DNA from: Roseobacter sp.
GTDB lineage: Bacteria > Pseudomonadota > Alphaproteobacteria > Rhodobacterales > Rhodobacteraceae
Length of the DNA stretch: 64,000 nt
Assembly: GCA_015665415.1 (NCBI GenBank)
Contig: JADFAE010000030.1
Coordinates: 1 to 64,000 of the forward strand
Direction of reading: 5' to 3'
This document shows positions 1 through 64,000 of this stretch, one piece after another. Numbering within the stretch: the first letter of the stretch is position 1; each line of letters starts with the position of its first letter. The translations under genes and the position numbers were made by a program. Under the pieces are notes generated by a model. It searched no databases. It worked only from the letters and a program-made list of their open reading frames with translations, and was not told the DNA's origin.

Positions 1-410
1 AATTGGGCCCAGGAGGTGATTTCACCGGTAAAGATCCCGCGCAGGTCCTGTTGCGAGATCTCCTCAACAGAGTTTTCTGCATGGACTAGGGCAGCGATGC
101 CATCGCGCGCAATAACATGGGCCATCAGATCCGCCTCACTGAGTTTCAGCGGGCGCGACACCATGGCGATATTGCTCAACCCCTTGCGTAGATCCGCAAT
201 CCCCTTGCTGCTGCCTCCGGTCTCGATAAAAACGCGCGGCTTGTCGCCATTCTGTTCAAACCGCTTTGAGATTTCCAGCATCACCGGTGCGATGGTGCTG
301 GACCCGGTGAGACGAATGTCCGTGTCCGCGGCCAATTGAGCTGGGGTCAGCCCGGCCAGAAAACTGCTGACAATTGCCATAAGAAATACGGCGCGGCGCG
401 AGTGAAACAT
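1..410 (-). CDS. PstS-like phosphate/arsenate-binding periplasmic protein (partial)
   Basis: This reading frame runs off the left edge of the window, so only about the first 136 residues are present. It starts with ATG at 408-410, preceded by a GGAGA ribosome site. The N-terminus is a signal peptide (MFHSRRAVFLMAIVSSFLAG) and the mature part has the PstS family hallmarks: an ITGSST-like loop (RLTGSSTIAP), a GGSSKGI loop, an IAMVSRPLK stretch and ITSWA at the break. PstS proteins bind phosphate in the periplasm for ABC import, and related proteins are common in arsenic gene islands. It is the last gene seen of the arsenic operon, 95 bases after the deacetylase. Whether it prefers phosphate, arsenate or another oxyanion is not readable from the fragment. 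The family call is firm; the arsenic role is inferred from context. Confidence 0.85.
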   Translation of the reverse strand, partial: MFHSRRAVFLMAIVSSFLAGLTPAQLAADTDIRLTGSSTIAPVMLEISKRFEQNGDKPRVFIETGGSSKGIADLRKGLSNIAMVSRPLKLSEADLMAHVIARDGIAALVHAENSVEEISQQDLRGIFTGEITSWAQ

Positions 411-505
411 TGTGTTCTCCAAGTCGGTCTTCCGGCGGGTGTACCGGAGCTGTAAATGTGTTGATCCAGCGGGTAGATCCAGATCGGAAAGTTACGTTTG
501 TTTTG

Positions 506-1672
506 CTAGGCCGATAGTCTTTCGCTGAGGCCACGCATGAAGGCCGTGCAGTGATCCAATTGGTCAAGACTGATGAATTCATCCGGTTGATGGGCCTGTT
601 CCATCGACCCCGGCCCGCAGATGGTGGTGGAAAAACCAGCCTCCTGAAACAAGCCCGCCTCGCTGCCAAACCCAGCTTGCCTGCTGATGTGATCCCCGGT
701 CAGTTGTTTGACCAATGCCTCCGCCGGGCCATCCACTTCGGCGGTGAGACCCGCGACCCGGGCGTTGATTGCCACGGAAATACTGGCCTCTGGGCGCACT
801 TTGCGCAGCTTGGCCTGCATCTGAGAGACATGATCCAAATAGAGCTGCAGCCACTGATCCATGTCTTCACCCGGCATCACCCGGATATCGACCGGAAAGC
901 TGCAATAACCGGCAGTGATATTGCCTGAGCTCCCGCCCTTGATGCGCCCGACATGCAGGGTGGTATAGGGCGGCGCAAACCCTGATGCGGGGCCCACTGG
1001 CAAGGCATTTTTTGCATTTTCCAACATCCTGTCTTCGAGCCAGGTTACCAGACGCGCCGCAGCCATCACCGCCGAAACTCCGGTATGGCAAATGGAGGAA
1101 TGCACCTCATAGCCAGTGACCCGGGTGACCAGCGACCAGGTGCCCTTATGCGCATTGAGAACTGTCATTTCAGAGGGTTCTCCGACAATGACCGCTTCGG
1201 GGTGCGGCAGGGTTTTGGTCAGATAATCAATCAAGGGCTGAACCCCGAAACAGCCGATTTCTTCGTCGTAGCTGATGGCAATATGGATGGGACGCTTTAA
1301 ACCAGCGGCCTGAAACTGGGGCACCATGGCAAGGGCTGCGGCGCAGAACCCCTTCATGTCGCAGGCTCCGCGCCCAAACAAACGCCCATCGCGCGCGCGC
1401 AGCCTCCAGGGGTCGCTGCTCCAGTCTTGGCCTTCGACAGGCACAACATCGGAGTGCCCGGACAGCACCACACCACCGGGTCCAACCGGGCCAAGTGTCG
1501 CCAGCAATGCCGCTTTGTCACCTTTTCCATTTGGCAAAACGGTGACCGGAACACCATGGCCTTGCAGGTAGTCTTGTACGAAATCAATGAGATCCCGGTT
1601 GCTGCTTTTGGAGACCGTGGGAAAGGCCACCAACCGTTCGAGCATTTCATGCGCTGAAAAAATCTGGCTCAC
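506..1672 (-). CDS. argE: ArgE-like M20 family deacetylase in the arsenic operon
   Basis: An M20 family zinc amidohydrolase of 388 residues, most like acetylornithine deacetylase ArgE, which removes the acetyl group from the alpha-amino of N-acetylornithine. Visible metal-site motifs in order are SGHSDVVPVE, GRGACDMKG, the YDEEIGC glutamate pair, VGEPSEM and a C-terminal AHQPDEF histidine. The length is normal for ArgE. The GTG start at 1670-1672 lies 3 bases after the arsC stop codon, so the two genes are tightly coupled; an ATG at 1643-1645 is an alternative start. The setting is the odd point: no other arginine gene is nearby and its neighbours handle arsenic. Arsinothricin and phosphinothricin are inactivated by N-acetylation, so an N-acetyl-organoarsenical is a possible substrate. 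That substrate is inference. Confidence 0.88.
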   Translation of the reverse strand: MSQIFSAHEMLERLVAFPTVSKSSNRDLIDFVQDYLQGHGVPVTVLPNGKGDKAALLATLGPVGPGGVVLSGHSDVVPVEGQDWSSDPWRLRARDGRLFGRGACDMKGFCAAALAMVPQFQAAGLKRPIHIAISYDEEIGCFGVQPLIDYLTKTLPHPEAVIVGEPSEMTVLNAHKGTWSLVTRVTGYEVHSSICHTGVSAVMAAARLVTWLEDRMLENAKNALPVGPASGFAPPYTTLHVGRIKGGSSGNITAGYCSFPVDIRVMPGEDMDQWLQLYLDHVSQMQAKLRKVRPEASISVAINARVAGLTAEVDGPAEALVKQLTGDHISRQAGFGSEAGLFQEAGFSTTICGPGSMEQAHQPDEFISLDQLDHCTAFMRGLSERLSA

Positions 1673-1675
1673 GGG

Positions 1676-2170
1676 CTATACCAGAACCAGCTGCGGCGGC
1701 ACGATTTGTGTCACAAGCTGTTGTAGGGACGCGGTGTCGTCAAACGAAATATCGGCACATATCAAACGGTCAGCGCAGTCATAGAGTTGTGCGTAGGCCT
1801 GTTCGAATGCAGTGGCGACCGCTGCACGCGGACCGTCAAAGGCCGGATCTGCAACCCCCCAATGCGCAGTCACCGGGTTTCCGGGCCAGATTGGACATCC
1901 CGCCTCGGCAGCATTGCCGCAAACAGTGATCACCAGCCCCATTTGCACTGCCCCGGCCTGGCCAAACTCATCCCAGCTTTTGGAGCGCAGACCTTTGGTT
2001 GCATGACCTTTGCGATTGAGCAGCGCCAGAGCTTCGGGGTGGACCCGGCCTGCCGGATGCGACCCAGCAGAATGGGTTGTTATTCTGCCCCTGCTTCGGT
2101 CCCGCAAGATCGCTTCGAGAAGGATTGAACGGGCCGAATTACCCGTGCAAAGAACCAATGCGTTCAACAT
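1676..2170 (-). CDS. arsC: Arsenate reductase, low-molecular-weight phosphatase fold
   Basis: A cytoplasmic arsenate reductase of 164 residues in the LMW protein tyrosine phosphatase fold. It converts arsenate to arsenite, the substrate for the methyltransferase and radical SAM enzyme encoded upstream. The P-loop is C8-TGNSA-R14 (the CX5R motif). C84 and C92 sit in ITVCGNAAEAGCP and would form the disulfide relay seen in the thioredoxin-coupled class. AGSHPAG, RSKSWDEF, HWGVADPA and similar blocks fit the ArsC branch better than ordinary protein phosphatases. It begins 26 bases after the ArsM-like gene stops and ends 3 bases before the deacetylase starts. The spacing of eight between C84 and C92 is one longer than in the Staphylococcus enzyme as I recall it. 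Confidence 0.9.
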   Translation of the reverse strand: MLNALVLCTGNSARSILLEAILRDRSRGRITTHSAGSHPAGRVHPEALALLNRKGHATKGLRSKSWDEFGQAGAVQMGLVITVCGNAAEAGCPIWPGNPVTAHWGVADPAFDGPRAAVATAFEQAYAQLYDCADRLICADISFDDTASLQQLVTQIVPPQLVLV

Positions 2171-2196
2171 GAATATATCCTTATGAATGAAAGAGA

Positions 2197-3249
2197 TCAG
2201 CAGCCACAGTCTTCTCCGGCGCAGGCGGAATCGGGCGGTGGTGCAGCCGCCACGACACGTCCCTTGGTTTCCGCCACGGGACGGCGTACATCGCGGCTGC
2301 AGTCGAACACTGCTGCCTTATCCAGGGGCGGGCGGTCATAGGCTTGGATAATTTCGAAACTGCCGGCATAGGGCGGGCGTTGCAAAACTGCGGCGGTCTT
2401 GGCACAGACGGCCATTCGAATACCGCGTGGATAGCTGTGGCCGTCGTCATCCTGCACCTCTGCCCAGGGGCCCAGATAGATAGCCGCATCGCCCTGTTCG
2501 AGACAGACCCCTTTGGTGCCGGTATGGGCCCGCAGAGCAAAGGCACGCAATTCAACCCCGTTCACGATCATGTAAGGCCGCTCCAGCAGCGGGCGCAAAG
2601 AGATGCCGTGAAAGCCAGCCGCCAGGAGAATACCTGCAAGATCGCTTTCTTGTGGGAAGGCGCTGCAACTGTGGCCCTGACAAGTAATCTGCGCCTCGCT
2701 CAAGGGCTCATCCGTCGCCAGAACCAGGGTTTCAACGCTGCCGCCCCTAATCAGAACCCGGCTCATTTCGGCCAGCGCCATTTCTCGCGCCGGACCCTGC
2801 ATCGTGTTCAACAGAAACGGTGCCACCACAGTTTGAAGACTGTCATCGGCAATCCAGGGCTCTGCATCTGCGGGTGCGATCAAGGCCTGTTGCAAGGCCA
2901 GAACCGAGGTCGCGGATCTGATCCGTTGCAGCAGATCCACGTCCCGGTTTTGCAGATCGCTCGCTACCCGTAGCGACACGCGCCAGGCCTCAGGCTGGTC
3001 TGCCGCATCGGGCAGGGGGCGCTGGGTGTAAATCACATTGGTGTCGCCTTGGCCCTCTGGGCGCAGCTGCAAGCCCTGATCTGAAACATCGATCAACAGG
3101 CACGATCCATCCAGTGGGATGTTTTCCTCGTACCAGTTGGAAACCGCCTGCGACAAAGCGCGACTGTTCCAGTCCAGGATCTCGCCTGCATTGGGGTTTT
3201 GCGCCACCAATTTGGCCGCTGTGGCAATCATGTCGTTGAGTTTATTCAT
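2197..3249 (-). CDS. Degenerate ArsM-like protein with cysteine-rich C-terminus
   Basis: A protein of 350 residues that resembles the ArsM encoded two genes upstream but lacks the glycine-rich SAM-binding loop. Its central part keeps the later methyltransferase landmarks: EMSRVLIRGGSV parallels EIFRVLRPGGRI of ArsM, and the following AAGFHGISLRP block parallels DVGFVGLNVEE. The C-terminal module (YLGPWAEVQDDDGHSY, RGIRMAV, KTAAVLQRPPY) matches the YKGPWTSVTDEAG module of ArsM. The end, SACAGEDCGC, offers three cysteines (343, 348, 350) that could bind arsenite. The start was set at ATG 3247-3249 because CGAGG lies six bases upstream; an upstream in-frame TTG at 3264 has no such site. It may be an arsenic chaperone or a regulatory partner of ArsM or the radical SAM enzyme. 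Function is not known. Confidence 0.75.
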   Translation of the reverse strand: MNKLNDMIATAAKLVAQNPNAGEILDWNSRALSQAVSNWYEENIPLDGSCLLIDVSDQGLQLRPEGQGDTNVIYTQRPLPDAADQPEAWRVSLRVASDLQNRDVDLLQRIRSATSVLALQQALIAPADAEPWIADDSLQTVVAPFLLNTMQGPAREMALAEMSRVLIRGGSVETLVLATDEPLSEAQITCQGHSCSAFPQESDLAGILLAAGFHGISLRPLLERPYMIVNGVELRAFALRAHTGTKGVCLEQGDAAIYLGPWAEVQDDDGHSYPRGIRMAVCAKTAAVLQRPPYAGSFEIIQAYDRPPLDKAAVFDCSRDVRRPVAETKGRVVAAAPPPDSACAGEDCGC

Positions 3250-3291
3250 CGTATGCCTCGACAAGGTTCAAAAAGGGCCCAATGGCGCGGA

Positions 3292-4566
3292 TCAGCATTT
3301 CAAACAGCAGCGCTTGAATTGACCTTCCTCCACCGGCGTGACCGAGGCACGAAACAGCTCATCAACCCGCTCATCGGGGTGGAACCAATCGTAGTGGAAC
3401 TCCTGTTCTTCCAGGCGCAACGCCTGAATGGTCTCGTTGCGCATCAAAGGCGAACCTTTGTAGAGGTGCAGGCGTGTCTCGAATTGCACCGGGTCCACCG
3501 AGTTCTCCATGTTGGTTTCCACCAGGAAGTCATGAAACCTGGGGAAATCCTCCAATGTTACCCATGGGTTGAACATGATGAAGGTCGGATTGAGTGTGAT
3601 GCCCGCGTCCTGTACCAGGCGCACGGATTCCTTGAGATTCTCCACATCCACCTCTTTGCAGACTTGCTGCAAAACTTCGTTTTTGGGGAATTCCAAGGCA
3701 GAGGTGATCACCCGCACCCCCTGTTCGCGCAGCTCACCCAGCCGGTCGCGGTTTTCCAGGATATGATCCACCCGGGTGGTGAAATCGAAGGTCAATTTGG
3801 GGTGACGCTGGTGAATACGCGCCAGCGCGTCAAAGCTGCGCCGCGTGGCATTGAAGAACTCGGCATCAATGAAGGTCATATGTTCCATGCCTTGCTCAAC
3901 CAGCGCATCGATATCTTCGACCACTTGATCCACATCCCCCAAAAGCACCTTGCCGTCATAGGCCGAAAAGACCGAGCAATAGGTGCATTTGTGGTGGCAT
4001 CCACGGGTCAGCTCCAACCCGCCCACGATCTTTTCCTCCCCCATCAGAGTGGTCAGATGCGGCTGTGGATATTTCGACAGATTGGGGGCGATATGACGCA
4101 TCGGCTTGGCCATGGTGCCGCGCAGTTTCAACATCTGCATGGTCTGCTCTGGCGTGGCTGATCCGTGGCTGTAGACATTGACGACAGGGTCTTTTGCCCC
4201 CGCCTTGCGGTTCATCAGCGAGACCAGAGGCACCTCCCATTCACCGCTGACAACGTGATCGGCGTAACGACCACTGAGATAGGAAGCATTGATGGTGGCA
4301 TATTGCCCGAACATCACCTTTTCAGCCGTGCAGCCGGCGGCGTCCAGTTCTTTGGTCAGCTGAATCGCCGAATTCAGACTGTCAAACAACGGCACCGGCA
4401 AAATGATCGTGTCATATGTTTTCAGCTTTTCAATGTCATAGCCTTCGACATAGGCATCCAGGAAATCAGTGTCATGTCCGGCATTGCGCAAAGCAGCCAA
4501 CCCGGTGAGAGCATTAAGAGGCTGATAGCCGCCTTCGAAAATTGAAACGAGGATAGAAGAAGCCAT
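3292..4566 (-). CDS. arsL: RCCLKC-tail radical SAM protein, ArsL-like
   Basis: A radical SAM enzyme of 424 residues. Residues 1-130 form a Rossmann-like region of the kind that precedes the core in B12-domain radical SAM proteins. The iron-sulfur ligands are C190, C194 and C197 in RGCHHKCTYC, the canonical CX3CX2C motif. The last six residues are RCCLKC, the signature used to name the RCCLKC-tail radical SAM family found beside arsenic genes. The characterised family member ArsL moves a 3-amino-3-carboxypropyl group from SAM to arsenite, giving hydroxyarsinothricin. The gene lies 55 bases after arsM and 42 before the ArsM-like gene, in the same operon and in the arsQ-arsM-arsL order. The tail cysteines probably bind arsenite. 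The family call is strong; the exact product made here is inferred. Confidence 0.88.
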   Translation of the reverse strand: MASSILVSIFEGGYQPLNALTGLAALRNAGHDTDFLDAYVEGYDIEKLKTYDTIILPVPLFDSLNSAIQLTKELDAAGCTAEKVMFGQYATINASYLSGRYADHVVSGEWEVPLVSLMNRKAGAKDPVVNVYSHGSATPEQTMQMLKLRGTMAKPMRHIAPNLSKYPQPHLTTLMGEEKIVGGLELTRGCHHKCTYCSVFSAYDGKVLLGDVDQVVEDIDALVEQGMEHMTFIDAEFFNATRRSFDALARIHQRHPKLTFDFTTRVDHILENRDRLGELREQGVRVITSALEFPKNEVLQQVCKEVDVENLKESVRLVQDAGITLNPTFIMFNPWVTLEDFPRFHDFLVETNMENSVDPVQFETRLHLYKGSPLMRNETIQALRLEEQEFHYDWFHPDERVDELFRASVTPVEEGQFKRCCLKC

Positions 4567-4621
4567 GGCTGGGGTGTCCTTGGGTCAGAGCATCAGAAAC
4601 GAGAAAGAGTGAAGATTGTGA

Positions 4622-5677
4622 TCAGCCGCAGCAGCCGCTGTCGGTGTTTGCGGGCTGATCCTCCAGAAAATGCACATGCTGCGCATAGGCCGAGTGCCGC
4701 AGCTGGTCGGCGGTGTCCGCATCCAAAGTGGTCACCTCGCCGCGCCGCAACTGGGTGCCAGCCTCATCCGTAACCGAAGTCCAAGGGCCCTTGTACAGCA
4801 CCCGCTCGGCGGCCGTTGATCGACCCGCCTCGCGCGGTTTGGTTGCAGTCACCGTCACCGATTGAAACGTCACCTCACCAATGGTTTTTTCTGGAACCCC
4901 CGCGCGTTCTTCGACGTTGAGGCCAACAAAGCCGACATCGCGCAAGGCCCGGTAGAACTCCTGCTCCTGGTAGACACCGGAGTAACATCCGACCCACAGT
5001 TCCGGGTCATTTTTCAAGCTCTCGGGGACAGGGACATTGGAGACATTGTCTGACAAGGCGATCCGACCGCCGGGGCGCAAAACCCGAAATATTTCCTGTA
5101 AAACAAGGCCCTTGCTATCGGTGTCGACCAGATTGATCACACAGTTGGAGACCACCAAATCGACCGAATTATCCGCGATCATTGGCTGGTTTTTGCGCAG
5201 ATCCTGCAAATGGTCCTGCAGGGCGGAATACTCTTCGATCGAGCCAATCTGCCGCCCGGAAACCGTAGCCTCGACCGCGTCAAGATCGCTGCCCAGATCA
5301 TCGATTGACCCCCAGACGAAGCGCAGGTTGTCGTAGCCGACCTGTTGCGAAAACGCGGCCTGATGGGCACGCGACAGGGTCATCATGTCCCGGTTCATGT
5401 CGACGCCGATCACCTGCCCCGAAGCGCCAACAATCTGCGCCAGGATATAACAGATCTTGCCACTGCCGCTGCCCAGATCCAGCACCACATCACCGGGTTG
5501 GGCATATTTCGACGGGTTGCCACAGCCATAATCCCGCTCGATGATGTCCTGCGGCACCCGGCGCAGCAGCTCCGGGTCATAACTATTCATGCGGCAGACC
5601 TGTGCGGCCTCTGTACCCATGGCGCCATCCGCCTGGGTAATGCGGTCAGTATAGCCTTGTAGAACGGCGTTTTTCAT
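4622..5677 (-). CDS. arsM: Arsenite S-adenosylmethionine methyltransferase
   Basis: An ArsM family methyltransferase of 351 residues that transfers methyl groups from SAM to trivalent arsenic. The SAM loop VLDLGSGSGK is at residues 65-74. The three arsenic-binding cysteines of ArsM enzymes are all present: C52 in YGCGNP, C179 in SNCVINL and C231 in VGCYSG. The post-core module has YKGPWTSVTDEAG and the protein ends SGCCG, a vicinal cysteine pair typical of the family. The start is ATG 5675-5677 (MKNAVLQGY); a longer frame reaches 5899 but overlaps the permease gene and its extra residues look non-coding. In arsinothricin producers ArsM methylates the hydroxy precursor formed by ArsL, and the gene order here supports the same task. 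Confidence 0.92.
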   Translation of the reverse strand: MKNAVLQGYTDRITQADGAMGTEAAQVCRMNSYDPELLRRVPQDIIERDYGCGNPSKYAQPGDVVLDLGSGSGKICYILAQIVGASGQVIGVDMNRDMMTLSRAHQAAFSQQVGYDNLRFVWGSIDDLGSDLDAVEATVSGRQIGSIEEYSALQDHLQDLRKNQPMIADNSVDLVVSNCVINLVDTDSKGLVLQEIFRVLRPGGRIALSDNVSNVPVPESLKNDPELWVGCYSGVYQEQEFYRALRDVGFVGLNVEERAGVPEKTIGEVTFQSVTVTATKPREAGRSTAAERVLYKGPWTSVTDEAGTQLRRGEVTTLDADTADQLRHSAYAQHVHFLEDQPANTDSGCCG

Positions 5678-5763
5678 GGTCACGGGGCAATCACTTTCCT
5701 GGTTTTGGATATGTGGCGTTTGAGGGATGCATCCCCTGGTCTGAGATGTCGGTTCACCCTGGG

Positions 5764-6945
5764 TCAGCTCAGGATGAACAGGTGGAACCCAAGCAGGACC
5801 GACAGGCCAACCAGGGCCTGCAGCACCGCTCCCGTGCTCAGGATCATGGTTGCATTGAATTCGCTCTCGTCGGCCAGGGCACTGCGCCGAACCAGCCAAT
5901 AGAAACTGTCATTTGGCAGGATCGCAACAAAGGAGCCGAGACAGATTGCGATCACCGCCGCAACCGGTGACACCTCAGAGGCGGCAACGATGGGCACAGC
6001 TACGGGCCCGGCGGCAGCAAAGGTCGACATGCTGGAGCCCTGGAGCAATTTGAACACTGCCGTCATGCAAAACAGGGACACCAAAGCCACCGCGCCATTT
6101 TGTGGCGTAAAGATCTGCTCTACCGGGATCACGGCCGTGACAAAGGCGCTAAAGGCGCTGGCGGCTCCGATGATCAGCAGCAAAGACCCGGTGCGCCGGA
6201 TGCCGCCATCGATACAGTTGCGCCGCTCAGCTCGTGGTACCATGGACAGAGCCGCTGCAGCCGTGATCATCAAGGCCCCTTTGGGATTGGTGGCAAAATC
6301 TATCAAGGGGTTAAACGACAGGTCAAACACTGCGCCCCCGGCCAATAGCGCCGCAAGCAGCGCAAAGGGAGCCAGCATGGCAATGGAAGCGCCGATCTGC
6401 AGTCCTTCGCGGTTTTGGGTTTTGGGAGCCAGTCTGGACTCGATGATCCAGCTGTAGGCCAGTCCAGCCACCCAGACCGGGACAAATATCAACAGGCAAT
6501 ACGCCAGAAGCCCCGCATCGGCCACGCCCAGACTGGTGGCAATGATGAGCGGTCCCGCCGGAAACAGCAGCTTGAACCCGGCATAGGCCCCAAAGGCGAG
6601 AGAGAGTTTCTTCTCGCGCACCATCGGGGACAACGCTGCATAGGCGGTATCCGGACAGATCATGCCGGCTCCTACCACAGGTGCCAGACCAACCGATACA
6701 GTCTGGGGGACTTCGACCCTTTGCTGATCGATGGCTGCTGCAAGAACAAAGGACGGGAGCAGGATCAGCGCAAACTCCCCGGCGGCATATCCCCAACCGG
6801 TGTTGAATGTCGAAATAATCTCACCGGAACTGAAACCCGCGAAAACTCCGATCCCCAAAGTGATCAGGATCATCCAGATGAGGATTGGCCAGTCCGGCCA
6901 GAATTTAGTCGTTGCAACCTCACGCTCAACGGTTGGATCACTCAT
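5764..6945 (-). CDS. arsQ: GntP-like permease, possible organoarsenical exporter
   Basis: An integral membrane protein of 393 residues with about ten to twelve hydrophobic segments spread along its length and a short polar N-terminus. Blocks such as VGAGMICPDTAYAALSP, LQGSSMSTFAAAGP and IAICLGSFVAILPNDSFYW resemble the GntP/gluconate permease group of ion-transporter proteins, not ArsB or Acr3. It is the first gene of the operon, with AAGGA ten bases ahead of ATG 6943-6945, and arsM follows 86 bases later. In arsinothricin clusters the first gene, arsQ, encodes a permease, so by position this one is the probable exporter of the organoarsenical product. I assign arsQ from gene order, and sequence relatedness to the known ArsQ should be tested by alignment. 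An importer role is the main alternative. Confidence 0.7.
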   Translation of the reverse strand: MSDPTVEREVATTKFWPDWPILIWMILITLGIGVFAGFSSGEIISTFNTGWGYAAGEFALILLPSFVLAAAIDQQRVEVPQTVSVGLAPVVGAGMICPDTAYAALSPMVREKKLSLAFGAYAGFKLLFPAGPLIIATSLGVADAGLLAYCLLIFVPVWVAGLAYSWIIESRLAPKTQNREGLQIGASIAMLAPFALLAALLAGGAVFDLSFNPLIDFATNPKGALMITAAAALSMVPRAERRNCIDGGIRRTGSLLLIIGAASAFSAFVTAVIPVEQIFTPQNGAVALVSLFCMTAVFKLLQGSSMSTFAAAGPVAVPIVAASEVSPVAAVIAICLGSFVAILPNDSFYWLVRRSALADESEFNATMILSTGAVLQALVGLSVLLGFHLFILS

Positions 6946-7053
6946 CTTATACGTGTCCTTTCTAGCCGTATTTCCGATTCACGCTCTGCAAAATAGCGCT
7001 TCGTCCTCAGCAAATTCCTCAAGATGTCCGGACCTTCCTGTACTCTACGGTTT

Positions 7054-7067
7054 AAAGGTGGACCTTT
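7054..7067. promoter_or_regulatory. Inverted repeat between arsenic operon and lysR
   Basis: AAAGGT-GG-ACCTTT is a perfect inverted repeat in the 200-base divergent region between the permease start (6945) and the lysR start (7146). It could be an operator for either direction. No ArsR gene is in the window, so the regulator of the arsenic operon is unknown. Confidence 0.35.
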
Positions 7068-7145
7068 CAGCGCGACAGCGCGGGCCAATGAATTCTGCTT
7101 AAAGGGGTATTACTATTTCTCAAAATTTGATTTATTCATCTGGGT

Positions 7146-8060
7146 ATGAAAAAAAGTAATTTGACACTCCCCACGACGAAATCCCTCTGCGCCCTCGAAG
7201 CGACAGTGCGGTTGGGGACCGCGACCTTGGCGGCTTCGGAACTGCATGTCACGCAGGCTGCCGTGAGCCACCGCCTGCGCGATCTGGAAGATCAGTTGGG
7301 TGAATCGCTCTTTATCCGCCATGGTCGCCGGTTGGAGCCAACCAGCGCCGCCCTGCAATTGGCCGAGGCGGTGCGCAACAGCTCCTCTATTCTTGAAAAT
7401 GTCTGGGGTGGCATCCAAAGTAGGGCCAGTACCGATGAGCTGACAATCAGCATGCTGCCAGCTCTAGCCAGCAAATGGCTTGCTCCGCGCCTCGCAGAGA
7501 TGGTGACCGAGGTACAAGGCGCCAATCTGAGGATCACGGCCTCGCGCGAGCTTGTCGATTTCGACAAAGAGCAGGTCAGCGCGGCCATTCGCTACGGCAC
7601 CGGCAATTGGCCCCAGGTCCGCGCCCGCCCGATGGCCGATGAAACTGTCGCACCCGTTATGGCGCCAAGCCTGGCACGGCAATTGAATCTGGCCTCACAC
7701 CGCGCACTCAGTGAGGTGACACTGTTGCGATGCGACAACCCGGACAGTTGGGAAGACTGGTTTGCTGCCACAGGCCTGAAACAACCCAGCCAGCCAAACG
7801 AGATCTTCTTTGATGAAGACGCAACGATGATCGAGGCAGCGATTGGCGGGCACGGGATTGCTTTGGGACGGTTTGCGCTGGTGGCGCGGGATCTACGGGC
7901 TGGCCGCCTGGTGGCCCCGTTTCAATATCGCATGACCTCCAAATTCGGGTATTGGTTTATTCAGGGCATGAACAGTAGCGAAACAAAGCCAGTGATGGAT
8001 TTTTTCCAGTGGGCCCGTGGCCATCTGCTGCGGGACACCCAACTGTTGGACTTGGATTGA
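7146..8060 (+). CDS. LysR-family transcriptional regulator, GcvA-like
   Basis: A LysR-type regulator of 304 residues. The N-terminal winged helix-turn-helix is clear: GTATLAASELHVTQAAVSHRL at about residues 24-44, then DLEDQLGESLFIRHGRRLEPT. The C-terminal part is a periplasmic-binding-protein-like effector domain with the GcvA-type pattern (WLAPRLAEM, ISVAIRYG-like SAAIRYGTGNW, GHGIALGR). It starts 200 bases from the divergent arsenic operon and ends 172 bases before a thiamine-diphosphate enzyme read in the same direction. LysR regulators often control a divergent neighbour, which would be the arsenic permease, but the TGCGAAAA repeats before the downstream gene make that gene another candidate. 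The effector cannot be read from sequence. Confidence 0.9.
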   Translation: MKKSNLTLPTTKSLCALEATVRLGTATLAASELHVTQAAVSHRLRDLEDQLGESLFIRHGRRLEPTSAALQLAEAVRNSSSILENVWGGIQSRASTDELTISMLPALASKWLAPRLAEMVTEVQGANLRITASRELVDFDKEQVSAAIRYGTGNWPQVRARPMADETVAPVMAPSLARQLNLASHRALSEVTLLRCDNPDSWEDWFAATGLKQPSQPNEIFFDEDATMIEAAIGGHGIALGRFALVARDLRAGRLVAPFQYRMTSKFGYWFIQGMNSSETKPVMDFFQWARGHLLRDTQLLDLD

Positions 8061-8095
8061 ACGCACCGTCCGGCTTCCCGGCTCCCGCCTCGGTC

Positions 8096-8166
8096 ATGCG
8101 TGATTTTCGCATACATCTTGCAATTTGACTGATACTTCCGCGCAATTCCTTCAAAATGTGCGAAAA
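8096..8166. promoter_or_regulatory. TGCGAAAA repeats upstream of the ThDP enzyme
   Basis: ATGCG-TGATTTT-CGCAT (8096-8112) is an inverted repeat whose right half contains TTTTCGCA; TGCGAAAA recurs in the opposite orientation at 8159-8166. Both lie 67-137 bases before the enzyme start, where LysR-type activators usually bind. Confidence 0.4.
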
Positions 8167-8232
8167 CTGCGGATCTTCCGCGCGGCTTATCTGTTAAATC
8201 TATGCGACCAGATCGAAACGTGAGTAACGCAG

Positions 8233-9855
8233 ATGAACAACCAGATTTACGCCTACCAATCTATCGCCCGCGCAACCCATGAGCACGGAGTGGATCTGAT
8301 GTTCGGGTTGATGGGAGACGCAAATCTGTTCATGGTCGACAGCTTTGTGCGGGATTTTGGCGGCCGCTTCATCCCCGCAGCACATGAGGCCAGCTCTGTC
8401 TTGATGGCTTTGGCCCATGCCCATGTGTCTGGCAAAGTCAGCGTTGCCACCGTAACCCATGGGCCCGCACTCACCAATTGCACAACAGCCCTCACCGAAG
8501 CGGCACGAGGAAACCTGCCTTTGGTTATTCTTGCCGGCGATACCCCCGTTGACAATCCCCGCCACCTGCAAAGCATCGATCAACGCGAATTGGTCAAGGT
8601 GACCGGTGCCGGCTTTGAGCAGCTGCGTTCCGCCAAGACCATCAGCGAAGACGTGGCGCGTGCCTTTTATCGTGCCCAGGTCGAACGGCGCCCAATCGTG
8701 CTGAACATGCCGGCCGATTTCATGTGGCAAGAGGTGACGCATCAGACACAGGTGTTCGATCTCCATGCCTCGCCCAGAGGCGTGGCTCCTGGTGACAATC
8801 TGGACAATGCGATCGGCATGATCGCTTCCGCGCGCCGCCCTCTGATCCTGGCCGGTGCAGGTGCCGTTGCTGCGCGCGAGCAGATAATCCAACTGGCTGA
8901 CCGACTGGAAGCACCACTTGCCACCACGCTCAAGGCCAAGGGGCTGTTCAATTCCCATCCCTATAACATTGATATCTTTGGGACCCTGTCGACCCCTGCG
9001 GCCTATGATCTGATAGCCCAGTCTGATTGCATCGTCTGTTTTGGAACTGCGCTGCATGATTTCACCACCGATCGTGGCAAGCTGATGAAGAACAAACGTG
9101 TCGTTCAGATCGATGTTGAGCCGGTGGCAATTGGTGGCGGCTTGCACCCGGATGCCGCGCTTGTCGCCGATGCCGGGCTCACGGCGGAAACCATCCTCTA
9201 TTGGCTGGAGGAAGCGGAAGTTGCCCCAAGCGGTTTTACCAAAGAGCTGGACATCGCCACCCTCACCAAACATCCCAAGCCAACGGAGACAGAAACCGAA
9301 GGTTTCATAGGTTTTGTCACCGCGCTGGACCGGCTGGAAGCGGCGCTGCCGCAGGACCGGGTTCTGGTCACCGATGGCGGGCGTTTCATGACGGAAGTCT
9401 GGTGCCGCATGTCTGCACCTGATCCGCAAAGCTTTGTTGCCACCGTGAATTTCGGCTCTATCGGGCTGGGTTTGCAAGAAGCCATAGGGGCGGGCCTTGC
9501 GGCCCAGGATCGCCCGGTGGTTATGTTTACCGGCGACGGCGGCTTCATGATGGGCGGCATCAATGAATTCAACACCGCAGTGCGCCTGGGCCTTGATCTG
9601 ATTGTCATTGTCGCCAATGATTCTGCCTACGGGGCCGAACACATCCAATTTATCGACCGGAAAATGGACCCCAGCCTGACCGAATTCCACTGGCCGTCCT
9701 TTGCAAAGACCGCCAAGGCACTGGGTGGCGAAGGGGTCGAGGTTCGCTCAAAATCAGAGCTGGAGATCGCAATTTCTGCCCTTGAAAACCGCAAAGGCCC
9801 CTTGCTCATAGAACTCCGCCTGGATCCGCATGACGTGCCCCGGATGCGCATCTGA
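8233..9855 (+). CDS. Thiamine diphosphate-dependent enzyme, acetolactate synthase-like
   Basis: A ThDP enzyme of 540 residues with the three-domain layout of acetolactate synthase, benzoylformate decarboxylase and oxalyl-CoA decarboxylase. The N-terminal pyrimidine-binding domain has the catalytic glutamate in PAAHEASSVLMA (about residue 52). The middle domain starts near DNAIGMIASARRPLILAGAGA. The C-terminal domain has the diphosphate and metal motif GDGGFMMGGINEF followed by ANDSAYG, which matches the GDG-to-N spacing of the family. The FAD-binding part of true acetolactate synthases is not obvious, and no small regulatory subunit gene is nearby, so valine and isoleucine synthesis is unlikely. 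The substrate is unknown. It is probably controlled by the adjacent LysR. A hairpin follows the stop codon. Confidence 0.85.
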   Translation: MNNQIYAYQSIARATHEHGVDLMFGLMGDANLFMVDSFVRDFGGRFIPAAHEASSVLMALAHAHVSGKVSVATVTHGPALTNCTTALTEAARGNLPLVILAGDTPVDNPRHLQSIDQRELVKVTGAGFEQLRSAKTISEDVARAFYRAQVERRPIVLNMPADFMWQEVTHQTQVFDLHASPRGVAPGDNLDNAIGMIASARRPLILAGAGAVAAREQIIQLADRLEAPLATTLKAKGLFNSHPYNIDIFGTLSTPAAYDLIAQSDCIVCFGTALHDFTTDRGKLMKNKRVVQIDVEPVAIGGGLHPDAALVADAGLTAETILYWLEEAEVAPSGFTKELDIATLTKHPKPTETETEGFIGFVTALDRLEAALPQDRVLVTDGGRFMTEVWCRMSAPDPQSFVATVNFGSIGLGLQEAIGAGLAAQDRPVVMFTGDGGFMMGGINEFNTAVRLGLDLIVIVANDSAYGAEHIQFIDRKMDPSLTEFHWPSFAKTAKALGGEGVEVRSKSELEIAISALENRKGPLLIELRLDPHDVPRMRI

Positions 9856-9858
9856 GCC

Positions 9859-9880
9859 GACAGCGCGGGGCCGTGCTGTC
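9859..9880 (+). terminator. Hairpin after the ThDP enzyme gene
   Basis: GACAGC at 9859-9864 pairs with GCTGTC at 9875-9880, with CGG and CCG continuing the stem inside. It begins 3 bases after the stop codon. There is only a short TTC after it, so termination strength is doubtful. Confidence 0.45.
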
Positions 9881-10555
9881 TTCAGAGGCGGCGACGGGAA
9901 CAAGACTTGGCAACGCTTAGCCTCCCCAAATTTCGAAGGGCTGATACGCCTTGCGAGGATCACAGGCAGAAATCTCTGACAGCGCAGCCTAGGCCCAACG
10001 CGAAGATTTGCTGACTGGCGTTCTGTGCAGAGTGTGAGCGATTATTGAAGCGCAGAATATGATGACGTGCCTCGCTGGGTTGCCCTCAGATTTGGTCAAA
10101 ATTTCCAACAGAAATTTAGCCTAGGGCCGGAAGGCCTCAGGATGCACATCAATTCCAAAAGCAGCTGTCCTCTTTCGATCAGAAACCTTCGCAGCAATTG
10201 GATTGAGTTGAACTGGCGCAGAACCCGCGAAGAGTGCATCGCGGCACCCATGTGCTTTGAGTTTAAAATTTTCTTGCTTAAAGTTAATATTGGTGCTCAT
10301 ACTGATGTTCGATAGAATAGCCATCGTGTCTGGTGCCATTGCGAAGGCCCTTCGATGGTCCGAAGTGATGGAGTGCGATAGCGGCGCAATGGTCCCAAAC
10401 CAAAGTGACACATTCCGGCCTTCTGAAAACGGGAGGCTCGCACGCCCAGAGACCACAGCTTGTCTCGAAAGGAGCGGTTTAAACCAGTGATTGAGGCCAC
10501 TTTTGGGCCCAGGAAAATTCAACAACCAAAACCAAGATCAACGGGAGTGACAACA
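9881..10555. other. Long intergenic stretch before livK
   Basis: No convincing gene. Frames at 10067-10315 (+) and 10121-10525 (-) lack a ribosome site and recognisable motifs, and overlap each other. The stretch is AT-richer than its flanks around 10260-10320 and carries the 21-base element listed separately, so it probably holds the livK promoter. Confidence 0.5.
10264..10284. promoter_or_regulatory. Shared 21-base element upstream of livK
   Basis: TAAAATTTTC, TT, GCTT, A, AAGT. The same element, with AA for TT and G for A (18 of 21 bases identical), occurs at 20605-20625 upstream of the SDR-marR genes. It lies about 270 bases before livK. Confidence 0.5.
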
Positions 10556-11695
10556 ATGAAACTTAGCGCCCTTATCCTGGCGGCGACCACCGCAGCGACA
10601 GCCGCTATCACCGCACAGGCTGAACCGGTCAAGGTCGGCATGATCACAACGCTTTCGGGCGGCGGTGCCAGCCTCGGCCTGGCAATACGTGATGGTTTCA
10701 TGCTGGCCGTAAAACAGGCCGGAAATCCCGACCTCGAGATTATCATCGAAGACGACCAGCGCAAACCCGATCTGGCTGTACAACTGGCCGACAAGATGAT
10801 CCAGTCGGCAAAGGTTGATGTCCTGACCGGTATTGTCTGGTCCAACCTCGCGATGGCTGTGGTGCCTTCGGCGACGGCACAGGGCAAATTCTATCTGTCA
10901 CCAAATGCTGGTCCCTCGCTGCTGGCGGGTAAGGGCTGCCATGAGAACTATTTCAACGTCGCCTGGCAGAACGACAACCTGCACGAGGCCGCAGGCGCCT
11001 ATGCCAACACGGCGGGGTTCTCCAACACCTTCATTTTGGCGCCCAACTACCCGGCAGGCCACGATGCGCTGGCGGGGTTCAAACGGACGCACGAGGGTGA
11101 GGTCGCGGGCGAGCTGTTCACCAAGCTCGGACAAACCGACTACGCCTCGGAACTGGCGCAGATCCGGGCCTCTGGCGCGGACAGCGTTTTCTTTTTCCTT
11201 CCCGGGGGAATGGGCATTTCCTTCCTGAAACAATTTGCCGACAGCGGTATCGAAACGCCTTTGGTCGGGCCGGCCTTCAGCTTTGATCAAGACATCCTGC
11301 AAGCGGTTGGCGACGCCGCCATGGGCGTGCACAATACCAGCCAGTGGAACAAGGACCTGGACAACCCCGCAAACATGGCCTTTGTCGAGGCGTTCCAGGC
11401 CGAGTATGGCCGCCTGCCTTCGTTGATCGCCAGCCAGGGGTACGACACCGCCAATCTTCTGCTGAGCGCGATGGACAAGGCCGATGTCAAGGACGCCGAC
11501 AGCTTCCGCGAGGCGCTGCGGGCGGCTGATTTCACCTCGGTGCGCGGCGATTTTGCCTTTGGCGCTAACCAGCACCCAGTTCAGGACATTTACGTCCGCG
11601 AGGTGATCAAGGAAGGTGATGTCTATACCAACAAGACCGTCGGCGTCGCCCTGACGGATCACGCCGACGCCTATGTCGGTGAGTGCAAGATGTGA
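10556..11695 (+). CDS. livK: ABC transporter substrate-binding protein, LivK type
   Basis: A periplasmic binding protein of 379 residues of the branched-chain amino acid/aromatic acid (HAAT) type. The first 22 residues are a signal peptide ending ITAQA before EPVKVGMITTLSGGGASLG. The Peripla_BP_6 fold is recognisable through LAVQLADKMIQSAKVDVLTG, NYPAGHDALAGFK and DSVFFFLPGGMGISFLKQF. The start is ATG 10556 with CGGGAG ahead; an upstream frame to 10460 lacks signal-peptide character. It opens a livKHMGF operon. Because the operon directly precedes the aromatic-acid CoA pathway, the natural ligand may be an aromatic acid such as 2-aminobenzoate or benzoate instead of leucine; that is inference from position. 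Confidence 0.9.
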   Translation: MKLSALILAATTAATAAITAQAEPVKVGMITTLSGGGASLGLAIRDGFMLAVKQAGNPDLEIIIEDDQRKPDLAVQLADKMIQSAKVDVLTGIVWSNLAMAVVPSATAQGKFYLSPNAGPSLLAGKGCHENYFNVAWQNDNLHEAAGAYANTAGFSNTFILAPNYPAGHDALAGFKRTHEGEVAGELFTKLGQTDYASELAQIRASGADSVFFFLPGGMGISFLKQFADSGIETPLVGPAFSFDQDILQAVGDAAMGVHNTSQWNKDLDNPANMAFVEAFQAEYGRLPSLIASQGYDTANLLLSAMDKADVKDADSFREALRAADFTSVRGDFAFGANQHPVQDIYVREVIKEGDVYTNKTVGVALTDHADAYVGECKM

Positions 11696-11749
11696 TCTTC
11701 GGTTCGGGCGCGGCTCCGTGCTGCGCCCGTTCACGAGTTGGGGATACCG

Positions 11750-12670
11750 ATGTCTTTACTTCTTTTTGTCGAACAGCTCCTGAACGGGCTGCAATTCGGG
11801 ATGACGCTGTTCTTGACGGCGGCCGGGCTAACGCTGGTCTTCGGGGTCATGGGACTGATCAATCTCGCACATGGCTCGTTGTTCATGGTCGGCGCCTTTG
11901 CGGCGGCGGCGGTGTCAGCCGCGACCGGGTCGTTCCTGCTGGCCATGGCGGCCAGCATCGCCGCCGCAGCGGCGGCAGGGGCATTGGTCGAAGTGGTCGT
12001 TATCCGGCGACTTTACCGTCGCGACCATCTGGATCAGGTGCTGGCGACCTTTGCCCTGATCATGATTTTCTCGGAAGCGACACGTTGGCTGTTCGGGTCA
12101 TTCCCCCTGTATCTGAACATCCCGACCTATTTGTCCGGACCGGTCACCCTGCCCGGCGGAATCGAATATCCGCTTTACCGCCTGACCATCATTGCGGTCG
12201 GGCTTCTGATCGCCATCGGCCTGTTCCTGCTAATTAGCCGCACCCGGCTTGGGATCCAGATTCGCGCCGGTGAAAGCGACCGCGAGATGATCGCCGCATT
12301 GGGGATTGATATCTCGAAACTCTATACCATCGTATTTGCGCTTGGCGCGGCGCTGGCCGGACTTGCGGGGGCCATGATCGGCGCGATCCAATCCGTCCAG
12401 GTCGGCATGGGCGAACCGGTTCTGATCCTCGCCTTCGTGGTGATCGTGATCGGCGGTATCGGGTCGATCAAGGGCGTGCTGATCGGATCAATCCTGGTGG
12501 GCATGACAAATACCATGGGGGGCGTCCTGCTGCCCGCATTCCTGCGCCTGTTCATGGAAAATTCGGCGGCCACCGCCGCTGGTTCAGCTCTGGCAACGAT
12601 GTTGATCTACATCCTGATGGCCCTGGTACTGATCGTGAAACCAACCGGATTGTATGGAGCTCGCACATGA
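11750..12670 (+). CDS. livH: ABC transporter permease, LivH type
   Basis: An inner-membrane permease of 306 residues with about eight hydrophobic segments. The LivH landmarks are present: the early GLTLVFGVMGLINLAHGS stretch, the EAA-like loop near RAGESDREMIAALGIDI and the following ALGAALAGLAGAMIGAI. The start at ATG 11750 follows GTTGGGG; a TTG at 11738 would add four residues. It starts 54 bases after livK and overlaps livM by four bases (ATGA). It forms the membrane channel with LivM and is driven by LivG and LivF. Confidence 0.92.
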   Translation: MSLLLFVEQLLNGLQFGMTLFLTAAGLTLVFGVMGLINLAHGSLFMVGAFAAAAVSAATGSFLLAMAASIAAAAAAGALVEVVVIRRLYRRDHLDQVLATFALIMIFSEATRWLFGSFPLYLNIPTYLSGPVTLPGGIEYPLYRLTIIAVGLLIAIGLFLLISRTRLGIQIRAGESDREMIAALGIDISKLYTIVFALGAALAGLAGAMIGAIQSVQVGMGEPVLILAFVVIVIGGIGSIKGVLIGSILVGMTNTMGGVLLPAFLRLFMENSAATAAGSALATMLIYILMALVLIVKPTGLYGART

Positions 12671-13650
12671 CCCGTGAAACCGTGATCAACGGTCTTCTGG
12701 CGCTGTTGCTGCTAGGAGTTCCGCTTTGGGCCTATTTAGCCGATGAGCCTTTCCTCATCACTCTGGCCACCAAAGTTGCCATTCTGGCCCTGGCTGGTGT
12801 CGGCCTGAACATCGCTTTGGGGCAGGGCGGCCTGGTCAGCCTTGGACACGCGGCGTTTTTTGGCATCGGCGGCTATGCCATGGGCATTCTGGCGAGTCAC
12901 GCGCAGAGTTATACCCCGCTGGCCGAATGGCCATGGACGATCGAAGGCAGCAACTCCATGCCGGTCATCTGGATCACGGCGGTCGTCACCTCGGCGCTGG
13001 CGGCCCTTGTCATCGGGGCCCTGTCGCTGCGCACCAGCGGCGTTTACTTCATCATGATCACCTTGGCGTTTGGTCAGATGTTGTATTACTTCGCCATAAG
13101 CTGGCCGGCCTATGGCGGCGAAGACGGGCTGTCGATCTATGTCCGCAACGGGTTTCCTGGGTTGAACACCCTTGATCCGATCCAATTCTTTGCAATCACC
13201 TATGTGATCCTGATCGCAACTCTGTTCTTTGCGGCACGGCTGACCCGGTCGCCCTTTGGCCTGGCCCTCAACGCAGCGCGCCAGACCTCCGAACGAGTGG
13301 AAACCGTTGGCATTGTGCCCTACCAACTGCGGCTGACGGTCTTTGTCATCTCGGGGGCGATAACGGGACTGGCGGGGGCGCTGTTCGCGGATCTCAACCG
13401 CTTTGTCAGCCCCTCTATGCTCAGCTGGCACACATCCGGTGAACTGATGATCTTTATCATTCTGGGCGGCACCGCCCGCCTGTTCGGCCCGCTAGCGGGT
13501 GCCGCTGCCTTTATCGTGCTTGAACAGATGTTAGGCGGGTTGTCGGATTACTGGCACATCCATCTGGGCCTGCTGTTGCTGGTCGTGGTGCTTTTCGCGC
13601 GCGGCGGCATTATCGGCACCCTGGCCGGAGAGGAGGTCCGCCATGACTGA
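12667..13650 (+). CDS. livM: ABC transporter permease, LivM type
   Basis: The second permease subunit, 327 residues and strongly hydrophobic. GVGLNIALGQGGLVSLGHAAFFGIGGYA near residue 40 is the LivM signature; RTSGVYFIMITLAFGQM and the late ISGAITGLAGALFADLNRFVSP match the family. Its ATG overlaps the livH stop and it overlaps livG by eight bases, so the genes are translationally coupled. Length is normal. Confidence 0.92.
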   Translation: MTRETVINGLLALLLLGVPLWAYLADEPFLITLATKVAILALAGVGLNIALGQGGLVSLGHAAFFGIGGYAMGILASHAQSYTPLAEWPWTIEGSNSMPVIWITAVVTSALAALVIGALSLRTSGVYFIMITLAFGQMLYYFAISWPAYGGEDGLSIYVRNGFPGLNTLDPIQFFAITYVILIATLFFAARLTRSPFGLALNAARQTSERVETVGIVPYQLRLTVFVISGAITGLAGALFADLNRFVSPSMLSWHTSGELMIFIILGGTARLFGPLAGAAAFIVLEQMLGGLSDYWHIHLGLLLLVVVLFARGGIIGTLAGEEVRHD

Positions 13651-14392
13651 TCCGATCCTGTCCGTTCACAACATCAACAAATCCTTCGGCGCGCTCAAGG
13701 CATCGCAGGATGTGTCGCTGGACCTGAGGCCGGGTGAGATTCACGCGCTGATCGGGCCAAACGGTGCCGGGAAATCGACGCTGATCAAGCAGATAGCGGG
13801 CGGGCTGCGGCCTGACAGCGGCATGGTTCGGTTTCTCAATCAGGACGTGACCCATCTGAACACGGTGAAACGCGCCCGCATGGGGTTGGGGCGCACCTTT
13901 CAGATTTCATCGCTGGCGATGGAAGATACGGTGCTGCAAAACGTGATGCTTGGCGCGCTTGGAGCACATGGCCGGACCTTCCGCTTCTGGCGGCCCGTGC
14001 TGCGCGACAAGGCACTGCGCGAAATCGCAGAAGCCGCCCTGGCCCGGGTCAACCTGTCGGACCGGGCAAGTTTCCGGACCTCGGATCTGAGCCATGGACA
14101 ACGCCGCCAGCTTGAGGTCGCGGTGGCTTTGACACTCAGCCCCCGCGTTTTCATCATGGATGAACCGATGGCCGGACTTGGTGCCAGCGGGTCGGTCAGC
14201 CTGACCGCGTTTTTGGACGAGTTGCGCCACGAGGCCCCTATTCTGCTTGTTGAACATGACATGGATGCGGTGTTTGCGCTGGCCGACCGCATCTCGGTTC
14301 TGGTCTATGGCCAGGTCATCGCCACGGGCACGGTCGATGAGATCCGCGCCAACCCCGAAGTTCGCCGCGCCTATCTGGGAGACGAAACGTGA
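13643..14392 (+). CDS. livG: ABC transporter ATP-binding protein, LivG type
   Basis: A cytoplasmic ATPase of 249 residues. Walker A is GPNGAGKST, the signature loop appears as DLSHGQRRQLEVA (weaker than the usual LSGGQ, as is usual in LivG), Walker B is VFIMDEPMAGL and the switch histidine is in ILLVEHDMDAVF. The NTPase energises LivH and LivM together with LivF. GTG of livF overlaps its stop. Confidence 0.93.
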   Translation: MTDPILSVHNINKSFGALKASQDVSLDLRPGEIHALIGPNGAGKSTLIKQIAGGLRPDSGMVRFLNQDVTHLNTVKRARMGLGRTFQISSLAMEDTVLQNVMLGALGAHGRTFRFWRPVLRDKALREIAEAALARVNLSDRASFRTSDLSHGQRRQLEVAVALTLSPRVFIMDEPMAGLGASGSVSLTAFLDELRHEAPILLVEHDMDAVFALADRISVLVYGQVIATGTVDEIRANPEVRRAYLGDET

Positions 14393-15078
14393 GCCTGTTA
14401 TCCTTGACCAACGTTTCCGCATTTTATGATGCGTCGCAGGCCCTGTTCAAAGTGAACCTGCACATCGATGAGGGAAAGGTTGTGGCCCTGATGGGGCGCA
14501 ACGGCATGGGTAAGACAACCACAATCAAAGCGCTGTGTCGCATGCTGCCCACTGCCGGGGGTGAGATCGTGTTTGACGGCCAAGACCTTCGCAGACTTCC
14601 ATCGCACAAGGCTGCCCGGCTGGGTCTGGGGCTGGTGCCCGAAGGTCGGCGATGCTTTCCCAATTTGACAGTCGAGGAAAATCTGATCGTCGCAGCGCGG
14701 CCCGGCCATTGGGACTTTGCCCGCGTCAGTCGGCTTTTTCCCCGGCTGGAGGAACGCAAAAGCCAATCCGCGGCCTCACTTTCGGGGGGCGAACAACAAA
14801 TGCTGGCCATTGGTCGCGCGCTGATGACAAATCCGCGACTTCTGATCCTCGACGAAGCAACCGAAGGGTTGGCGCCTCTGGTGCGCCAGGAAATTTGGGC
14901 CGTGATTGCCACTCTGAAAAAGGAAACGGGTCTTTCTATTCTCGTGGTCGACAAGTCTCTGAAAGAACTATCCGGGATTGCAGATGACGCGGTTGTTCTG
15001 AATCGCGGCGAAACAGTCTGGCAGGGTGCCATGGATGCGCTGTCGGCAGACATTACCGATCGCTATCTCGGAGTATAA
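14389..15078 (+). CDS. livF: ABC transporter ATP-binding protein, LivF type
   Basis: The second ATPase, 229 residues, starting with GTG in a GTGA overlap with the livG stop. Walker A is GRNGMGKTT, the signature is SLSGGEQQMLAIGRAL and Walker B is LLILDEATEGLAP, the last being typical of LivF. In the switch region the usual histidine is replaced: the motif reads SILVVDKSLKEL where LivF proteins commonly have VEQ. It is the last gene of the transporter operon and faces a convergent marR gene. Confidence 0.92.
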   Translation: MSLLSLTNVSAFYDASQALFKVNLHIDEGKVVALMGRNGMGKTTTIKALCRMLPTAGGEIVFDGQDLRRLPSHKAARLGLGLVPEGRRCFPNLTVEENLIVAARPGHWDFARVSRLFPRLEERKSQSAASLSGGEQQMLAIGRALMTNPRLLILDEATEGLAPLVRQEIWAVIATLKKETGLSILVVDKSLKELSGIADDAVVLNRGETVWQGAMDALSADITDRYLGV

Positions 15079-15209
15079 CAGATGCCGGGTGAAGGGAGTT
15101 TCCGCGGCTGTTGATCTAGTTCGCAGCGCGACCCATACGTGCGAAACACTCACAGACTCTGACCGACGAACCCCACGGCGCTGCGATCAGCCGCAGACCA
15201 AATGAACAA

Positions 15210-15686
15210 TCAGGCGCTTCGGCGAATGGGGCGCGGGGCACGGCTGCGCTCCAGCGACAGTCCAACTGAGTTGTGCTGCAGCTTCTTCAACGTGTTCAGA
15301 AAGTTGCCGATTTCGGTTTGGCTGAGGCCGCCAAAAAGCTGCTCACGCGCCGCGCCCACATCCGCGTCGCAGGCTTCAAGCTTTTTACGCCCTGCTTGCC
15401 GTAAAGACACCTGCGAGAACCGCCGGTCGTCGGGCATCTGCTTTTTGGCAACAAACCCCTTCTCGACCATGCGATCCACCAGCCGACTGGTGGCCGTGCG
15501 TTCGATGACTGCCAACACAGACAAATCACAGACCGACAGCCCCCGCTGATCCGCCAGACATTGCAGCAGGCGCCATTCGACCAATTTCAAGCCATGCGGA
15601 CGCAGGACGGCATTCATCATCTCGCGAATCTGCTGGTTCAGCATCGTCAGATGGTATTCGGGCGGATCTCTGTCTTCGATATGCAT
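15210..15686 (-). CDS. MarR-family transcriptional regulator
   Basis: A MarR-type repressor of 158 residues. The winged helix region covers VEWRLLQCLADQRGLSVCDLSVLAVIERTATSRLVDRMVEKGFV and the wing has DDRRFSQVSL, where the D-x-R motif of the family is visible. It is transcribed away from the aromatic monooxygenase gene, leaving 122 bases between the starts with a palindrome at 15764-15777. MarR regulators next to CoA-dependent aromatic pathways usually respond to the aryl-CoA intermediate, so this one probably represses the monooxygenase operon and perhaps its own gene. Confidence 0.9.
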   Translation of the reverse strand: MHIEDRDPPEYHLTMLNQQIREMMNAVLRPHGLKLVEWRLLQCLADQRGLSVCDLSVLAVIERTATSRLVDRMVEKGFVAKKQMPDDRRFSQVSLRQAGRKKLEACDADVGAAREQLFGGLSQTEIGNFLNTLKKLQHNSVGLSLERSRAPRPIRRSA

Positions 15687-15763
15687 GATGATACTCTTTC
15701 TGCCCTAACTTCCTATGCGTATCAACGGTAGCAAAAACTTTATGCTTAAACAATTTCAAACTA

Positions 15764-15777
15764 TGTGCTATTGCACA
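15764..15777. promoter_or_regulatory. Candidate MarR operator before the monooxygenase
   Basis: TGTGC-TATT-GCACA, a perfect inverted repeat 32 bases before the monooxygenase start and 78 bases before the divergent marR start. Size and position suit a MarR dimer site overlapping the promoter. Confidence 0.5.
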
Positions 15778-15808
15778 CATAATACACATGCTTGCCAGGA
15801 GAGAGACA

Positions 15809-18160
15809 ATGAAGATCACAGTGATTGGTGGTGGCCCCGGCGGGCTGTATTCGGCACTTTTGACCAAAAAAGCGCGCCCAGATTGGGAAGTTGAGGTTTT
15901 CGAGCGCAACCAGGCAGATGATACCTTTGGGTTTGGCGTCGTGTTTTCGGATGAAACGCTGGACCAATTCCTGAGCCGCGACAAACCGGTCTTTGACCGC
16001 ATTAAAGATGAATTCGCCTATTGGGACGACGTGGCGGTTCACTTCAAGGGCCAAGAAATGCGCTGCGCAGGCAACGGCTTCTGCGGCACCTCACGCCAGA
16101 CACTGCTGACCATTCTGCAGGACCGCTGCATCGAACTGGGCGTCAAGATGGAATTCGGGGTCGATATCAAGCCCGAGGACCTGAAGACACGGTTTGCCGA
16201 TTCAGACGTGATCATCGCCGGCGATGGCATCAACTCGGCCATTCGCGAACATTACAAGGAGGGGTTCCAGCCCTCGACCACCTGGAAGTCGAACCGGTTC
16301 TGCTGGATGGGCTCGACCCGCCAGATGGGAGAGTTCAACTATTTCTTCCGCGAAACCGAACATGGCCAGGTGGTGGCGCATTGCTACCAGTACGAAAAGG
16401 AGCACTCGACCTGGGTGTTCGAAATGGACGAAGCCACATGGCAGGGTCACGGTTTCGAAGAGTTTGACGAAGAGGGGTCGAAGGCCAAGCTGGAAGAGAT
16501 CTTTGCCGAGGACCTGCAAGACCACCCGCTGCTGCTGAACCGCTCGAACTGGCGCAACTTTCCGCGGGTGTTCTGCGAGAACTGGTATGTCGACAACATC
16601 GTTATTCTGGGAGACGCCAAGGCAAGCGCGCATTTCTCGATCGGGTCGGGCACCAAGCTGGCGATGGAATGTGCGATCGCCCTGTCGGATGCCCTTTTGG
16701 AACATGCCGAAAGCGACGTTCAAACCGCGTTCAAAGCCTATGACGATGCCCGCCGCACGCCGTGCCAGATCATCCAGCACAATGCCGATGTCTCGCTGTC
16801 GTGGTTTGAACACATGAACCGGTCATGGGATATGGACCCCTATCAGTTCGCGATGGTCGTGATGTGCCGCGCCAAATCGATCACCTATGACAATCTGATT
16901 GTCCGCGACCCGGAATTCGTACGCAAAGCCGATGATGAATGGTATGCCCGCCATCTGAGTGAAACCGGCGAAGACCTGACCCAAACGCGTCCGACACCGA
17001 TGTTCTCGCGCTTCAAACTGCGGGATATGGAGGTGATGAACCGCGTGGTGATGTCACCCATGGCACAATATAGCTGCGACAAGGACGGCAATCCGACGGA
17101 TTGGCTGAAGGTCCATTACTGCAGCCACGCCACCGGCGGAATGGGGCTGATTTACACCGAAATGACCTGCCCCAGCGCCGATGCCCGCATCACCGAAGGC
17201 TGCCCGGGCATGTGGACGGATGAACACGAAAATCGCTGGAAGGATATCGTCGGCTTCATCCATGAAAACTCGGGGGCCAAGGTGGCGATGCAGATCGGCC
17301 ACGCCGGGCGCAAGGGCTCGACCCAGCTGGGCTGGGAAAAGATGGATCACCCCATCGAAGACGCCAATGCGAACTGGCCGCTGGTCTCGGCATCTCCGAT
17401 CCCGTGGTTCGAGGGTGAAAGCCAGGTCCCGCAGGAACTGGACCGGGCGGGCATGGATCGGATCCGGGAAGATTTCGTGCAGGCCACCAAACGCGCCGCG
17501 CGCGCGGGTTTCGACATGATCGAGTTGCATTGCGCCCATGGCTATTTGCTGGGCTCATTCCTGTCGCCGCTCACCAATTTGCGCAGCGACGACTATGGCG
17601 GAAGTCTGGAGAACCGCCTGCGCTACCCGCTTGAGGTCTTCTCGGCGATGCGCGCCGTCTGGCCGACCGCACGTCCGATGGCGGTGCGCGTGTCCGGCAC
17701 CGACTGGAAAGAGGGCGGCCTGACCGAGGCGGAGCTGATCGGCATCTCCGAGGCCTTCCGTGACGCGGGCTGCGACCTGATCGACGTGTCCGCTGGGCAG
17801 ACCATCCCGGATCAGGAGCCGGTCTATGGCCGCATGTTCCAGGCCCATCTGGCCGAGGCGGTGCGCAACGTGCCCAAAATCGCTTCGATGGCCGTGGGTG
17901 CCATCACCGAAGCAGCGCAGGTCAACACCATCCTGCACACGCGCCGGGCCGATCTGGTCGCCATTGGCCGCCCGCATATGTGGAATCCCTTTTTCACGCA
18001 TCAGGCGGCGGCCTGGTACGGTGCCGTGAACAAGCGGGCCTGGGCCAAGCAGTACGAAAGCGGCGCCATGCAGGCCTTCCGCGAGGCAGAGAAGAACCGT
18101 GAAAAAATGTTGGACCTGCAACGCAAGGCGGCCCCGGGGCGTCACATCCGCACCAGCTGA
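15809..18160 (+). CDS. abmA: Fused aryl-CoA monooxygenase/OYE reductase (2-aminobenzoyl-CoA or salicylyl-CoA type)
   Basis: A fusion of 783 residues. The N-terminal half is an FAD monooxygenase: MKITVIGGGPGGLYSALL is the dinucleotide-binding loop and VILGDAKASAHFSIGSG the second FAD motif. From about residue 395 the protein is an old-yellow-enzyme-like FMN reductase (FSRFKLRDMEVMNRVVMSPMAQYS, the ELHCAHGYLLGSFLSPLTNLR stretch and NRLRYPLEVFSAMR). This architecture is that of 2-aminobenzoyl-CoA monooxygenase/reductase and the related salicylyl-CoA 5-hydroxylase. It hydroxylates and dearomatises an aryl-CoA ester in aerobic CoA-dependent degradation. The start is ATG 15809 with AGGAGAG ahead. 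It opens an operon with a CoA ligase and a CXXC protein. The exact ring substrate is not settled by sequence. Confidence 0.88.
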   Translation: MKITVIGGGPGGLYSALLTKKARPDWEVEVFERNQADDTFGFGVVFSDETLDQFLSRDKPVFDRIKDEFAYWDDVAVHFKGQEMRCAGNGFCGTSRQTLLTILQDRCIELGVKMEFGVDIKPEDLKTRFADSDVIIAGDGINSAIREHYKEGFQPSTTWKSNRFCWMGSTRQMGEFNYFFRETEHGQVVAHCYQYEKEHSTWVFEMDEATWQGHGFEEFDEEGSKAKLEEIFAEDLQDHPLLLNRSNWRNFPRVFCENWYVDNIVILGDAKASAHFSIGSGTKLAMECAIALSDALLEHAESDVQTAFKAYDDARRTPCQIIQHNADVSLSWFEHMNRSWDMDPYQFAMVVMCRAKSITYDNLIVRDPEFVRKADDEWYARHLSETGEDLTQTRPTPMFSRFKLRDMEVMNRVVMSPMAQYSCDKDGNPTDWLKVHYCSHATGGMGLIYTEMTCPSADARITEGCPGMWTDEHENRWKDIVGFIHENSGAKVAMQIGHAGRKGSTQLGWEKMDHPIEDANANWPLVSASPIPWFEGESQVPQELDRAGMDRIREDFVQATKRAARAGFDMIELHCAHGYLLGSFLSPLTNLRSDDYGGSLENRLRYPLEVFSAMRAVWPTARPMAVRVSGTDWKEGGLTEAELIGISEAFRDAGCDLIDVSAGQTIPDQEPVYGRMFQAHLAEAVRNVPKIASMAVGAITEAAQVNTILHTRRADLVAIGRPHMWNPFFTHQAAAWYGAVNKRAWAKQYESGAMQAFREAEKNREKMLDLQRKAAPGRHIRTS

Positions 18161-18187
18161 ACCACCTGCAGCAAGGGAGGAATTCGC

Positions 18188-19747
18188 ATGGAACCACAAC
18201 CGGATCAAACGCTGAGCCACTGGCTCAGCGGACACGCCCAAACCCGCCCGGACGCCCCTGCGCTGGTAGATACCGATGGCACGCTCAGCTATAGCGATCT
18301 GGCAAACGCGGTCAGCAAGCTCAGTTCGGGGCTGGCGGGACTTGGCATAGGCGAGGGGGACACCGTCGGTGTCCAGTTGCCGAACCTTCGTAGCTTTGTG
18401 ATCGCGTTCCTCGCGATCACCGCGCGGGGCGGGATATTTCAGACCCTTCACATGCCTTATCGCAGCAAAGAATTGCAGGGGCTTTTGTCTGATTCCGGTG
18501 CAAAGGCTGTGATCGTGACAAATGCCGACAAGGATAGCCGGACACAGGATGTTCTGTCGGTCCGGTCATCGTTGCCCGCACTGGACCACGTGATCGTGGC
18601 TGGCAGCGCGCCTGACGGTTGCGCAAGCCTGTCGGGGCTGATGGAGACCACTGCCAACTCGGACGATATGGTGGCGATGGAAACCGGCGCACCTTACCTG
18701 TTGCTTTATACGTCTGGTACAACGGCGGCTCCCAAAGGAGTTCCGCATGTCTATCGCAGCTTTTTGAACAATGCGCTGCTGTCGGCTCAGGAAATGCAGA
18801 TCGGGCCGGACAGCCGCATTCTTTCTCTGGCTCCGATGTCGCATCTCTACGGTCTGTTTACCTTTCACCTCGCGCTGGCAAGCGGTGCGGCAACTGTTCT
18901 GGTCCCTACGTTCAATCCCAAAACCCTGCTCCCTGATCTGCAAGCCGCGCGTGCAACGCATGTCTATGCGGCTCCGGCACATTTCGCTCCTCTGGTCGCG
19001 CAAAACGTGCTGAACCCCGAACATCTGGCAGGTATCCAACTGTTGTGCCTGTCCGGGGCAGCCGTGCCGCGCAGCCTGGCCGTAGCCGTGGACGCAAATA
19101 TGGAAAACGGAGGCGTCATCCAACTATGGGGAATGAGCGAGTTGCAGGCCGGAACGTTCGGGCGGCCGGGCGATCCTGCGGAAAAACGCTTCTCCACCGC
19201 CGGAGCCGCCGCCCCAAAAACGGAACTGCGCGTTCTTGGTGATAACGGCACTGACCTGCCCCCTGGGCAGGAAGGCGCCTTGCAGGTTCGGGGACCGTCC
19301 GTCTTTGCTGGATACCTCAACCGCCCGGACGAAAACAAACAGGCCTTTGACGGTGGCGGCTGGTTTGCCACCGGTGATCTGGCGGTGATCGATGCCGAGG
19401 GCTATCTGACGATCACCGGCAGAACCAAGGAAATCATCAACCGAGGCGGAGTCAAATTCAATCCGGTCGAAGTCGAAGAACTGCTGACATCCCTGTCCCA
19501 GATCCAGCAATGCGCCATCGTGCCAGTCCCAGACCCCGATCTGGGCGAACGCGGATGTCTCTGCGTAGAGCTGACCCCCGATGCGACTCTGACACTGGAG
19601 CAGGCGACAGAGGTTCTCGCCGACGCGGGCATGGCCAAATACAAATGGCCCGAGCGCCTCGTTATCCTCGATAGTTTGCCCCTCACACCAACGCGCAAAA
19701 TCATGCGCGGTGAGCTTTCCAAACTCATGCAACACCACAAGGACTGA
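18188..19747 (+). CDS. Acyl/aryl-CoA ligase, AMP-forming
   Basis: An ANL-superfamily ligase of 519 residues that activates a carboxylic acid as adenylate and then CoA thioester. The ATP loop is LLLYTSGTTAAPKGVP, the hinge and A8 region are TGRTKEIINRGGVKFNPVEVEELL, and the catalytic lysine lies in LTPTRKIMRGEL. It resembles cyclohexanecarboxylate and medium-chain acid ligases as much as benzoate ligases. It sits 27 bases after the monooxygenase and 2 bases before the next gene. A second ligase at 23919 is the better candidate for the first aromatic activation, so this one may activate a related acid or a ring-cleaved intermediate. Confidence 0.88.
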   Translation: MEPQPDQTLSHWLSGHAQTRPDAPALVDTDGTLSYSDLANAVSKLSSGLAGLGIGEGDTVGVQLPNLRSFVIAFLAITARGGIFQTLHMPYRSKELQGLLSDSGAKAVIVTNADKDSRTQDVLSVRSSLPALDHVIVAGSAPDGCASLSGLMETTANSDDMVAMETGAPYLLLYTSGTTAAPKGVPHVYRSFLNNALLSAQEMQIGPDSRILSLAPMSHLYGLFTFHLALASGAATVLVPTFNPKTLLPDLQAARATHVYAAPAHFAPLVAQNVLNPEHLAGIQLLCLSGAAVPRSLAVAVDANMENGGVIQLWGMSELQAGTFGRPGDPAEKRFSTAGAAAPKTELRVLGDNGTDLPPGQEGALQVRGPSVFAGYLNRPDENKQAFDGGGWFATGDLAVIDAEGYLTITGRTKEIINRGGVKFNPVEVEELLTSLSQIQQCAIVPVPDPDLGERGCLCVELTPDATLTLEQATEVLADAGMAKYKWPERLVILDSLPLTPTRKIMRGELSKLMQHHKD

Positions 19748-19749
19748 AA

Positions 19750-20310
19750 ATGAGCACTGAACTCTTTACCCCCGAAAACGCCCCGGAAGAGTCCCGCGAA
19801 TTGCTGGAAACTGTCCAGAAAAAGATGGGGGGCTTCCTGCCCAATCTCTATCGCCAAATGGCGGCGTCGCCGAAAGTGCTGGACACCTATCTGACCCTGT
19901 CAGACCTGATTGCCAAAACCAGCTTTTCCCCCGCTGAACAGCAGCTGATCCTGCTGACGGCCAGCGCCCGCAACGGCTGTAAATACTGTGTCGCGGCCCA
20001 TTCCTCGGGCGCACGCATGACCAAGTTGGATAAAGCTGCCATCGAAGCCGTCCGCGCCGGATCAGAGGCCGAAGACGCAAAACTCCAGGTACTACGCGGC
20101 TTTGTCGAGCAGGTGCTGGACACACGCGGCAAAGTTGGCAAAGACGCTCTGAATGCGTTCATTGCCGCTGGTTACACCCAGACCCAGGCCATGGAGGTGC
20201 TGATCGGTGTGTCAATGAAAGCTCTGTCCAACAGCTTCTCGCGCATGTTCGAAACGCCCCTGGACGACGTGCTGAAAGGCATGGAATGGGACGGCAACGA
20301 TCGGGTCTGA
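19750..20310 (+). CDS. Carboxymuconolactone decarboxylase/AhpD-like protein
   Basis: A small helical protein of 186 residues of the CMD/AhpD superfamily. The redox motif is CKYCVAAHS, a CXXC with the downstream histidine of peroxidase-related members, so it is more likely an alkylhydroperoxidase-like protein than a lactone decarboxylase. FSPAEQQLILLTASARNG before it is typical. It follows the ligase by 2 bases and is the last gene before a strong terminator. It may protect against peroxide released by the flavin monooxygenase. Confidence 0.85.
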   Translation: MSTELFTPENAPEESRELLETVQKKMGGFLPNLYRQMAASPKVLDTYLTLSDLIAKTSFSPAEQQLILLTASARNGCKYCVAAHSSGARMTKLDKAAIEAVRAGSEAEDAKLQVLRGFVEQVLDTRGKVGKDALNAFIAAGYTQTQAMEVLIGVSMKALSNSFSRMFETPLDDVLKGMEWDGNDRV

Positions 20311-20328
20311 TCGTCATGGCATCTGTTC

Positions 20329-20364
20329 GCAAACCCATGGAATTCCCGTGGGTTTGCTCTTTTA
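20329..20364 (+). terminator. Rho-independent terminator of the monooxygenase operon
   Basis: GCAAACCCA (20329-20337) pairs with TGGGTTTGC (20349-20357) around an 11-base loop and is followed by TCTTTTA. It begins 18 bases after the CXXC gene. Confidence 0.8.
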
Positions 20365-20693
20365 CATATCGCGGCCGCTGCAATCGGCACCCAGCGCGGC
20401 GTCGGCGGCAAGGCCCGGCGCGTTCTGCACGGCTTGAACCGAAACCGCCGGAGCCGTGAGACCTTAGGCCTTGTGATGACGCTTCTTGTGCTGGCCACCT
20501 CAATGGCGCTGACTTCATTCACGCGGGTTCGACATTTTCAAACTCGAACACGTCGAGTTTCCCGGTCAAACTTCCGTTCTTTGCTCCTTTTACAAGTTGA
20601 GCATTAAAATTTTCAAGCTTGAAGTATTTTCGCTTAGATGTATCTTAGACAACCAAAGGGCTGATCCGCCCCCGCCGTTAATTGGAGAGCAGT
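20365..20693. other. Intergenic region before the SDR gene
   Basis: About 330 bases without a gene. The right half is AT-rich and carries TTCAAGCTTGAA within the shared 21-base element, then GGAGAG before the SDR start. It probably holds the promoter of the SDR-marR-hydratase-dehydrogenase-ligase operon. Confidence 0.55.
20605..20625. promoter_or_regulatory. Shared 21-base element with 12-base palindrome
   Basis: TAAAATTTTC, AA, GCTT, G, AAGT, containing the perfect palindrome TTCAAGCTTGAA (20612-20623), 69 bases before the SDR start. It matches 18 of 21 bases of the element at 10264-10284, so livK and this operon may share a regulator, perhaps the MarR encoded at 21434. Confidence 0.55.
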
Positions 20694-21437
20694 ATGGATT
20701 TGCACGGCAAGCATATTATCGTCACCGGCGGCGGAACGGGTGTTGGCGCTGAAACGGCACATACACTGGCCAAAGCCGGAGCGACGGTGACAATCATGGG
20801 TCGCAACGCCGAAACGCTGATAGCGCAGGGGTTGCCCTATCAGACCTGTGACGTGACGGATGCCTCAGCCGTAAAGCGGGCATTTGATGCGGCCCGTGAT
20901 CAGAGCGGAGCGATTGTCGGCGTTGTCGCCAATGCTGGGGCCGCCGAAACTGCACCGTTTGCGCGCATGACGCCCGAGGCCCTGCAGGCGATGCTGTCGG
21001 TCAACCTGATCGGTGTTGCAAATGTCTGGCAAGCTGCCTTGCCCGACATGAAATCCACTGGCTGGGGCCGGATGATCGCGATTGCGTCAACTGCCGGCCT
21101 CAAGGGATACGCCTATGTCTCGGCCTATTGCGCGGCCAAACATGGCGTAGTCGGCCTGACCCGGGCACTGGCGATCGAAATGGGCACGACCGGCATCACT
21201 GTCAACGCGATCTGCCCCGGCTTCATCGAAACCCCGATGCTGGAACATTCGGTTGCCAACATCGTGGAAAAGACCGGGAAAACCACCGAACAGGCCCGCG
21301 AGTCGCTGCTGACAGGAAATCCGCAAAAGCGTTTCATTCAACCGGCCGAGGTAGCAGGCACCGCCTTGTGGCTGTGCTCTGACGCCGCCGACTCTGTCAA
21401 CGGGCATACGCTTGCCCTGTCAGGAGGTGAAGTATGA
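20694..21437 (+). CDS. Short-chain dehydrogenase/reductase
   Basis: A classical SDR of 247 residues. The cofactor loop is TGGGTGVGAE, followed by NAGAAETAPF; catalytic residues are the serine in IAIASTAGLKG and the YCAAK motif (tyrosine and lysine). The C-terminus QPAEVAGTALWLCSD is typical of 3-hydroxyacyl-CoA or FabG-like members. The start is ATG 20694 with GGAGAG upstream; a TTG at 20682 is less likely. It overlaps the next marR gene by four bases. It probably oxidises a 3-hydroxyacyl-CoA intermediate of ring degradation. Confidence 0.9.
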   Translation: MDLHGKHIIVTGGGTGVGAETAHTLAKAGATVTIMGRNAETLIAQGLPYQTCDVTDASAVKRAFDAARDQSGAIVGVVANAGAAETAPFARMTPEALQAMLSVNLIGVANVWQAALPDMKSTGWGRMIAIASTAGLKGYAYVSAYCAAKHGVVGLTRALAIEMGTTGITVNAICPGFIETPMLEHSVANIVEKTGKTTEQARESLLTGNPQKRFIQPAEVAGTALWLCSDAADSVNGHTLALSGGEV

Positions 21438-21910
21438 GCTCCGAAACAAATCTTGATCAAACCGCCGAACCGCTCTCGAAATCCCGCCTGCGCATGTGGC
21501 TGGGCCTGTTGAAAGCCAGCAGCCTGATCGAGGACGAAATCCGCCGACGGCTGCGCAGCGAGCTTGACTGGACCCTGCCGCGTTTCGATGTGATGTCGGC
21601 CTTGGCGCGCCGTCCCGAAGGTCTGAAGATGAGCGAAATCTCCAAAATGCTGCGGGTTTCGAACGGCAACATCACCGGGATCGTTGACCGTCTGACCCAA
21701 GAGGGGCTTGCCCTGCGGGTTGCGCTTCCGCAAGACCGCCGCGCCAATATGGTGCAGCTGACGCCCAAGGGCGAAGAGGTCTTTGCCGAACATGCCGCAA
21801 CCCACGAAGCCTGGATCGACGAGATTCTGGGCGAACTGAATGCGGGCGACATCGAGAGCATGACCGCTCAACTCGATCATCTGGCGAAATTTCTTGAAAA
21901 TCAGGACTGA
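21434..21910 (+). CDS. MarR-family transcriptional regulator
   Basis: A second MarR-type regulator, 158 residues. The winged helix is LPRFDVMSALARRPEGLKMSEISKMLRVSNGNITGIVDRLTQEGL, and the wing has PQDRRANMVQLT. It is inside the operon, with ATGA overlap with the SDR stop and three bases before the hydratase gene, so it is made together with the pathway enzymes. It is a candidate to bind the palindrome at 20612-20623. It differs clearly from the other MarR at 15210. Confidence 0.9.
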   Translation: MSSETNLDQTAEPLSKSRLRMWLGLLKASSLIEDEIRRRLRSELDWTLPRFDVMSALARRPEGLKMSEISKMLRVSNGNITGIVDRLTQEGLALRVALPQDRRANMVQLTPKGEEVFAEHAATHEAWIDEILGELNAGDIESMTAQLDHLAKFLENQD

Positions 21911-21913
21911 ACA

Positions 21914-22714
21914 ATGCGCACGAACGTCACTCATTTCAACTGCTCTGTCAGCGATGGCATCGCCGAGGTCTCTCTGTCGCGCCCCGAGCGGAAGAACCCG
22001 CTGACCTTCGACAGCTATGCCGAACTGCGCGACTGGTTCCGTGACCTGCAGTATGACGACACGGTCAAGGCAGTGGTCTTCGGCCCCAGCGGGGGCAATT
22101 TCAGCTCGGGCGGGGACGTGCACGATATCATCGGTCCGCTGACCAAAATGAACATGAAGGAACTGCTGGCCTTTACCCGCATGACCGGTGATCTGGTCAA
22201 GGCCATGGTCAATTGCGGCAAACCCGTCATCGCCGCAGTGGACGGTGTCTGCGCAGGGGCGGGGGCGATCATTTCCATGGCCTCGGACCTGCGCATAGCG
22301 ACGCCCGAGGCCAAAACGGCCTTTCTGTTCAATCGCGTCGGGCTGGCAGGATGCGACATGGGCGCCTGCGCGATCCTGCCGCGCATCATCGGGCAGGGGC
22401 GCGCGGCCGAATTGTTGTATCTGGGCCGCTCGATGAGCGCCGAAGAGGGTCATGCTTGGGGATACTTCAACCGCGTAGTCGCTGCGGATGACCTGCTGAC
22501 CAATGCCCGCGATCTGGCAAGGCGAATCGCGGACGGGCCGGGATTTGCCAACATGATGACCAAGACGATGCTGGCGCAGGAATGGTCGATGTCGATCGAA
22601 CAGGCCATCGAGGCCGAGGCCCAGGCCCAGGCCATCTGCATGCAGGGGCAGGATTTTCACCGGGCCTATCACGCCTTCATCGCCAAGGAGCGGCCGGTAT
22701 TCGAGGGAGACTGA
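21914..22714 (+). CDS. Enoyl-CoA hydratase/isomerase family protein
   Basis: A crotonase-fold protein of 266 residues. The oxyanion-hole segment is [13 protein letters not shown] and the second segment [28 protein letters not shown]. At the position of the second catalytic glutamate of enoyl-CoA hydratases the sequence reads [18 protein letters not shown], with aspartate and no glutamate pair, so it may catalyse a different reaction such as a hydrolytic ring opening or isomerisation. It follows marR by three bases in the aromatic operon. Confidence 0.87.
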
Positions 22715-22759
22715 GGATGCGCAGAATAGAATTCTCGACGAAAAATTCCGGGGGATACA

Positions 22760-23914
22760 ATGGCTGACCGCAGTTTTCTGAACTGGCCGTTTTTCGAAGA
22801 TCGGCACCGGGAGCTGGCTGGTGCACTCGAAAGCTGGGCCGCGAACAATCTGCACAGCATCGATCATTCGGATACCGATACGGCCTGCCGTAAATTGGTG
22901 ACGATGCTGGGCGAGGACGGGTTTCTGACCCATTCCGCAAGCGAGGACGGGCGGCTGGATGTCCGCAGTCTCTGCCTGATCCGGGAAACGCTGGCGCGGC
23001 ATGACGGTTTGGCCGACTTTGCATTTGCGATGCAGGGGCTTGGCACCGGGGCGATCTCACTGTTCGGCACGCCGGAGCAAAAGGCCGCTTGGCTGTCCAA
23101 AACCCGAACCGGGCAGGCCATCTCGGCTTTTGCCCTGACCGAACCGCAATCGGGTTCGGATGTGGCCAACTCGACCATGACCGCAGTACGGGACGGCGAC
23201 GACTTCGTTCTGAACGGCGAAAAGACTTGGATTTCGAACGGCGGCATCGCGGATGTCTATTCGCTGTTTGCCCGCACCGGCGAGGCTCCGGGAGCCAAGG
23301 GGTTGAGTGCATTCATCGTCACCCCGGATTTGCCGGGGTTTGAGGTCGTCGAACGACTGGACACCATCGCGCCGCACCCGCTGGCAACCCTGCGCTTCAA
23401 CGATGTCCGCGTGCCTGCGACGTCGATGCTGGGCCAGCCCGGTCAAGGATTCAAGATCGCCATGTCGGTTCTGGACGTGTTCCGCTCGACTGTGGCGGCG
23501 GCTGCATTGGGGTTTGCCCGTCGCGCGCTGGACGAGGCGCTGACGCGCGTGACCGAACGACATGTACAGGGTGCGCCGCTGTTCGAGTTGCAAATGGTGC
23601 AGGGCCATATCGCCGACATGGCGCTGGATATCGACGCTGCAGCCCTGCTGGTCTACCGCGCCGCCTGGACCAAGGATTCCGGTGCCCCCCGCGTGACCCG
23701 CGAGGCGGCAATGGCCAAGCTCTTTGCCACCGATCAGGCGCAACAGATCATCGACAAGGCCGTCCAACTGCACGGCGGTGACGGTGTGAAATCAGGAGAA
23801 ACCGTCGAAAAACTCTATCGCGAGATCCGGGCTCTGCGCATTTACGAGGGCGCCTCGGACGTCCAGCGCGTGATCATCGCCCGTCAGACGCTTGCGAACC
23901 AACAGGGGGGCTGA
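22760..23914 (+). CDS. Acyl-CoA dehydrogenase
   Basis: A flavoprotein dehydrogenase of 384 residues. FAD-binding stretches are [17 protein letters not shown] and [19 protein letters not shown]; the C-terminal [21 protein letters not shown] carries the probable catalytic glutamate. It introduces a double bond in an acyl-CoA of the pathway and passes electrons to an electron-transfer flavoprotein. It begins 45 bases after the hydratase and is followed 4 bases later by a ligase. Confidence 0.92.
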
Positions 23915-23918
23915 AACC

Positions 23919-25538
23919 ATGCTGAAGCCATCAGCGCATACCGACACCTTCGCGCGCGACAACTTGCCTCCGGCCGAAAGCTGGCCGGACCTGCTGTTGG
24001 ACGGGTTCGATTATCCCGATCAGTTGAACGCCGCGGTGGAGCTGACGGACAAGATGGTGGCGGCGGGTTTCGGGGATCGCACCGCCCTGATCGGAAACGG
24101 CCGACGACGCACCTACAAGGAACTGACCGACTGGACCAACCGGCTGGCCCATGCGCTGGTCGAGGATCTGGGCGTCAGGCCTGGCAACCGCGTCATGATC
24201 CGCTCGGCCAACAACCCGGCTATGGTGGCCTGCTGGCTGGCAGCGACCAAGGTGGGCGCGGTGGTGATCAACACCATGCCGATGCTGCGTGCGGGCGAAT
24301 TGAAGAAATACGTCGAAAAAGCCGAGATCACTCACGCCCTCTGCGACACGCGCCTGATGGACGAAATGATTGCCTGCGCGAAAGACAGCCCACAACTCAG
24401 GACTGTTGCGGGCTTTGACGGCACCTCGAACCACGATGCTGAACTTGACCGGCTGGCGTTGGAAAAACCAGTTGGATTCGATGCGGTAAAGACCTCGCAG
24501 GACGATGTCGCACTGATCGGGTTCACCTCGGGTTCGACCGGCAATCCCAAAGCAACGATGCATTTTCACCGCGATCTGCTGATCATTGCCGATGGCTATG
24601 CCAAAGAAGTTCTGAAGGTAACGCCCGAGGACGTGTTCATCGGCTCACCGCCCCTGGCCTTTACCTTCGGGCTTGGCGGGCTGGCTATCTTTCCGCTGCG
24701 GTTCGGCGCGGCGGCAACCCTGCTCGAAAACGCCTCGCCGCCCAATATGATCGAAATCATCGAGAAATATAAGGCAACGGTATGCTTCACCGCACCCACG
24801 GCCTATCGCGCCATGATGCGTGCGATGGACGAGGGCGCCGATCTGTCATCCCTGCACGCCGCCGTGTCTGCGGGCGAGACCTTGCCCGGCCCGGTCTATG
24901 ACGAATGGATGGAAAAAACCGGCAAACCGATGCTGGACGGCATTGGCGCAACCGAGATGCTGCATATCTTTCTGAGCAACCGGTTCGAAGACCATAAACC
25001 GGCCTGCACCGGCAAGCCCGTCGCGGGCTACGAGGCCCGGATCATTGGGCCCGACGGTCAAGAGCTTCCGCCCGGCAACATCGGCCGCCTTGCGATGCGG
25101 GGGCCAACCGGCTGCCGGTATCTGCGCGGCGAACGTCAGGAGGAATATGTCCAGAACGGCTGGAACATCTCAGGCGATACCTTTGTCAAAGACGAGGACG
25201 GCTATTTCCACTTTGCCGCGCGCAATGACGATATCATCGTCTCGTCGGGTTACAACATTGCCGGACCCGAGGTCGAAGCCGCCTTATTGGCGCATGAAGC
25301 CGTCGCGGAATGCGCCGTCATTGGCGTCCCAGACGAGGAACGCGGATCAATTGTTCAGGCGCATGTGGTCCTCTCGGTGGGCGAAACCCCCGGCGACGCG
25401 CTGACGCAGCAGTTGCAGAACCACGTGAAGGCGTCGATCGCGCCCTACAAATACCCCCGCTCAATCGTCTTCACCACCTCCCTGCCCAAAACTGAAAGCG
25501 GTAAAATCCAGCGTTTCAGACTGAAGAAAGCGCAATAA
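23919..25538 (+). CDS. abmG: Aryl-CoA ligase, benzoate/2-aminobenzoate-CoA ligase type
   Basis: An AMP-forming ligase of 539 residues in the benzoate-CoA/2-aminobenzoate-CoA ligase branch. The N-terminus (SAHTDTFARDNLPPAESWPD and GFDYPDQLNAAVELTDKM) is characteristic of that branch. The ATP loop is IGFTSGSTGNPKATMHFHRD, the hinge is ARNDDIIVSSGYNIAGPEVEAALL and the catalytic lysine lies in TESGKIQRF. The start is ATG 23919, four bases after the dehydrogenase stop and preceded by AGGGGGG. It would form the aryl-CoA on which the fused monooxygenase acts. Symbol assigned by pathway context; 2-aminobenzoate, benzoate and salicylate are all possible substrates. Confidence 0.8.
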   Translation: MLKPSAHTDTFARDNLPPAESWPDLLLDGFDYPDQLNAAVELTDKMVAAGFGDRTALIGNGRRRTYKELTDWTNRLAHALVEDLGVRPGNRVMIRSANNPAMVACWLAATKVGAVVINTMPMLRAGELKKYVEKAEITHALCDTRLMDEMIACAKDSPQLRTVAGFDGTSNHDAELDRLALEKPVGFDAVKTSQDDVALIGFTSGSTGNPKATMHFHRDLLIIADGYAKEVLKVTPEDVFIGSPPLAFTFGLGGLAIFPLRFGAAATLLENASPPNMIEIIEKYKATVCFTAPTAYRAMMRAMDEGADLSSLHAAVSAGETLPGPVYDEWMEKTGKPMLDGIGATEMLHIFLSNRFEDHKPACTGKPVAGYEARIIGPDGQELPPGNIGRLAMRGPTGCRYLRGERQEEYVQNGWNISGDTFVKDEDGYFHFAARNDDIIVSSGYNIAGPEVEAALLAHEAVAECAVIGVPDEERGSIVQAHVVLSVGETPGDALTQQLQNHVKASIAPYKYPRSIVFTTSLPKTESGKIQRFRLKKAQ

Positions 25539-25599
25539 GCACTGCACCGGTGTGAGCGATATTTGAACCGCGACTCTTGTTGGCCTCAGGGTAGGGTGG

Positions 25600-25722
25600 T
25601 CATCTCAATTCTTCCAACATCATTTCACAGAACATTTCCGCTTGCGTGTTCCAGCCAAGACCTTTTCGGGGCATGTTGTTGAGACGGTCGCAGATCATTT
25701 TTATGTTGCGATCAGTCATTGA
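25600..25722 (-). pseudogene. C-terminal remnant of an IS30-type transposase
   Basis: On the minus strand a 40-residue tail can be read, containing CDRLNNMPRKGLGWNTQAEM and ending MMLEELR before a TGA. The pattern LN-NxPRKxLGWxTxAE is the conserved C-terminus of IS30-family transposases. A stop codon lies upstream in the same frame at about 25767, and no catalytic part or inverted repeats are visible, so only a scar remains. Confidence 0.65.
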
Positions 25723-26056
25723 TCTGATGTCTCGCTTCCGTGGCACCCATCCCATGTCCGCTCGTCCTTATTGATTTTTGAGGGCAGAGTGACATTCCTG
25801 AATTGCTTATGGGTGACATTTTAGCTTTGCGGCTACACAAAGACTTAGCGCATAATCAATGTTATGGTAAATATTTGCTGAATCAACCGCCCCCAATCCA
25901 ATACAGAACCCCATTTTTGAGACAAGGATCTTGCTCGGGCTGATATGACAGTCCACACCCAAACGGCATCGGCCGCCGATCCTCTAATCTGCTCATCCTG
26001 ATTGCAGGGCAGAAAAAAGAACCGGCGGCCGAGAACCATTGCAGATTACAGTGGCG
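25723..26056. other. Intergenic region between IS remnant and acnB
   Basis: No gene is supported. TCGGCCGCCG (25969-25978) and CGGCGGCCGA (26023-26032) are perfect inverted arms 44 bases apart. On the acnB transcript the first arm is followed directly by a run of six T, which may help end acnB transcription. The left part probably belongs to decayed insertion-sequence DNA. Confidence 0.45.
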
Positions 26057-28849
26057 TTAGAAATGCGCCGAACGCGCACCTGCGGGTTTGTCCAGTGGTG
26101 GCGCAAACTTGGTCAGGTCGATGCCTTCAACCGCAGCCTTGTATTCCTCTAGCGTAGGCGTGCGCCCCAGAACCGCCGAGAGAACAACAACCGGAGTGGA
26201 GGCCAGCAGAGACTCGCCTTTCTTCTCCGTGCTGTCCTCTACGACGCGGCCCTGGAACAGCCGGGTCGAGGTGGCCAGAACCGTATCGCCCTTGGCAGCC
26301 TTTTCCTGATTGCCCATGCACAGGTTACAACCGGGACGCTCGAGGTAGAGAATATTCTCATACTCGGTGCGGGCCTTGCTTTTGGGCATGAAGTCGTCGA
26401 ATTCAAAGCCAGAGTAGCGCTGCAGAATTTCCCAATCGCCTTCGGCCTTCATCTCATCGATGATGTTATAGGTCGGAGCGGCAACAACCAGTGGCGCCTT
26501 AAAGGTCACTTCGCCGCCGGTCTTCTCCAGGTTCTTGAGCATCTGAGCAACGATCTTCATGTCACCCTTATGCACCATGCAGGAGCCGACAAAGCCCAGA
26601 TCCACCTTCTTATCCGCCTGATAGTAAGAAATCGGGCGGATGGTATCGTGGGTGTAACGCTTGGAGACATCGGCGTTGTTGACATCTGGATCAGCGATCA
26701 TTGGCTCGACGATTTCGTCCAGATCCACAACCACTTCAGCGTAGTACTTGGCACTGTCATCCGGGGTCAGAGCCGGGTTTTCACCCGAGCGGATTTCGGC
26801 AATGCGCTTGTCCGCCTTGTCGATCAGCCCCTGCAGTACCTGGCCCGCGTTGTCCATGCCCTTGTCGATCATGATCTGGATGCGGCCCTTGGCCAGCTCC
26901 AAAGAGCCGATCAGGGTTTCGTCTTCGGAGATGCAGATGGAGGCCTTCGCCTTCATCTCAGCGGTCCAATCGGTGAAGGTGAAGGCCTGGTCGGCCAAAA
27001 GCGTACCGATGTGCACTTCGATGATGCGGCCCTGAAAGACGTTGTCGCCGTGCTGTTTGAGCATCTGCGCCTGGGTCGCGTGCACCACGTCGCGGAAATC
27101 CATGTGATCCGCCATGGTGCCCTTGAAGGTCACCTTGACCGATTCAGGGATCGGCATCGAAGCCTCACCGGTGGCCAGCGCCAGCGCAACGGTGCCGGAG
27201 TCTGCGCCAAAGGCCACGCCTTTGGACATGCGGGTGTGACTGTCGCCGCCAATGGTGATGTCCCAGTCATCCACGGTGATATCGTTCAGCACCTTGTGAA
27301 TCACGTCGGTCATGGCGTGATATTCGCCCTTGGGGTCCCGCGCGGTGATCAAGCCGAATTTGTTCATGAATGACATCAGCTTGGGGATATTGGCCTGGGC
27401 CTTGAGGTCCCAAACAGACGCCGTGTGACAGCCAGACTGATAGGCGCCATCCACCGAAGGCGAAATGACGGTGGCCGCCATGGCTTCCAGCTCCTGGCTC
27501 GTCATCAGGCCAGTGGTGTCTTGCGAGCCAACGATATTGACCTTGACGCGCACGTCAGAGCCCGCATGCAGGGTCTTGCCCGGGGTGGTGCCGCGCGCAT
27601 TCTTGTTAAAGATTTTCTCAACCGCTGTCAGGCCCTGGCCCTCGTGGCTGACTTCTTTGGCCGCAGCAAAGGCCGATTTCAGCTCAACCCCCAAAGCCTC
27701 GCAGGCAAATGTCTGCAGCTTTTTGCCAAAGACGATGGCGTAAGAGCCGCCGGCCTTCATGAACTCCAGCTTTTGCGGGGTAAAGGCACCGGCGACATCG
27801 ACCAGCTCCTCAGAGCCGTCTTCGCTGTAGAGCTTTTTGGTTTTGCTGTTGATGGTCAGAACGGTGCCGGTCTCAACCGAGTATTTTTGCTCAAGGACGG
27901 GGTTGCCATCGTTGTTGAGGATAGGATTGCCATCCTCGTCGACCTTTTTGACCCAGTTTTTCAGGTCCAGACCAATGCCGCCGGTCACGCCAACGGTGGT
28001 CAAAAAGATGGGCGAGATGCCATTGGTGCCGGCCACGATCGGCGCATAGTTCACGAAGGGCACATAGGGTGATGCCTGCTTGCCGGTCCAGAGGGCGACG
28101 TTGTTCACACCGGACATGCGGGACGAGCCCACACCCATGGTGCCTTTTTCGGCGATCAACATCACACGCTTGTCCGGGTGCTGCAGTTTCAGCGCCTCGA
28201 TCTCTGCCTGTGCTTTTTCGGACATCATGCATTTGCCGTGCAATTCACGGTCCGCCCGCGAATGCGCCTGATTGCCAGGCGACAACAGGTCGGTGGAGAT
28301 ATCGCCTTCGCCAGCGATATAGGTCACCACTTTGATATCTTCGTCGATCTCGGGCAGCTTGGTGAAAAACTCTGCCTTGGCATAGCTTTCCAGGATGCCC
28401 TTTGCCACCGGATTTCCGGCTTTGTAGGCCTCATCCAGACGGTCGGTATCAGCTTCATAGAGGAAGACCTGGGACTTCAGAACTTCGGCGGCCTGCTGCG
28501 CAATCGCCGCATCATCGCCAAGGGCCAGATCCAACAGCACTTCCACCGACGGGCCACCTTTCATGTGCGACAGCATCTCAAAGGCAAATTCAGCAGAGAT
28601 TTCCGCGACGGTTGCTTGGCCTAGAATGATCTCTTTGAGAAAGGCAGCCTTGGCCCCCGCAGCGCTGGTTGTACCAGGTAAGGTGTTGTAAATGAAGAAT
28701 TTCAGCGAGTCTTCGCGATGCGCGTTCCCAAGGTCTTTGATCTGCGAGACAAGCTCGAGAACGAGACCATCACTTTCGATGGGCTTGGGGTTCAGACCTT
28801 CGGCTTTGCGAGTTTCAATCTCAGTTAGATAGTCAGAGTACAAGCTCAT
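26057..28849 (-). CDS. acnB: Aconitate hydratase B
   Basis: A bifunctional aconitase/2-methylisocitrate dehydratase of 930 residues, the normal AcnB length. The N-terminal HEAT-like domain (residues 1-160) is unique to AcnB. MLIAEKGTMGVGSSRMSGVNN and the DSHTRMSKGVAFGADSGTVALALATGE block carry substrate-binding residues. The iron-sulfur cysteines are one in VGSCMVHKGD and two in ERPGCNLCMGNQEKAA. It converts citrate to isocitrate in the citric acid and glyoxylate cycles. Many relatives carry AcnA on the chromosome, so finding AcnB near a plasmid replication module is notable. A tandem repeat and a long hairpin lie upstream of its start. Confidence 0.96.
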   Translation of the reverse strand: MSLYSDYLTEIETRKAEGLNPKPIESDGLVLELVSQIKDLGNAHREDSLKFFIYNTLPGTTSAAGAKAAFLKEIILGQATVAEISAEFAFEMLSHMKGGPSVEVLLDLALGDDAAIAQQAAEVLKSQVFLYEADTDRLDEAYKAGNPVAKGILESYAKAEFFTKLPEIDEDIKVVTYIAGEGDISTDLLSPGNQAHSRADRELHGKCMMSEKAQAEIEALKLQHPDKRVMLIAEKGTMGVGSSRMSGVNNVALWTGKQASPYVPFVNYAPIVAGTNGISPIFLTTVGVTGGIGLDLKNWVKKVDEDGNPILNNDGNPVLEQKYSVETGTVLTINSKTKKLYSEDGSEELVDVAGAFTPQKLEFMKAGGSYAIVFGKKLQTFACEALGVELKSAFAAAKEVSHEGQGLTAVEKIFNKNARGTTPGKTLHAGSDVRVKVNIVGSQDTTGLMTSQELEAMAATVISPSVDGAYQSGCHTASVWDLKAQANIPKLMSFMNKFGLITARDPKGEYHAMTDVIHKVLNDITVDDWDITIGGDSHTRMSKGVAFGADSGTVALALATGEASMPIPESVKVTFKGTMADHMDFRDVVHATQAQMLKQHGDNVFQGRIIEVHIGTLLADQAFTFTDWTAEMKAKASICISEDETLIGSLELAKGRIQIMIDKGMDNAGQVLQGLIDKADKRIAEIRSGENPALTPDDSAKYYAEVVVDLDEIVEPMIADPDVNNADVSKRYTHDTIRPISYYQADKKVDLGFVGSCMVHKGDMKIVAQMLKNLEKTGGEVTFKAPLVVAAPTYNIIDEMKAEGDWEILQRYSGFEFDDFMPKSKARTEYENILYLERPGCNLCMGNQEKAAKGDTVLATSTRLFQGRVVEDSTEKKGESLLASTPVVVLSAVLGRTPTLEEYKAAVEGIDLTKFAPPLDKPAGARSAHF

Positions 28850-28925
28850 GATGATCCCGACGCGTTAGAGTTATATGTCTCATACCCCGGTCTTCAGACG
28901 TCACTGGCGAATCCGGGATAAGCTG

Positions 28926-28964
28926 GCTGTATACCGCTGTATACCAATGTGGTTTTGCATGCAA
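28926..28964. promoter_or_regulatory. Tandem GCTGTATACC repeat and palindrome upstream of acnB
   Basis: GCTGTATACC occurs twice head-to-tail (28926-28945), followed by the palindrome TTGCATGCAA (28955-28964). All lie 77-115 bases upstream of the acnB start. GTATAC cores suit GntR-type operators. Confidence 0.45.
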
Positions 28965-28995
28965 GACGCACCACAGCAGCAAGATGCGCCTTTGT

Positions 28996-29027
28996 CGCCA
29001 AGGTCGGACAAATCCGACCTTGTGGCG
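28996..29027. other. Long perfect hairpin between acnB and the Wza-like gene
   Basis: CGCCA-AGGTCGGA (28996-29008), loop CAAA, TCCGACCT-TG-TGGCG (29013-29027): 13 paired bases with a two-base bulge. No T-run follows on either strand. It may be a terminator, an operator or the 3' end of a small RNA. The remaining bases 28850-29177 show no gene. Confidence 0.55.
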
Positions 29028-29177
29028 CTCCAGGGTTATATCTCGAAGGGGTTTAACCAATGTTTGCGCAATTTGAAACTGCCTCCAGGCGAGACGAATG
29101 CGCGCAGAGAGATGCGATCAACCCGCCTCTCCTTCAAGCCACCCGACAGGCCACAGCCCTAAGGTCATGCGACCTAA

Positions 29178-30557
29178 TCAATCCGCAACCGCGACAATCG
29201 GTGTCGTGATCAAAGACGGTGTGATCTGGCTGATCGTGCGTCCCCATTTGGTTACCGGGTTCTCGGCGACAAAAATGATATCGTCAGGGCGCAGCTCGAA
29301 CCGTGTTGCGAGGGTCAAATTGGCTGCATTGCGTGCATCCAGATGCCAAGCAGTGACCGCGCCGAATTCGGATGGATTTGCCGAAGCGCGCAAGACATAG
29401 ACCTCAGAGGCGTCCCCGGTCTCCTTGGCAATGCCGCTGCCGCTGTCATACAGGGCATCGGCCAGTGAGGCCTTTTGCTCAAAAGGCAGCGCGAACCGGG
29501 CCTGTTGGTCCACTTCACCGGTCAGATAGGCATAGTCCCGGTCAATGGCCCCATAGGTCACCTTGCGATCAAAATTTTCCCGACGTTCCTCATTGTCACC
29601 GCGCCGCAGGCTGACAGCCGCCTCCAGTTCCTCCAGCGCTTGGGTACGGCCTGCCAAACTGGTCTGCGTCAGCTGGATCTGCTGGGCAAAGAAACGCTCT
29701 GCCCGTTCCAATTTGTAGTCGCTGTCAATAAACAGGGCATCCCCGTCGACCAAAACAATGCGCTGCAGGCTGCTGTCGGAATAGAGCTCCGTCAGCGGGA
29801 TCTGATAGAGCTCACCATCCCGATACAGGCGTACCGAACTGACGTCGATGTCCGCCACCGAAATACTGCCAGCCGCTGCCAGCGCTTCTTCCAGAAACAA
29901 TGGCGTCAGGGTGATCGGCTGGATGCCAGGCTGACCAACCGCCCCCCCCACGGAGATCCGGCGCGAATTGAATTCGGCGATTTCCAGGCTGAAGGTGGGA
30001 TCAAACTGGTTTTGCACCAGATGTTGAAACAGCAGCGCTTCGGCGGCGTCCACAGTCAACCCGGACAGGCGCACCCGCCCGACATCTGGGATATTGATCG
30101 ACCCATCGTCCTGAACCGTATAGCCATTGCGGCTGTTCTGCGCGGCCAAAAGCCCGCTGAGCTCTTGCACAGTGTTCTGTGTCGCCGGTGTCGACAGCAA
30201 CACCACATCCCCCACCCCAATGGTGTAAGGGCCATGGGTCTGCGCGGGCGGCACCCGCAGCGTCAATTTCTGCTCTCGCACGGCATCCTGGCTGGAGGGC
30301 GCATCGGGCAGTCGGCCAATCCCCCGTCCGGAGACCCCAGCACCCGTCCCGGCCGAAGCAGAAAAGACAGCTGGCAGCGTTTTGGGGGCATAGGTTGAGC
30401 GATTGGCCTGCAGCACCGTTTCTGCAGTCATTGCCACCACTCGAACCTTGGTCGCGCCATTCACCCCGGCAACGACATCCGGGCTGCGGTAAATGGTGGA
30501 ACATCCGTTCAGGAACACAAAGCTGAAAACGCAGATACTCTGGAAAATCAGGCGCAA
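29178..30557 (-). CDS. Polysaccharide export outer-membrane lipoprotein, Wza-like
   Basis: A Wza/KpsD/BexD family export protein of 459 residues, forming the outer-membrane channel for polysaccharide. With the TTG start at 30555-30557 the protein opens RLIFQSICVFSFVFLNGC, a short lipoprotein signal ending in a lipobox (LNGC). AGGGG precedes this codon. An in-frame TTG at 30608 would bury the signal 17 residues in. The Poly_export domain follows (GPYTIGVGDVVLLSTPATQN, NGYTVQDDGSINIPDVGRV) and SLBB-like repeats (RRISVGGAVGQPGIQPITL) after it. The C-terminal part, with PSEFGAVTAWHLDARNAANL and LRPDDIIFVAENP, matches the family. It is transcribed away from the glycosyltransferase gene. Confidence 0.88.
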   Translation of the reverse strand: MRLIFQSICVFSFVFLNGCSTIYRSPDVVAGVNGATKVRVVAMTAETVLQANRSTYAPKTLPAVFSASAGTGAGVSGRGIGRLPDAPSSQDAVREQKLTLRVPPAQTHGPYTIGVGDVVLLSTPATQNTVQELSGLLAAQNSRNGYTVQDDGSINIPDVGRVRLSGLTVDAAEALLFQHLVQNQFDPTFSLEIAEFNSRRISVGGAVGQPGIQPITLTPLFLEEALAAAGSISVADIDVSSVRLYRDGELYQIPLTELYSDSSLQRIVLVDGDALFIDSDYKLERAERFFAQQIQLTQTSLAGRTQALEELEAAVSLRRGDNEERRENFDRKVTYGAIDRDYAYLTGEVDQQARFALPFEQKASLADALYDSGSGIAKETGDASEVYVLRASANPSEFGAVTAWHLDARNAANLTLATRFELRPDDIIFVAENPVTKWGRTISQITPSLITTPIVAVAD

Positions 30558-30994
30558 AACAATTGGTCCCCTATCAATCTGGCAATAATCGCCAAATGCC
30601 GCAATCAAGTCTTCAACACGCAGTGGGATTATCCAACCAAAAAGGACGTCACCTCACAGCGCAGAATTGTGACTAGACACTGTATCAAATTAAAAAGTCA
30701 GGAAAAATCTTAGCGCGCGCCTTCACCGGGCACAAGTTTTCCGGTGCAATTTCTGAAAATACTTTCTGGAAAGTTCTGCAAATTTACCCAATCAAAAAAT
30801 CACCATAATATTCAACATCCCCCTATTGCCTTTGCGCCCCGCATCCTGACCCTAGCAAGACAACACTGAAATTATTTCCGCCTCCAAAGCGACCCCTGGT
30901 AGACTTTGGACAGAAGCAAAACCTTATTACAACCCAAGAGATATTTCACCTCTTCGCGTCGCCGCGTCAGAACGAAGCACAGAAAGTCCAAACG
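30558..30994. other. Divergent promoter region of the polysaccharide cluster
   Basis: About 440 bases between two divergent starts, AT-rich with many A and T runs around 30680-30840. No gene is supported and no clear palindrome was found. It must hold promoters for the wza-like gene and for the glycosyltransferase operon. Confidence 0.5.
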
Positions 30995-32143
30995 ATGGCC
31001 TCCAACCGCATTACAATCGTCTACAATTCCTCTGTGCACGTGGTGAAATCCCGTTTGAAACTGATCGCCGCACTACAGGCGCAGGGCTATCACGTGACCG
31101 TCCTCAGCCCCGTCGACGAAGCAACTCCCAAACTGCAGGAGGCCGGAATTGCGCATATTCCAATCTCGATGAACCAGTATGGCATGAACCCCCTGGCCGA
31201 ACTCAGGTCCATGCGGCAGATCACTGATATTTTGAGAACCATCAAACCCCTGGTGTCGTTGCATTACACAATCAAGCCCAATCTGTTTGGCACGCTTGCA
31301 GCCAAACGGGCCGGGGTTCCTGTCATCAACAACATCGCAGGCGCAGGCCGGTTGTTTTCCGACACCTCCGCCTTCATCGCCAAGCCGATCTTTTTACTGT
31401 TGAAACGGGCCTTTCAGCACTCAACCAGGGTCCTTTTTCAGAACGACGATGACAAACGCGAATTCCTCGAACTCGGGCTGGTAGAGGAGGCCAAGACACT
31501 CCGCATTCCAGGCAGTGGCGTCGACCTGCAGGATTTTCCCCAGACGCCGGTCCCGACAGGGCGGCTTGAGTTCCTGTTTGCAGGCCGTTTGCTTCGGGCC
31601 AAAGGTGTAGAGGAGTTCATAAAGGCCGCAAAAGAAATCTCTCGAATACATCCCGAGGCCCAGTTTCGCATCCTCGGCGAACACGACCCCTCTGATGCCT
31701 CTTATGTGGATATTTCAGACCTCGAAGCCTTTGGCAGGGGTCCAAACAACCACTTCTCGGGGGCAGTTCAGCCAACGGAAGTTGCGGGCTTCCTTGAGCG
31801 CTGCACAGCCTTTGTTCTGCCCTCCTACTACCGGGAGGGCGTGCCCCGAGTTCTGCTGGAAGCCATTGCATCAGGTCGCCCGATCATCACAACCGACAAT
31901 GTTGGCTGCAGAGAGGTTGTCGACGATGGCGTCAATGGCTTCCGGGTGCCAGTTCGCGACCCCTCTGCCCTAGCCCAAGCGCTGGACAGATTTGCACGTC
32001 TGCCCGCCGAGGCCAGACAAGACATGGCCGACGCCGCCCGCGCCAAGGCAGAGCATGTCTTTGATGAAAGCATCGTGATCCATCGCTACCTGGATGCCAT
32101 CTCGATGATTTGGGAGCAAAACGCCCGCGATATGGCAGGTTGA
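30995..32143 (+). CDS. Glycosyltransferase family 4
   Basis: A GT-B fold sugar transferase of 382 residues. The N-terminal half has VYNSSVHVVKSRLKLIAALQAQGYHVTVLSP and VSLHYTIKPNLFGTLAAKRAGVPVINNIAG; the C-terminal Glycos_transf_1 domain has LEFLFAGRLLRAKGVEEFIKAA and YYREGVPRVLLEAIASGRPIITTD, where the E-x7-E motif of GT4 enzymes sits. It resembles PglA-type N-acetylgalactosamine and galactosyl transferases. It works on a lipid-linked oligosaccharide at the inner face of the membrane. It opens a plus-strand run with polymerase, flippase and sulfotransferase genes. Confidence 0.9.
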   Translation: MASNRITIVYNSSVHVVKSRLKLIAALQAQGYHVTVLSPVDEATPKLQEAGIAHIPISMNQYGMNPLAELRSMRQITDILRTIKPLVSLHYTIKPNLFGTLAAKRAGVPVINNIAGAGRLFSDTSAFIAKPIFLLLKRAFQHSTRVLFQNDDDKREFLELGLVEEAKTLRIPGSGVDLQDFPQTPVPTGRLEFLFAGRLLRAKGVEEFIKAAKEISRIHPEAQFRILGEHDPSDASYVDISDLEAFGRGPNNHFSGAVQPTEVAGFLERCTAFVLPSYYREGVPRVLLEAIASGRPIITTDNVGCREVVDDGVNGFRVPVRDPSALAQALDRFARLPAEARQDMADAARAKAEHVFDESIVIHRYLDAISMIWEQNARDMAG

Positions 32144-32263
32144 GCGACGCCGCGAAGGCATTCCAACCCGCGCGGATACGCGGCACATGAGGCCCCCGGT
32201 GTCTTGGCCACTGTTCGAAAATCTAATGTTCTGAAACTCTTGATCAACAAGGAGTAGTAAAAC

Positions 32264-33424
32264 ATGAACAACTCCTTGGCGCAGTCCTGGATCACAGGTC
32301 TCTTCCTGTTTTTTGGGATCGCAACTCTGCCCCTGTATTTGCTGCCCTCCGGCGGGATTCAGATTTCGCATCTTCTGCTTGTGATCTTTGCCGGCCTGAC
32401 CTTCACTGACGTCAAGATTTCCTGGACCACCGCGCACAAGATACTTGCCCTCATGGCCGGCTTGGCGCTGATGCGTGAGAGCATCGCCGGCCTCACCGGA
32501 GAAGGTCACCTCAGCGGGCTGCTCCAGGCTGTGATGATCCTGTTCAATCTGCTGATCCTGCTGGCCCTGTATCACGCCGCGCGGGAAGGTCGGTTTACCA
32601 AGGTCATCACCTTTGCGATTTTGGGTGCAGCCCTCATTGCTATCGTTCCCATTGCGCAATCCGGGTTCGACTTTCGTGGCAGCGCGATCCAGGAGCGTGA
32701 AATCGGAACCTTCAACAATCCCAACCAATTGGCCTATTTCTCCGCCTGCCTCTTCAGCATCGCAGGCCTGGGGTTTGCGACCAAGCGTATCCCCTTGGCC
32801 TATTGCCTGGCTGTACTGGCGATCAGCCTGGTTTTGACAATTGTGTCCCTGTCCAAAGCCGCCCTGTTTGGCTGTGGCGCCGCACTCATCATGCTTGGCT
32901 TTGTTTTCTTCCGCAGTTTCACGGCACGTATATTGGCGACCTCAATGGTGTTAGTCGCTGCGGTTTACTTTATGTTCCAGATCGACTTTTCCGGCGGTGA
33001 AAACTACAAATTCGTGCTGCGCCTGATGGATGTCGGTTCAGACCATGACGACAACCTGCGCAACCGTGGATATTTTGTGCTCTATGATGGGGCCGATACG
33101 ATCCTGGAAATGTTCTTTGGCCTAGGGTTCAAAAAGGTCCTGACCGTCCTGGGCCATGAGGTGCATTCCACCCTCGCTGTCAATTTCATGAATTATGGGC
33201 TCGTCGGCGGAACAATTTATCTGGCCTTCATAGGGAGCTGGATGTCGCGCATGCTTGATCGCTGCGGCGCCTCGGTCGCGGCGGCGATCCTGCTGCCGCC
33301 GATGCTCTATGGGGTCGCCCATAATGGCACCCGGTTTACGATTTTCTACGTCTTGATTGCATTGACCTTGTGCTGGACCTCAGGCCCTGAGGCCCCCCAA
33401 TCAAATAGAACGGAGAGTTTTTAA
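32264..33424 (+). CDS. O-antigen ligase/polymerase-like membrane protein (Wzy)
   Basis: A polytopic membrane protein of 386 residues with about ten hydrophobic segments. The long soluble loop near the C-terminus (DVGSDHDDNLRNRGYFVLYDGADTILEMFFGLGFKKVL) and the following EVHSTLAVNFMNYGLVGG fit the Wzy_C/O-antigen ligase family, whose H-S-x-x-x-N-like motif is visible as HSTLAVNF. It would join repeat units in the periplasm. AAGGAG precedes ATG 32264. It is placed directly before the flippase gene. Confidence 0.82.
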   Translation: MNNSLAQSWITGLFLFFGIATLPLYLLPSGGIQISHLLLVIFAGLTFTDVKISWTTAHKILALMAGLALMRESIAGLTGEGHLSGLLQAVMILFNLLILLALYHAAREGRFTKVITFAILGAALIAIVPIAQSGFDFRGSAIQEREIGTFNNPNQLAYFSACLFSIAGLGFATKRIPLAYCLAVLAISLVLTIVSLSKAALFGCGAALIMLGFVFFRSFTARILATSMVLVAAVYFMFQIDFSGGENYKFVLRLMDVGSDHDDNLRNRGYFVLYDGADTILEMFFGLGFKKVLTVLGHEVHSTLAVNFMNYGLVGGTIYLAFIGSWMSRMLDRCGASVAAAILLPPMLYGVAHNGTRFTIFYVLIALTLCWTSGPEAPQSNRTESF

Positions 33425-33429
33425 AGCTC

Positions 33430-34833
33430 ATGTTTTTACTGACAGGTCTTGGCTTGCTGGCCAGATCAGGAACCCAGATTTTAGTCATCATTTTGTCCTC
33501 GCGCTACTTCTCCCCTGAAGACGCCGGTGCCGCTGCCTTTTTGTTTGGCACCTATCACCTGCTCTGGAGCTGGCTCGAGGTCTCGATCACCCAGACCTAT
33601 TATCAAATTGAACAGGGGCAGACGCAGGTCTTTGAGACCCTGAAACTGTTCACCATTGCGTCTGGCCTACTTGTCTGCACCGTGTTCATTTGCCTGTCCC
33701 CCTTTTTCGAGTCCTGGCTGCCAGGCCAGGGCGCAACTGCCGCCGGCATTTGCGCGGCAGCCGTTTTTGCCCGTGCCCTTGGGGTCCTCAACAATGCACG
33801 CCTGATGCAGGCTCTGCGTATGAAACTGCAAGTCCCTATCGAACAGGTCACCTATGTGGTCGGGTTCTTCTCAGCGCTCTGGTACTGCGTTCAGTTCGAC
33901 AAGGGCCCGTATTTCATGATCCTGGGCATGATGTTCGCAAGCATCCTGTCAACGGCACTGCTGTTTCTGGCCTCACTTGGGACGGCGAAGGTCCGGGTAC
34001 GATACCAAAAGGAAGCGGCGCAGAAACTGGCCCCGGTGTTGTCTGGCTATTTTGTCGGCTCTGGTCTCAACTTCTTTGTTCGCGAATCCAACATATTGAT
34101 AATAAGTACTTTCGTGACCACATCTGCCGCTGGATTTTATAGCCGTGCCGCGATGATCTACATGCTTGGATCTTATACTCTCGGGCAGCTGTTTGATAGT
34201 TTGCTCACGCCCATGATGCGCCGCAACATCGTCAAGGGCGGAGACAACCGCCTTTTGTTTGAGGTTTCCACTTTGTTTCTGACCATGATCTTTGTGCCGA
34301 TGTCGATCGTGTTATTTCTGAACGCTGAGCTGATCATTGTCACCTTGCTGGGGCAGGAATGGCAGCCCTCAACCCCGATCCTGCAGGTGCTCTCCCTGGC
34401 CTTTGCCGTACGGGTGCTGCTCAAGGTGAATGAGGCAACCCTGCGCGCCTATGGCAAAGCCTGGCTCAGGGTTCGGTACTTTCTAATCTGGGCCGCAATC
34501 CTTCTTCTCGGTGCCTACCCGGCCAGCCAGTTTCACCTGGCTGGGTTTGCCGCAGCCGAAGCCATCGGGGCGATGGTTTTTTACAGTCTCAGCCTGGCCA
34601 CCGCTATGCGCTGCGTCGGCGCGCGGGCACTGCAGCAATTCAAATGGATGGCAGTGGCGCTTATTCCAACGGGTTTTGCTTTCCTATCACAGGGCTTATT
34701 ACACCATTTTTCCAGCGCAACAGCCGGTCTGTTTGTTTCTGTGACGCTTGTTTCAATTGCAATTTCCCTCACCTTTTTGCTGTCCTTGCGCCTTCGCTAT
34801 GGCTCGTTGGCGATTGTCAGAATTTTAAAATAA
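33430..34833 (+). CDS. Polysaccharide flippase, Wzx-like
   Basis: A MATE/MOP superfamily membrane protein of 467 residues with about twelve to fourteen hydrophobic segments. The opening GLGLLARSGTQILVIILSSRYFSPEDAGAAAF and the later VTTSAAGFYSRAAMIYMLGSYTLGQLFDSLLTPMM match the polysaccharide biosynthesis/export flippase family. It moves undecaprenyl-linked repeat units to the periplasmic face. It begins 5 bases after the polymerase stop codon. Confidence 0.85.
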   Translation: MFLLTGLGLLARSGTQILVIILSSRYFSPEDAGAAAFLFGTYHLLWSWLEVSITQTYYQIEQGQTQVFETLKLFTIASGLLVCTVFICLSPFFESWLPGQGATAAGICAAAVFARALGVLNNARLMQALRMKLQVPIEQVTYVVGFFSALWYCVQFDKGPYFMILGMMFASILSTALLFLASLGTAKVRVRYQKEAAQKLAPVLSGYFVGSGLNFFVRESNILIISTFVTTSAAGFYSRAAMIYMLGSYTLGQLFDSLLTPMMRRNIVKGGDNRLLFEVSTLFLTMIFVPMSIVLFLNAELIIVTLLGQEWQPSTPILQVLSLAFAVRVLLKVNEATLRAYGKAWLRVRYFLIWAAILLLGAYPASQFHLAGFAAAEAIGAMVFYSLSLATAMRCVGARALQQFKWMAVALIPTGFAFLSQGLLHHFSSATAGLFVSVTLVSIAISLTFLLSLRLRYGSLAIVRILK

Positions 34834-34846
34834 GGTATTCGATGCA

Positions 34847-35758
34847 ATGACTTACGGAATTCTCTACATTGCAGGATATGGCCGGTCCGGCTCTACCATC
34901 CTGGATTTGTCCTTGGCGCGGCACCCACAGGCTGTCTCCGGTGGAGAGATTTATCGCGCGGCAGAGATCTTCTCTGATCCAGAGGCGCTTTGTACATGTG
35001 GCAACCGTCTTGCCGACTGTCCGGTTTGGGGACCGGTTCGCCCCATCTATGAAGAAAGTGCCAGAGGCTTTGGTGGCCTAACAGGTCTTCAGGAAGCGTT
35101 TTCCACCTACGAAGGCATCAAGGGTTTGCGCGCGATCCGGCGGGGCGGGCCAGACAGATCAAGTGAAATTGGTCTGGTCTGGGAGAAATTGAATACCCTG
35201 TCCTTTTCTGCTCTGGCGCGTAGCGCTGAAAACGCAACCTGGGTAGTCGATTCCTCCAAAACCGCCAGAGGTGCTGCAGCCCGGCCCGTGTTGCTGTCAC
35301 AGCTTACTGGCAATCAACTTATGCTCCTGCCCATGCAGCGCTCATTGCCGGGCGTTTTGGCCTCAGCCCGTAAAGGTTCCAATCGGGCAATGGAAAAGGG
35401 CCAGGCCAGCGGTGGATCCCTTTTTGTCGCCCGCAGCCTGATGGGATGGATTTTGGCCAATGCCTCCTCCCGGCGCAGCGCGACACTGGTGCCGCCAGAG
35501 AACGTCATGGCGCCTCTTTGGTACGAGGCCCTGCGCCGCGCGCCCAAGACAGAGCTTGAAACCATCCTGACGCATATCGGGTTGAATGCAGCCGAATGGA
35601 CTCGTCCGCGAAGCACAGAAAAGATCCATATGATAGGCGGGAACCGCACGCGGTTTACCAGTTCTGACGTGATCCAAGCCGATCTACCCAGTGGCGATCT
35701 GCTCACCCGGACAGCAATCCGTGCCGTCAACGCCATCAATCGTTTGGGCGTTGTCTAA
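34847..35758 (+). CDS. Sulfotransferase family protein
   Basis: A PAPS-dependent sulfotransferase-like protein of 303 residues. The 5'-phosphosulfate loop is GYGRSGSTILDLSLARHP at residues 10-27, the standard place. WVVDSSKTARGA corresponds to the second strand that carries the 3'-phosphate contact. IHMIGGNRTRF near residue 263 is also a family-like block. Two CXC/CXXC-like cysteines (LCTCGNRLADCPVWG) are often seen in this bacterial subgroup. It starts 13 bases after the flippase, so it probably adds sulfate groups to the exported polysaccharide. Transfer to another acceptor cannot be excluded. Confidence 0.82.
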   Translation: MTYGILYIAGYGRSGSTILDLSLARHPQAVSGGEIYRAAEIFSDPEALCTCGNRLADCPVWGPVRPIYEESARGFGGLTGLQEAFSTYEGIKGLRAIRRGGPDRSSEIGLVWEKLNTLSFSALARSAENATWVVDSSKTARGAAARPVLLSQLTGNQLMLLPMQRSLPGVLASARKGSNRAMEKGQASGGSLFVARSLMGWILANASSRRSATLVPPENVMAPLWYEALRRAPKTELETILTHIGLNAAEWTRPRSTEKIHMIGGNRTRFTSSDVIQADLPSGDLLTRTAIRAVNAINRLGVV

Positions 35759-35810
35759 AAGGCACAGAACCCGGCGGCAAAGCAGCGCTAAATAGCAGCC
35801 GTGTAAAGCG

Positions 35811-37964
35811 CTAGTTTGTATAGTATTTTTGGCCATATTTGGAATAGGCACCATATTGACCGCCATAACCGTAACGCTTCATCCCTTTGATGTTGATCTG
35901 GCTCAGAACCAGCCCGGAGGGATGAATGTTGATGCTCTCCAGCATGTGCAGCCCCTCGCGCACTTGGCTCCGATCGGTGCTGTCCCAATGCACCGCAAAC
36001 AAAAGCGCGTCGACATGTTGGGCAATAGTGCGCGCATCCGGGACGACCAGGACCGGCGGGGTATCAACGATGACTATGTCATATGTCGCACGGGCTTCGA
36101 CCATCAATGCAGCAAATCTTTCCGAAGAAAACAGATCCGCAACATTGGCTTGAGTTGTCCCCCCCAACAGAACATCTGCCCCGATCATTTCAGCCCTCTG
36201 CGCTGCAGCCAGCAAGGGGCTCTCTCCCGTCAAGACTGACATCAAACCGGTGCTTTGATCCGTGGCATTGAAATATTCACGAAAGATAAGCCGCCGCATG
36301 TCCCCCTCAATCAGCAAGACCTTCTTGCCAAGACCAGAGAAGCTCTGAGTCAACGCGAGCGACAGCAAGGTCTTTCCCTCACCTGGAATGGCCGAGGTCA
36401 GCATGATCACTTGAGGCGGGCGATCAGGGTTCGACAACATGACCGAGGTTCGAAGGTTTCGCACGGCTTCCGCCCCTGCCGAAGCCGGCTTGTCCTTGAG
36501 ATATTGGATGACAGTCTTTCGCTTGCGGCCCGGGAACTTTGGAATCTGGCCCAGCACTGTATATCCGGTACTTGCGGCCAAATGCTGCGCGGTTCGAAAG
36601 CGCTTGCTGAGAAACTCTTTCAGCACAAGACCGCCCGCCCCCACCAGCAGGCCAAGAACCCCTGCCAAGGCAAGAATACCCACCTTGTGAGGCGCAGAAG
36701 GGATCTCCGGCAGAATTGCATGCGATAGGAGCCGGCTGTCGGCCTGTTGGATCCCCTGCTGCACCGAGGTTTCCTTGAGACGGCCCAAAAAATACTCATA
36801 GATAGACCGGGCGGCCTCTGCTTCACGTGACAATTGCTGCAGCGTCACCAGATCCTTGGACTGACGCGCGATTTGCCCCTCAGTTGTGGCCAGGGACTGT
36901 GAAAGAGCCGCCTTTCGGGTTTGCATCCGGGCCAGGCCAAGCGTTTCAGTTTGCATGAACGCCGCGAATTTGGCGTCAAATTCATCGGTCTTCGCTTGGC
37001 TCAGCGCGGGATTATCAGCCAATCTCAGCAGTTCGGCGCGATCACCTTTGACTGCGGCCTCATCCAACAACAACAGGCGAGTGGCCAACAGCTCCGCCCG
37101 CTCGGTGGCCGCTTTCAAACGCTCTCGGGTGTCCTTGGCCTGGCGGTTCAACCCTTCCAAAGCTTCCGGACTAATCAGTTCGGTCCCTGCATTAAAATCT
37201 TTGACCGCAGCTTCTGCCCTTTCCAGGTCGGTCTGCAGATCGGCAACACGTTCCGTCAGCCAAAGCGTCGCGCGCTGTGTCGCCTCAAATTTCACCTCCA
37301 GCTGGTTCAGAACATACAGTTCCGCCAAGGTGTTGGCCATCTGCTTGGATTTTTCCGGATCCTCGGTGGTTGTCTTGACGTTGAACACATAGGTGTTGCG
37401 AATATTGGATATCGCAATGGCGGCCTGCACCGCAGTGGTGACAGTATCAAGCGTCTTCTCTGCCGTCGGCGCGGGCACCACCTGCGGCGCGCCCAGAACC
37501 AGTGTTTTGACAAAACCGACGCCGCTGCTGAACGACAAGCCCGTGTCATCGAGCAGCGCCACATTGAATTCCGGATCACTCACAAGATCCAGTTTGAGAA
37601 CCAGTTTCTTGATCAATTCCCGCGAGCGCAAAATCTCGACCTCGGTGTTGATGCTGGTCTGGTCACCGCCCAGCCCGGAAACAACGCTTTCAAAATCAAC
37701 CACCTGCTCTTGTCGGTTCTCCAGAGTGACAACTGCGGTTGTGGTATATTTTGGAACCGCCAGGGCATAGGCATAGTAGCCGCCAAAACCCAGGGCGATA
37801 GAGATCCAAAGGGCAACCCACCACTTGCCGCACCACAAGGTGCGGAACAACTGGCCCAGGTCGATCATATCCGTGTCGTCTGACTGTCCAGCGCTGACTT
37901 GCTGTCGTACGATCTGAGGCCCGAGGCCCTGACTGGAAATTTGTTTGACTTTATTCACATTCAC
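35811..37964 (-). CDS. Polysaccharide tyrosine autokinase, Wzc-like
   Basis: A Wzc/ExoP type protein of about 717 residues. A Wzz domain with the first membrane segment (WWVALWISIALGFGGYYAYAL) is followed by long coiled-coil stretches and a second membrane segment (VGILALAGVLGLLVGAGGLV). The cytoplasmic BY-kinase has Walker A TSAIPGEGKT, Walker A' VLLIEGDMRR and Walker B DIVIVDTPPVL. The tail is tyrosine-rich (MKRYGYGGQYGAYSKYG, then QKYYTN), the phosphorylation cluster. The GTG start at 37964 follows GAGGCGGAT; an upstream TTG at 37988 is possible. It regulates chain length and export with the Wza-like protein. It is transcribed toward the sulfotransferase gene. Confidence 0.9.
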   Translation of the reverse strand: MNVNKVKQISSQGLGPQIVRQQVSAGQSDDTDMIDLGQLFRTLWCGKWWVALWISIALGFGGYYAYALAVPKYTTTAVVTLENRQEQVVDFESVVSGLGGDQTSINTEVEILRSRELIKKLVLKLDLVSDPEFNVALLDDTGLSFSSGVGFVKTLVLGAPQVVPAPTAEKTLDTVTTAVQAAIAISNIRNTYVFNVKTTTEDPEKSKQMANTLAELYVLNQLEVKFEATQRATLWLTERVADLQTDLERAEAAVKDFNAGTELISPEALEGLNRQAKDTRERLKAATERAELLATRLLLLDEAAVKGDRAELLRLADNPALSQAKTDEFDAKFAAFMQTETLGLARMQTRKAALSQSLATTEGQIARQSKDLVTLQQLSREAEAARSIYEYFLGRLKETSVQQGIQQADSRLLSHAILPEIPSAPHKVGILALAGVLGLLVGAGGLVLKEFLSKRFRTAQHLAASTGYTVLGQIPKFPGRKRKTVIQYLKDKPASAGAEAVRNLRTSVMLSNPDRPPQVIMLTSAIPGEGKTLLSLALTQSFSGLGKKVLLIEGDMRRLIFREYFNATDQSTGLMSVLTGESPLLAAAQRAEMIGADVLLGGTTQANVADLFSSERFAALMVEARATYDIVIVDTPPVLVVPDARTIAQHVDALLFAVHWDSTDRSQVREGLHMLESINIHPSGLVLSQINIKGMKRYGYGGQYGAYSKYGQKYYTN

Positions 37965-38110
37965 ATCCGCCTCAAAACACAACCCCAAGCGGTACTAAAC
38001 CTCTAACGCCACACCTTTCTTTTCACAACCTATTGCGACCAATCGGCGGCTGGAACACGCAAAAAAATCTTACGAACATAGCTGTTTAAAAACCTTCCCT
38101 TATCGCGGCT

Positions 38111-39217
38111 TCATTCAGCAGGGACAACCTTTGGTACAGTCAGCTTCTTTCCCGGACGGAGCACTCGGGAGCGCGCAGAGATTAGCCCCAGACGATAGCT
38201 CAGCACAAAGAGCAGTCCGAAAAACACCAGGGCAAGAAAGGCCGCTGCTGAATTGTCCCACAGGAAGACCCCGGTAATGACGGGCATCGAGATCAGGGGC
38301 AGCAACACACTTGTCGCCAAAGGGTTCGCCGTGCGGCGCATATTGCGCCCCAAAAAGAAGATCTCCAGCCCCCGCAGGACCAGTTGATGGAAATGCAGCC
38401 GATCTGCTGTATCGAGACGGACCCCGTTGCTCAGACGGCGAAAAATCGCAAAAAGCGTATCTGCCAAAGGCCAGAAGAACAGCAAGAACAAAGCCCAGGT
38501 CGATGTGGCAGGCTCAAAATGCAGGATCACCAACCCGGTCCAGGTCAGCATATAGCCAATGATATAGGCGCCGCCGTCACCAAGAAAAACCAGACCAAAG
38601 GGGAAATTGAAGACAAAGAACCCGGCGATGGAAACCGCAGTGATTACGCTCATGGTGACAACTTGGGGTTGCCCCGATTGGACCGCAATGCCGGCCAGGC
38701 CCGCCGCGATCAAAATACCGGTGCCAGAGGCCAACCCGTTCAACCCATCAATCAGATTGAAGGCATGGCAATAGCTGGCGACAACAAAGAGAGTGATCAA
38801 CACGGCAAAGGGCGTAAAGGCAAAGGCCCATTCCAACCCGTAGGAATCTGCAGTGGTGATCCAGATCCCGGTGATCCAGACGGCAATCCCTGCCGACAAA
38901 ACAGTCGCAAGGTAGCGGATCCTGGTCGAAATACGGCGCGAAAGATCTTCCGCCAGCCCGGTGAGGAACATCGGCAGTCCCGTCAACAGAAGGACAAGAT
39001 ACATCGGCTCCCCCCGAAACCATGCCAGCCCCCCTCCCATTGCCATCCCCGCCAGGACAGCAACGCCGCCTATCCGTGGAGTAGGCACCGTGTGGGAGGC
39101 CTGAACCGCAAGAGTATCAACATCCGCACCGGTGAATTTCAAATGCCGATGCTTAGTAATAATCAAAATTGCACAGACAACAATTGACGCAAAAAGCGAA
39201 ATCCAAAAAATAGACAT
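38111..39217 (-). CDS. Undecaprenyl-phosphate sugar-1-phosphate transferase, MraY/WecA family
   Basis: A polytopic transferase of 368 residues that loads the first phosphosugar on the lipid carrier. The family blocks are visible: TPRIGGVAVLAGMAMGGGLAW after the first segments, AFNLIDGLNGLASGTGI with the catalytic aspartate pair region, and VFLGDGGAYIIGYMLTW. The late region RRLSNGVRLDTADRLHFHQLVLRG carries the H-x-H motif for the sugar-phosphate donor. The ATG at 39217 was preferred to TTG at 39223. It begins polymer synthesis for this cluster and probably lies in one transcript with wzc. Confidence 0.9.
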   Translation of the reverse strand: MSIFWISLFASIVVCAILIITKHRHLKFTGADVDTLAVQASHTVPTPRIGGVAVLAGMAMGGGLAWFRGEPMYLVLLLTGLPMFLTGLAEDLSRRISTRIRYLATVLSAGIAVWITGIWITTADSYGLEWAFAFTPFAVLITLFVVASYCHAFNLIDGLNGLASGTGILIAAGLAGIAVQSGQPQVVTMSVITAVSIAGFFVFNFPFGLVFLGDGGAYIIGYMLTWTGLVILHFEPATSTWALFLLFFWPLADTLFAIFRRLSNGVRLDTADRLHFHQLVLRGLEIFFLGRNMRRTANPLATSVLLPLISMPVITGVFLWDNSAAAFLALVFFGLLFVLSYRLGLISARSRVLRPGKKLTVPKVVPAE

Positions 39218-39591
39218 ACCCAAAACTTACAAAAGACTATCCAGGACATCATTGGTACATGGGTCGCCATTCCTCCCGTAGTAAATATATTGAAAAATCG
39301 TCAGAAAAACCGAACACAAAGGCAGATAAGGGCCTCCCCTTGGAAAAATGGCGCAACATTTTGAAAACAAACGAACTTAATGCATAAGAATCACCCTAAA
39401 GCGCCACTCAAAAGAAATTCGCCAAAAATAACGAACGCATAATTTCACGCATATTTATTACCCCATTCCTGAAGTCAACCATCCCAGTCGCATAAATCCA
39501 ACCAGAATGAAAAGAGAAAGCCTCGCGTCCTTTTGTTATCGATTCTGCGCTCGCTCAAAAAAAATACATCCAGGGCTGACTAGCACAGATC
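39218..39591. other. AT-rich intergenic region
   Basis: About 370 bases of clearly AT-richer DNA than the flanks, with runs of A near 39350-39440 and 39545-39565. No gene or clear terminator was seen. It separates the wecA-like gene start from the end of the yjbF-like gene and likely holds a promoter. Confidence 0.5.
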
Positions 39592-40233
39592 CTAAAACGC
39601 ATCCTGAGGTATATCCCGCAGGTTGACGGACCCCAGAAAATCACCCAGCCATTGCCGCGATTGAATGATCTGCCCCCTTTCCGCGCCGACCCAATAGGAA
39701 TTGACAAAGGTCTGATCCAGGCTGCGGCAGGTCTCCGACATCTGGCGTGCGGGTGTCAGGGCCCCCAAAAGAGTGGCAGGCCTGTCGCCGAGGTCCTTGA
39801 TCTCGCATTTGTAACTGCGGGTCCGGGTTTCGTCGTTTCCAGTAAGGAAGCTATGGAACCGCACCACCTGGCCCGCCTGCCCCGCGTGAACTGCGGCCAG
39901 GGATTGTGTGACATCAGAGGTCATCATACCGCCACCAAACCCCCGGGTTCCCACAACCATACCGCCCTGCAGAATCAGGGTTCCGCCATCCACCGACAGC
40001 CAGGTTTCAATCCCGCCACGGGCGGATTCCAAAGCCACCACACCCACCAGATCGGTTTTCTCAAAGCTCACCTGCATGCGCGGCGCACGCCCATCGATCA
40101 AGGCCTGAACCCTTGGGTCGGGCGCAACCGAACCCGGCCGCAACACTTGGCGCAGCTGCTGCAAATTGTCGGTGTCATTGCTACAGCCCGAAATCAGAGA
40201 GGCCCCCATCAGGACAAATGCCGCCAGCTTCAT
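39592..40233 (-). CDS. yjbF: YjbF/GfcB-family lipoprotein
   Basis: A lipoprotein of 213 residues. The signal MKLAAFVLMGASLISGC ends in a lipobox (ISGC). The mature part has the YjbF/GfcB pattern: LESARGGIETWLSVDGGTLILQGGMVVGTRGFGGGMMTSD, then a conserved cysteine pair (YKCEIKD and ETCRSLD) and FVNSYWVGAERGQIIQSRQWLG near the end. Its ATG overlaps the yjbH stop (ATGA), so it is read after yjbH. YjbEFGH-type genes make or export an extracellular polysaccharide. Confidence 0.88.
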   Translation of the reverse strand: MKLAAFVLMGASLISGCSNDTDNLQQLRQVLRPGSVAPDPRVQALIDGRAPRMQVSFEKTDLVGVVALESARGGIETWLSVDGGTLILQGGMVVGTRGFGGGMMTSDVTQSLAAVHAGQAGQVVRFHSFLTGNDETRTRSYKCEIKDLGDRPATLLGALTPARQMSETCRSLDQTFVNSYWVGAERGQIIQSRQWLGDFLGSVNLRDIPQDAF

Positions 40234-42329
40234 CGGTAAAACCGCCCCCATTGCCCAAAAATCCGATCTGCGCGCGCCTCGCGGGTATAATTGTACAGGC
40301 GGTTCGGCACGCTCAGTCGGGCCCCACCATCGCGCAGAATCGGCCGGATCACCTGGCGCAGCCGGGTCTTGCTCGACTTGCCGGTAATCCAGGAGAGCGG
40401 CACCTCAAAACGGATGCCTTTGTCAAAAGAACCCTCGCCAAAATCCGTGGCAGAGACATTAGTGAGAGTCGCAAAGGCCCCCACTTTGAAACCATTGTTG
40501 AACTCTCGATCCAGACCAAAGGTGACCCCAATATCACCCGCCAGATAGCGGCCCGCATCAATCTGCAGATGATAGTCCCCGGGCATGTTGTAATACATTG
40601 AGGCATGGCCGGTGACGACGTCGTAGTCTTGAAACCCAAATAACATGTCAAAATCACGTTGCTTGACGTAATTGATCTCCGCCCCAACGGCAAAACGACT
40701 GTCTGTCGGATACCAAAGCAGCTCAGCTGAAACACCGCCAAACATCTCTTCAAGATAGCCCGCCGAAACCCGGGCAAACAGATCCTTGCCGGGACGCCAC
40801 AGGTATTGCGCGGTCAAGGTGTTAAGCTGCACATCGGAGTGCCGCGCATATTCCGCCCAGTCCGAGCGCACATGCGGCAAGACCGAATCCGAGACCCGCG
40901 TTGTATCGGAGAGCGTACTGGACAAAGGGTGTCGGATCATCCCCAGAAAGGTCAGCCCGGGACGGGCCACATAGCTGGCGCTCGCCCCGACGCCGAGCTC
41001 ATAGCGCAGGGGGTTGTCAGGATCAAAAAAGGACAAGCGCCCATAGGGCCCCAGGTGGTAGGTCAGATGCGGATAGGCCTCTTGCATCGCGCCCTGCGGC
41101 AAGGCACGGACCTCGTCCAGAAGCTGGGATCGGGCCAGCGTGCGCCAGGCCCCGTCCAATTCGGTTTCGAGTTCATACAGATCCGCGCGGCGAATTTTGA
41201 CGGTGGTGATGGGCAATCCCTGACGGCGCAGGGTAATCGAAAAAACCTCAACCGACAGCGGCAGGGTATTGGCCAATGCGCGTGCAATCCGCCCGATGGC
41301 CTGTGCCGTAGCATTGAACCTGTTGTTTTCCACGTCGACTCTGGCCTGAATGCCTTGGATTTGGAACCCCACCAGCCGCTGCCCCTGTTGTTCCAACCGG
41401 TGGCGCAGCACCTCCTGGGCAGCGGCCTCTGCTGCCACCTGATCCGGCAGATTCCAGCTGGCAGCTGCAACATGCTGCGCCGCCGTCAACGCCGGGGCTG
41501 CCGCATCCTGCCCCCCAGGTGCTCGGGCCTTTCTCGGATCAAGCATATAGCTGACCTGCAGACCAAGGGTCGCGCCGTACATATAGTAACCGGTTAGCGA
41601 CAGACCGTTGTTGAAACGGTAGCGCGCGCCCAGATTGATCGGGCTGCCGGCATCAAAGCCAATCGTCGTTGTTTCGCGCGGATAGGTGTCAGAGGAGTAC
41701 TCAGCCATCAGCGACAGACGGTTGTTTGCATTATATTGCAGCCCCGCGAACACGGCCGCCGGACCGCGAAACCACTGGTTCGCGCTGAATTGCCCGCCCG
41801 GCCCCAAAGTCCCGGTGGGACGCGTGTCAAAGCGGCTGTCCAGCAGGCCAAGAGGGTTTGAAAAACTGTTGCGCTGTCCCAGACGCCCCCAGCCCATACC
41901 AGCGGTAATTTTCAAACGGTCTGCAAAGGTCTTGGTCGCAACCAGATACTCCCCACTGTACAGCCCGGTGCCGCCGAAATCGCGCAAACCAATTGCCCAG
42001 GCCGGACCCCGCCTGCTCTCGTGGCGGATCTGGTAGTGGATATCAAAACTGCGGTCATAGCGGCTTTCGGCGCCGCCGGCGTTGAAATCCTTGATGTAGG
42101 AATACCGAAAACTTCCATAAACACGCGGCAACATCTGGAATGTGATGGTATTGCGATTGGTATCCTGCATCACAAAACCCGTGACGGCCAGATTGCCATC
42201 CGGCATCACTTCGGCCGTCGGCATGTCGATCAAACCCGGGGTCCCATAGGTCGACAAGCTTTGCGCCCGAACCGTTCCGGGGACCGTTAACAAAAGGCCT
42301 ATAAAAATAAAACTTGCGATAAATCGCAT
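40230..42329 (-). CDS. yjbH: YjbH-family exopolysaccharide outer-membrane protein
   Basis: A protein of 699 residues with a signal peptide (MRFIASFIFIGLLLTVPG, then TVRAQ) and the YjbH opening STYGTPGLIDMPTAEVMPDGNLAVTG. Alternating aromatic strands throughout the N- and C-terminal parts indicate an outer-membrane beta-barrel; the middle (about residues 300-400) carries a soluble segment. Members are the GfcD/YjbH group and act in polysaccharide secretion. The gene starts 138 bases from the divergent phosphatase gene and overlaps yjbF by four bases. Confidence 0.88.
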   Translation of the reverse strand: MRFIASFIFIGLLLTVPGTVRAQSLSTYGTPGLIDMPTAEVMPDGNLAVTGFVMQDTNRNTITFQMLPRVYGSFRYSYIKDFNAGGAESRYDRSFDIHYQIRHESRRGPAWAIGLRDFGGTGLYSGEYLVATKTFADRLKITAGMGWGRLGQRNSFSNPLGLLDSRFDTRPTGTLGPGGQFSANQWFRGPAAVFAGLQYNANNRLSLMAEYSSDTYPRETTTIGFDAGSPINLGARYRFNNGLSLTGYYMYGATLGLQVSYMLDPRKARAPGGQDAAAPALTAAQHVAAASWNLPDQVAAEAAAQEVLRHRLEQQGQRLVGFQIQGIQARVDVENNRFNATAQAIGRIARALANTLPLSVEVFSITLRRQGLPITTVKIRRADLYELETELDGAWRTLARSQLLDEVRALPQGAMQEAYPHLTYHLGPYGRLSFFDPDNPLRYELGVGASASYVARPGLTFLGMIRHPLSSTLSDTTRVSDSVLPHVRSDWAEYARHSDVQLNTLTAQYLWRPGKDLFARVSAGYLEEMFGGVSAELLWYPTDSRFAVGAEINYVKQRDFDMLFGFQDYDVVTGHASMYYNMPGDYHLQIDAGRYLAGDIGVTFGLDREFNNGFKVGAFATLTNVSATDFGEGSFDKGIRFEVPLSWITGKSSKTRLRQVIRPILRDGGARLSVPNRLYNYTREARADRIFGQWGRFYR

Positions 42330-42467
42330 AAGTCACCCAAGAATCTTTACAGAAAAAATCTAGCAAAATATTGAACTGGATTAACAACCCAAACGATAAT
42401 AAACAACCACCACCCATGACCTGCGCCTGAAATAACACATTTATCCCCTCGCATAGGAGCCACCCCC

Positions 42468-43196
42468 ATGAGGCGTTCTTGGATTTCCAATTTGCGGCGC
42501 AAATCAACCGCGTTTGCGCCGATTGCACCGGACCACCCATTCTACGTTATTGGTGACATTCATGGTCGCGCTGATCTTTTGGCCAGGGCATTGGACCAAT
42601 TGCCCCCCGGCGTCCCGATCATTTGCGTTGGAGACTATATTGATCGCGGTGAAAACAGCGCCCAGGTTTTGCAGATGTTACAGGGTCGTTCGGATATTCA
42701 ATGCCTCAAAGGCAATCACGAAGAGATGCTGCTCAGATTTCTCGATGACCCGCAAAGCCAAGGGCCACACTGGCTGCGCCATGGCGGACTGCAAACACTT
42801 GCAAGCTATGGCATTACCGGGGTGACCGAGACCAGTGAAGACGCGGCCCTGATCTGGTCTCAGGAGGCTCTGGCAACAGCCATGGGGGCACAACTGATTT
42901 CCTGGATCCGGACACTGAAGCTCTTCTATAGCTGCGGAAATGTGGCGGTTACCCACGCCGGTGCCGCGCCCAATGTGGCGCTGGAGGACCAGCAACAACG
43001 CCACTTGCTTTGGGGGCATCCGAACTTTGTCGGCTCCCCACGAAAGGATGGCACCTGGATTGTCCATGGCCATACAATTGTCAATGCGCCCACAGCTAGG
43101 CAGGGGCGTATTTCGATTGATACCGGTGCCTATGCCACCGGCAAACTAACCGTTGCCAGCCTCCATGCCGGGGGGGTTGAGTTCCTGGAATTCTGA
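42468..43196 (+). CDS. PPP-family serine/threonine protein phosphatase-like
   Basis: A metallophosphoesterase of 242 residues with the PPP signature set: VIGDIHGRADLLARAL, VGDYIDRGENS and LKGNHEEMLLRF, followed by VTHAGAAP and WIVHGHTIV for the remaining metal histidines. PrpA-like bacterial protein phosphatases and diadenosine polyphosphate hydrolases share these motifs. AGGAG precedes ATG 42468. Being divergent from yjbH and next to a tyrosine-kinase polysaccharide system, it may regulate exopolysaccharide formation, but no direct link is visible. Confidence 0.87.
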   Translation: MRRSWISNLRRKSTAFAPIAPDHPFYVIGDIHGRADLLARALDQLPPGVPIICVGDYIDRGENSAQVLQMLQGRSDIQCLKGNHEEMLLRFLDDPQSQGPHWLRHGGLQTLASYGITGVTETSEDAALIWSQEALATAMGAQLISWIRTLKLFYSCGNVAVTHAGAAPNVALEDQQQRHLLWGHPNFVGSPRKDGTWIVHGHTIVNAPTARQGRISIDTGAYATGKLTVASLHAGGVEFLEF

Positions 43197-43274
43197 CCCC
43201 TCAAAGGCAGTCTGCTAGAACTCGGACCAGTCCCAAATTCAGGCGTGCTTAAATCACAGGCCCATGATGCCAGA

Positions 43275-43613
43275 TCAATTGGTGCCTGTCGTACTGGTTG
43301 TTCCAGTCGTGCCCGTGGTTGATCCCCCAGCGCCCGCTGCCACCGCAGCCCCAAGAACACCAGCTACCGGGGCAATCAGCGGCGCAAAGTTGGTTACGCC
43401 GAGCCCCGCAGCCGGAACACCGCCATTTGCCAACCAGGTAACGCAAATGTCTTTTTGCGCAGCCGTCAGGTTTTCAATATTGCTGTCACGACAAAGACAT
43501 TGCTCTTGGTTCGCGTTTTCAGGTTTTTCACAGGACAGTTGTTCAACAGCGGAGAAGGCAGGGCCTCCCAGAGATGCGATTGATATCGCGACGATCAAAT
43601 TTTTCCGGACCAT
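43275..43613 (-). CDS. Small secreted protein with Gly/Thr-rich tail
   Basis: A protein of 112 residues without a family I recognise. From ATG 43613 (GAGG ten bases ahead) it opens with a signal peptide, MVRKNLIVAISIASLGGPAFSA. The mature part has four cysteines (LSCEKPE, QCLCRD, ICVTWLANGG), then a small-residue hydrophobic stretch LIAPVAGVLGAAVAAGAGG and a tail of GTTG/STTG-type repeats. The layout suggests an exported, perhaps surface-anchored or matrix protein. It lies next to the polysaccharide genes and converges with the phosphatase gene. Confidence 0.7.
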   Translation of the reverse strand: MVRKNLIVAISIASLGGPAFSAVEQLSCEKPENANQEQCLCRDSNIENLTAAQKDICVTWLANGGVPAAGLGVTNFAPLIAPVAGVLGAAVAAGAGGSTTGTTGTTSTTGTN

Positions 43614-44004
43614 TTTAAAACAACCTCTATCACCCAAATTGCAGATATCCATCCTGCCTCAAAACACTATAGGCCGATATATTGAGGCAAGTCGTCAGGC
43701 ATGTCAGCCCCTCCCTTTTAGGCAGAACGCCGCCAATTCTCAATTTTCACGGCATGATACAGAAACACATCTGCGCTGAAACAATATCTTGTCAAAACGC
43801 GCATGCTGACAAGTCACACCCCGCGATTTCCGCCATACTTTTGCGGACATTTTGTGAAATTTAAACCATTTGACGGCAAGCTGATATTCCTTCCGGCCTT
43901 GCCGAGTTGATTTTTGTGAGAAATCCACTATTACGCCACAAGAATTCATCACAGCTTGCGTTGTATTGCACCCGTTTGAACAAGTATCTGCCTGGAGCCT
44001 GGCG
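43614..44004. other. Divergent intergenic region with inverted repeat
   Basis: About 390 bases without a gene, between the small secreted protein and the GAF protein. CTTGTCA (43788-43794) and TGACAAG (43807-43813) form a 7-base inverted repeat with a 12-base spacer, a possible operator for either gene. The rest is AT-rich promoter-like DNA. Confidence 0.5.
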
Positions 44005-45207
44005 ATGACCTCACAAGACCAAGGATGGCGCAATCAAAGTGGCGCTGATGAGTTGCTTGTACTCTCCAGTTCCACCGGCCTCAAATTCATGCAGTTATTT
44101 GTGGATACTCTGGCCGATTGCTTTGAAGCCGATCTTGTCACCATCGGCGAGCTCATGGTCAACAAGGTGGAACGGATCAACGTTTTGGCCGGTGTTTTTG
44201 ACGGCAAGCCGCTGCAGGGGTTTGACTACGAAGCCTGCGTTACCCCCTGCGTAGATGTCATAAAGACCTCAGAACGAAAGGTTTTTTTATGCCGGGTCCA
44301 GGAGGGCTATCCACAGGATGAGATGTTCGTTGAAGAAGGCATCAACAGCTATATTGGCTTTCCGCTAAAGAACAACCAGGGCGAAGCAATAGGGTTAATT
44401 CAGGCCTCTTGGCGCCGGGAGATCGAGCAGGAGGAAGCGGATCATGTCATGGAAACAATTGGCCTGTTCGTAAATCGCTTGAGCACCGAACTGACAACGG
44501 TCCACGACATGCGCATCTTGGCCGCTCTTGCCGAAGGCTCCAGCAATACCGGAAACCTGGACGCCCTTCGCCTGCTCTGCATCCAGATACAGGCAGCGCT
44601 GAAAATCCGCGTGGCCTTTATCGCCGAATGTATGGACGGGGATGACAACCAGTTTCGCATTCTCACCTTTTGCCAAGACGGGAAGATCGCCACACAGGCT
44701 GAAGGCAAGGTTTACCCCTATCAGGGAACGCCCTGTATCCACTTGAAAGAGAGGGATACGTTCTTGATTGCAAACAACCTGGCAGAGGCATTTCCTCAGC
44801 AAGAACAGTTCAAGACAGAAGGTTTGACATCCTACCTTGGCGTCAACATTCACGATGACAGCGGTGCCGTGATTGGTCATTTCGCGCTTCAAAACGATCG
44901 CGAAGTGCTTGAGACCACCCTCAAATCGGATCTATTTAAACTGCTCAGCCATCGCGCCGGTTTAGAGCTGCGCCAATTCAAAGCAGAGCAACGGCGCCAG
45001 TCACAGGCCGCAGAAACGCCCTCGATCGCCTGCGAGATCCATCAACGGCTAGCGACAATACAGCAAAGCGCCACAGAGCTTGAAGGGCACATCAACACCC
45101 CGCACAGGCAGGGTGCTGCTGCAACCAATCTGAAGACGTTGCAACATCAGATCGCTGATGCCTTGGGCCTCCTGCGCCAGCTCGAAGACAGCTCAAAGGA
45201 CACCTAG
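44005..45207 (+). CDS. Tandem GAF-domain protein
   Basis: A cytoplasmic protein of 400 residues with two GAF-like sensor domains, about residues 20-170 and 190-330 (FMQLFVDTLADCFEADLVTIGEL with GINSYIGFPL, then LRLLCIQIQAALKIRVAFIAE with LTSYLGVNI). The repeats share the pattern P-C-x-x-(V/I)-(I/H), then Y-x-G. The C-terminal 60 residues (ACEIHQRLATIQQSATELEGHI) look like a dimerisation helix of a histidine kinase, but no ATPase domain follows, so it is a sensor without catalytic output or a broken kinase. The start is ATG 44005 after GGAG; an upstream TTG at 43966 would add 13 residues. Ligand unknown. Confidence 0.78.
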   Translation: MTSQDQGWRNQSGADELLVLSSSTGLKFMQLFVDTLADCFEADLVTIGELMVNKVERINVLAGVFDGKPLQGFDYEACVTPCVDVIKTSERKVFLCRVQEGYPQDEMFVEEGINSYIGFPLKNNQGEAIGLIQASWRREIEQEEADHVMETIGLFVNRLSTELTTVHDMRILAALAEGSSNTGNLDALRLLCIQIQAALKIRVAFIAECMDGDDNQFRILTFCQDGKIATQAEGKVYPYQGTPCIHLKERDTFLIANNLAEAFPQQEQFKTEGLTSYLGVNIHDDSGAVIGHFALQNDREVLETTLKSDLFKLLSHRAGLELRQFKAEQRRQSQAAETPSIACEIHQRLATIQQSATELEGHINTPHRQGAAATNLKTLQHQIADALGLLRQLEDSSKDT

Positions 45208-45220
45208 TCCTTTAGTCTGA

Positions 45221-45270
45221 CCCAGGCCGGGGTAAAATCCCGCCTCACGGTATTTCATCCCCAGCCTGGG
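45221..45270. terminator. Bidirectional hairpin between GAF gene and mcl
   Basis: CCCAGGC-C-GGGG (45221-45232) can pair with CCCC-A-GCCTGGG (45259-45270), 26 bases apart. It lies between two convergent genes and may end both transcripts. Confidence 0.5.
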
Positions 45271-45281
45271 CGGCAGCCAAA

Positions 45282-46259
45282 TCAGCTGCCTGAGATCTGC
45301 CGCGCCTTTTCCACCAGAACTTCAGCCTGACGGATCGACGCATAGTCGATCAGCCGCCCGTCCAGCGACACCGCGCCTTTGCCCGCAGCCTCAGCCTCGG
45401 CCATGGCGGTCAGAATGCGATGCGCCTTGGTGACCTCGGCGTCAGAGGGGCTCATGACTTCGTTGGCCAGAGCGATCTGGCTGGGGTGGATCGCCCATTT
45501 GCCTTCACAGCCCAGAACCGCTGCACGTTTTGCCGCCGCCTTGTAGCCCTCGGGGTCCTGGAAATCACCAAAGGGCCCATCGATGGGGCGCAGCCCATTG
45601 GCGCGGGCCGCAACCACCATACGGGCCAGCGCATAGTGCCACATGTCGCCCCAGTGGCTTTCACGGCTGCCCGCCGCATCGGGATCGGTCAGCACCGCAT
45701 AATCGGGGTTAACACCGCCAATGATGGTGGTGCGTGCACGGGTCGAGGCAGCATAATCGGCAACGCCAAAGTGCAGGCTCTCATTGCGCTTGGACGCACC
45801 TGCGATTTCAGTCACGTTCTGCATGCCCAAGGCGGTCTCGATGATATGCTCAAAACCGATGCGTTTGTTCAGCCCCGTGGCGTCTTCGATCTGGGTCACC
45901 ATCATGTCGATGGCATAGACATCGGCGGCGGTGCCCACTTTGGGGATCATGATCAGATCCAGCCGCTGACCGGCCTGTTCCACCACATCGACCACATCGC
46001 GATACATGTAATGGGTGTCCAACCCGTTGATGCGCACCGACATTGTCTTGGTGCCCCAGTCGATATCATTCAGCGCCTGAATGATGTTTTTGCGCGCCTG
46101 CTCTTTCTCATCTGGCGCAACCGCGTCTTCCAGATCCAGAAAAATCACATCTACATCCGATTGCGCCGCTTTTTCAAACATGCCGGGTTGGCTGCCGGGC
46201 ACGGCCAGCTCGCTACGGTTCAGACGTGCGGGGGCCTGTTCGATGGGAAAAAAGCTCAT
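45282..46259 (-). CDS. mcl: L-malyl-CoA/beta-methylmalyl-CoA lyase
   Basis: A HpcH/HpaI (CitE-like) lyase of 325 residues. MSFFPIEQAPARLNRSELAVPGSQPGMFEKA is the known N-terminus of malyl-CoA lyases; the metal site is in FLDLEDAVAPDEKE and the IGFEHIIETALGMQNV and GKWAIHPSQIALANEV blocks are conserved. It cleaves malyl-CoA to acetyl-CoA and glyoxylate, the last step of the serine cycle. It is the final gene of the minus-strand serine-cycle run, 118 bases after hprA. Related enzymes also act in the ethylmalonyl-CoA pathway. Confidence 0.93.
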   Translation of the reverse strand: MSFFPIEQAPARLNRSELAVPGSQPGMFEKAAQSDVDVIFLDLEDAVAPDEKEQARKNIIQALNDIDWGTKTMSVRINGLDTHYMYRDVVDVVEQAGQRLDLIMIPKVGTAADVYAIDMMVTQIEDATGLNKRIGFEHIIETALGMQNVTEIAGASKRNESLHFGVADYAASTRARTTIIGGVNPDYAVLTDPDAAGSRESHWGDMWHYALARMVVAARANGLRPIDGPFGDFQDPEGYKAAAKRAAVLGCEGKWAIHPSQIALANEVMSPSDAEVTKAHRILTAMAEAEAAGKGAVSLDGRLIDYASIRQAEVLVEKARQISGS

Positions 46260-46377
46260 GTCTCAAACTCCTGTTGAGAGGGAAAGTCGCGATGCCCATG
46301 CGAGCAGGCATCAATGTAGCGCCCCTTTGCCGCGTCACGGCACAGGGTGAATTCAGTCTCTAACTTGGGTGATATTG

Positions 46378-47352
46378 TTAGATGACGCGGTCGCGCGGGT
46401 CGCGCCCGGCAAAGAAATCTTCGAGATTGTCCAACACCCGAAAGCCCATCGCCTCGCGCGCTTCGCGGGTGGCACTGCCCAGATGCGGCAACATCACCAG
46501 ATTGTCGCATTGCACCAGCGTTGGATTGATCCGGGGCTCGCCGTCAAAGACATCCAGCGCTGCGCCACCAATCATGTCGAACATCAAGGACTGCGCCAGC
46601 GCGAACTCATCGATGACTTCACCGCGCGCGGTATTGATCAGAAACGCATCCTGTTTCATCAGATCCAGTCGGCGCGAGTTGATCAGATGCCGGTTGTCCG
46701 CACCTCCGGGGCAATGCAGAGAGACAAAATCGCATTTGGGCAGCAAATCCTCAAGACTATCGACCTGACGCGCATTGCATTGCGCCAGCACCTCTGGCGC
46801 GATCCTGCTGCGGTTCTGCACCAGGATCTCCATGCCAAAGCCATGATGGGCGCGGCGCGCCATTTCCTGACCGATGCGGCCATAACCCACGATGCCCAGC
46901 GTTTTGCCACTGACCTTGGTGCCCACCAGATGGGTCGGACGCCAGCCGGTCCAGCGGCCTTCGCGGGCCTCACGCTCTCCCTCTCCGGCGCGGCGCGCCA
47001 CCATGAGCAACAGCGTCATCGCCAGATCGGCGGTGCATTCCGACAGCACATCCGGCGTATTGGTCACCGTCATGTCCAGATTGCGCGCTGAAGCCTCGCA
47101 GATATGGCTGTAGCCGACGCCATAATTGGCCAGAATGCGCGCCTTGGAGGCGCCAACATCCAGGGCTTCGGCGGTCAGCTTGTCGGTCACCGTTGGCAGC
47201 ACCGCATCATGGGTTTTCAACGCTGCCCGGATCTCAGCCGGGGTCATCGGCTGATCGCCAATGTTGAGCGCCACATTGTAGCGCTCCTGCAACTGTGCTT
47301 CGACCGCAGCGGGCCATCGCCGGGTGACCAGAACGGAGGGTTTCGCAGTCAT
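46378..47352 (-). CDS. hprA: D-2-hydroxyacid dehydrogenase, hydroxypyruvate reductase
   Basis: A NAD(P)-dependent dehydrogenase of 324 residues. The Rossmann loop is GIVGYGRIGQEMARRA; catalytic residues are the arginine near FLINTARGEVID, the glutamate in GAALDVFDGEPRIN and the histidine in VMLPHLGSATREARE. It reduces hydroxypyruvate to glycerate in the serine cycle, or glyoxylate to glycolate. Its ATG overlaps the mtkB stop codon (TGATG), so the two are translated together. The GTG at 47355 is a less likely start. Confidence 0.9.
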   Translation of the reverse strand: MTAKPSVLVTRRWPAAVEAQLQERYNVALNIGDQPMTPAEIRAALKTHDAVLPTVTDKLTAEALDVGASKARILANYGVGYSHICEASARNLDMTVTNTPDVLSECTADLAMTLLLMVARRAGEGEREAREGRWTGWRPTHLVGTKVSGKTLGIVGYGRIGQEMARRAHHGFGMEILVQNRSRIAPEVLAQCNARQVDSLEDLLPKCDFVSLHCPGGADNRHLINSRRLDLMKQDAFLINTARGEVIDEFALAQSLMFDMIGGAALDVFDGEPRINPTLVQCDNLVMLPHLGSATREAREAMGFRVLDNLEDFFAGRDPRDRVI

Positions 47353-48242
47353 CACGCCGCCCTCTTCATCACGCGGGCAATGGTCTCTCCGATGACGGCT
47401 GGATTTTCCGCCACGGTCACGCCGGCCGCCGAAAGGATCTCGACCTTCTCGCTCGCACTTTCGCCAAAGGCAGAGATGATCGCCCCGGCATGGCCCATGG
47501 TGCGGCCTTTGGGTGCGGTCAGACCAGCGACATAGGCAATCACCGGCTTGGTGATATGATCGCGGATATACTCCGCCGCCTCAGCCTCTTGCGGGCCACC
47601 GATTTCACCAATCATCGCAATGATATGGGTCTCATCGTCCTGCTCAAATCGTTCCAGAATATCGCGGAAGGACGAGCCATTGATCGGATCACCGCCAATG
47701 CCAACCGAAGTCGACACGCCAATGCCGCGCTCCTTGAGCTGGGCAGCGGCCTCATAGCCAAGCGTACCAGAGCGGCCAATGATGCCAACGTGCCCAGGCA
47801 GATAGATATGGCCGGGCATGATCCCCAGCAGGGCCTTGCCGGGCGAGATGGTGCCCGCACAGTTGGGGCCGGTCAGGATCATCCGCTCTTCGCGCTTGTA
47901 GCGCATCATGTAGCGTTTCACCCGGATCATGTCCTGTGCCGGGATACCATCGGTGATGCAGACGCAGTATTTGATGCCCGCATCCGCCGCTTCCATGATG
48001 CTGTCGGCAGCAAAGGGCGGCGGCACAAAGACCAGGCTTGCATCTGCGCCGGTGGCGGCAACCGCCTCTTTCACGGTGTTGAAAACCGGCACGCCATCCA
48101 CCATTTCGCCGCCTTTTCCGGGGACAACGCCGCCGACAACATTGGTGCCATAGTCCAGCATGTCCTTGGTGTGGAACCGGGCCATGCGGCCGGTGATGCC
48201 TTGAACGATAACGCGCGAGGCGCGATCCAGAAGAATGCTCAT
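47352..48242 (-). CDS. mtkB: Malate/succinate-CoA ligase alpha subunit
   Basis: The alpha subunit, 296 residues, of an ADP/GDP-forming acyl-CoA ligase. [28 protein letters not shown] is the CoA-binding domain start and [11 protein letters not shown] carries the phosphohistidine. The start is ATG 48242 ([10 protein letters not shown]) in ATGA overlap with mtkA; the longer frame to 48287 lies inside mtkA. With serine-glyoxylate aminotransferase and malyl-CoA lyase around it, it is malate-CoA ligase (malate thiokinase) and not the citric-acid-cycle enzyme; sucCD cannot be told apart by motif alone. Confidence 0.9.
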
Positions 48243-49438
48243 TTTACTGCCCTCACTTTGGTCGCTTGTGTGAGATCGTTTTGCCAAGCGCCTACGGCGC
48301 GTTCGGCGGCTTCCATCAGGGTGGTGGCGCGGATGATCGGCAGGCCGGATTTGGCCAGGATCCTTTGCCCCTCTTCAACATTGGTACCCGCAAGCCGCAC
48401 CACGACCGGGATGTCGATGTCCAGTTCACGCAATGCCTGCACCACACCCTCGGCCACCCAGTCGCAACGGTTGATGCCGGCAAAGATGTTGACCAAGATC
48501 GCCTGCACATTGCTGTCGGACAGCACCAGTCGGAACGCCTTGGTCACCCGTTCGGGCGAGGCCCCACCGCCAATGTCGAGGAAGTTTGCGGGCTCACCGC
48601 CCGCCAGCTTGATGGTGTCCATAGTGGCCATGGCCAGACCGGCGCCATTCACAATACAGCCGATATTTCCATCAAGACCGACATAGGACAGGCCGCGATC
48701 AGCAGCGCGGCTTTCGCGCGGATCTTCCTGGCTCTTGTCGCGCAACTCAGAAATCTGTGGGTGCCGGAACAAGGCGTTGTCATCAAAGCTCATCTTGGCG
48801 TCCAGCGCCAACACCCGGTTGTCACCGGTGATCACCAGCGGGTTGATCTCAACCATGGTGGCGTCGGATTCCCAGAACGCCGTGTAGCAGCCCTGCAGAG
48901 TGCGTACCATCTGCTGGATCAAGCCAGCCTCGAACCCCAGCTTGAACGCAATTTCACGCGCCTGGAATTCCTGTAGCCCAACCGCAGGTTCGACCACGGA
49001 GCGCACGATGCTATCAGGTTTCTCCGCCGAGATTTCCTCAATCTCCATACCGCCCTCAGAGGAGGCCACGATCATCACCCGCTGGCTGGAACGATCCAGC
49101 ACAAAGCCAAGGTATATTTCACGGTCGATCGGCACTGCGCTTTCGACATAGACCCGGTAGATACCTTTGCCCTCGGGACCAGTCTGATGTGTCACCAGCT
49201 TGCGGCCAAACATTTCGTCGCAGGCCTCATAGATTTCGCTTTCACTGCTGCACAGCTTGACGCCGCCCGCTTTCCCGCGCCCACCAGCATGCACCTGCGC
49301 CTTGACGATCCATTTGTCGCCGCCCAGCTCACGCGCGCGGTAGGCCGCCTGTTCCGGGCTGTAGGCCAGGGCCCCCGAAGGCACTGCCACACCGAAATTC
49401 GCCAGAATTTCCTTGGCCTGATATTCATGAATATCCAT
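48239..49438 (-). CDS. mtkA: Malate/succinate-CoA ligase beta subunit
   Basis: The ATP-grasp beta subunit of 399 residues. [20 protein letters not shown] is the ATP-grasp domain start, and [21 protein letters not shown] the nucleotide loop. [31 protein letters not shown] and [18 protein letters not shown] are conserved. It pairs with the MtkB product to make malyl-CoA from malate with ATP. The gene follows sgaA by 21 bases with GGAGG ahead, and precedes mtkB with ATGA overlap. Confidence 0.92.
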
Positions 49439-49459
49439 GGTTTCCTCCCTTGGATGGTC

Positions 49460-50704
49460 TTATTCAGCGGCCAGCGCTGTGTCATAGTGAGTGTCGAGTC
49501 CGGTCAGGATCTCCTCCAGATCCAATCCCGCGCCGAGATCATTCATCGCTTTGCCATATCGGGTGACGATGTCGGTGATGGCCGCGCGGTTGATCTGGTT
49601 CAGAATGCCGATGCGCACCTGGACCGGTTCCGACAATGTGGGCCAGATGCCAAAGCCAACGGCGCGGCAATTGCCGACCAGCTCTTTTTCGCGCCCCGCC
49701 AGATCACCGGGCAGGTTCAACACCACCAGGCTGGTCATGTTTGAAGTTACCTCGCAGCCCATGGCGGTCACCGCATCGCGCAGGGCCTTTTCATGGAAGG
49801 CATAATCGCGGGCCTTTTCGGCGCGGCCATGCTGCAAGGTCAGGCGCAGAGCTTCATGAAAGGCGGCGACCGCATAGCCGGAGTGGGTGCGATGATAGGC
49901 GCCAGCGGCGACATCTTTACCGTCCATGATGCCCCAGTGACGGGCCTCCAGGATAGGGTGATGCACATATGAGGCACAACCATTGACCTGTACCGTTTCG
50001 ATGTAGCGATCGGTGAAGGACACAGGTGCGTAGGTCAGCGGCAGGCACAGCACGCCCTTTTGCGGGCAAGAGGCCCAGCCAACCACACCGGGGTAGTCAT
50101 CAATCGAGAAATCCTCGATCCCCAGCGACGATACAGCATCGATCAAGCCCATGACGCCGTGACGTTCGCAAGCTTGCGAGAATCCCTGCAGATCGTTGAT
50201 CCGGCCCGACCCGGTTTCCCAATGCGCCATGAAGGCCCATTTCGGCTTTTTCTCTGCCAGCACGCTTTCGACCATCTCGCCGGTGACCGAGGTGCCATGC
50301 GGCACATCCACTACGGTGACAGACGCCGCCTGCGGGCTCATCGCATCCGCTGCCAATTCTGCACGGGTGGCGGCCTTCATGCGGATGGTCAGCGCATCAA
50401 CACCAGAGAAGGTGCCGTTCTGAAAGGCCACGACACTGTCACCGGGCAGGATGGCGTTGAACATGCAGTCCAGCGCGGAAAAGCCCGTGCCCCCTACCCC
50501 GTAGGTATAGGTGTTCTGGGTGCCCCAAAGTTGGCGCAACATCTCTTTGCATTCGACCATGCCACGCAGCACATCCGCTTGCATGTGATCGGCAACGCCC
50601 GCCCCGGCAAAGGCCTGCAGGACCCGCTGATCGGTGTTGCCGGGACCAGGGCCCGCCGCAAGCGTCTCGGGGATTTCGAGGCTGGAGAAAATTTGAAAAG
50701 TCAT
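49460..50704 (-). CDS. sgaA: Serine-glyoxylate aminotransferase
   Basis: A PLP-dependent class V aminotransferase of 414 residues. The glycine-rich PGPGNTDQRVLQAF opening and VGGTGFSALDCMFNAILPGDSV match the AGXT/SgaA family. The aspartate that contacts PLP is in GLIDAVSSLG and the PLP lysine is in WASCPQKGVLCLP. It converts serine and glyoxylate to hydroxypyruvate and glycine, the entry to the serine cycle. The start is ATG 50704; a longer frame to 50788 overlaps the divergent promoter region. It is the first gene of the serine-cycle run. Confidence 0.93.
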   Translation of the reverse strand: MTFQIFSSLEIPETLAAGPGPGNTDQRVLQAFAGAGVADHMQADVLRGMVECKEMLRQLWGTQNTYTYGVGGTGFSALDCMFNAILPGDSVVAFQNGTFSGVDALTIRMKAATRAELAADAMSPQAASVTVVDVPHGTSVTGEMVESVLAEKKPKWAFMAHWETGSGRINDLQGFSQACERHGVMGLIDAVSSLGIEDFSIDDYPGVVGWASCPQKGVLCLPLTYAPVSFTDRYIETVQVNGCASYVHHPILEARHWGIMDGKDVAAGAYHRTHSGYAVAAFHEALRLTLQHGRAEKARDYAFHEKALRDAVTAMGCEVTSNMTSLVVLNLPGDLAGREKELVGNCRAVGFGIWPTLSEPVQVRIGILNQINRAAITDIVTRYGKAMNDLGAGLDLEEILTGLDTHYDTALAAE

Positions 50705-50832
50705 CGGCTGACCCTTGGGCTGGGGGAGGCACAGTCGCATCCGGTGTTCTGTTCCTCCTAGAAAGCCCAAGCTTGCGAAGTCGCACAACGTAAGTTACTA
50801 CTGCTTTTGGGCATCTAAATGGATAGGGAACT

Positions 50833-50892
50833 ACCTACCCATAGGTGTAAGAGTACAGCGGTATACCAGAAATTTACCCACCCAAATGGGTA
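50833..50892. promoter_or_regulatory. Two inverted repeats between sgaA and the NarL-type gene
   Basis: ACCTA-CCCA-TAGGT (50833-50846) and TACCCA-CCCAAA-TGGGTA (50875-50892) lie 42 bases apart centre-to-centre (about four helical turns) in the divergent region. The half-sites share a TACCCA-like core, so one regulator may bind both. The GTATAC palindrome also lies between them. Confidence 0.6.
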
Positions 50893-50921
50893 GTTTTCCT
50901 CCATTTCGGGACAAAAATCAG

Positions 50922-51563
50922 ATGGTTAACCTACCAGTGGCTCCGATCGACATCATGCTCGCAGACAGCAATCCCCTGGTTCTGTCTGCCATGTCCGAGA
51001 TCTTTGAGAAGGATCCGCGATTCTCTCTGGTGGCCACTTCCGCCACCGCCGAAGGCTTCCTTGGCATTGTGATGCGGGTGCCGGTTCAGATCGGGATCAT
51101 CGACTGGAATCTGCCGGTGCTGGGGGCGGCCAAGCTGATCGAGGTGCTGCGCGAAAACGAAAATGCCCCACGCCTCGTGGTCTATGGTGAGGCCTCAGGG
51201 GATGCGCCACGTCTGGCGATGCAGGCTGGGGCGGCGGGCTTTGCACCGCGGTCGGGGGCGGTCGAAGGGCTGCTGGAAACCTGTTTGGATGTGGCAGCCG
51301 GAAAGATGGTCTTTCCCTTTATCGACGTGCGCAAGATGCAGCAGGACCCGATCCAAAGCCTGTCCCGCAAGGAACGCGCCATTCTGGAGTCCCTGGCCAC
51401 GGGCATGTCCAACCGCGAACTGTCAAAGGCGCTGCAGATTTCCACCAATACTGTGAAGTTTCACCTGTCCAACATCTACGAAAAACTCTCGGTCAAAAAT
51501 CGGGCCCAGGCGATCGCCTACTACTACTCGTCACAGCTCAAGGGGGTGGCCGGCGACAGCTGA
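50922..51563 (+). CDS. NarL/FixJ-type regulator with atypical receiver
   Basis: A regulator of 213 residues with a receiver-like domain (about 1-130) and a LuxR-type helix-turn-helix (SRKERAILESLATGMSNRELSKALQISTNTVKFHLSNIYEKLSVKNR). The acidic residue and phosphorylation site are present (IMLADSNPLVL and IGIIDWNLP), but the conserved lysine before the last helix is missing: AGFAPRS has arginine. No sensor kinase is adjacent. It is divergent from sgaA and probably controls the serine-cycle genes. The start is ATG 50922; longer frames run into the divergent region. Confidence 0.85.
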   Translation: MVNLPVAPIDIMLADSNPLVLSAMSEIFEKDPRFSLVATSATAEGFLGIVMRVPVQIGIIDWNLPVLGAAKLIEVLRENENAPRLVVYGEASGDAPRLAMQAGAAGFAPRSGAVEGLLETCLDVAAGKMVFPFIDVRKMQQDPIQSLSRKERAILESLATGMSNRELSKALQISTNTVKFHLSNIYEKLSVKNRAQAIAYYYSSQLKGVAGDS

Positions 51564-51570
51564 CCATACC

Positions 51571-51601
51571 GGCCGAGGCCAGTCCGACGCGGGCCTCGGC
51601 C
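51571..51601 (+). terminator. Strong GC hairpin after the NarL-type gene
   Basis: GGCCGAGGCC (51571-51580) and GGCCTCGGCC (51592-51601) are perfect 10-base arms around an 11-base loop, 8 bases after the stop codon. There is no T-run, so it may be a Rho-assisted or transcript-stabilising hairpin. Confidence 0.6.
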
Positions 51602-51625
51602 TAGACCGCTACTGGGGTCAGGACC

Positions 51626-51766
51626 CTAGTAAGACCACAACGTACCGTTCGCCCGGTAATGCATCGCCTCCAGAACCTCAGCATTGGTGTTCAACGTCAC
51701 CACAGCCCAAGCTTCACCATTGCTGTAGACCGATGAATAGAGGAACCAAGGCTCCGATCCATTGCT
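51626..51766 (-). pseudogene. In-frame coding remnant after parB
   Basis: Directly behind the parB TAG stop, in the same frame, 46 codons stay open until TAG at 51626. The peptide reads like a real protein end: SNGSEPWFLYSSVYSNGEAW, then AVVTLNTNAEVLEAMHYRAN and GTLWSY. No start codon with a ribosome site was found. It may be the C-terminal end of a lost gene, joined to parB by deletion. Readthrough of the TAG would add it to ParB. Confidence 0.4.
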
Positions 51767-52834
51767 CTAGCTGATCTGCTCCTCAATCAGACGCATGAGG
51801 CGCTGTGCAGTCTCGGCATCGACCCCCCTGCCCTTCAATTCGATCCGCAGGCTGTCAGCTGAAAGTTCAGCGCTGAGCGCACCGCCCTGCGGCAAATTCC
51901 GTACCGGCAATCGGGTGACCTCTTGCGGGCGTCCACCGCGGGATCTATCGCGTGGCGCAGCGCCGGCCTGCTTCAAGACATCTTGCAACAGCGCCCATTC
52001 TGATTTGGCATCCTGTGGGTTCGCCGCGGCCAGCTTGGCCCTCAGCAGGGCCTGATTTCCCTCCCGCAGAGAGCTCGCCAGTGCCATCCCGGCCTTTTCT
52101 GTCAGCCCGGTGGGAAAACTCAGCAAATCGCCCAGGGCCTCATGCACCTTGGCAAAGCTGCGCACCTTTGACCGTTTTGCCTTGGAGGCGGCCGCAAAAA
52201 GCGCATCTACGGCAGCCTCCACCGAAGGAAAGACCCCCTGCCCCGCTGCCAGCACCGCAATGCGCCCCCGTTCATAATGGCTGAGATTGGCGCGCACCTC
52301 GTTTTCTTCGACCATGGAAACATAGGCCGCCTGCCCTGCCCCTGCTTCGCGCAGAAACGCCGGGATCAGGGCAAATCTCTCATCGGTCTCTGCCAGGGTG
52401 CGATAGGCTTGCAGGCGACGAAACCCGGAGATCAGACCGAAACCTTCAGCGGTCTCGGCAACCTCGATTGGTGCGCGCAGCCCATGGGCCAAGATCGAGG
52501 CCTCCAATTCGGCCATTGCCTCGTTGTCTTCGATCAGACGGTCGCGACGGATGTAATCCTGATTGATAGCCCCTATGGCCAGCATCTGCACCACCAGCCC
52601 GTCCCGCTCGGCCTCCCGCCAGCGCTCTGCATCGCCCTGATCCCGGACCAGTGCCACCCGATCCGTGACCGTCGCCATAGAGTTGAGACTGGCGGCTTCG
52701 GCGGCCACATGTGCAATCGGCGGCACCGCGGATTTGGTCTCAAACGGATTGGCAGAGGGTTTCGCGGCGAAACCGTCCTCCAGCTCCTGCAATTCGCTGG
52801 CATCCGGAGCGATCAATCTTCTGCGTTTAGCCAT
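51767..52834 (-). CDS. parB: Plasmid partition protein ParB
   Basis: A ParB/RepB-type partition protein of 355 residues. The ParB N-terminal domain includes YIRRDRLIEDNEAMAELEASILAHGLRAPIEV and GLISGFRRLQAYRTL, and the ENEVRANLSHYERG segment corresponds to the arginine-rich patch that handles CTP. A helix-turn-helix region follows (AKRSKVRSFAKVHEALGDLLSFP). The start is ATG 52834 (MAKRRRL), overlapping the parA stop by eight bases. ParB binds parS-like sites and, with ParA, moves plasmid copies apart. A copy of the 17-base palindrome is inside the gene at 52758-52774. Confidence 0.9.
   Translation of the reverse strand: MAKRRRLIAPDASELQELEDGFAAKPSANPFETKSAVPPIAHVAAEAASLNSMATVTDRVALVRDQGDAERWREAERDGLVVQMLAIGAINQDYIRRDRLIEDNEAMAELEASILAHGLRAPIEVAETAEGFGLISGFRRLQAYRTLAETDERFALIPAFLREAGAGQAAYVSMVEENEVRANLSHYERGRIAVLAAGQGVFPSVEAAVDALFAAASKAKRSKVRSFAKVHEALGDLLSFPTGLTEKAGMALASSLREGNQALLRAKLAAANPQDAKSEWALLQDVLKQAGAAPRDRSRGGRPQEVTRLPVRNLPQGGALSAELSADSLRIELKGRGVDAETAQRLMRLIEEQIS
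52758..52774. promoter_or_regulatory. 17-base palindrome, candidate parS site 1
   Basis: GGTTTCG-CGG-CGAAACC, inside parB. It is identical to the copy at 55901-55917 and differs by one base from that at 54329-54345. Confidence 0.7.
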
Positions 52835-54212
52835 CCTGTTCATCTCCCATCTGGGCATCGCGCCACCAACAACCAATCAAGAGCTCCTTGAATTCGGCGT
52901 AGGTACGGTCAAAAGTCTCACGACCGCGCACATAGGTATCGCGGTTGAAGTCACGGTAGTCGGCCTCGTAGATCCCGTTCACCTGCTCCCCAGCCTGCCC
53001 CACCAAAGCGGTGTAGTCCTGCCGGTAGGCATTCATGAAATCGCCAAAATAGGCCTGGATCACATTGGCCATATCGGTTTGTTGGCTGGCGTCAAAACGG
53101 GTGACAATGGCGCGTACAACATCCCATTCGAATTTGATTTCTGGCAAACCCGCCGCACGTTGGGCTGTGTTCTCTCCATCCTCAATAGAGGCAAACGTGG
53201 TGTAGAGCATGTCAAAGAACCGCCCGGTGCTGTCGAACTCCAGATAAGACGCACCAAGGGGAACCAGCAGAATATCCGCCGCCGCCAGGGCATTGATGGT
53301 CAGATACCCAAGTGCCGGAGGCGTATCGAGAAAGACAACATCATATTGGTCAAGGATGCTCTCATCCTCTAGAAAATTGGTCAGACCATCCCACAGCGGC
53401 CAGCTGCGCAACCCCATACGCCAGACCGGGATCTGGAACTCGGCCCAATAGAGGTTCAGCTGAGCGCCAATCAGATCGATATTGGGCCAATGAGTTTTCT
53501 GAATGACATCCTGCGGCGTGGTCTTCAGCGCTTCTTGCAGGGTCTCATCCAGTGGGATTTCGGGCTGTCGTGCAGCGGCGCGGACCTCGTTTTCTGCCGT
53601 CACCGCCTTGGCGTAGTCTTTGGCCACCAGCGGGAATACGGTCTGCCATTCATCTGCGACTTTGCCCCCCATGATGGAAGTCATTGACCCCTGGCTATCA
53701 AGATCGATCACCAGCACCTTGTAGCCATCCAGTGCCGCCGACATCGCCAGATGGGCGGCGGTGGAGGTCTTGCCAACGCCGCCTTTGAAATTAGCGACCG
53801 CAACAACCTTGGCCGGCAGGCCCTCGGGCCGGTAAGGTAGATATTCCTTGGTGCTGACGCCCTCGCTGTTGAAATGCTGACGCAGGGCCAAGACTTCTTC
53901 GAGAGTGAACCATTTTGAGCCGCCTTCACCTTCGCCCTGGGGAAGGTCGGGATTTGCCTTCAGAACCCGGCGTAGATGTGCGGGTGCCACCGGGATAAGA
54001 TATTTGGTGATTTCCCAAGTGGAGAATTTGCGCAAACGCTTTTGTCCGTCTGGCGCATATCCTCGACGCGCAAGATCCTCGCGCCCCTTTCCACAAAACG
54101 CAGCAGCTTTTGCAAAGCGGGCGGTGCCAATTGGATCAGGAAGCTTTTTTGCCGCCACCTCCGGATCGAGATTGAGATAGGGGGGCAGGGAGGGTGAGAG
54201 GGGTTTGCTCAT
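52827..54212 (-). CDS. parA: Plasmid partition ATPase ParA
   Basis: A ParA family ATPase of 461 residues, the long class with an N-terminal DNA-binding region. The deviant Walker A is VANFKGGVGKTSTAAHLA; the second motif is KVLVIDLDSQGSMTSIMGG and Walker B is DVVFLDTPPAL. The N-terminal 100 residues hold a helix-turn-helix-like stretch with RRVLKANPDLPQGEG that links it to the RepA/ParA plasmid types. The start is ATG 54212 with GAGG six bases ahead; a longer frame to 54281 is unlikely. The gene is transcribed away from the origin. Confidence 0.93.
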   Translation of the reverse strand: MSKPLSPSLPPYLNLDPEVAAKKLPDPIGTARFAKAAAFCGKGREDLARRGYAPDGQKRLRKFSTWEITKYLIPVAPAHLRRVLKANPDLPQGEGEGGSKWFTLEEVLALRQHFNSEGVSTKEYLPYRPEGLPAKVVAVANFKGGVGKTSTAAHLAMSAALDGYKVLVIDLDSQGSMTSIMGGKVADEWQTVFPLVAKDYAKAVTAENEVRAAARQPEIPLDETLQEALKTTPQDVIQKTHWPNIDLIGAQLNLYWAEFQIPVWRMGLRSWPLWDGLTNFLEDESILDQYDVVFLDTPPALGYLTINALAAADILLVPLGASYLEFDSTGRFFDMLYTTFASIEDGENTAQRAAGLPEIKFEWDVVRAIVTRFDASQQTDMANVIQAYFGDFMNAYRQDYTALVGQAGEQVNGIYEADYRDFNRDTYVRGRETFDRTYAEFKELLIGCWWRDAQMGDEQDG

Positions 54213-54328
54213 GGTGTCGCCTCGTAACATGTTCGCCTTTTCGACGTATATCGGTGAAACTAGCGGACATCCTGCAATCAATCCACCATCTATGAGATAA
54301 TTCTTGTGAAGGATGGGAAAAGATAACA

Positions 54329-54345
54329 GGTTTCGCGACGAAACC
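54329..54345. promoter_or_regulatory. 17-base palindrome, candidate parS site 2
   Basis: GGTTTCG-CGA-CGAAACC, in the noncoding region 117 bases upstream of the parA start. The arms are identical to the copies in parB and rep; the spacer differs by one base. Confidence 0.75.
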
Positions 54346-54463
54346 TAAAGAAATCATCAGAATAGGGCACAACATAGGTTTAGTATTTTTAGGGATTTTA
54401 GAGTCTTTGCTCCCAGATAGAACATATCTTTCAATCTGTTAGCTAGGTAGTGGCATCTGTAAA

Positions 54464-54559
54464 CAGGATGAAAGGTACCAGTTTGCAGGATCATAGGGAC
54501 CTAAATACGGTCGAATGGGTGCCCGGACGCGGGGAGACGGGCACCTGTTTTCAGGATGA
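54464..54559. repeat. Iteron-like repeats, candidate replication origin
   Basis: CAGGATGA (54464-54471), CAGGATCA (54486-54493) and CAGGATGA (54552-54559) are spaced by 22 and 66 bases, multiples of 22. The first two lie in longer similar units with GT-rich left ends and an AGG-ACC right end. GGTACC recurs at 54475, 54719 and 54766. Direct repeats beside a Rep_3 gene are the usual form of plasmid iterons. The whole 54213-54812 stretch holds no gene. Confidence 0.5.
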
Positions 54560-54812
54560 GTCTCCGGTCGATATCAGGCTCTCTCAAGGTGGTTTAGACC
54601 CTAAAGTGACTCTGAGGCTGTCAGATCCCAGTCATCTTCTCTGCCTCCTCCTTTTGGATCCTCCTGCCTCCTTCGGCGTTGGGTGATTCTCTTGGCTCAA
54701 TAGCAGTCCTGTATCTGGGTACCTTTGCCGAGGGACCTCAGGAACCTGAGCCAGATTGATCATTGGGTACCTTATATGTCATCATATGGAAAAAACAGAG
54801 CAGGCAAATACG

Positions 54813-56081
54813 ATGGGCGATTCTCAGATCGACATGGATTCACTGTCCGGTGCATTGCGGCGGGAGACGGTGAAAAAGAATGTGGCCGCGATCCACATCA
54901 GTGGCAAGCTGAGTCTGTTGCAGCGCAAGCTGTCCAATGTGCTTTTGCTCAATGCCTATGACGCCTTGACCACTGCCCAAAGCCACACCATCGACGCGCG
55001 CACATTGGCGACAATCGTCGGCTACAACTCAAATGATTTTGATACCCTGCGGGCCAGCCTGCGCGCCCTGGCGGAAACGGTGGCGGAATGGGATATGCTG
55101 GACGACAAGGGACGACAGGAATGGGGCGTGTCGTCGCTGCTTTCTTTTGCCAAGCTCAAGAATGGTGTCTGTGAATATGCCTATTCTCCGGCATTGGCGC
55201 AAAAGCTGCATGATCCCAAGATCTACGCGCTGATCAATGTCCACATTCAGCGCAATTTCAGCTCTGGTCACGGGTTGGCGCTTTATGAAAACTGCTACCG
55301 GTTTGTGCGTACGCGCTCCACCGGCTGGTGGAGCCTGGACACCTTCCGCAAGCTCATGGGGGTGGATGGATCCAGCTATTATGAGAGCTTCAAACACCTG
55401 AATGCCAAGATCATCAAACCGGCGGTGGCAGAGGTCAACAAGAGCTCTGACATCATCATTGAGCCTGAATTTCAAAAGAAGGGCAGGGCGGTGACCGAGA
55501 TCCGGTTTCTGATCAAGGCCAATCCTCAGATGGCGATGTTTCAGATCGACGACAGTGACGGTATGCGCAACCTGGCAACCTACAAGGCGTTGCGGAGGCA
55601 GGGGGTCTCGGATCGGCTGGCGCGGCAGTGGATCACCGAACATGGCGAAAGCTATGTGCAGCAAAAACTGTCGCTCATGCAGGAGCAGGACCGGGTAAAA
55701 AGCTCTGTTGGATATCTTTCGGCCGCGCTGCGCGATGATTATCAACCCAAACAGCCACCCGCCAGACCGGAACCCAGTGCAGAGGCGCAAGAGGCCGCGC
55801 GGCTGCGTGCACAGGAGGCTGCAGAAGAAGCGGCTGGTTTTTCTGCCCGACAGGCAGAACGGGCAGAGCGGGCCCGGCGGTTGGATCTGGTCGAAGAGTT
55901 GGTTTCGCGGCGAAACCCCACTCAGCGGGATGCGGACAGGCAGCTGTTCATGGCTGGACTTGAAGATGACCTGGAGCGCGAAAGCTTTCGCAGCCACGGA
56001 TGGCGGTCGGCGTTGAACGCTTCGGCGATCATTGCGTTCTGGCAGGATATGGAGCCGGACAGCTTTGAGGATCTGCCGTAA
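54813..56081 (+). CDS. repB: Plasmid replication initiator, Rep_3 (RepB) family
   Basis: A Rep_3 family initiator of about 422 residues that would bind iterons and open the origin. The winged-helix core is recognisable: KLSLLQRKLSNVLLLNAYDAL, then GLALYENCYRFVRTRSTGWWSLDTFRKLMGVDG and NAKIIKPAVAEVNKSSDIIIEPEF with KKGRAVTEIRFLI. A coiled-coil-like charged region (AEAQEAARLRAQEAAEEAAGFSARQAERA) follows near residue 340. The start at ATG 54813 was chosen because AGCAGG lies eight bases before; ATG 54786 has no such site. It is divergent from parA across the origin. A palindrome copy lies in its 3' part. Confidence 0.88.
   Translation: MGDSQIDMDSLSGALRRETVKKNVAAIHISGKLSLLQRKLSNVLLLNAYDALTTAQSHTIDARTLATIVGYNSNDFDTLRASLRALAETVAEWDMLDDKGRQEWGVSSLLSFAKLKNGVCEYAYSPALAQKLHDPKIYALINVHIQRNFSSGHGLALYENCYRFVRTRSTGWWSLDTFRKLMGVDGSSYYESFKHLNAKIIKPAVAEVNKSSDIIIEPEFQKKGRAVTEIRFLIKANPQMAMFQIDDSDGMRNLATYKALRRQGVSDRLARQWITEHGESYVQQKLSLMQEQDRVKSSVGYLSAALRDDYQPKQPPARPEPSAEAQEAARLRAQEAAEEAAGFSARQAERAERARRLDLVEELVSRRNPTQRDADRQLFMAGLEDDLERESFRSHGWRSALNASAIIAFWQDMEPDSFEDLP
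55901..55917. promoter_or_regulatory. 17-base palindrome, candidate parS site 3
   Basis: GGTTTCG-CGG-CGAAACC, inside the 3' part of the Rep_3 gene and identical to the copy in parB. Its presence in two coding genes suggests selection beyond protein sequence. Confidence 0.7.
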
Positions 56082-56111
56082 CAGGGCGCACAAGGGTCAC
56101 AGCAGGGCCAC

Positions 56112-57353
56112 TCATCGCAACATCGCCGAGTTTAGGGCGGCACTGGGAAAACAGGTGGATGCTGAGCCTTGCTGCTGCTGCCAACGGCCAATTGCGCGCC
56201 GGGTCTTGAACCCCACCAGCCCATCTGCGCCGCCGACATCATGGCCCAGCCCCTCCAGATGGCGCTGGATGGCGGCAATATCGGACCGATACAGTCGGTC
56301 CAATGGTTGCCAACGGGCGGAGAAATCTCCGACGCCAAACTGGATCCGGTCCCCGACATGGCCAACAAACAGCGCGTAGAGATCGCTTTTGTTGTAGTCT
56401 TTCAGCAAATAAAAGTTCGGCGTCACCAGAAAGGCGGGGCCCAATCGCCCGGCGGGCATCATCAAATAGCCCTCTCCGGCGCGCTCTGCTGCGGGAAAGG
56501 CGCGGCCAGAGATGCGCTTGACGCCCAGATCCTCCCAGGCGGCGATGCTGCGCCCTTGGTCTGGTCCCGCCTCGGTGCACGACAGCCCATCCGGAACGGT
56601 GACTTCAAAGCCCCAATCACGGCCGCTTTGCCAGCCATGTTGGGCCAGAAAATGCCCGATCGACATCAGGGTATCGGCCTCAGAACGCCAGATGTCGGCC
56701 CGCTGGTCGCCATCTCCATCGCGGGAATATTCCAGGAAATTTCTGGGCATGAATTGGGGCTGCCCCAGGGCCCCGGCCCAGCTGCTTTTCATGCGAGAGG
56801 CCGGGACATGGCCCGCCTCGGCAATCTGCAAGGCGGCGATAAGTTCCGCGCTGAAATAGGGTGCGCGGGTGCTCATAAAGGCCTTGGTGCCCAGAACGCG
56901 AAACACATTATGGGGGATCTTGGCCCGCCCATAGGCGCTTTCGCGGCCCCAGATCGCCAGGATGATCCGTCCGGGAACGCCTGTCACCTGTTCAACACGG
57001 GCGAGGGTGCTGGCATGCTGACGCGCCATTTGCCGCCCAACCGAAGTGGCCCCATCCAAGCCACCCCGGCTGAAGTATTTGGCAGGCGCACCAAATTCAG
57101 CCTGGCGTTGCTCTTTGGGCACCCGTGGTTTGCTGCCCGGCGGGACCAGATCGGGCAGGTCCCAATTGAGGGTGACGCCGGAAAAGGCCGTTTTGAAAAC
57201 CCTGCGCGAGACCCCTGCCGCCTGGGCCTGGGGCCAGATCTCCTGTTGCAGCCAGGTCTGAAACTGCCGTTCCACCTTGGCGCGGTTCAAGGCAGAGGCG
57301 GGCTGCGCCAATAGGCAAAGGGCAGAAACAAGAACAAGAAAGCGCAGGATCAT
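56112..57353 (-). CDS. Lytic murein transglycosylase, MltB family
   Basis: A peptidoglycan-cleaving enzyme of 413 residues. A signal peptide (MILRFLVLVSALCLLAQP, then ASA) precedes the SLT_2 domain, whose catalytic glutamate is in AIWGRESAYGRAKI; SSWAGALGQPQFMPRNFLEYSRDGDG is the signature. The last 60 residues form a peptidoglycan-binding domain (IQRHLEGLGHDVGGADGLVGFKTRRAIGRWQ). ATG 57353 is preferred over a start at 57389. It converges with the rep gene and is one of two such enzymes in this part of the window. Confidence 0.9.
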   Translation of the reverse strand: MILRFLVLVSALCLLAQPASALNRAKVERQFQTWLQQEIWPQAQAAGVSRRVFKTAFSGVTLNWDLPDLVPPGSKPRVPKEQRQAEFGAPAKYFSRGGLDGATSVGRQMARQHASTLARVEQVTGVPGRIILAIWGRESAYGRAKIPHNVFRVLGTKAFMSTRAPYFSAELIAALQIAEAGHVPASRMKSSWAGALGQPQFMPRNFLEYSRDGDGDQRADIWRSEADTLMSIGHFLAQHGWQSGRDWGFEVTVPDGLSCTEAGPDQGRSIAAWEDLGVKRISGRAFPAAERAGEGYLMMPAGRLGPAFLVTPNFYLLKDYNKSDLYALFVGHVGDRIQFGVGDFSARWQPLDRLYRSDIAAIQRHLEGLGHDVGGADGLVGFKTRRAIGRWQQQQGSASTCFPSAALNSAMLR

Positions 57354-57437
57354 TGAAGGGCTCCGGCAAGGCAAGGGGCTGATCCCCAACCTAGCCCTGC
57401 GGAGGATGAAAATTCCAGTTCCGATTGCGGGCCGGTG

Positions 57438-58421
57438 TCAAAGGGCAAACCGGACAAGAAAGGAAGCCCCCTGGCTGCTGGGCTGAAGGGTGATCTGTGC
57501 ACCGTGCACCCCCAGCATATTGCGCAGGATCGCCAGCCCCATACCGGTGCCGCCCTTGCCGCGTTTGGTGGTGAAAAACGGATCAAAGATCTGTCTGGCA
57601 TTGCCGGCAGAGATGCCGCTGCCATCGTCGGAAATTTCCAATGTCACCTCTGTCGGCTGTTGCACCACGGTGAGGGTCACAGATTTGGCCCCATGTTCCC
57701 GGGCGTTGCTCTGCAGGTGGGTCAGCAGAATCCTCAACCCCGCATCGGCGAGCGGGATCGGATGATCCTCTCCCGTAAGCATGATGTCGAGATCGGGGAA
57801 GGTTTCCTTCAGCCAGGGCCTCTGCGAACCAAGGGTGCTTTTGCCGTGATGGCGGATCTCGCGGGCGCGGGCAACGTCGCGCAGGGCCGCCAATTGCGTC
57901 TCGATCTGCTGGGTTGCCCCCAGGATCTGTTGCAGCAATTGTTGGTCCTGAGGGGGAAGACCCTCACCATCTTCGATCAGTTCGGCGGCGGCACGGATCG
58001 CCGAAACCGGGGTTTTGATCTCGTGGCTGACATGGTCGGTAAAGCTGCGAATGGTGATCTCTCGATTGCGCAGATGATCCGCCATTTCCACCACACTCCG
58101 GGCCATGTGGTGCAACTCCTTGGTTCCGGAATGGTATGGAATATCAGTGTGTTGGCTGGGATCTTCGCGCATTTTTGCCGCATAGGTCTGAAGATTGCGA
58201 ATGGGTGTGATCAACAGCCGTACCAAAAGCACGCCCAGACAGGCTGTTGCCAGTAGGATCAGCGCCGCCAAAATTGCTGCTGCATTGCGAAAGCCGATCT
58301 CCGGTCCAAGGTATCGTAGCGCCACCAAACCGATCAGCGACAGAATAAGGGTGCCAAGCAGACCGCCGCCAAGCACCAGCGCCAGGGTTGGCCGCCATTT
58401 TTGAACCAGCCGTGGCCTCAT
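57438..58421 (-). CDS. Sensor histidine kinase
   Basis: A membrane histidine kinase of 327 residues. Two hydrophobic segments (near 10-35 and 45-70) are followed by a HAMP-like linker, then the phosphoacceptor box SFTDHVSHEIKTPVSAIRAA. The ATPase boxes are QSNAREHG (N), DDGSGIS (G1) and GGTGMGLAIL (G2). The sensor part is minimal, with hardly any periplasmic loop, so it may detect a membrane signal or act with the DUF4173 protein. ATGA overlap with the response-regulator gene shows they are made together. Confidence 0.9.
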   Translation of the reverse strand: MRPRLVQKWRPTLALVLGGGLLGTLILSLIGLVALRYLGPEIGFRNAAAILAALILLATACLGVLLVRLLITPIRNLQTYAAKMREDPSQHTDIPYHSGTKELHHMARSVVEMADHLRNREITIRSFTDHVSHEIKTPVSAIRAAAELIEDGEGLPPQDQQLLQQILGATQQIETQLAALRDVARAREIRHHGKSTLGSQRPWLKETFPDLDIMLTGEDHPIPLADAGLRILLTHLQSNAREHGAKSVTLTVVQQPTEVTLEISDDGSGISAGNARQIFDPFFTTKRGKGGTGMGLAILRNMLGVHGAQITLQPSSQGASFLVRFAL

Positions 58422-59095
58422 GCGGGCAGGGCCCTGAGGCGGATGCCGACCGCATGCAAGGTCTCGATCGGGTCAGACCCGCCAGCGTCGTGCAGCTTGG
58501 CGCGCAGGTTGCGCAGATGGCTGTCGAGGGTGCGATCCGAAACCTGGCTGCCGGCCCCCCAGATCTGGGTAATCAACTCTGCCCGGCTGCGGATGCGGGC
58601 CGGGTCCTGCAACAAAAGGGTCAGGATCGATTGTTCCTTGGCGGTGAGGGCGACTTCGCGGCCTGAAACCATGCAGCGATGGCCGCTGGGGTCGAGGCTA
58701 AGTAGACCATGAGCAAGCAGCGTTGAAGGGTTGGGCGATTGGGTGCGTTTCAGGATGGCGCGAATGCGGGCGACCAGCTCGCGCGGGCTAAAGGGTTTGG
58801 TGACATAGTCATCGGCCCCGAGTTCCAGCCCCAAAATACAGTCTACCTCATCATCGCGGGCGGTGAGAAACAGGATCGGCACCTGCGAGCGTTGCCGAAT
58901 GCGGCGGCAGACCTCAAACCCGTCCAATTCCGGCAGCCCGATGTCGAGCACGATGAGGTCCGGCGCGTCACGACTGGCGTGAAGTAGCGCCTCTTGTCCG
59001 TCGGCGGCGGTGATCACCTGCCAGCCTGCCCGCTCCAGCGCGATGCGGACCAGTTCGCGCAGGCGCGGATCGTCGTCGACCAGTAGAATTCTCAT
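58418..59095 (-). CDS. OmpR/PhoB-family response regulator
   Basis: A response regulator of 225 residues. The receiver has the acidic pair in ILLVDDDPRL, the phosphorylation aspartate in LIVLDIGLPELDG and the lysine in YVTKPFSPREL. The C-terminal winged helix includes LTAKEQSILTLLLQDPARIRSRAELITQIWG and DRTLDSHLRNLRAKL. ATG 59095 overlaps the DUF4173 gene stop codon. A longer frame to 59602 lies inside that gene and is rejected. It acts with the kinase encoded next. Confidence 0.93.
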   Translation of the reverse strand: MRILLVDDDPRLRELVRIALERAGWQVITAADGQEALLHASRDAPDLIVLDIGLPELDGFEVCRRIRQRSQVPILFLTARDDEVDCILGLELGADDYVTKPFSPRELVARIRAILKRTQSPNPSTLLAHGLLSLDPSGHRCMVSGREVALTAKEQSILTLLLQDPARIRSRAELITQIWGAGSQVSDRTLDSHLRNLRAKLHDAGGSDPIETLHAVGIRLRALPA

Positions 59096-60651
59096 GGGGC
59101 TTTGTCCGCTGCCGAGGTGTTGTCCAAATCGTTCCCAGCATAGGAAGTTACCCACCAGGTGCGAAAGCCCCATTCGCGCCAATTTCTTTGATCCTGGGCG
59201 ATCTGCCAGCAGCTGGTGAAATCCTGTGGTACGGTGGGGTAGGGTTTGGCCAGTTGCGCCTCCTTGATGCCTGATGCCGCCAGCGGGCCGAGAGAGCACA
59301 GATAGGGCCAATCGGGTGCGTGCTTGGATGTCATACTGAGATTCTGATGCGCGATCAGGCTGGCAAAATTGACAAAGGAACACAGATAGAGGGTGCCCAG
59401 ACCCAGTGCTGCGCAGCGTTGCAGCAGCCAGGGGTTCGACCGCGCCTTGAGGATCTGCCACGCGGTGAGCAGCAGGCCCGCGACCACCAGCCCGATCCAG
59501 ATCATCGCATAGGTGCGCAGATAGGTGAGGCCAAAGCTCTCCACGTAGAGGTCGAGCCGCAATAGCGAAGTCAGGCCAAGCAGCGCATTCTGTCCCAGCC
59601 ACAGCATCATCAGCGGCTTGAGACTGGAGTGGTTGTTTAGATAGGGGCGTGCAGCAAGGGCAAATGCCCCAGCCAGCATGGCGGTTGCCAGCAAGGGGTA
59701 GGCGCCGCGGTGGGCATAACTTGCCAGTGTCATACCCTTGGGCAGTTCCGCGCCGACAAAAAGAATCGAAAGATCCATGGCGCTTTGCGCCATCAGGATC
59801 AGATTGAACACCAGAAGGGCGCGCAACACGGACCCGGGGTTAAGACCCAGGGTGAGCTTCCGGCGGCCAGGGGCTTGGTCTGTAGCGGTGGATTTTGAGG
59901 GGAGAGGGGCTGGCTCAATCAGAAAGGGCCAGATCAACAGCGCTGTACCGCACCAGAATAGGGCGCGGCGCAACAGAGCCGCCAGATCGAGATCAAAATC
60001 GAACAGATCAGCCAGCTGGTGTTCCAGTACTGGGTTTGCCTCGAGCAGCAGCGTCACAAGGATCAACGCGCCACCGGTCGGAAAAGCCCAGTTGCGCATG
60101 TGGTGTTTCAGCGTTGAAGTAGTTGGTTTTCTGGGGCCTTGCTGGCGCAGGCTTGCAATCAGGCTCTGCAGGCCGGACAGGGGCAGGGCCCGCAGCAACC
60201 GCAGCGCAGCATTGGGCACGGCAGGAAACAAGGCTCCATCGGGCAGATGCAGCCAGGCCACTGCGCAGATCAGACCCAGCAGCTGGAATGCCAGGGACAG
60301 CGCCTGGAAATGCTCGATCGCCGGTAGGCTGGTGAGTACCAATATCAGCGCTGCTCCGTTTGGTGTGCGCAGGGGGCGTCTGATCCAGAGGGCCGCCAGA
60401 AACAGGGCGCCGGCAAACAGGGGCAGCGACAGGCCGGGCGCATAGGTCCAAAACAGCCAATCCGCGAGGGCAACCAGAATGACCAGGGCCAGCAGGGTAG
60501 GGCGGATCTTGCCCGCATGCGCGGTCCAACCGGACTGGGAATGGGGCATATATGTCGTGTTGGGCTCTGCCTCGGGGCTGTCGCCAACCAGCCACCAGCC
60601 GTCTTGTTTGAGAGACGCGGGGACGCCGCGGACACTGAATTCACTTGTCAT
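59092..60651 (-). CDS. DUF4173-type polytopic membrane protein
   Basis: A membrane protein of 519 residues with about eleven to thirteen hydrophobic segments. The block ELPKGMTLASYAHRGAYPLLATAMLAGAFALAARP is the DUF4173 family landmark, followed by LWLGQNALLGLTSLLRLDLYVESFGLTYLRTYAMIW. The last 80 residues form a soluble region with two tryptophan-rich stretches. Function unknown. It is the first gene of a three-gene operon with the response regulator and kinase, by ATGA overlap, so it may be the sensor input or a target of the pair. Confidence 0.8.
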   Translation of the reverse strand: MTSEFSVRGVPASLKQDGWWLVGDSPEAEPNTTYMPHSQSGWTAHAGKIRPTLLALVILVALADWLFWTYAPGLSLPLFAGALFLAALWIRRPLRTPNGAALILVLTSLPAIEHFQALSLAFQLLGLICAVAWLHLPDGALFPAVPNAALRLLRALPLSGLQSLIASLRQQGPRKPTTSTLKHHMRNWAFPTGGALILVTLLLEANPVLEHQLADLFDFDLDLAALLRRALFWCGTALLIWPFLIEPAPLPSKSTATDQAPGRRKLTLGLNPGSVLRALLVFNLILMAQSAMDLSILFVGAELPKGMTLASYAHRGAYPLLATAMLAGAFALAARPYLNNHSSLKPLMMLWLGQNALLGLTSLLRLDLYVESFGLTYLRTYAMIWIGLVVAGLLLTAWQILKARSNPWLLQRCAALGLGTLYLCSFVNFASLIAHQNLSMTSKHAPDWPYLCSLGPLAASGIKEAQLAKPYPTVPQDFTSCWQIAQDQRNWREWGFRTWWVTSYAGNDLDNTSAADKAP

Positions 60652-60837
60652 CTTCTGCTCCGGATCTATGGGTTTTCAAGAGCTATGACATGCGGATCGC
60701 GCAGAGCTTTCTGAGGAGATGTGCAGGACCTGTGCAGATATGCATCCTGCTTCGGCGAGAAGGAGCCCATCCGAAGGCGGGGCGGATTGCAAGCTGATTG
60801 AGATGCGCTAGGGTGAGTGAAAACAGCGGGCAGAGAT

Positions 60838-61989
60838 ATGGATTTCAGCAGACGGTACTTTGGATTTGGGCTGGCCGCCTTTGGCCTGACGGCTTGCGGC
60901 AATGTCACACAAGCCAACCAGCGCAGCGCGCCGGTGGCCAAGGCTGGCCTGCCTGCAGATCTGCGCCCCACGGCCAATGCGGGCTATGACGCCTGGGTTG
61001 AGGGGTTTCAAAAGCGCGCCATCGCACAGGGCATATCTGAGGCGACCCTGCGCGCAGGATTTCGCAACACCGGCTATCTGCCTGGGGTGATCAAGCGGGA
61101 TCGCAATCAGACAGAGTTTAAACGCACGCTCGAAGATTACCTGTCGATTGCGGTTTCCGATGAGCGCGTCAGCAAGGGGCGCGCGGCCTTTGCCAAGCAT
61201 CAGGGCACCCTGCAGGCGCTGGAGACCAAATACGGTGTTGATGCCTCGATTATTGCGGCCATCTGGGGGCTTGAGAGCTTTTATGGCGAGCGGCGTGGCG
61301 ATGTTTCGGTGATCTCGGCGACCTCGACCCTGGCCTATGATGGCCGGCGGGGGGCGTTTTTTGAAAAGCAGCTGATTGCGGCGCTCAAGATCCTGCAGAA
61401 TGGTGACATCACCGCGTCGCGGATGACAGGCAGCTGGGCGGGGGCCATGGGACATACCCAGTTCATTCCCACCTCCTATCAGGCCTTTGCGGTGGATTTC
61501 ACTGGCGACGGGCGGCGCGACATCTGGTCCGAAGATCCGACGGATGCGCTGGCCTCGACGGCGGCCTATCTGGCGCGCAATGGCTGGACCCGTGGATCCA
61601 ATTGGGGCCGCGAGGTCACCAGCGGCACCGGGACCGGCGCGGTCATTCAGCCGCAGGAGGGGGGGCCGCGTTTTGCAGTTACCGGCAATTTCCGTGCCAT
61701 CAAGCGTTACAATAATTCGGATGCCTATGCCATTGGCGTGGGTCATTTGGCGGATCGCATTGCTGGGGGCCCGCCGTTGCGCGGCACATTCCCGCCGGAT
61801 GCCAATGGTCTGACCAAGGAGGATCGGGTTGCGCTGCAACTGCGGCTGACAGCCAAGGGTTTTGACACGGGCGGGGCTGATGGCGTTCTGGGTCCCAAAA
61901 GCCAGGCCGCGATCCGTGCCTATCAGTCCAGTATTGGACAAGCTGCGACGGGGCTGCCTTCTCCTGAGCTGTTGCGCAGCCTGGGCTGA
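60838..61989 (+). CDS. Lytic murein transglycosylase, MltB family lipoprotein
   Basis: A second MltB-type enzyme of 383 residues. The signal (MDFSRRYFGFGLAAFGLTAC) ends in a lipobox (LTAC), so this one is a lipoprotein, unlike the soluble paralogue at 56112. The catalytic glutamate is in AAIWGLESFYGERRGD and the signature in GSWAGAMGHTQFIPTSYQAFAVDFTGDG. A C-terminal peptidoglycan-binding domain follows (LRLTAKGFDTGGADGVLGPKSQAAIRAYQSS). It is divergent from the DUF4173 gene by about 190 bases, so the cell-envelope theme brackets the two-component system. Confidence 0.92.
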   Translation: MDFSRRYFGFGLAAFGLTACGNVTQANQRSAPVAKAGLPADLRPTANAGYDAWVEGFQKRAIAQGISEATLRAGFRNTGYLPGVIKRDRNQTEFKRTLEDYLSIAVSDERVSKGRAAFAKHQGTLQALETKYGVDASIIAAIWGLESFYGERRGDVSVISATSTLAYDGRRGAFFEKQLIAALKILQNGDITASRMTGSWAGAMGHTQFIPTSYQAFAVDFTGDGRRDIWSEDPTDALASTAAYLARNGWTRGSNWGREVTSGTGTGAVIQPQEGGPRFAVTGNFRAIKRYNNSDAYAIGVGHLADRIAGGPPLRGTFPPDANGLTKEDRVALQLRLTAKGFDTGGADGVLGPKSQAAIRAYQSSIGQAATGLPSPELLRSLG

Positions 61990-62504
61990 CGATCTTCAAA
62001 TGCGGATTTGGTCATCGCTTTCCGGCAACTTTCGGGGCTGGTGACCAGTCCTTGCCTCAGCAGGCCACGGATCAGGATATATCGGGCTTGGTCCGCTGAG
62101 GGTCGCGCGACGCGGGCTCAAGCCCGGTACGCCTGCAAAACTGTTGGGCTTTCTCCATTTCGAATCATCGGATCACACCTAAGGCAGTCAAGTTTCTTGC
62201 CTGCTGGGTCAGATGCGTTCGTGCCTCAAGGTGCCAGTTTTCTGATCCGATCGCAGTGCTGGACCCAGAATTTGGAGAGGTGTTTTATCGCTAATCTGAT
62301 GAGGTGAAAGAGGTTTCAACCTTTCGGTGATGTGTTGCCGGGTGGGCGGCTCAGCTAACTCCACAAGTTTCACTATGATGATTTCAATTCCACATATTGA
62401 AATTTTGCAAAGACTGGACTATCCTCTGTTCCAAGCGCTGACTCGGTGGCGCATCCGACGCTGGGGGGGGATGGTTCCCGGCAAATCTATGAGACGAGGC
62501 CCAG
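61990..62504. other. Intergenic region with inverted repeat before the dehydrogenases
   Basis: About 515 bases without a supported gene. ATTTCAAT (62381-62388) and ATTGAAAT (62396-62403) form a perfect 8-base inverted repeat with a 7-base spacer, 102 bases before the acyl-CoA dehydrogenase start. It is a likely operator for a TetR-type fatty-acid or acyl-CoA regulator. GACGAGG precedes the start. Confidence 0.55.
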
Positions 62505-63701
62505 ATGGATCTGAACTACACCTCAACGCAGGACGCTTTTCGCGCTGAAGTCGCCGCTTTCCTGAGTGAAAACCTACCAGAGCACATCCGTGAGAAGGTG
62601 CGGCTGGGCAAACGGATCTCAAAGGCGGATACCGAAGAATGGAACGCGATCCTGAACGCCCAAGGCTGGTTGGCCCCGAATTGGCCGCAGGAATACGGCG
62701 GTGCGGAGTGGGATGCGGTGCAGCGTCAGATTTTTGAGGAGGAATGTTGTCTCGCCCATGCGCCGCGTCTGGTGCCTTTTGGGCTGACAATGCTGGCACC
62801 GGTGCTGTTGAAGTTCGGCAGCGAGGCGCAACGCCGTCACTTCCTGCCCCGGATACTCAACGGCGAAGATTGGTGGTGTCAGGGCTATTCCGAACCCGGC
62901 GCAGGCTCAGATCTGGCGGCGGTCAAGACCCGTGCGGTGCGCGAGGGCGATCACTATGTGGTCAATGGTCAGAAAACCTGGACCACACTTGGTCAGCACG
63001 CCAATTGGATCTTTTGTCTGGTGCGCACAAATACCGAGGTGAAAAAGCAGGCGGGCATCTCGTTCCTGCTAATCGATATGAACACACCTGGTGTGACGGT
63101 GCGGCCGATTGAATTGATCGATGGAGAGGCAGAGGTAAATGAGGTCTTCTTTGATAACGTTCGCGTACCCGTAGAAAACCTGATTGGCGAAGAGGACATG
63201 GGCTGGACCTATGCCAAATACCTGCTGACCCATGAGCGCACCAACATTGCCGGGGTCGGGTTTTCCAATGCGGCGCTGACAACCTTGAAGAAAGTTGCTG
63301 CAGGCACCCTGGCAGGCGGGCGACCGCTGGATCAGAACCCGCATTTCGCCGCCCGTATGGCGCAGGTGGAAATTGATCTGATGGCGATGCGCACCACCAA
63401 CCTGCGGGTGGTCAGCGCTGCGGCTGCCGGTCAGGCACCGGGTGCTGAAAGCTCGATGCTCAAGGTGAAAGGCACGCAGATCCGACAAGAGTTGACGTCT
63501 TTGCTGCGCCGCGCTGCGGGACCGGATGCGATGCCCTTTCTGCCGGAATATCTGGAGGGCGGCGACAATCAGGATCCGATGGGGCCTGAACATGCACCCG
63601 CTGCCGCCCCGAATTATTTCAACATGCGCAAGCTTTCGATCTTTGGTGGCTCCAATGAGGTGCAACGCAGCATCATCACCAAAGCAATTCTGGAACTCTG
63701 A
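62505..63701 (+). CDS. Acyl-CoA dehydrogenase
   Basis: A flavoprotein of 398 residues. MDLNYTSTQDAFRAEVAAFLSENLP and WWCQGYSEPGAGSDLAAVKTRA with GQKTWTTLGQHANWIFCLVRT match the family that works with a paired partner. The tail NMRKLSIFGGSNEVQRSIITKAIL has G-G-S-N-E-V-Q. It lies 12 bases before a second acyl-CoA dehydrogenase gene, the usual arrangement of heterodimeric enzymes for steroid or branched-chain acyl-CoA side chains. Substrate unknown. Confidence 0.92.
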   Translation: MDLNYTSTQDAFRAEVAAFLSENLPEHIREKVRLGKRISKADTEEWNAILNAQGWLAPNWPQEYGGAEWDAVQRQIFEEECCLAHAPRLVPFGLTMLAPVLLKFGSEAQRRHFLPRILNGEDWWCQGYSEPGAGSDLAAVKTRAVREGDHYVVNGQKTWTTLGQHANWIFCLVRTNTEVKKQAGISFLLIDMNTPGVTVRPIELIDGEAEVNEVFFDNVRVPVENLIGEEDMGWTYAKYLLTHERTNIAGVGFSNAALTTLKKVAAGTLAGGRPLDQNPHFAARMAQVEIDLMAMRTTNLRVVSAAAAGQAPGAESSMLKVKGTQIRQELTSLLRRAAGPDAMPFLPEYLEGGDNQDPMGPEHAPAAAPNYFNMRKLSIFGGSNEVQRSIITKAILEL

Positions 63702-63713
63702 GAGGCGGCATAG

Positions 63714-64000
63714 ATGGATTTCACACTGACTGAAGAGCGCAGCATGTTGCGCGATATGCTGGGCCGCTTTCTGGCTGAGAGCTATGAGCATGAGATGAGG
63801 CAAAAACTGCTGGCCTCCGGTCAAAGCCACAGCACTGAGACTTTTGCATCGTTGGCCGAGCTGGGCATTCTGGGCGCTTTGTTCCGCGAAGAGCAGGGTG
63901 GTTTTGGCGGCGAAGGCTTTGACATTGCTGTAGTGTTCGAAGAACTAGGACGCGTTGGCTCCATCGAGCCTATTCTTGGTAATGCTGTCCTGGCGGGTCA
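63714..64000 (+). CDS. Acyl-CoA dehydrogenase, partner subunit (partial)
   Basis: The first 95 codons of a second acyl-CoA dehydrogenase, cut by the window edge. ATG 63714 has GAGG nine bases ahead. The N-terminus MDFTLTEERSMLRDMLGRFL and FGGEGFDIAVVFEELGRVGS are typical of the partner subunit in two-gene acyl-CoA dehydrogenase pairs. It shares the transcript of the gene before it. Confidence 0.85.
   Translation, partial: MDFTLTEERSMLRDMLGRFLAESYEHEMRQKLLASGQSHSTETFASLAELGILGALFREEQGGFGGEGFDIAVVFEELGRVGSIEPILGNAVLAG

Follow-up and report, generated by a model that had tools for sequence, protein, structure and literature searches.

The window, the whole stretch of 64,000 nucleotides analysed here, begins with seven minus-strand genes, and open reading frames and family hits place them in the order given by the original prediction: arsQ, encoding an arsinothricin export permease (5764..6945); arsM, an arsinothricin-type methyltransferase with catalytic-half cysteines (4622..5677); arsL, a radical SAM enzyme for the C-As bond (3292..4566); a paralogue of arsM (2197..3249); arsC (1676..2170); the gene of an ArgE-type M20 deacetylase (506..1672); and the 5' part of pstS (3-422, or 1..422 up to the contig start). 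A LysR-family regulator gene (GcvA-like; 7146..8060, plus strand; Pfam HTH_1 and LysR_substrate) lies beside arsQ and diverges from it. The pstS gene, assigned from the end overlap, families and trees, is truncated solely by the contig start. The first and last 241 bases of the contig (C14) agree at 237 positions, with 4 mismatches, and the reading frame continues at the other contig end (L006, minus strand), outside the window, where the remainder of pstS (17964 to 17308) is followed by pstC (17311-16385), pstA (16398-15517), pstB (15551-14655) and a GNAT acetyltransferase gene (14695-14111), identified from their reading frames and families. The full operon is a run of 11 same-strand genes across the contig end.

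An artefact of the contig ends, or chance, was rejected because pstS reads through the overlap and the joined protein aligns with full-length homologues. Nor is the gene arrangement fortuitous, since the same order, minus arsC and pst, recurs in two other Rhodobacteraceae (L037 and L038). The most likely form of the contig is a circular Rep3/ParAB plasmid: it carries Rep3, ParA-type and ParB-domain genes, and a repABC plasmid was rejected because no RepC match occurs anywhere in the genome. As predicted, neither the reading frames nor the family hits of the operon and the adjacent genes include an ArsR, ArsB or Acr3; a detoxification set comprising an ArsR-ArsC fusion, GAPDH and an ArsJ-like protein, named from their translations, lies on a separate contig (L139).

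The prediction is thus confirmed as to the genes, and its interpretation is partly supported. The first three genes had been taken for the arsQML genes of arsinothricin (AST) producers, and this assignment is borne out, all three products exceeding the NCBIfam arsinothricin equivalog cut-offs: ArsL by 655.3 against 450 bits (NF040542), ArsM by 530 against 500 (NF040538) and ArsQ by 515.9 against 480 (NF040536). The radical SAM enzyme thus falls within the ArsL family, not outside it as the refuting condition of the prediction would have had it, and its translation contains the CHHKCTYC cluster motif and the RCCLKC tail. According to PMC8552651, Burkholderia gladioli arsL alone yields AST-OH in Escherichia coli, arsL together with arsM yields AST, and ArsQ exports AST. 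The AST gene-cluster survey in the same paper includes Actibacterium sp. (NZ_JAFEUL010000009) as well as Rhodobacter sp. (NVUP01000011), which are our L038 and L037, respectively. The core is therefore already known, having been in print since 2021 for two Rhodobacteraceae, and the suggestion that arsinothricin-type products in the Roseobacter group may be new is weakened. In our own arsL sweeps of the class and the phylum, the genome of the window alone lay above the cut-off (1/385 and 1/398).

The gene at 2197-3249 had been described as ArsM-like; the paralogy with ArsM holds, but the catalytic cysteines are missing. The protein reaches 48.5 of the 500 bits set for NF040538, has no Pfam hit and does not show the SAM motif and catalytic cysteines of an ArsM arsenite methyltransferase. 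All five AST-type ArsM proteins carry cysteines at alignment columns 38, 62, 197 and 249, in contrast to the seven pseudo-ArsM proteins, none of which has a cysteine at columns 62, 197 or 249 and only one of which (L043) retains a recognisable remnant of the SAM motif. The protein of the window does keep three C-terminal cysteines that are absent from the operon's own ArsM. A Foldseek search returned ArsM structures as best matches (E 1.6e-9), with a low TM-score of about 0.30 for a model of moderate confidence (pLDDT 66.7), so that the alignment carries the argument. On that basis the protein is a predicted pseudo-methyltransferase, newly described here, and its lack of catalytic cysteines together with the retained C-terminal ones, complementary to those of ArsM, suggests either a split enzyme or an arsenite carrier.

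ArsC exceeds the PF01451 cut-off (51.9 against 23.2 bits) and stays below those of the thioredoxin/glutaredoxin arsenate reductases (TIGR02691, 43.4 against 174.3; TIGR02689, 28.7 against 157.6); its translation has a CX5R motif and two further cysteines, and it is probably an arsenate reductase of the LMWP type. The ArgE-type protein exceeds both TIGR01892 (386.1 against 297.7) and NF005710 (459 against 412), and has M20 metal-site motifs at residues 72, 101, 135, 163 and 359, which we take to be the metal ligands. It shares 76 and 66% identity with its counterparts in L037 and L038, compared with 48, 42 and 38% for three other ArgE-like genes in the same genome. The GNAT protein has ArsN1a and ArsN1b as its two best families, although it scores below both cut-offs (97.3 against 210 and 91.3 against 170). 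The LysR protein, also below the cut-off of the GcvA model (259 against 288 bits), has counterparts in the same position in L037 (68%) and L038 (55%). The operon does not match the ArsR-controlled, arsenite-inducible arrangement proposed for B. gladioli: an ArsR gene was seen neither in it nor beside it, a LysR gene takes that place, and this divergent regulator probably controls the operon.

Oxyanion uptake, originally proposed from the PstS-like protein, gains strength from the full pstSCAB set found past the contig end. None of the four subunits reaches its curated phosphate-transport cut-off; PstC (189.1 against 196.45) and PstA (190.5 against 193.45) are narrowly short, PstB scores 279.9 against 343.2 and the PstS piece 118.6 against 206.6, the last value referring to 218 of 279 residues and not to the joined protein; a complete clade PstS and PstB (L129) also remain below them (169.6 against 206.6 and 320 against 343.2). 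The four genes belong to a well-supported clade (PstS 98/99, PstC 100/100, PstA 100/99, PstB 97/99), separate from the presumed housekeeping Pst of the same genome. This clade unites arsL-linked and ArsR/SmtB-linked sequences with one unlinked sequence (Gloeothece); in the PstC tree the window and the sponge symbiont form long branches that meet, and the PstB tree, from which the sponge symbiont with its broken frame was left out, includes one extreme outlier (L107). Across 294 other genomes of the family, PstC found just two matches at E 1e-25, with 31-32% identity. Streptomyces arsL loci (RCCVKC tail) have a Pst lineage of their own, and in Lentzea (L065) hits to PstC, PstA and PstB, though none to PstS, lie some 7 kb away from arsL; both were excluded from the clade.

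Members of the clade adjoin arsL in Pseudomonas and in the sponge symbiont. Among 11 clade loci not found via arsL, ArsM lies beside or near pst in five, an ArsR/SmtB gene is the only such neighbour in two, and four, including one on a contig of 6.2 kb, have no recognised arsenic neighbour. The scores of the five neighbouring ArsM proteins (156-181) stay under the NCBIfam cut-off for arsenite methyltransferases (263); for one of them (L135), comparison with solved structures of ArsM confirmed the assignment. One of these five loci (G838) is an arsenosugar cluster in which ArsS, TIGR04282 and TIGR04283 exceed their cut-offs. An association of the clade with ArsS at the genome level was not seen, ArsS being no commoner in clade genomes (3/8) than in a phylum sample that is heavy in a few families (54/110), so that the tie to arsenosugars is one of gene linkage only. 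Within PstS, the anion-loop arginine is replaced by lysine in 14/14 clade members as against 1/15 readable controls, the clade loop having this lysine and mostly an arginine or histidine; this loop also occurs in a solitary PBP (G784) that does not belong to the clade. The structure model of PstS was too poor for use (pLDDT 54.7).

From these sequence features we read the clade as a putative importer specifically serving arsenic anabolism, with arsenate as its likeliest substrate. Among the open-access papers listed, no title or abstract opening links pst to arsL or arsenosugar clusters, which is weak evidence of absence. Such an importer is not required for the pathway, since the close relatives L037 and L038 have arsQML, pseudo-arsM and argE but, in the stretch covered, neither pst nor arsC. 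Of six other arsL plasmids, examined from the best 16 hits, five carry an aquaporin and one a Pit-type gene, possibly other routes for arsenic. Arsenite may also leave through aquaporins, and four of these six plasmids have an annotated arsenic transporter.

We consider it probable that the 11 genes form a plasmid-borne arsinothricin-type operon that provides for its own supply of arsenic. The Pst-like PstSCAB would import an arsenic oxyanion, most likely arsenate, which ArsC would reduce to arsenite. ArsL would then add the 3-amino-3-carboxypropyl group of SAM to give trivalent hydroxyarsinothricin, and ArsM would methylate this compound, probably aided by the pseudo-ArsM through its C-terminal cysteines, before ArsQ exports the presumed product. 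The GNAT enzyme may protect the cell from its own product by acetylating the alpha-amino group intracellularly, and removal of the acetyl group may fall to the ArgE-type enzyme. In this scheme gene content and order, the families of the core proteins, the transporter clade and the residue changes are observed, whereas the importer's substrate, the activity of ArsC, the parts played by pseudo-ArsM, GNAT, ArgE and LysR, and the end product are inferred. A broader proposal, which we put forward tentatively as somewhat short of probable, is that the Pst clade serves as arsenate importer for two unrelated organoarsenical pathways, those of arsinothricin and arsenosugars, here feeding a self-contained line from arsenate to antibiotic in which ArsM is split into a catalytic subunit and a pseudo-ArsM with arsenic-binding C-terminal cysteines.

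The transporter could conversely be an extra-selective phosphate importer that is co-expressed with arsenic genes and keeps arsenate out. PstS proteins discriminate against arsenate, one Halomonas protein by about 4500-fold according to PMC7866108, and 12 of the 14 clade PstS proteins retain the aspartate to which arsenate rejection is ascribed; the narrow shortfall of two of the four subunits and an arsenic-stress response, which the ArsR/SmtB-pst arrangements would fit, point the same way. However, this aspartate is an asparagine in the PstS of the window, as in Nostoc, and the same source attributes a higher affinity for arsenate to the PstS of Clostridium perfringens, which lacks the low-barrier bond. 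No arsenite efflux gene was seen in the operon, PhoU was not noticed beside the clade loci, in contrast to four control loci, and the aquaporin and Pit-type genes of other arsL plasmids can admit arsenic. We regard a phosphate importer as unlikely. It seems to us more improbable still that the operon serves detoxification, with ArsL, ArsM and ArsQ turning arsenic into an exported organic form whose antibiotic action is incidental: on the six plasmids examined, arsL is often found together with arsR, arsC, an arsenic transporter gene or an ArsN1-type gene, but this operon, with no ArsR, ArsB or Acr3 seen in it, appears to encode uptake, and the genome has its ArsR-ArsC/GAPDH/ArsJ-like set elsewhere.

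The roles of the two acetyl-handling enzymes allow further readings. The pairing of the deacetylase with an ArsN1-like acetyltransferase would allow acetyl protection of the arsinothricin-type product within the cell, yet the released product might itself be acetylated, with ArgE acting inside or outside the cell, or both enzymes might belong to amino-acid metabolism that merely shares the operon. The argE gene stands beside pseudo-arsM or arsC in all three Rhodobacteraceae clusters and GNAT is present in two of them; ArsN1 inactivates AST by alpha-amino acetylation (PMC6465285) and N-acetyl intermediates of bialaphos are known (a title cited in PMC13302981). Against this, GNAT scores below the ArsN1 cut-offs, and argE has no match in the Pseudomonas or sponge-symbiont arsL loci. 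We think these alternatives rather unlikely.

The usual view is that arsenic reaches the cell interior by accident, on transporters for phosphate or glycerol. If our reading of an arsenic-dedicated importer is correct, the linkage of a transporter clade to organoarsenical pathways would imply deliberate uptake of arsenic as building material in some bacteria, and the clade would be a genetic marker for arsenic-using microbes. The binding-site changes, namely the anion-loop lysine with mostly arginine or histidine and, in the PstS of the window, asparagine for the discriminating aspartate, are directly testable, and the hand-over of arsenicals between enzymes could be tested through the complementary cysteine losses of ArsM and pseudo-ArsM.

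The operon shares the order arsQ, arsM, arsL with B. gladioli GSRB05 (PMC8552651) and adds pseudo-arsM, arsC, argE, pstSCAB and GNAT in one gene run; it has LysR where B. gladioli has ArsR, and lies on a Rep3 plasmid. That paper reports a pitA gene near the B. gladioli cluster, and its main text contains no words beginning with pst, arsN, acetyltransferase or deacetylase; what is new here is the reading of the Pst clade, the pseudo-ArsM and the pairing of deacetylase and ArsN1-like acetyltransferase. Pseudomonas sp. SJZ074 (L039) shares arsQ, arsL, pseudo-arsM, same-clade pstSCAB, arsM, GNAT and arsC, but differs in gene order and in extra methyltransferase, P450, hydrolase and ArsR-like genes, read from translations, and unlike the window has no argE or LysR match. 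With the PstSCAB phosphate importer (TIGR02136, TIGR02138, TIGR00974, TIGR00972) the system has in common the four-gene order, fold families and general mechanism; it is set apart by subunits below the cut-offs, a separate clade, an altered anion loop and the absence of PhoU and PhoB next to its pst genes. Arsenosugar clusters (ArsS TIGR04167, TIGR04282, TIGR04283) use ArsS, for which the genome of the window has no match at E 1e-40, and not ArsL, and yet in one of them, G838, the same Pst clade lies directly beside ArsM.

All seven genes named in the original prediction were recovered on the minus strand, in the order stated, from open reading frames and family profiles, and the match to the arsQML genes of arsinothricin producers held, as ArsQ (515.9 bits against 480), ArsM (530 against 500) and ArsL (655.3 against 450) each exceed the NCBI equivalog cut-offs for arsinothricin biosynthesis. 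Gaps calculated from the gene coordinates are short inside the window part of the operon, at 3 to 86 bases. The window covers the first 64,000 bases of a contig of 120,965 bases whose last 241 bases repeat its first 241 apart from 4 mismatches, and the pstS frame crosses this junction, followed on the same strand at the far end of the contig by pstC, pstA, pstB and a GNAT acetyltransferase gene. Because its ends overlap and it carries ParB-domain, ParA-type ATPase and Rep3 initiator genes (51767-56081, by family profiles), the contig is best taken for a circular plasmid. The operon is real and larger than first described, and its core is already known.

Several features lie around the operon. 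The gap between the divergent lysR and arsQ genes (6946-7145) holds a short A/T-rich motif, approximately TAAAxCxxATTTTG, near the lysR start, which by eye is alike in the window and in two Rhodobacteraceae loci, L037 and L038, and is a possible regulator site. The genes past LysR (8233-15078), which encode a TPP enzyme and a branched-chain amino acid ABC transporter, were left out of the operon; a tblastn search with the TPP gene matched nothing in L037 or L038. On its other side, the operon adjoins an apparent purine breakdown region (positions 1-11210 of L006, the locus at the far end of the contig) with xanthine dehydrogenase subunits, permeases, a deaminase and allantoin-type enzymes. Elsewhere in the genome (contig C18, 463-3568 of the first 9000 bases), translations read as an ArsR-ArsC fusion, GAPDH and ArsJ-like proteins, apparently a separate arsenate detoxification set.

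ArsL scored above the cut-off in 2 of 394 same-family genomes, that of the window and one other (G063). A scan of genome contigs yielded 41 arsL loci, and an RCC-x-KC tail closes ArsL in all 40 scanned further, the 41st (L077) being a weak partial match outside that set. In L037 and L038, whose ArsL proteins are 92% and 88% identical to that of the window, the LysR, arsQ, arsM, arsL, pseudo-arsM and argE genes follow the same order; a GNAT gene is also present in L038, and neither locus has arsC or a Pst set of the window's clade within 10 kb on each side. The available text of a 2021 arsinothricin paper includes both contigs in its cluster survey (PMC8552651), and the core was therefore already in print for Rhodobacteraceae. 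The proposed novelty in the Roseobacter group is weakened for the core; the transporter and the pseudoenzyme may be new, no description of either having come up among the open-access papers listed.

The pseudoenzyme is the ArsM-like protein encoded at 2197-3249. Five ordinary ArsM proteins carry cysteines at alignment columns 62, 197 and 249 in the catalytic half and at 314, 351 and 386 in the C-terminal half. Arsinothricin-type ArsM retains the first three in 5/5 sequences and, of the others, only 314 in a single one (0/5 at 351 and 386), whereas the seven pseudo-ArsM proteins lack all of the first three and keep all of the last three, with further cysteines in the tail and a recognisable SAM-motif remnant only in L043. 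Both types share an insertion absent from the five ordinary proteins. This complementary loss suggests a duplication after which the copies would have divided the work, methyl transfer falling to ArsM and arsenite holding or hand-over to pseudo-ArsM. In Pseudomonas amygdali (L088, 13278-14152) the pseudo-arsM region has two short frames, the second of which carries the C-terminal cysteine half as a single frame, and the gene may therefore be split there. Since ArsL and ArsM of B. gladioli suffice in E. coli, according to the available text of PMC8552651, pseudo-ArsM would be an aid rather than a necessity.

A protect-then-release acetylation cycle, formed by the GNAT and the ArgE-type enzyme (506-1672), is plausible from sequence comparison. 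The closest family models to the GNAT are those of ArsN1, under whose cut-offs it scores; ArsN1 inactivates arsinothricin by acetylating its alpha-amino group, as described in the accessible part of PMC6465285. Counterparts of the ArgE-type enzyme in the L037 and L038 arsL clusters share 76% and 66% identity with it, against 48, 42 and 38% for three other ArgE-like genes taken from the genome. A second ArgE-like gene on the plasmid (L105, 945-2096) is 38% identical to that of the operon.

Besides the window, a complete Pst set lies beside arsL in 12 of the 40 loci: Pseudomonas sp. SJZ074 (L039), Candidatus Spongiihabitans (L041) and ten Streptomyces loci (L055-L062, L064, L066), the latter from another lineage, in which the permease is fused. 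The window system, L039, L041 and three cyanobacterial plasmid systems group together in the trees of PstS (support 98/99), PstC (100/100), PstA (100/99) and PstB (97/99, L041 absent), and the Pst on contig C15, presumably the housekeeping one of this genome, is placed elsewhere in all four. A PstC search of 294 other same-family genomes gave only 2 matches at E 1e-25, with 31 and 32% identity. A clade PstS profile (E <= 1e-60) matched 9 other genomes in a phylum sample of 398, eight at 378-402 bits; the ninth, G784, at 213 bits, was treated as a non-member.

ArsM genes occur near pst in five of the eight profile-found clade loci (L124, L129, L131, L133, L135), four of them adjacent to it and the fifth about 3 kb off. 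These proteins score 156-181 bits, under the 263 cut-off of the NCBIfam arsenite methyltransferase model; that of L135, the only one so tested, matches solved arsenite methyltransferases at 4e-100, and the other four align with it along their whole length. The L129 locus is an arsenosugar cluster, with ArsS at 462 against a cut-off of 300, TIGR04283 at 250 against 182 and TIGR04282 at 207 against 134. No arsenic gene was recognised by reading L130, L132 and L134, the first on a contig of only 6.2 kb. An ArsR/SmtB gene precedes Pst in two of the three cyanobacterial systems, Gloeothece being the exception. In all, ArsM or ArsR/SmtB genes neighbour pst in 7 of the 11 clade loci that were found otherwise than by way of arsL. 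Among annotated neighbours 4 to 6 kb on each side of seven non-clade plasmid Pst loci (L111, L112, L114-L117, L147), neither ArsM nor ArsR occurs; the L111 host oxidises arsenite, so its Pst may have some other arsenic link, and in L147 a gene for a low-molecular-weight phosphatase lies some 6 kb off. On a Streptomyces sp. NBC_01708 plasmid (L146, 4192-8271), an ArsR gene stands immediately ahead of pstS and the genes for an ATPase and a long permease that is probably a fusion, adjoining Acr3, ArsC and thioredoxin genes. This system represents the Streptomyces lineage, a second and separate arsenic-linked line of Pst.

The anion-binding loop of PstS, Arg135-Thr141 by E. coli numbering, has Lys for Arg in 14/14 aligned clade proteins and in 3/3 of the arsenic-linked Streptomyces lineage. 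Among 16 control PstS, 15 are readable there (Monoglobus is gapped), with Arg in nine, Pro or Ala in five and Lys in one (G784). Four residues past the Lys, clade proteins have Arg (9/14), His (4/14) or, in the window, Ser (1/14). At the position that alignment suggests for the arsenate-rejecting aspartate, the window and Nostoc proteins have Asn and the remaining 12 clade members Asp. That one PstS aspartate rejects arsenate is held in the available text of PMC7866108. The binding-site pattern suggests a changed substrate. The PstS-like protein of G784 (L136, 7956-8801), which stands alone beside a large sensor-like gene, shares the clade's Lys...Gly-Arg-Ser-Thr loop and is possibly an arsenic oxyanion sensor.

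Further arsL plasmids offer a comparison. Six annotated ones, picked from the best 16 hits, come from Pseudomonas amygdali, Pantoea, Alicyclobacillus, two Priestia and Klebsiella. Five of them (L089-L093: Pantoea, Alicyclobacillus, Priestia, Klebsiella) have an ATP-grasp gene close to arsL, and so, from reading translations, do Vogesella and Clostridium (L040 and L054); by analogy with bialaphos, the product of this gene might join arsinothricin to amino acids. All six plasmids carry a GNAT gene, four an annotated arsenic transporter, five an aquaporin and one a phosphate transporter of another type. Given these aquaporins and the phosphate transporter, an arsenic entry route may be common in arsL clusters, and the Pst clade is the predicted one for the window operon.
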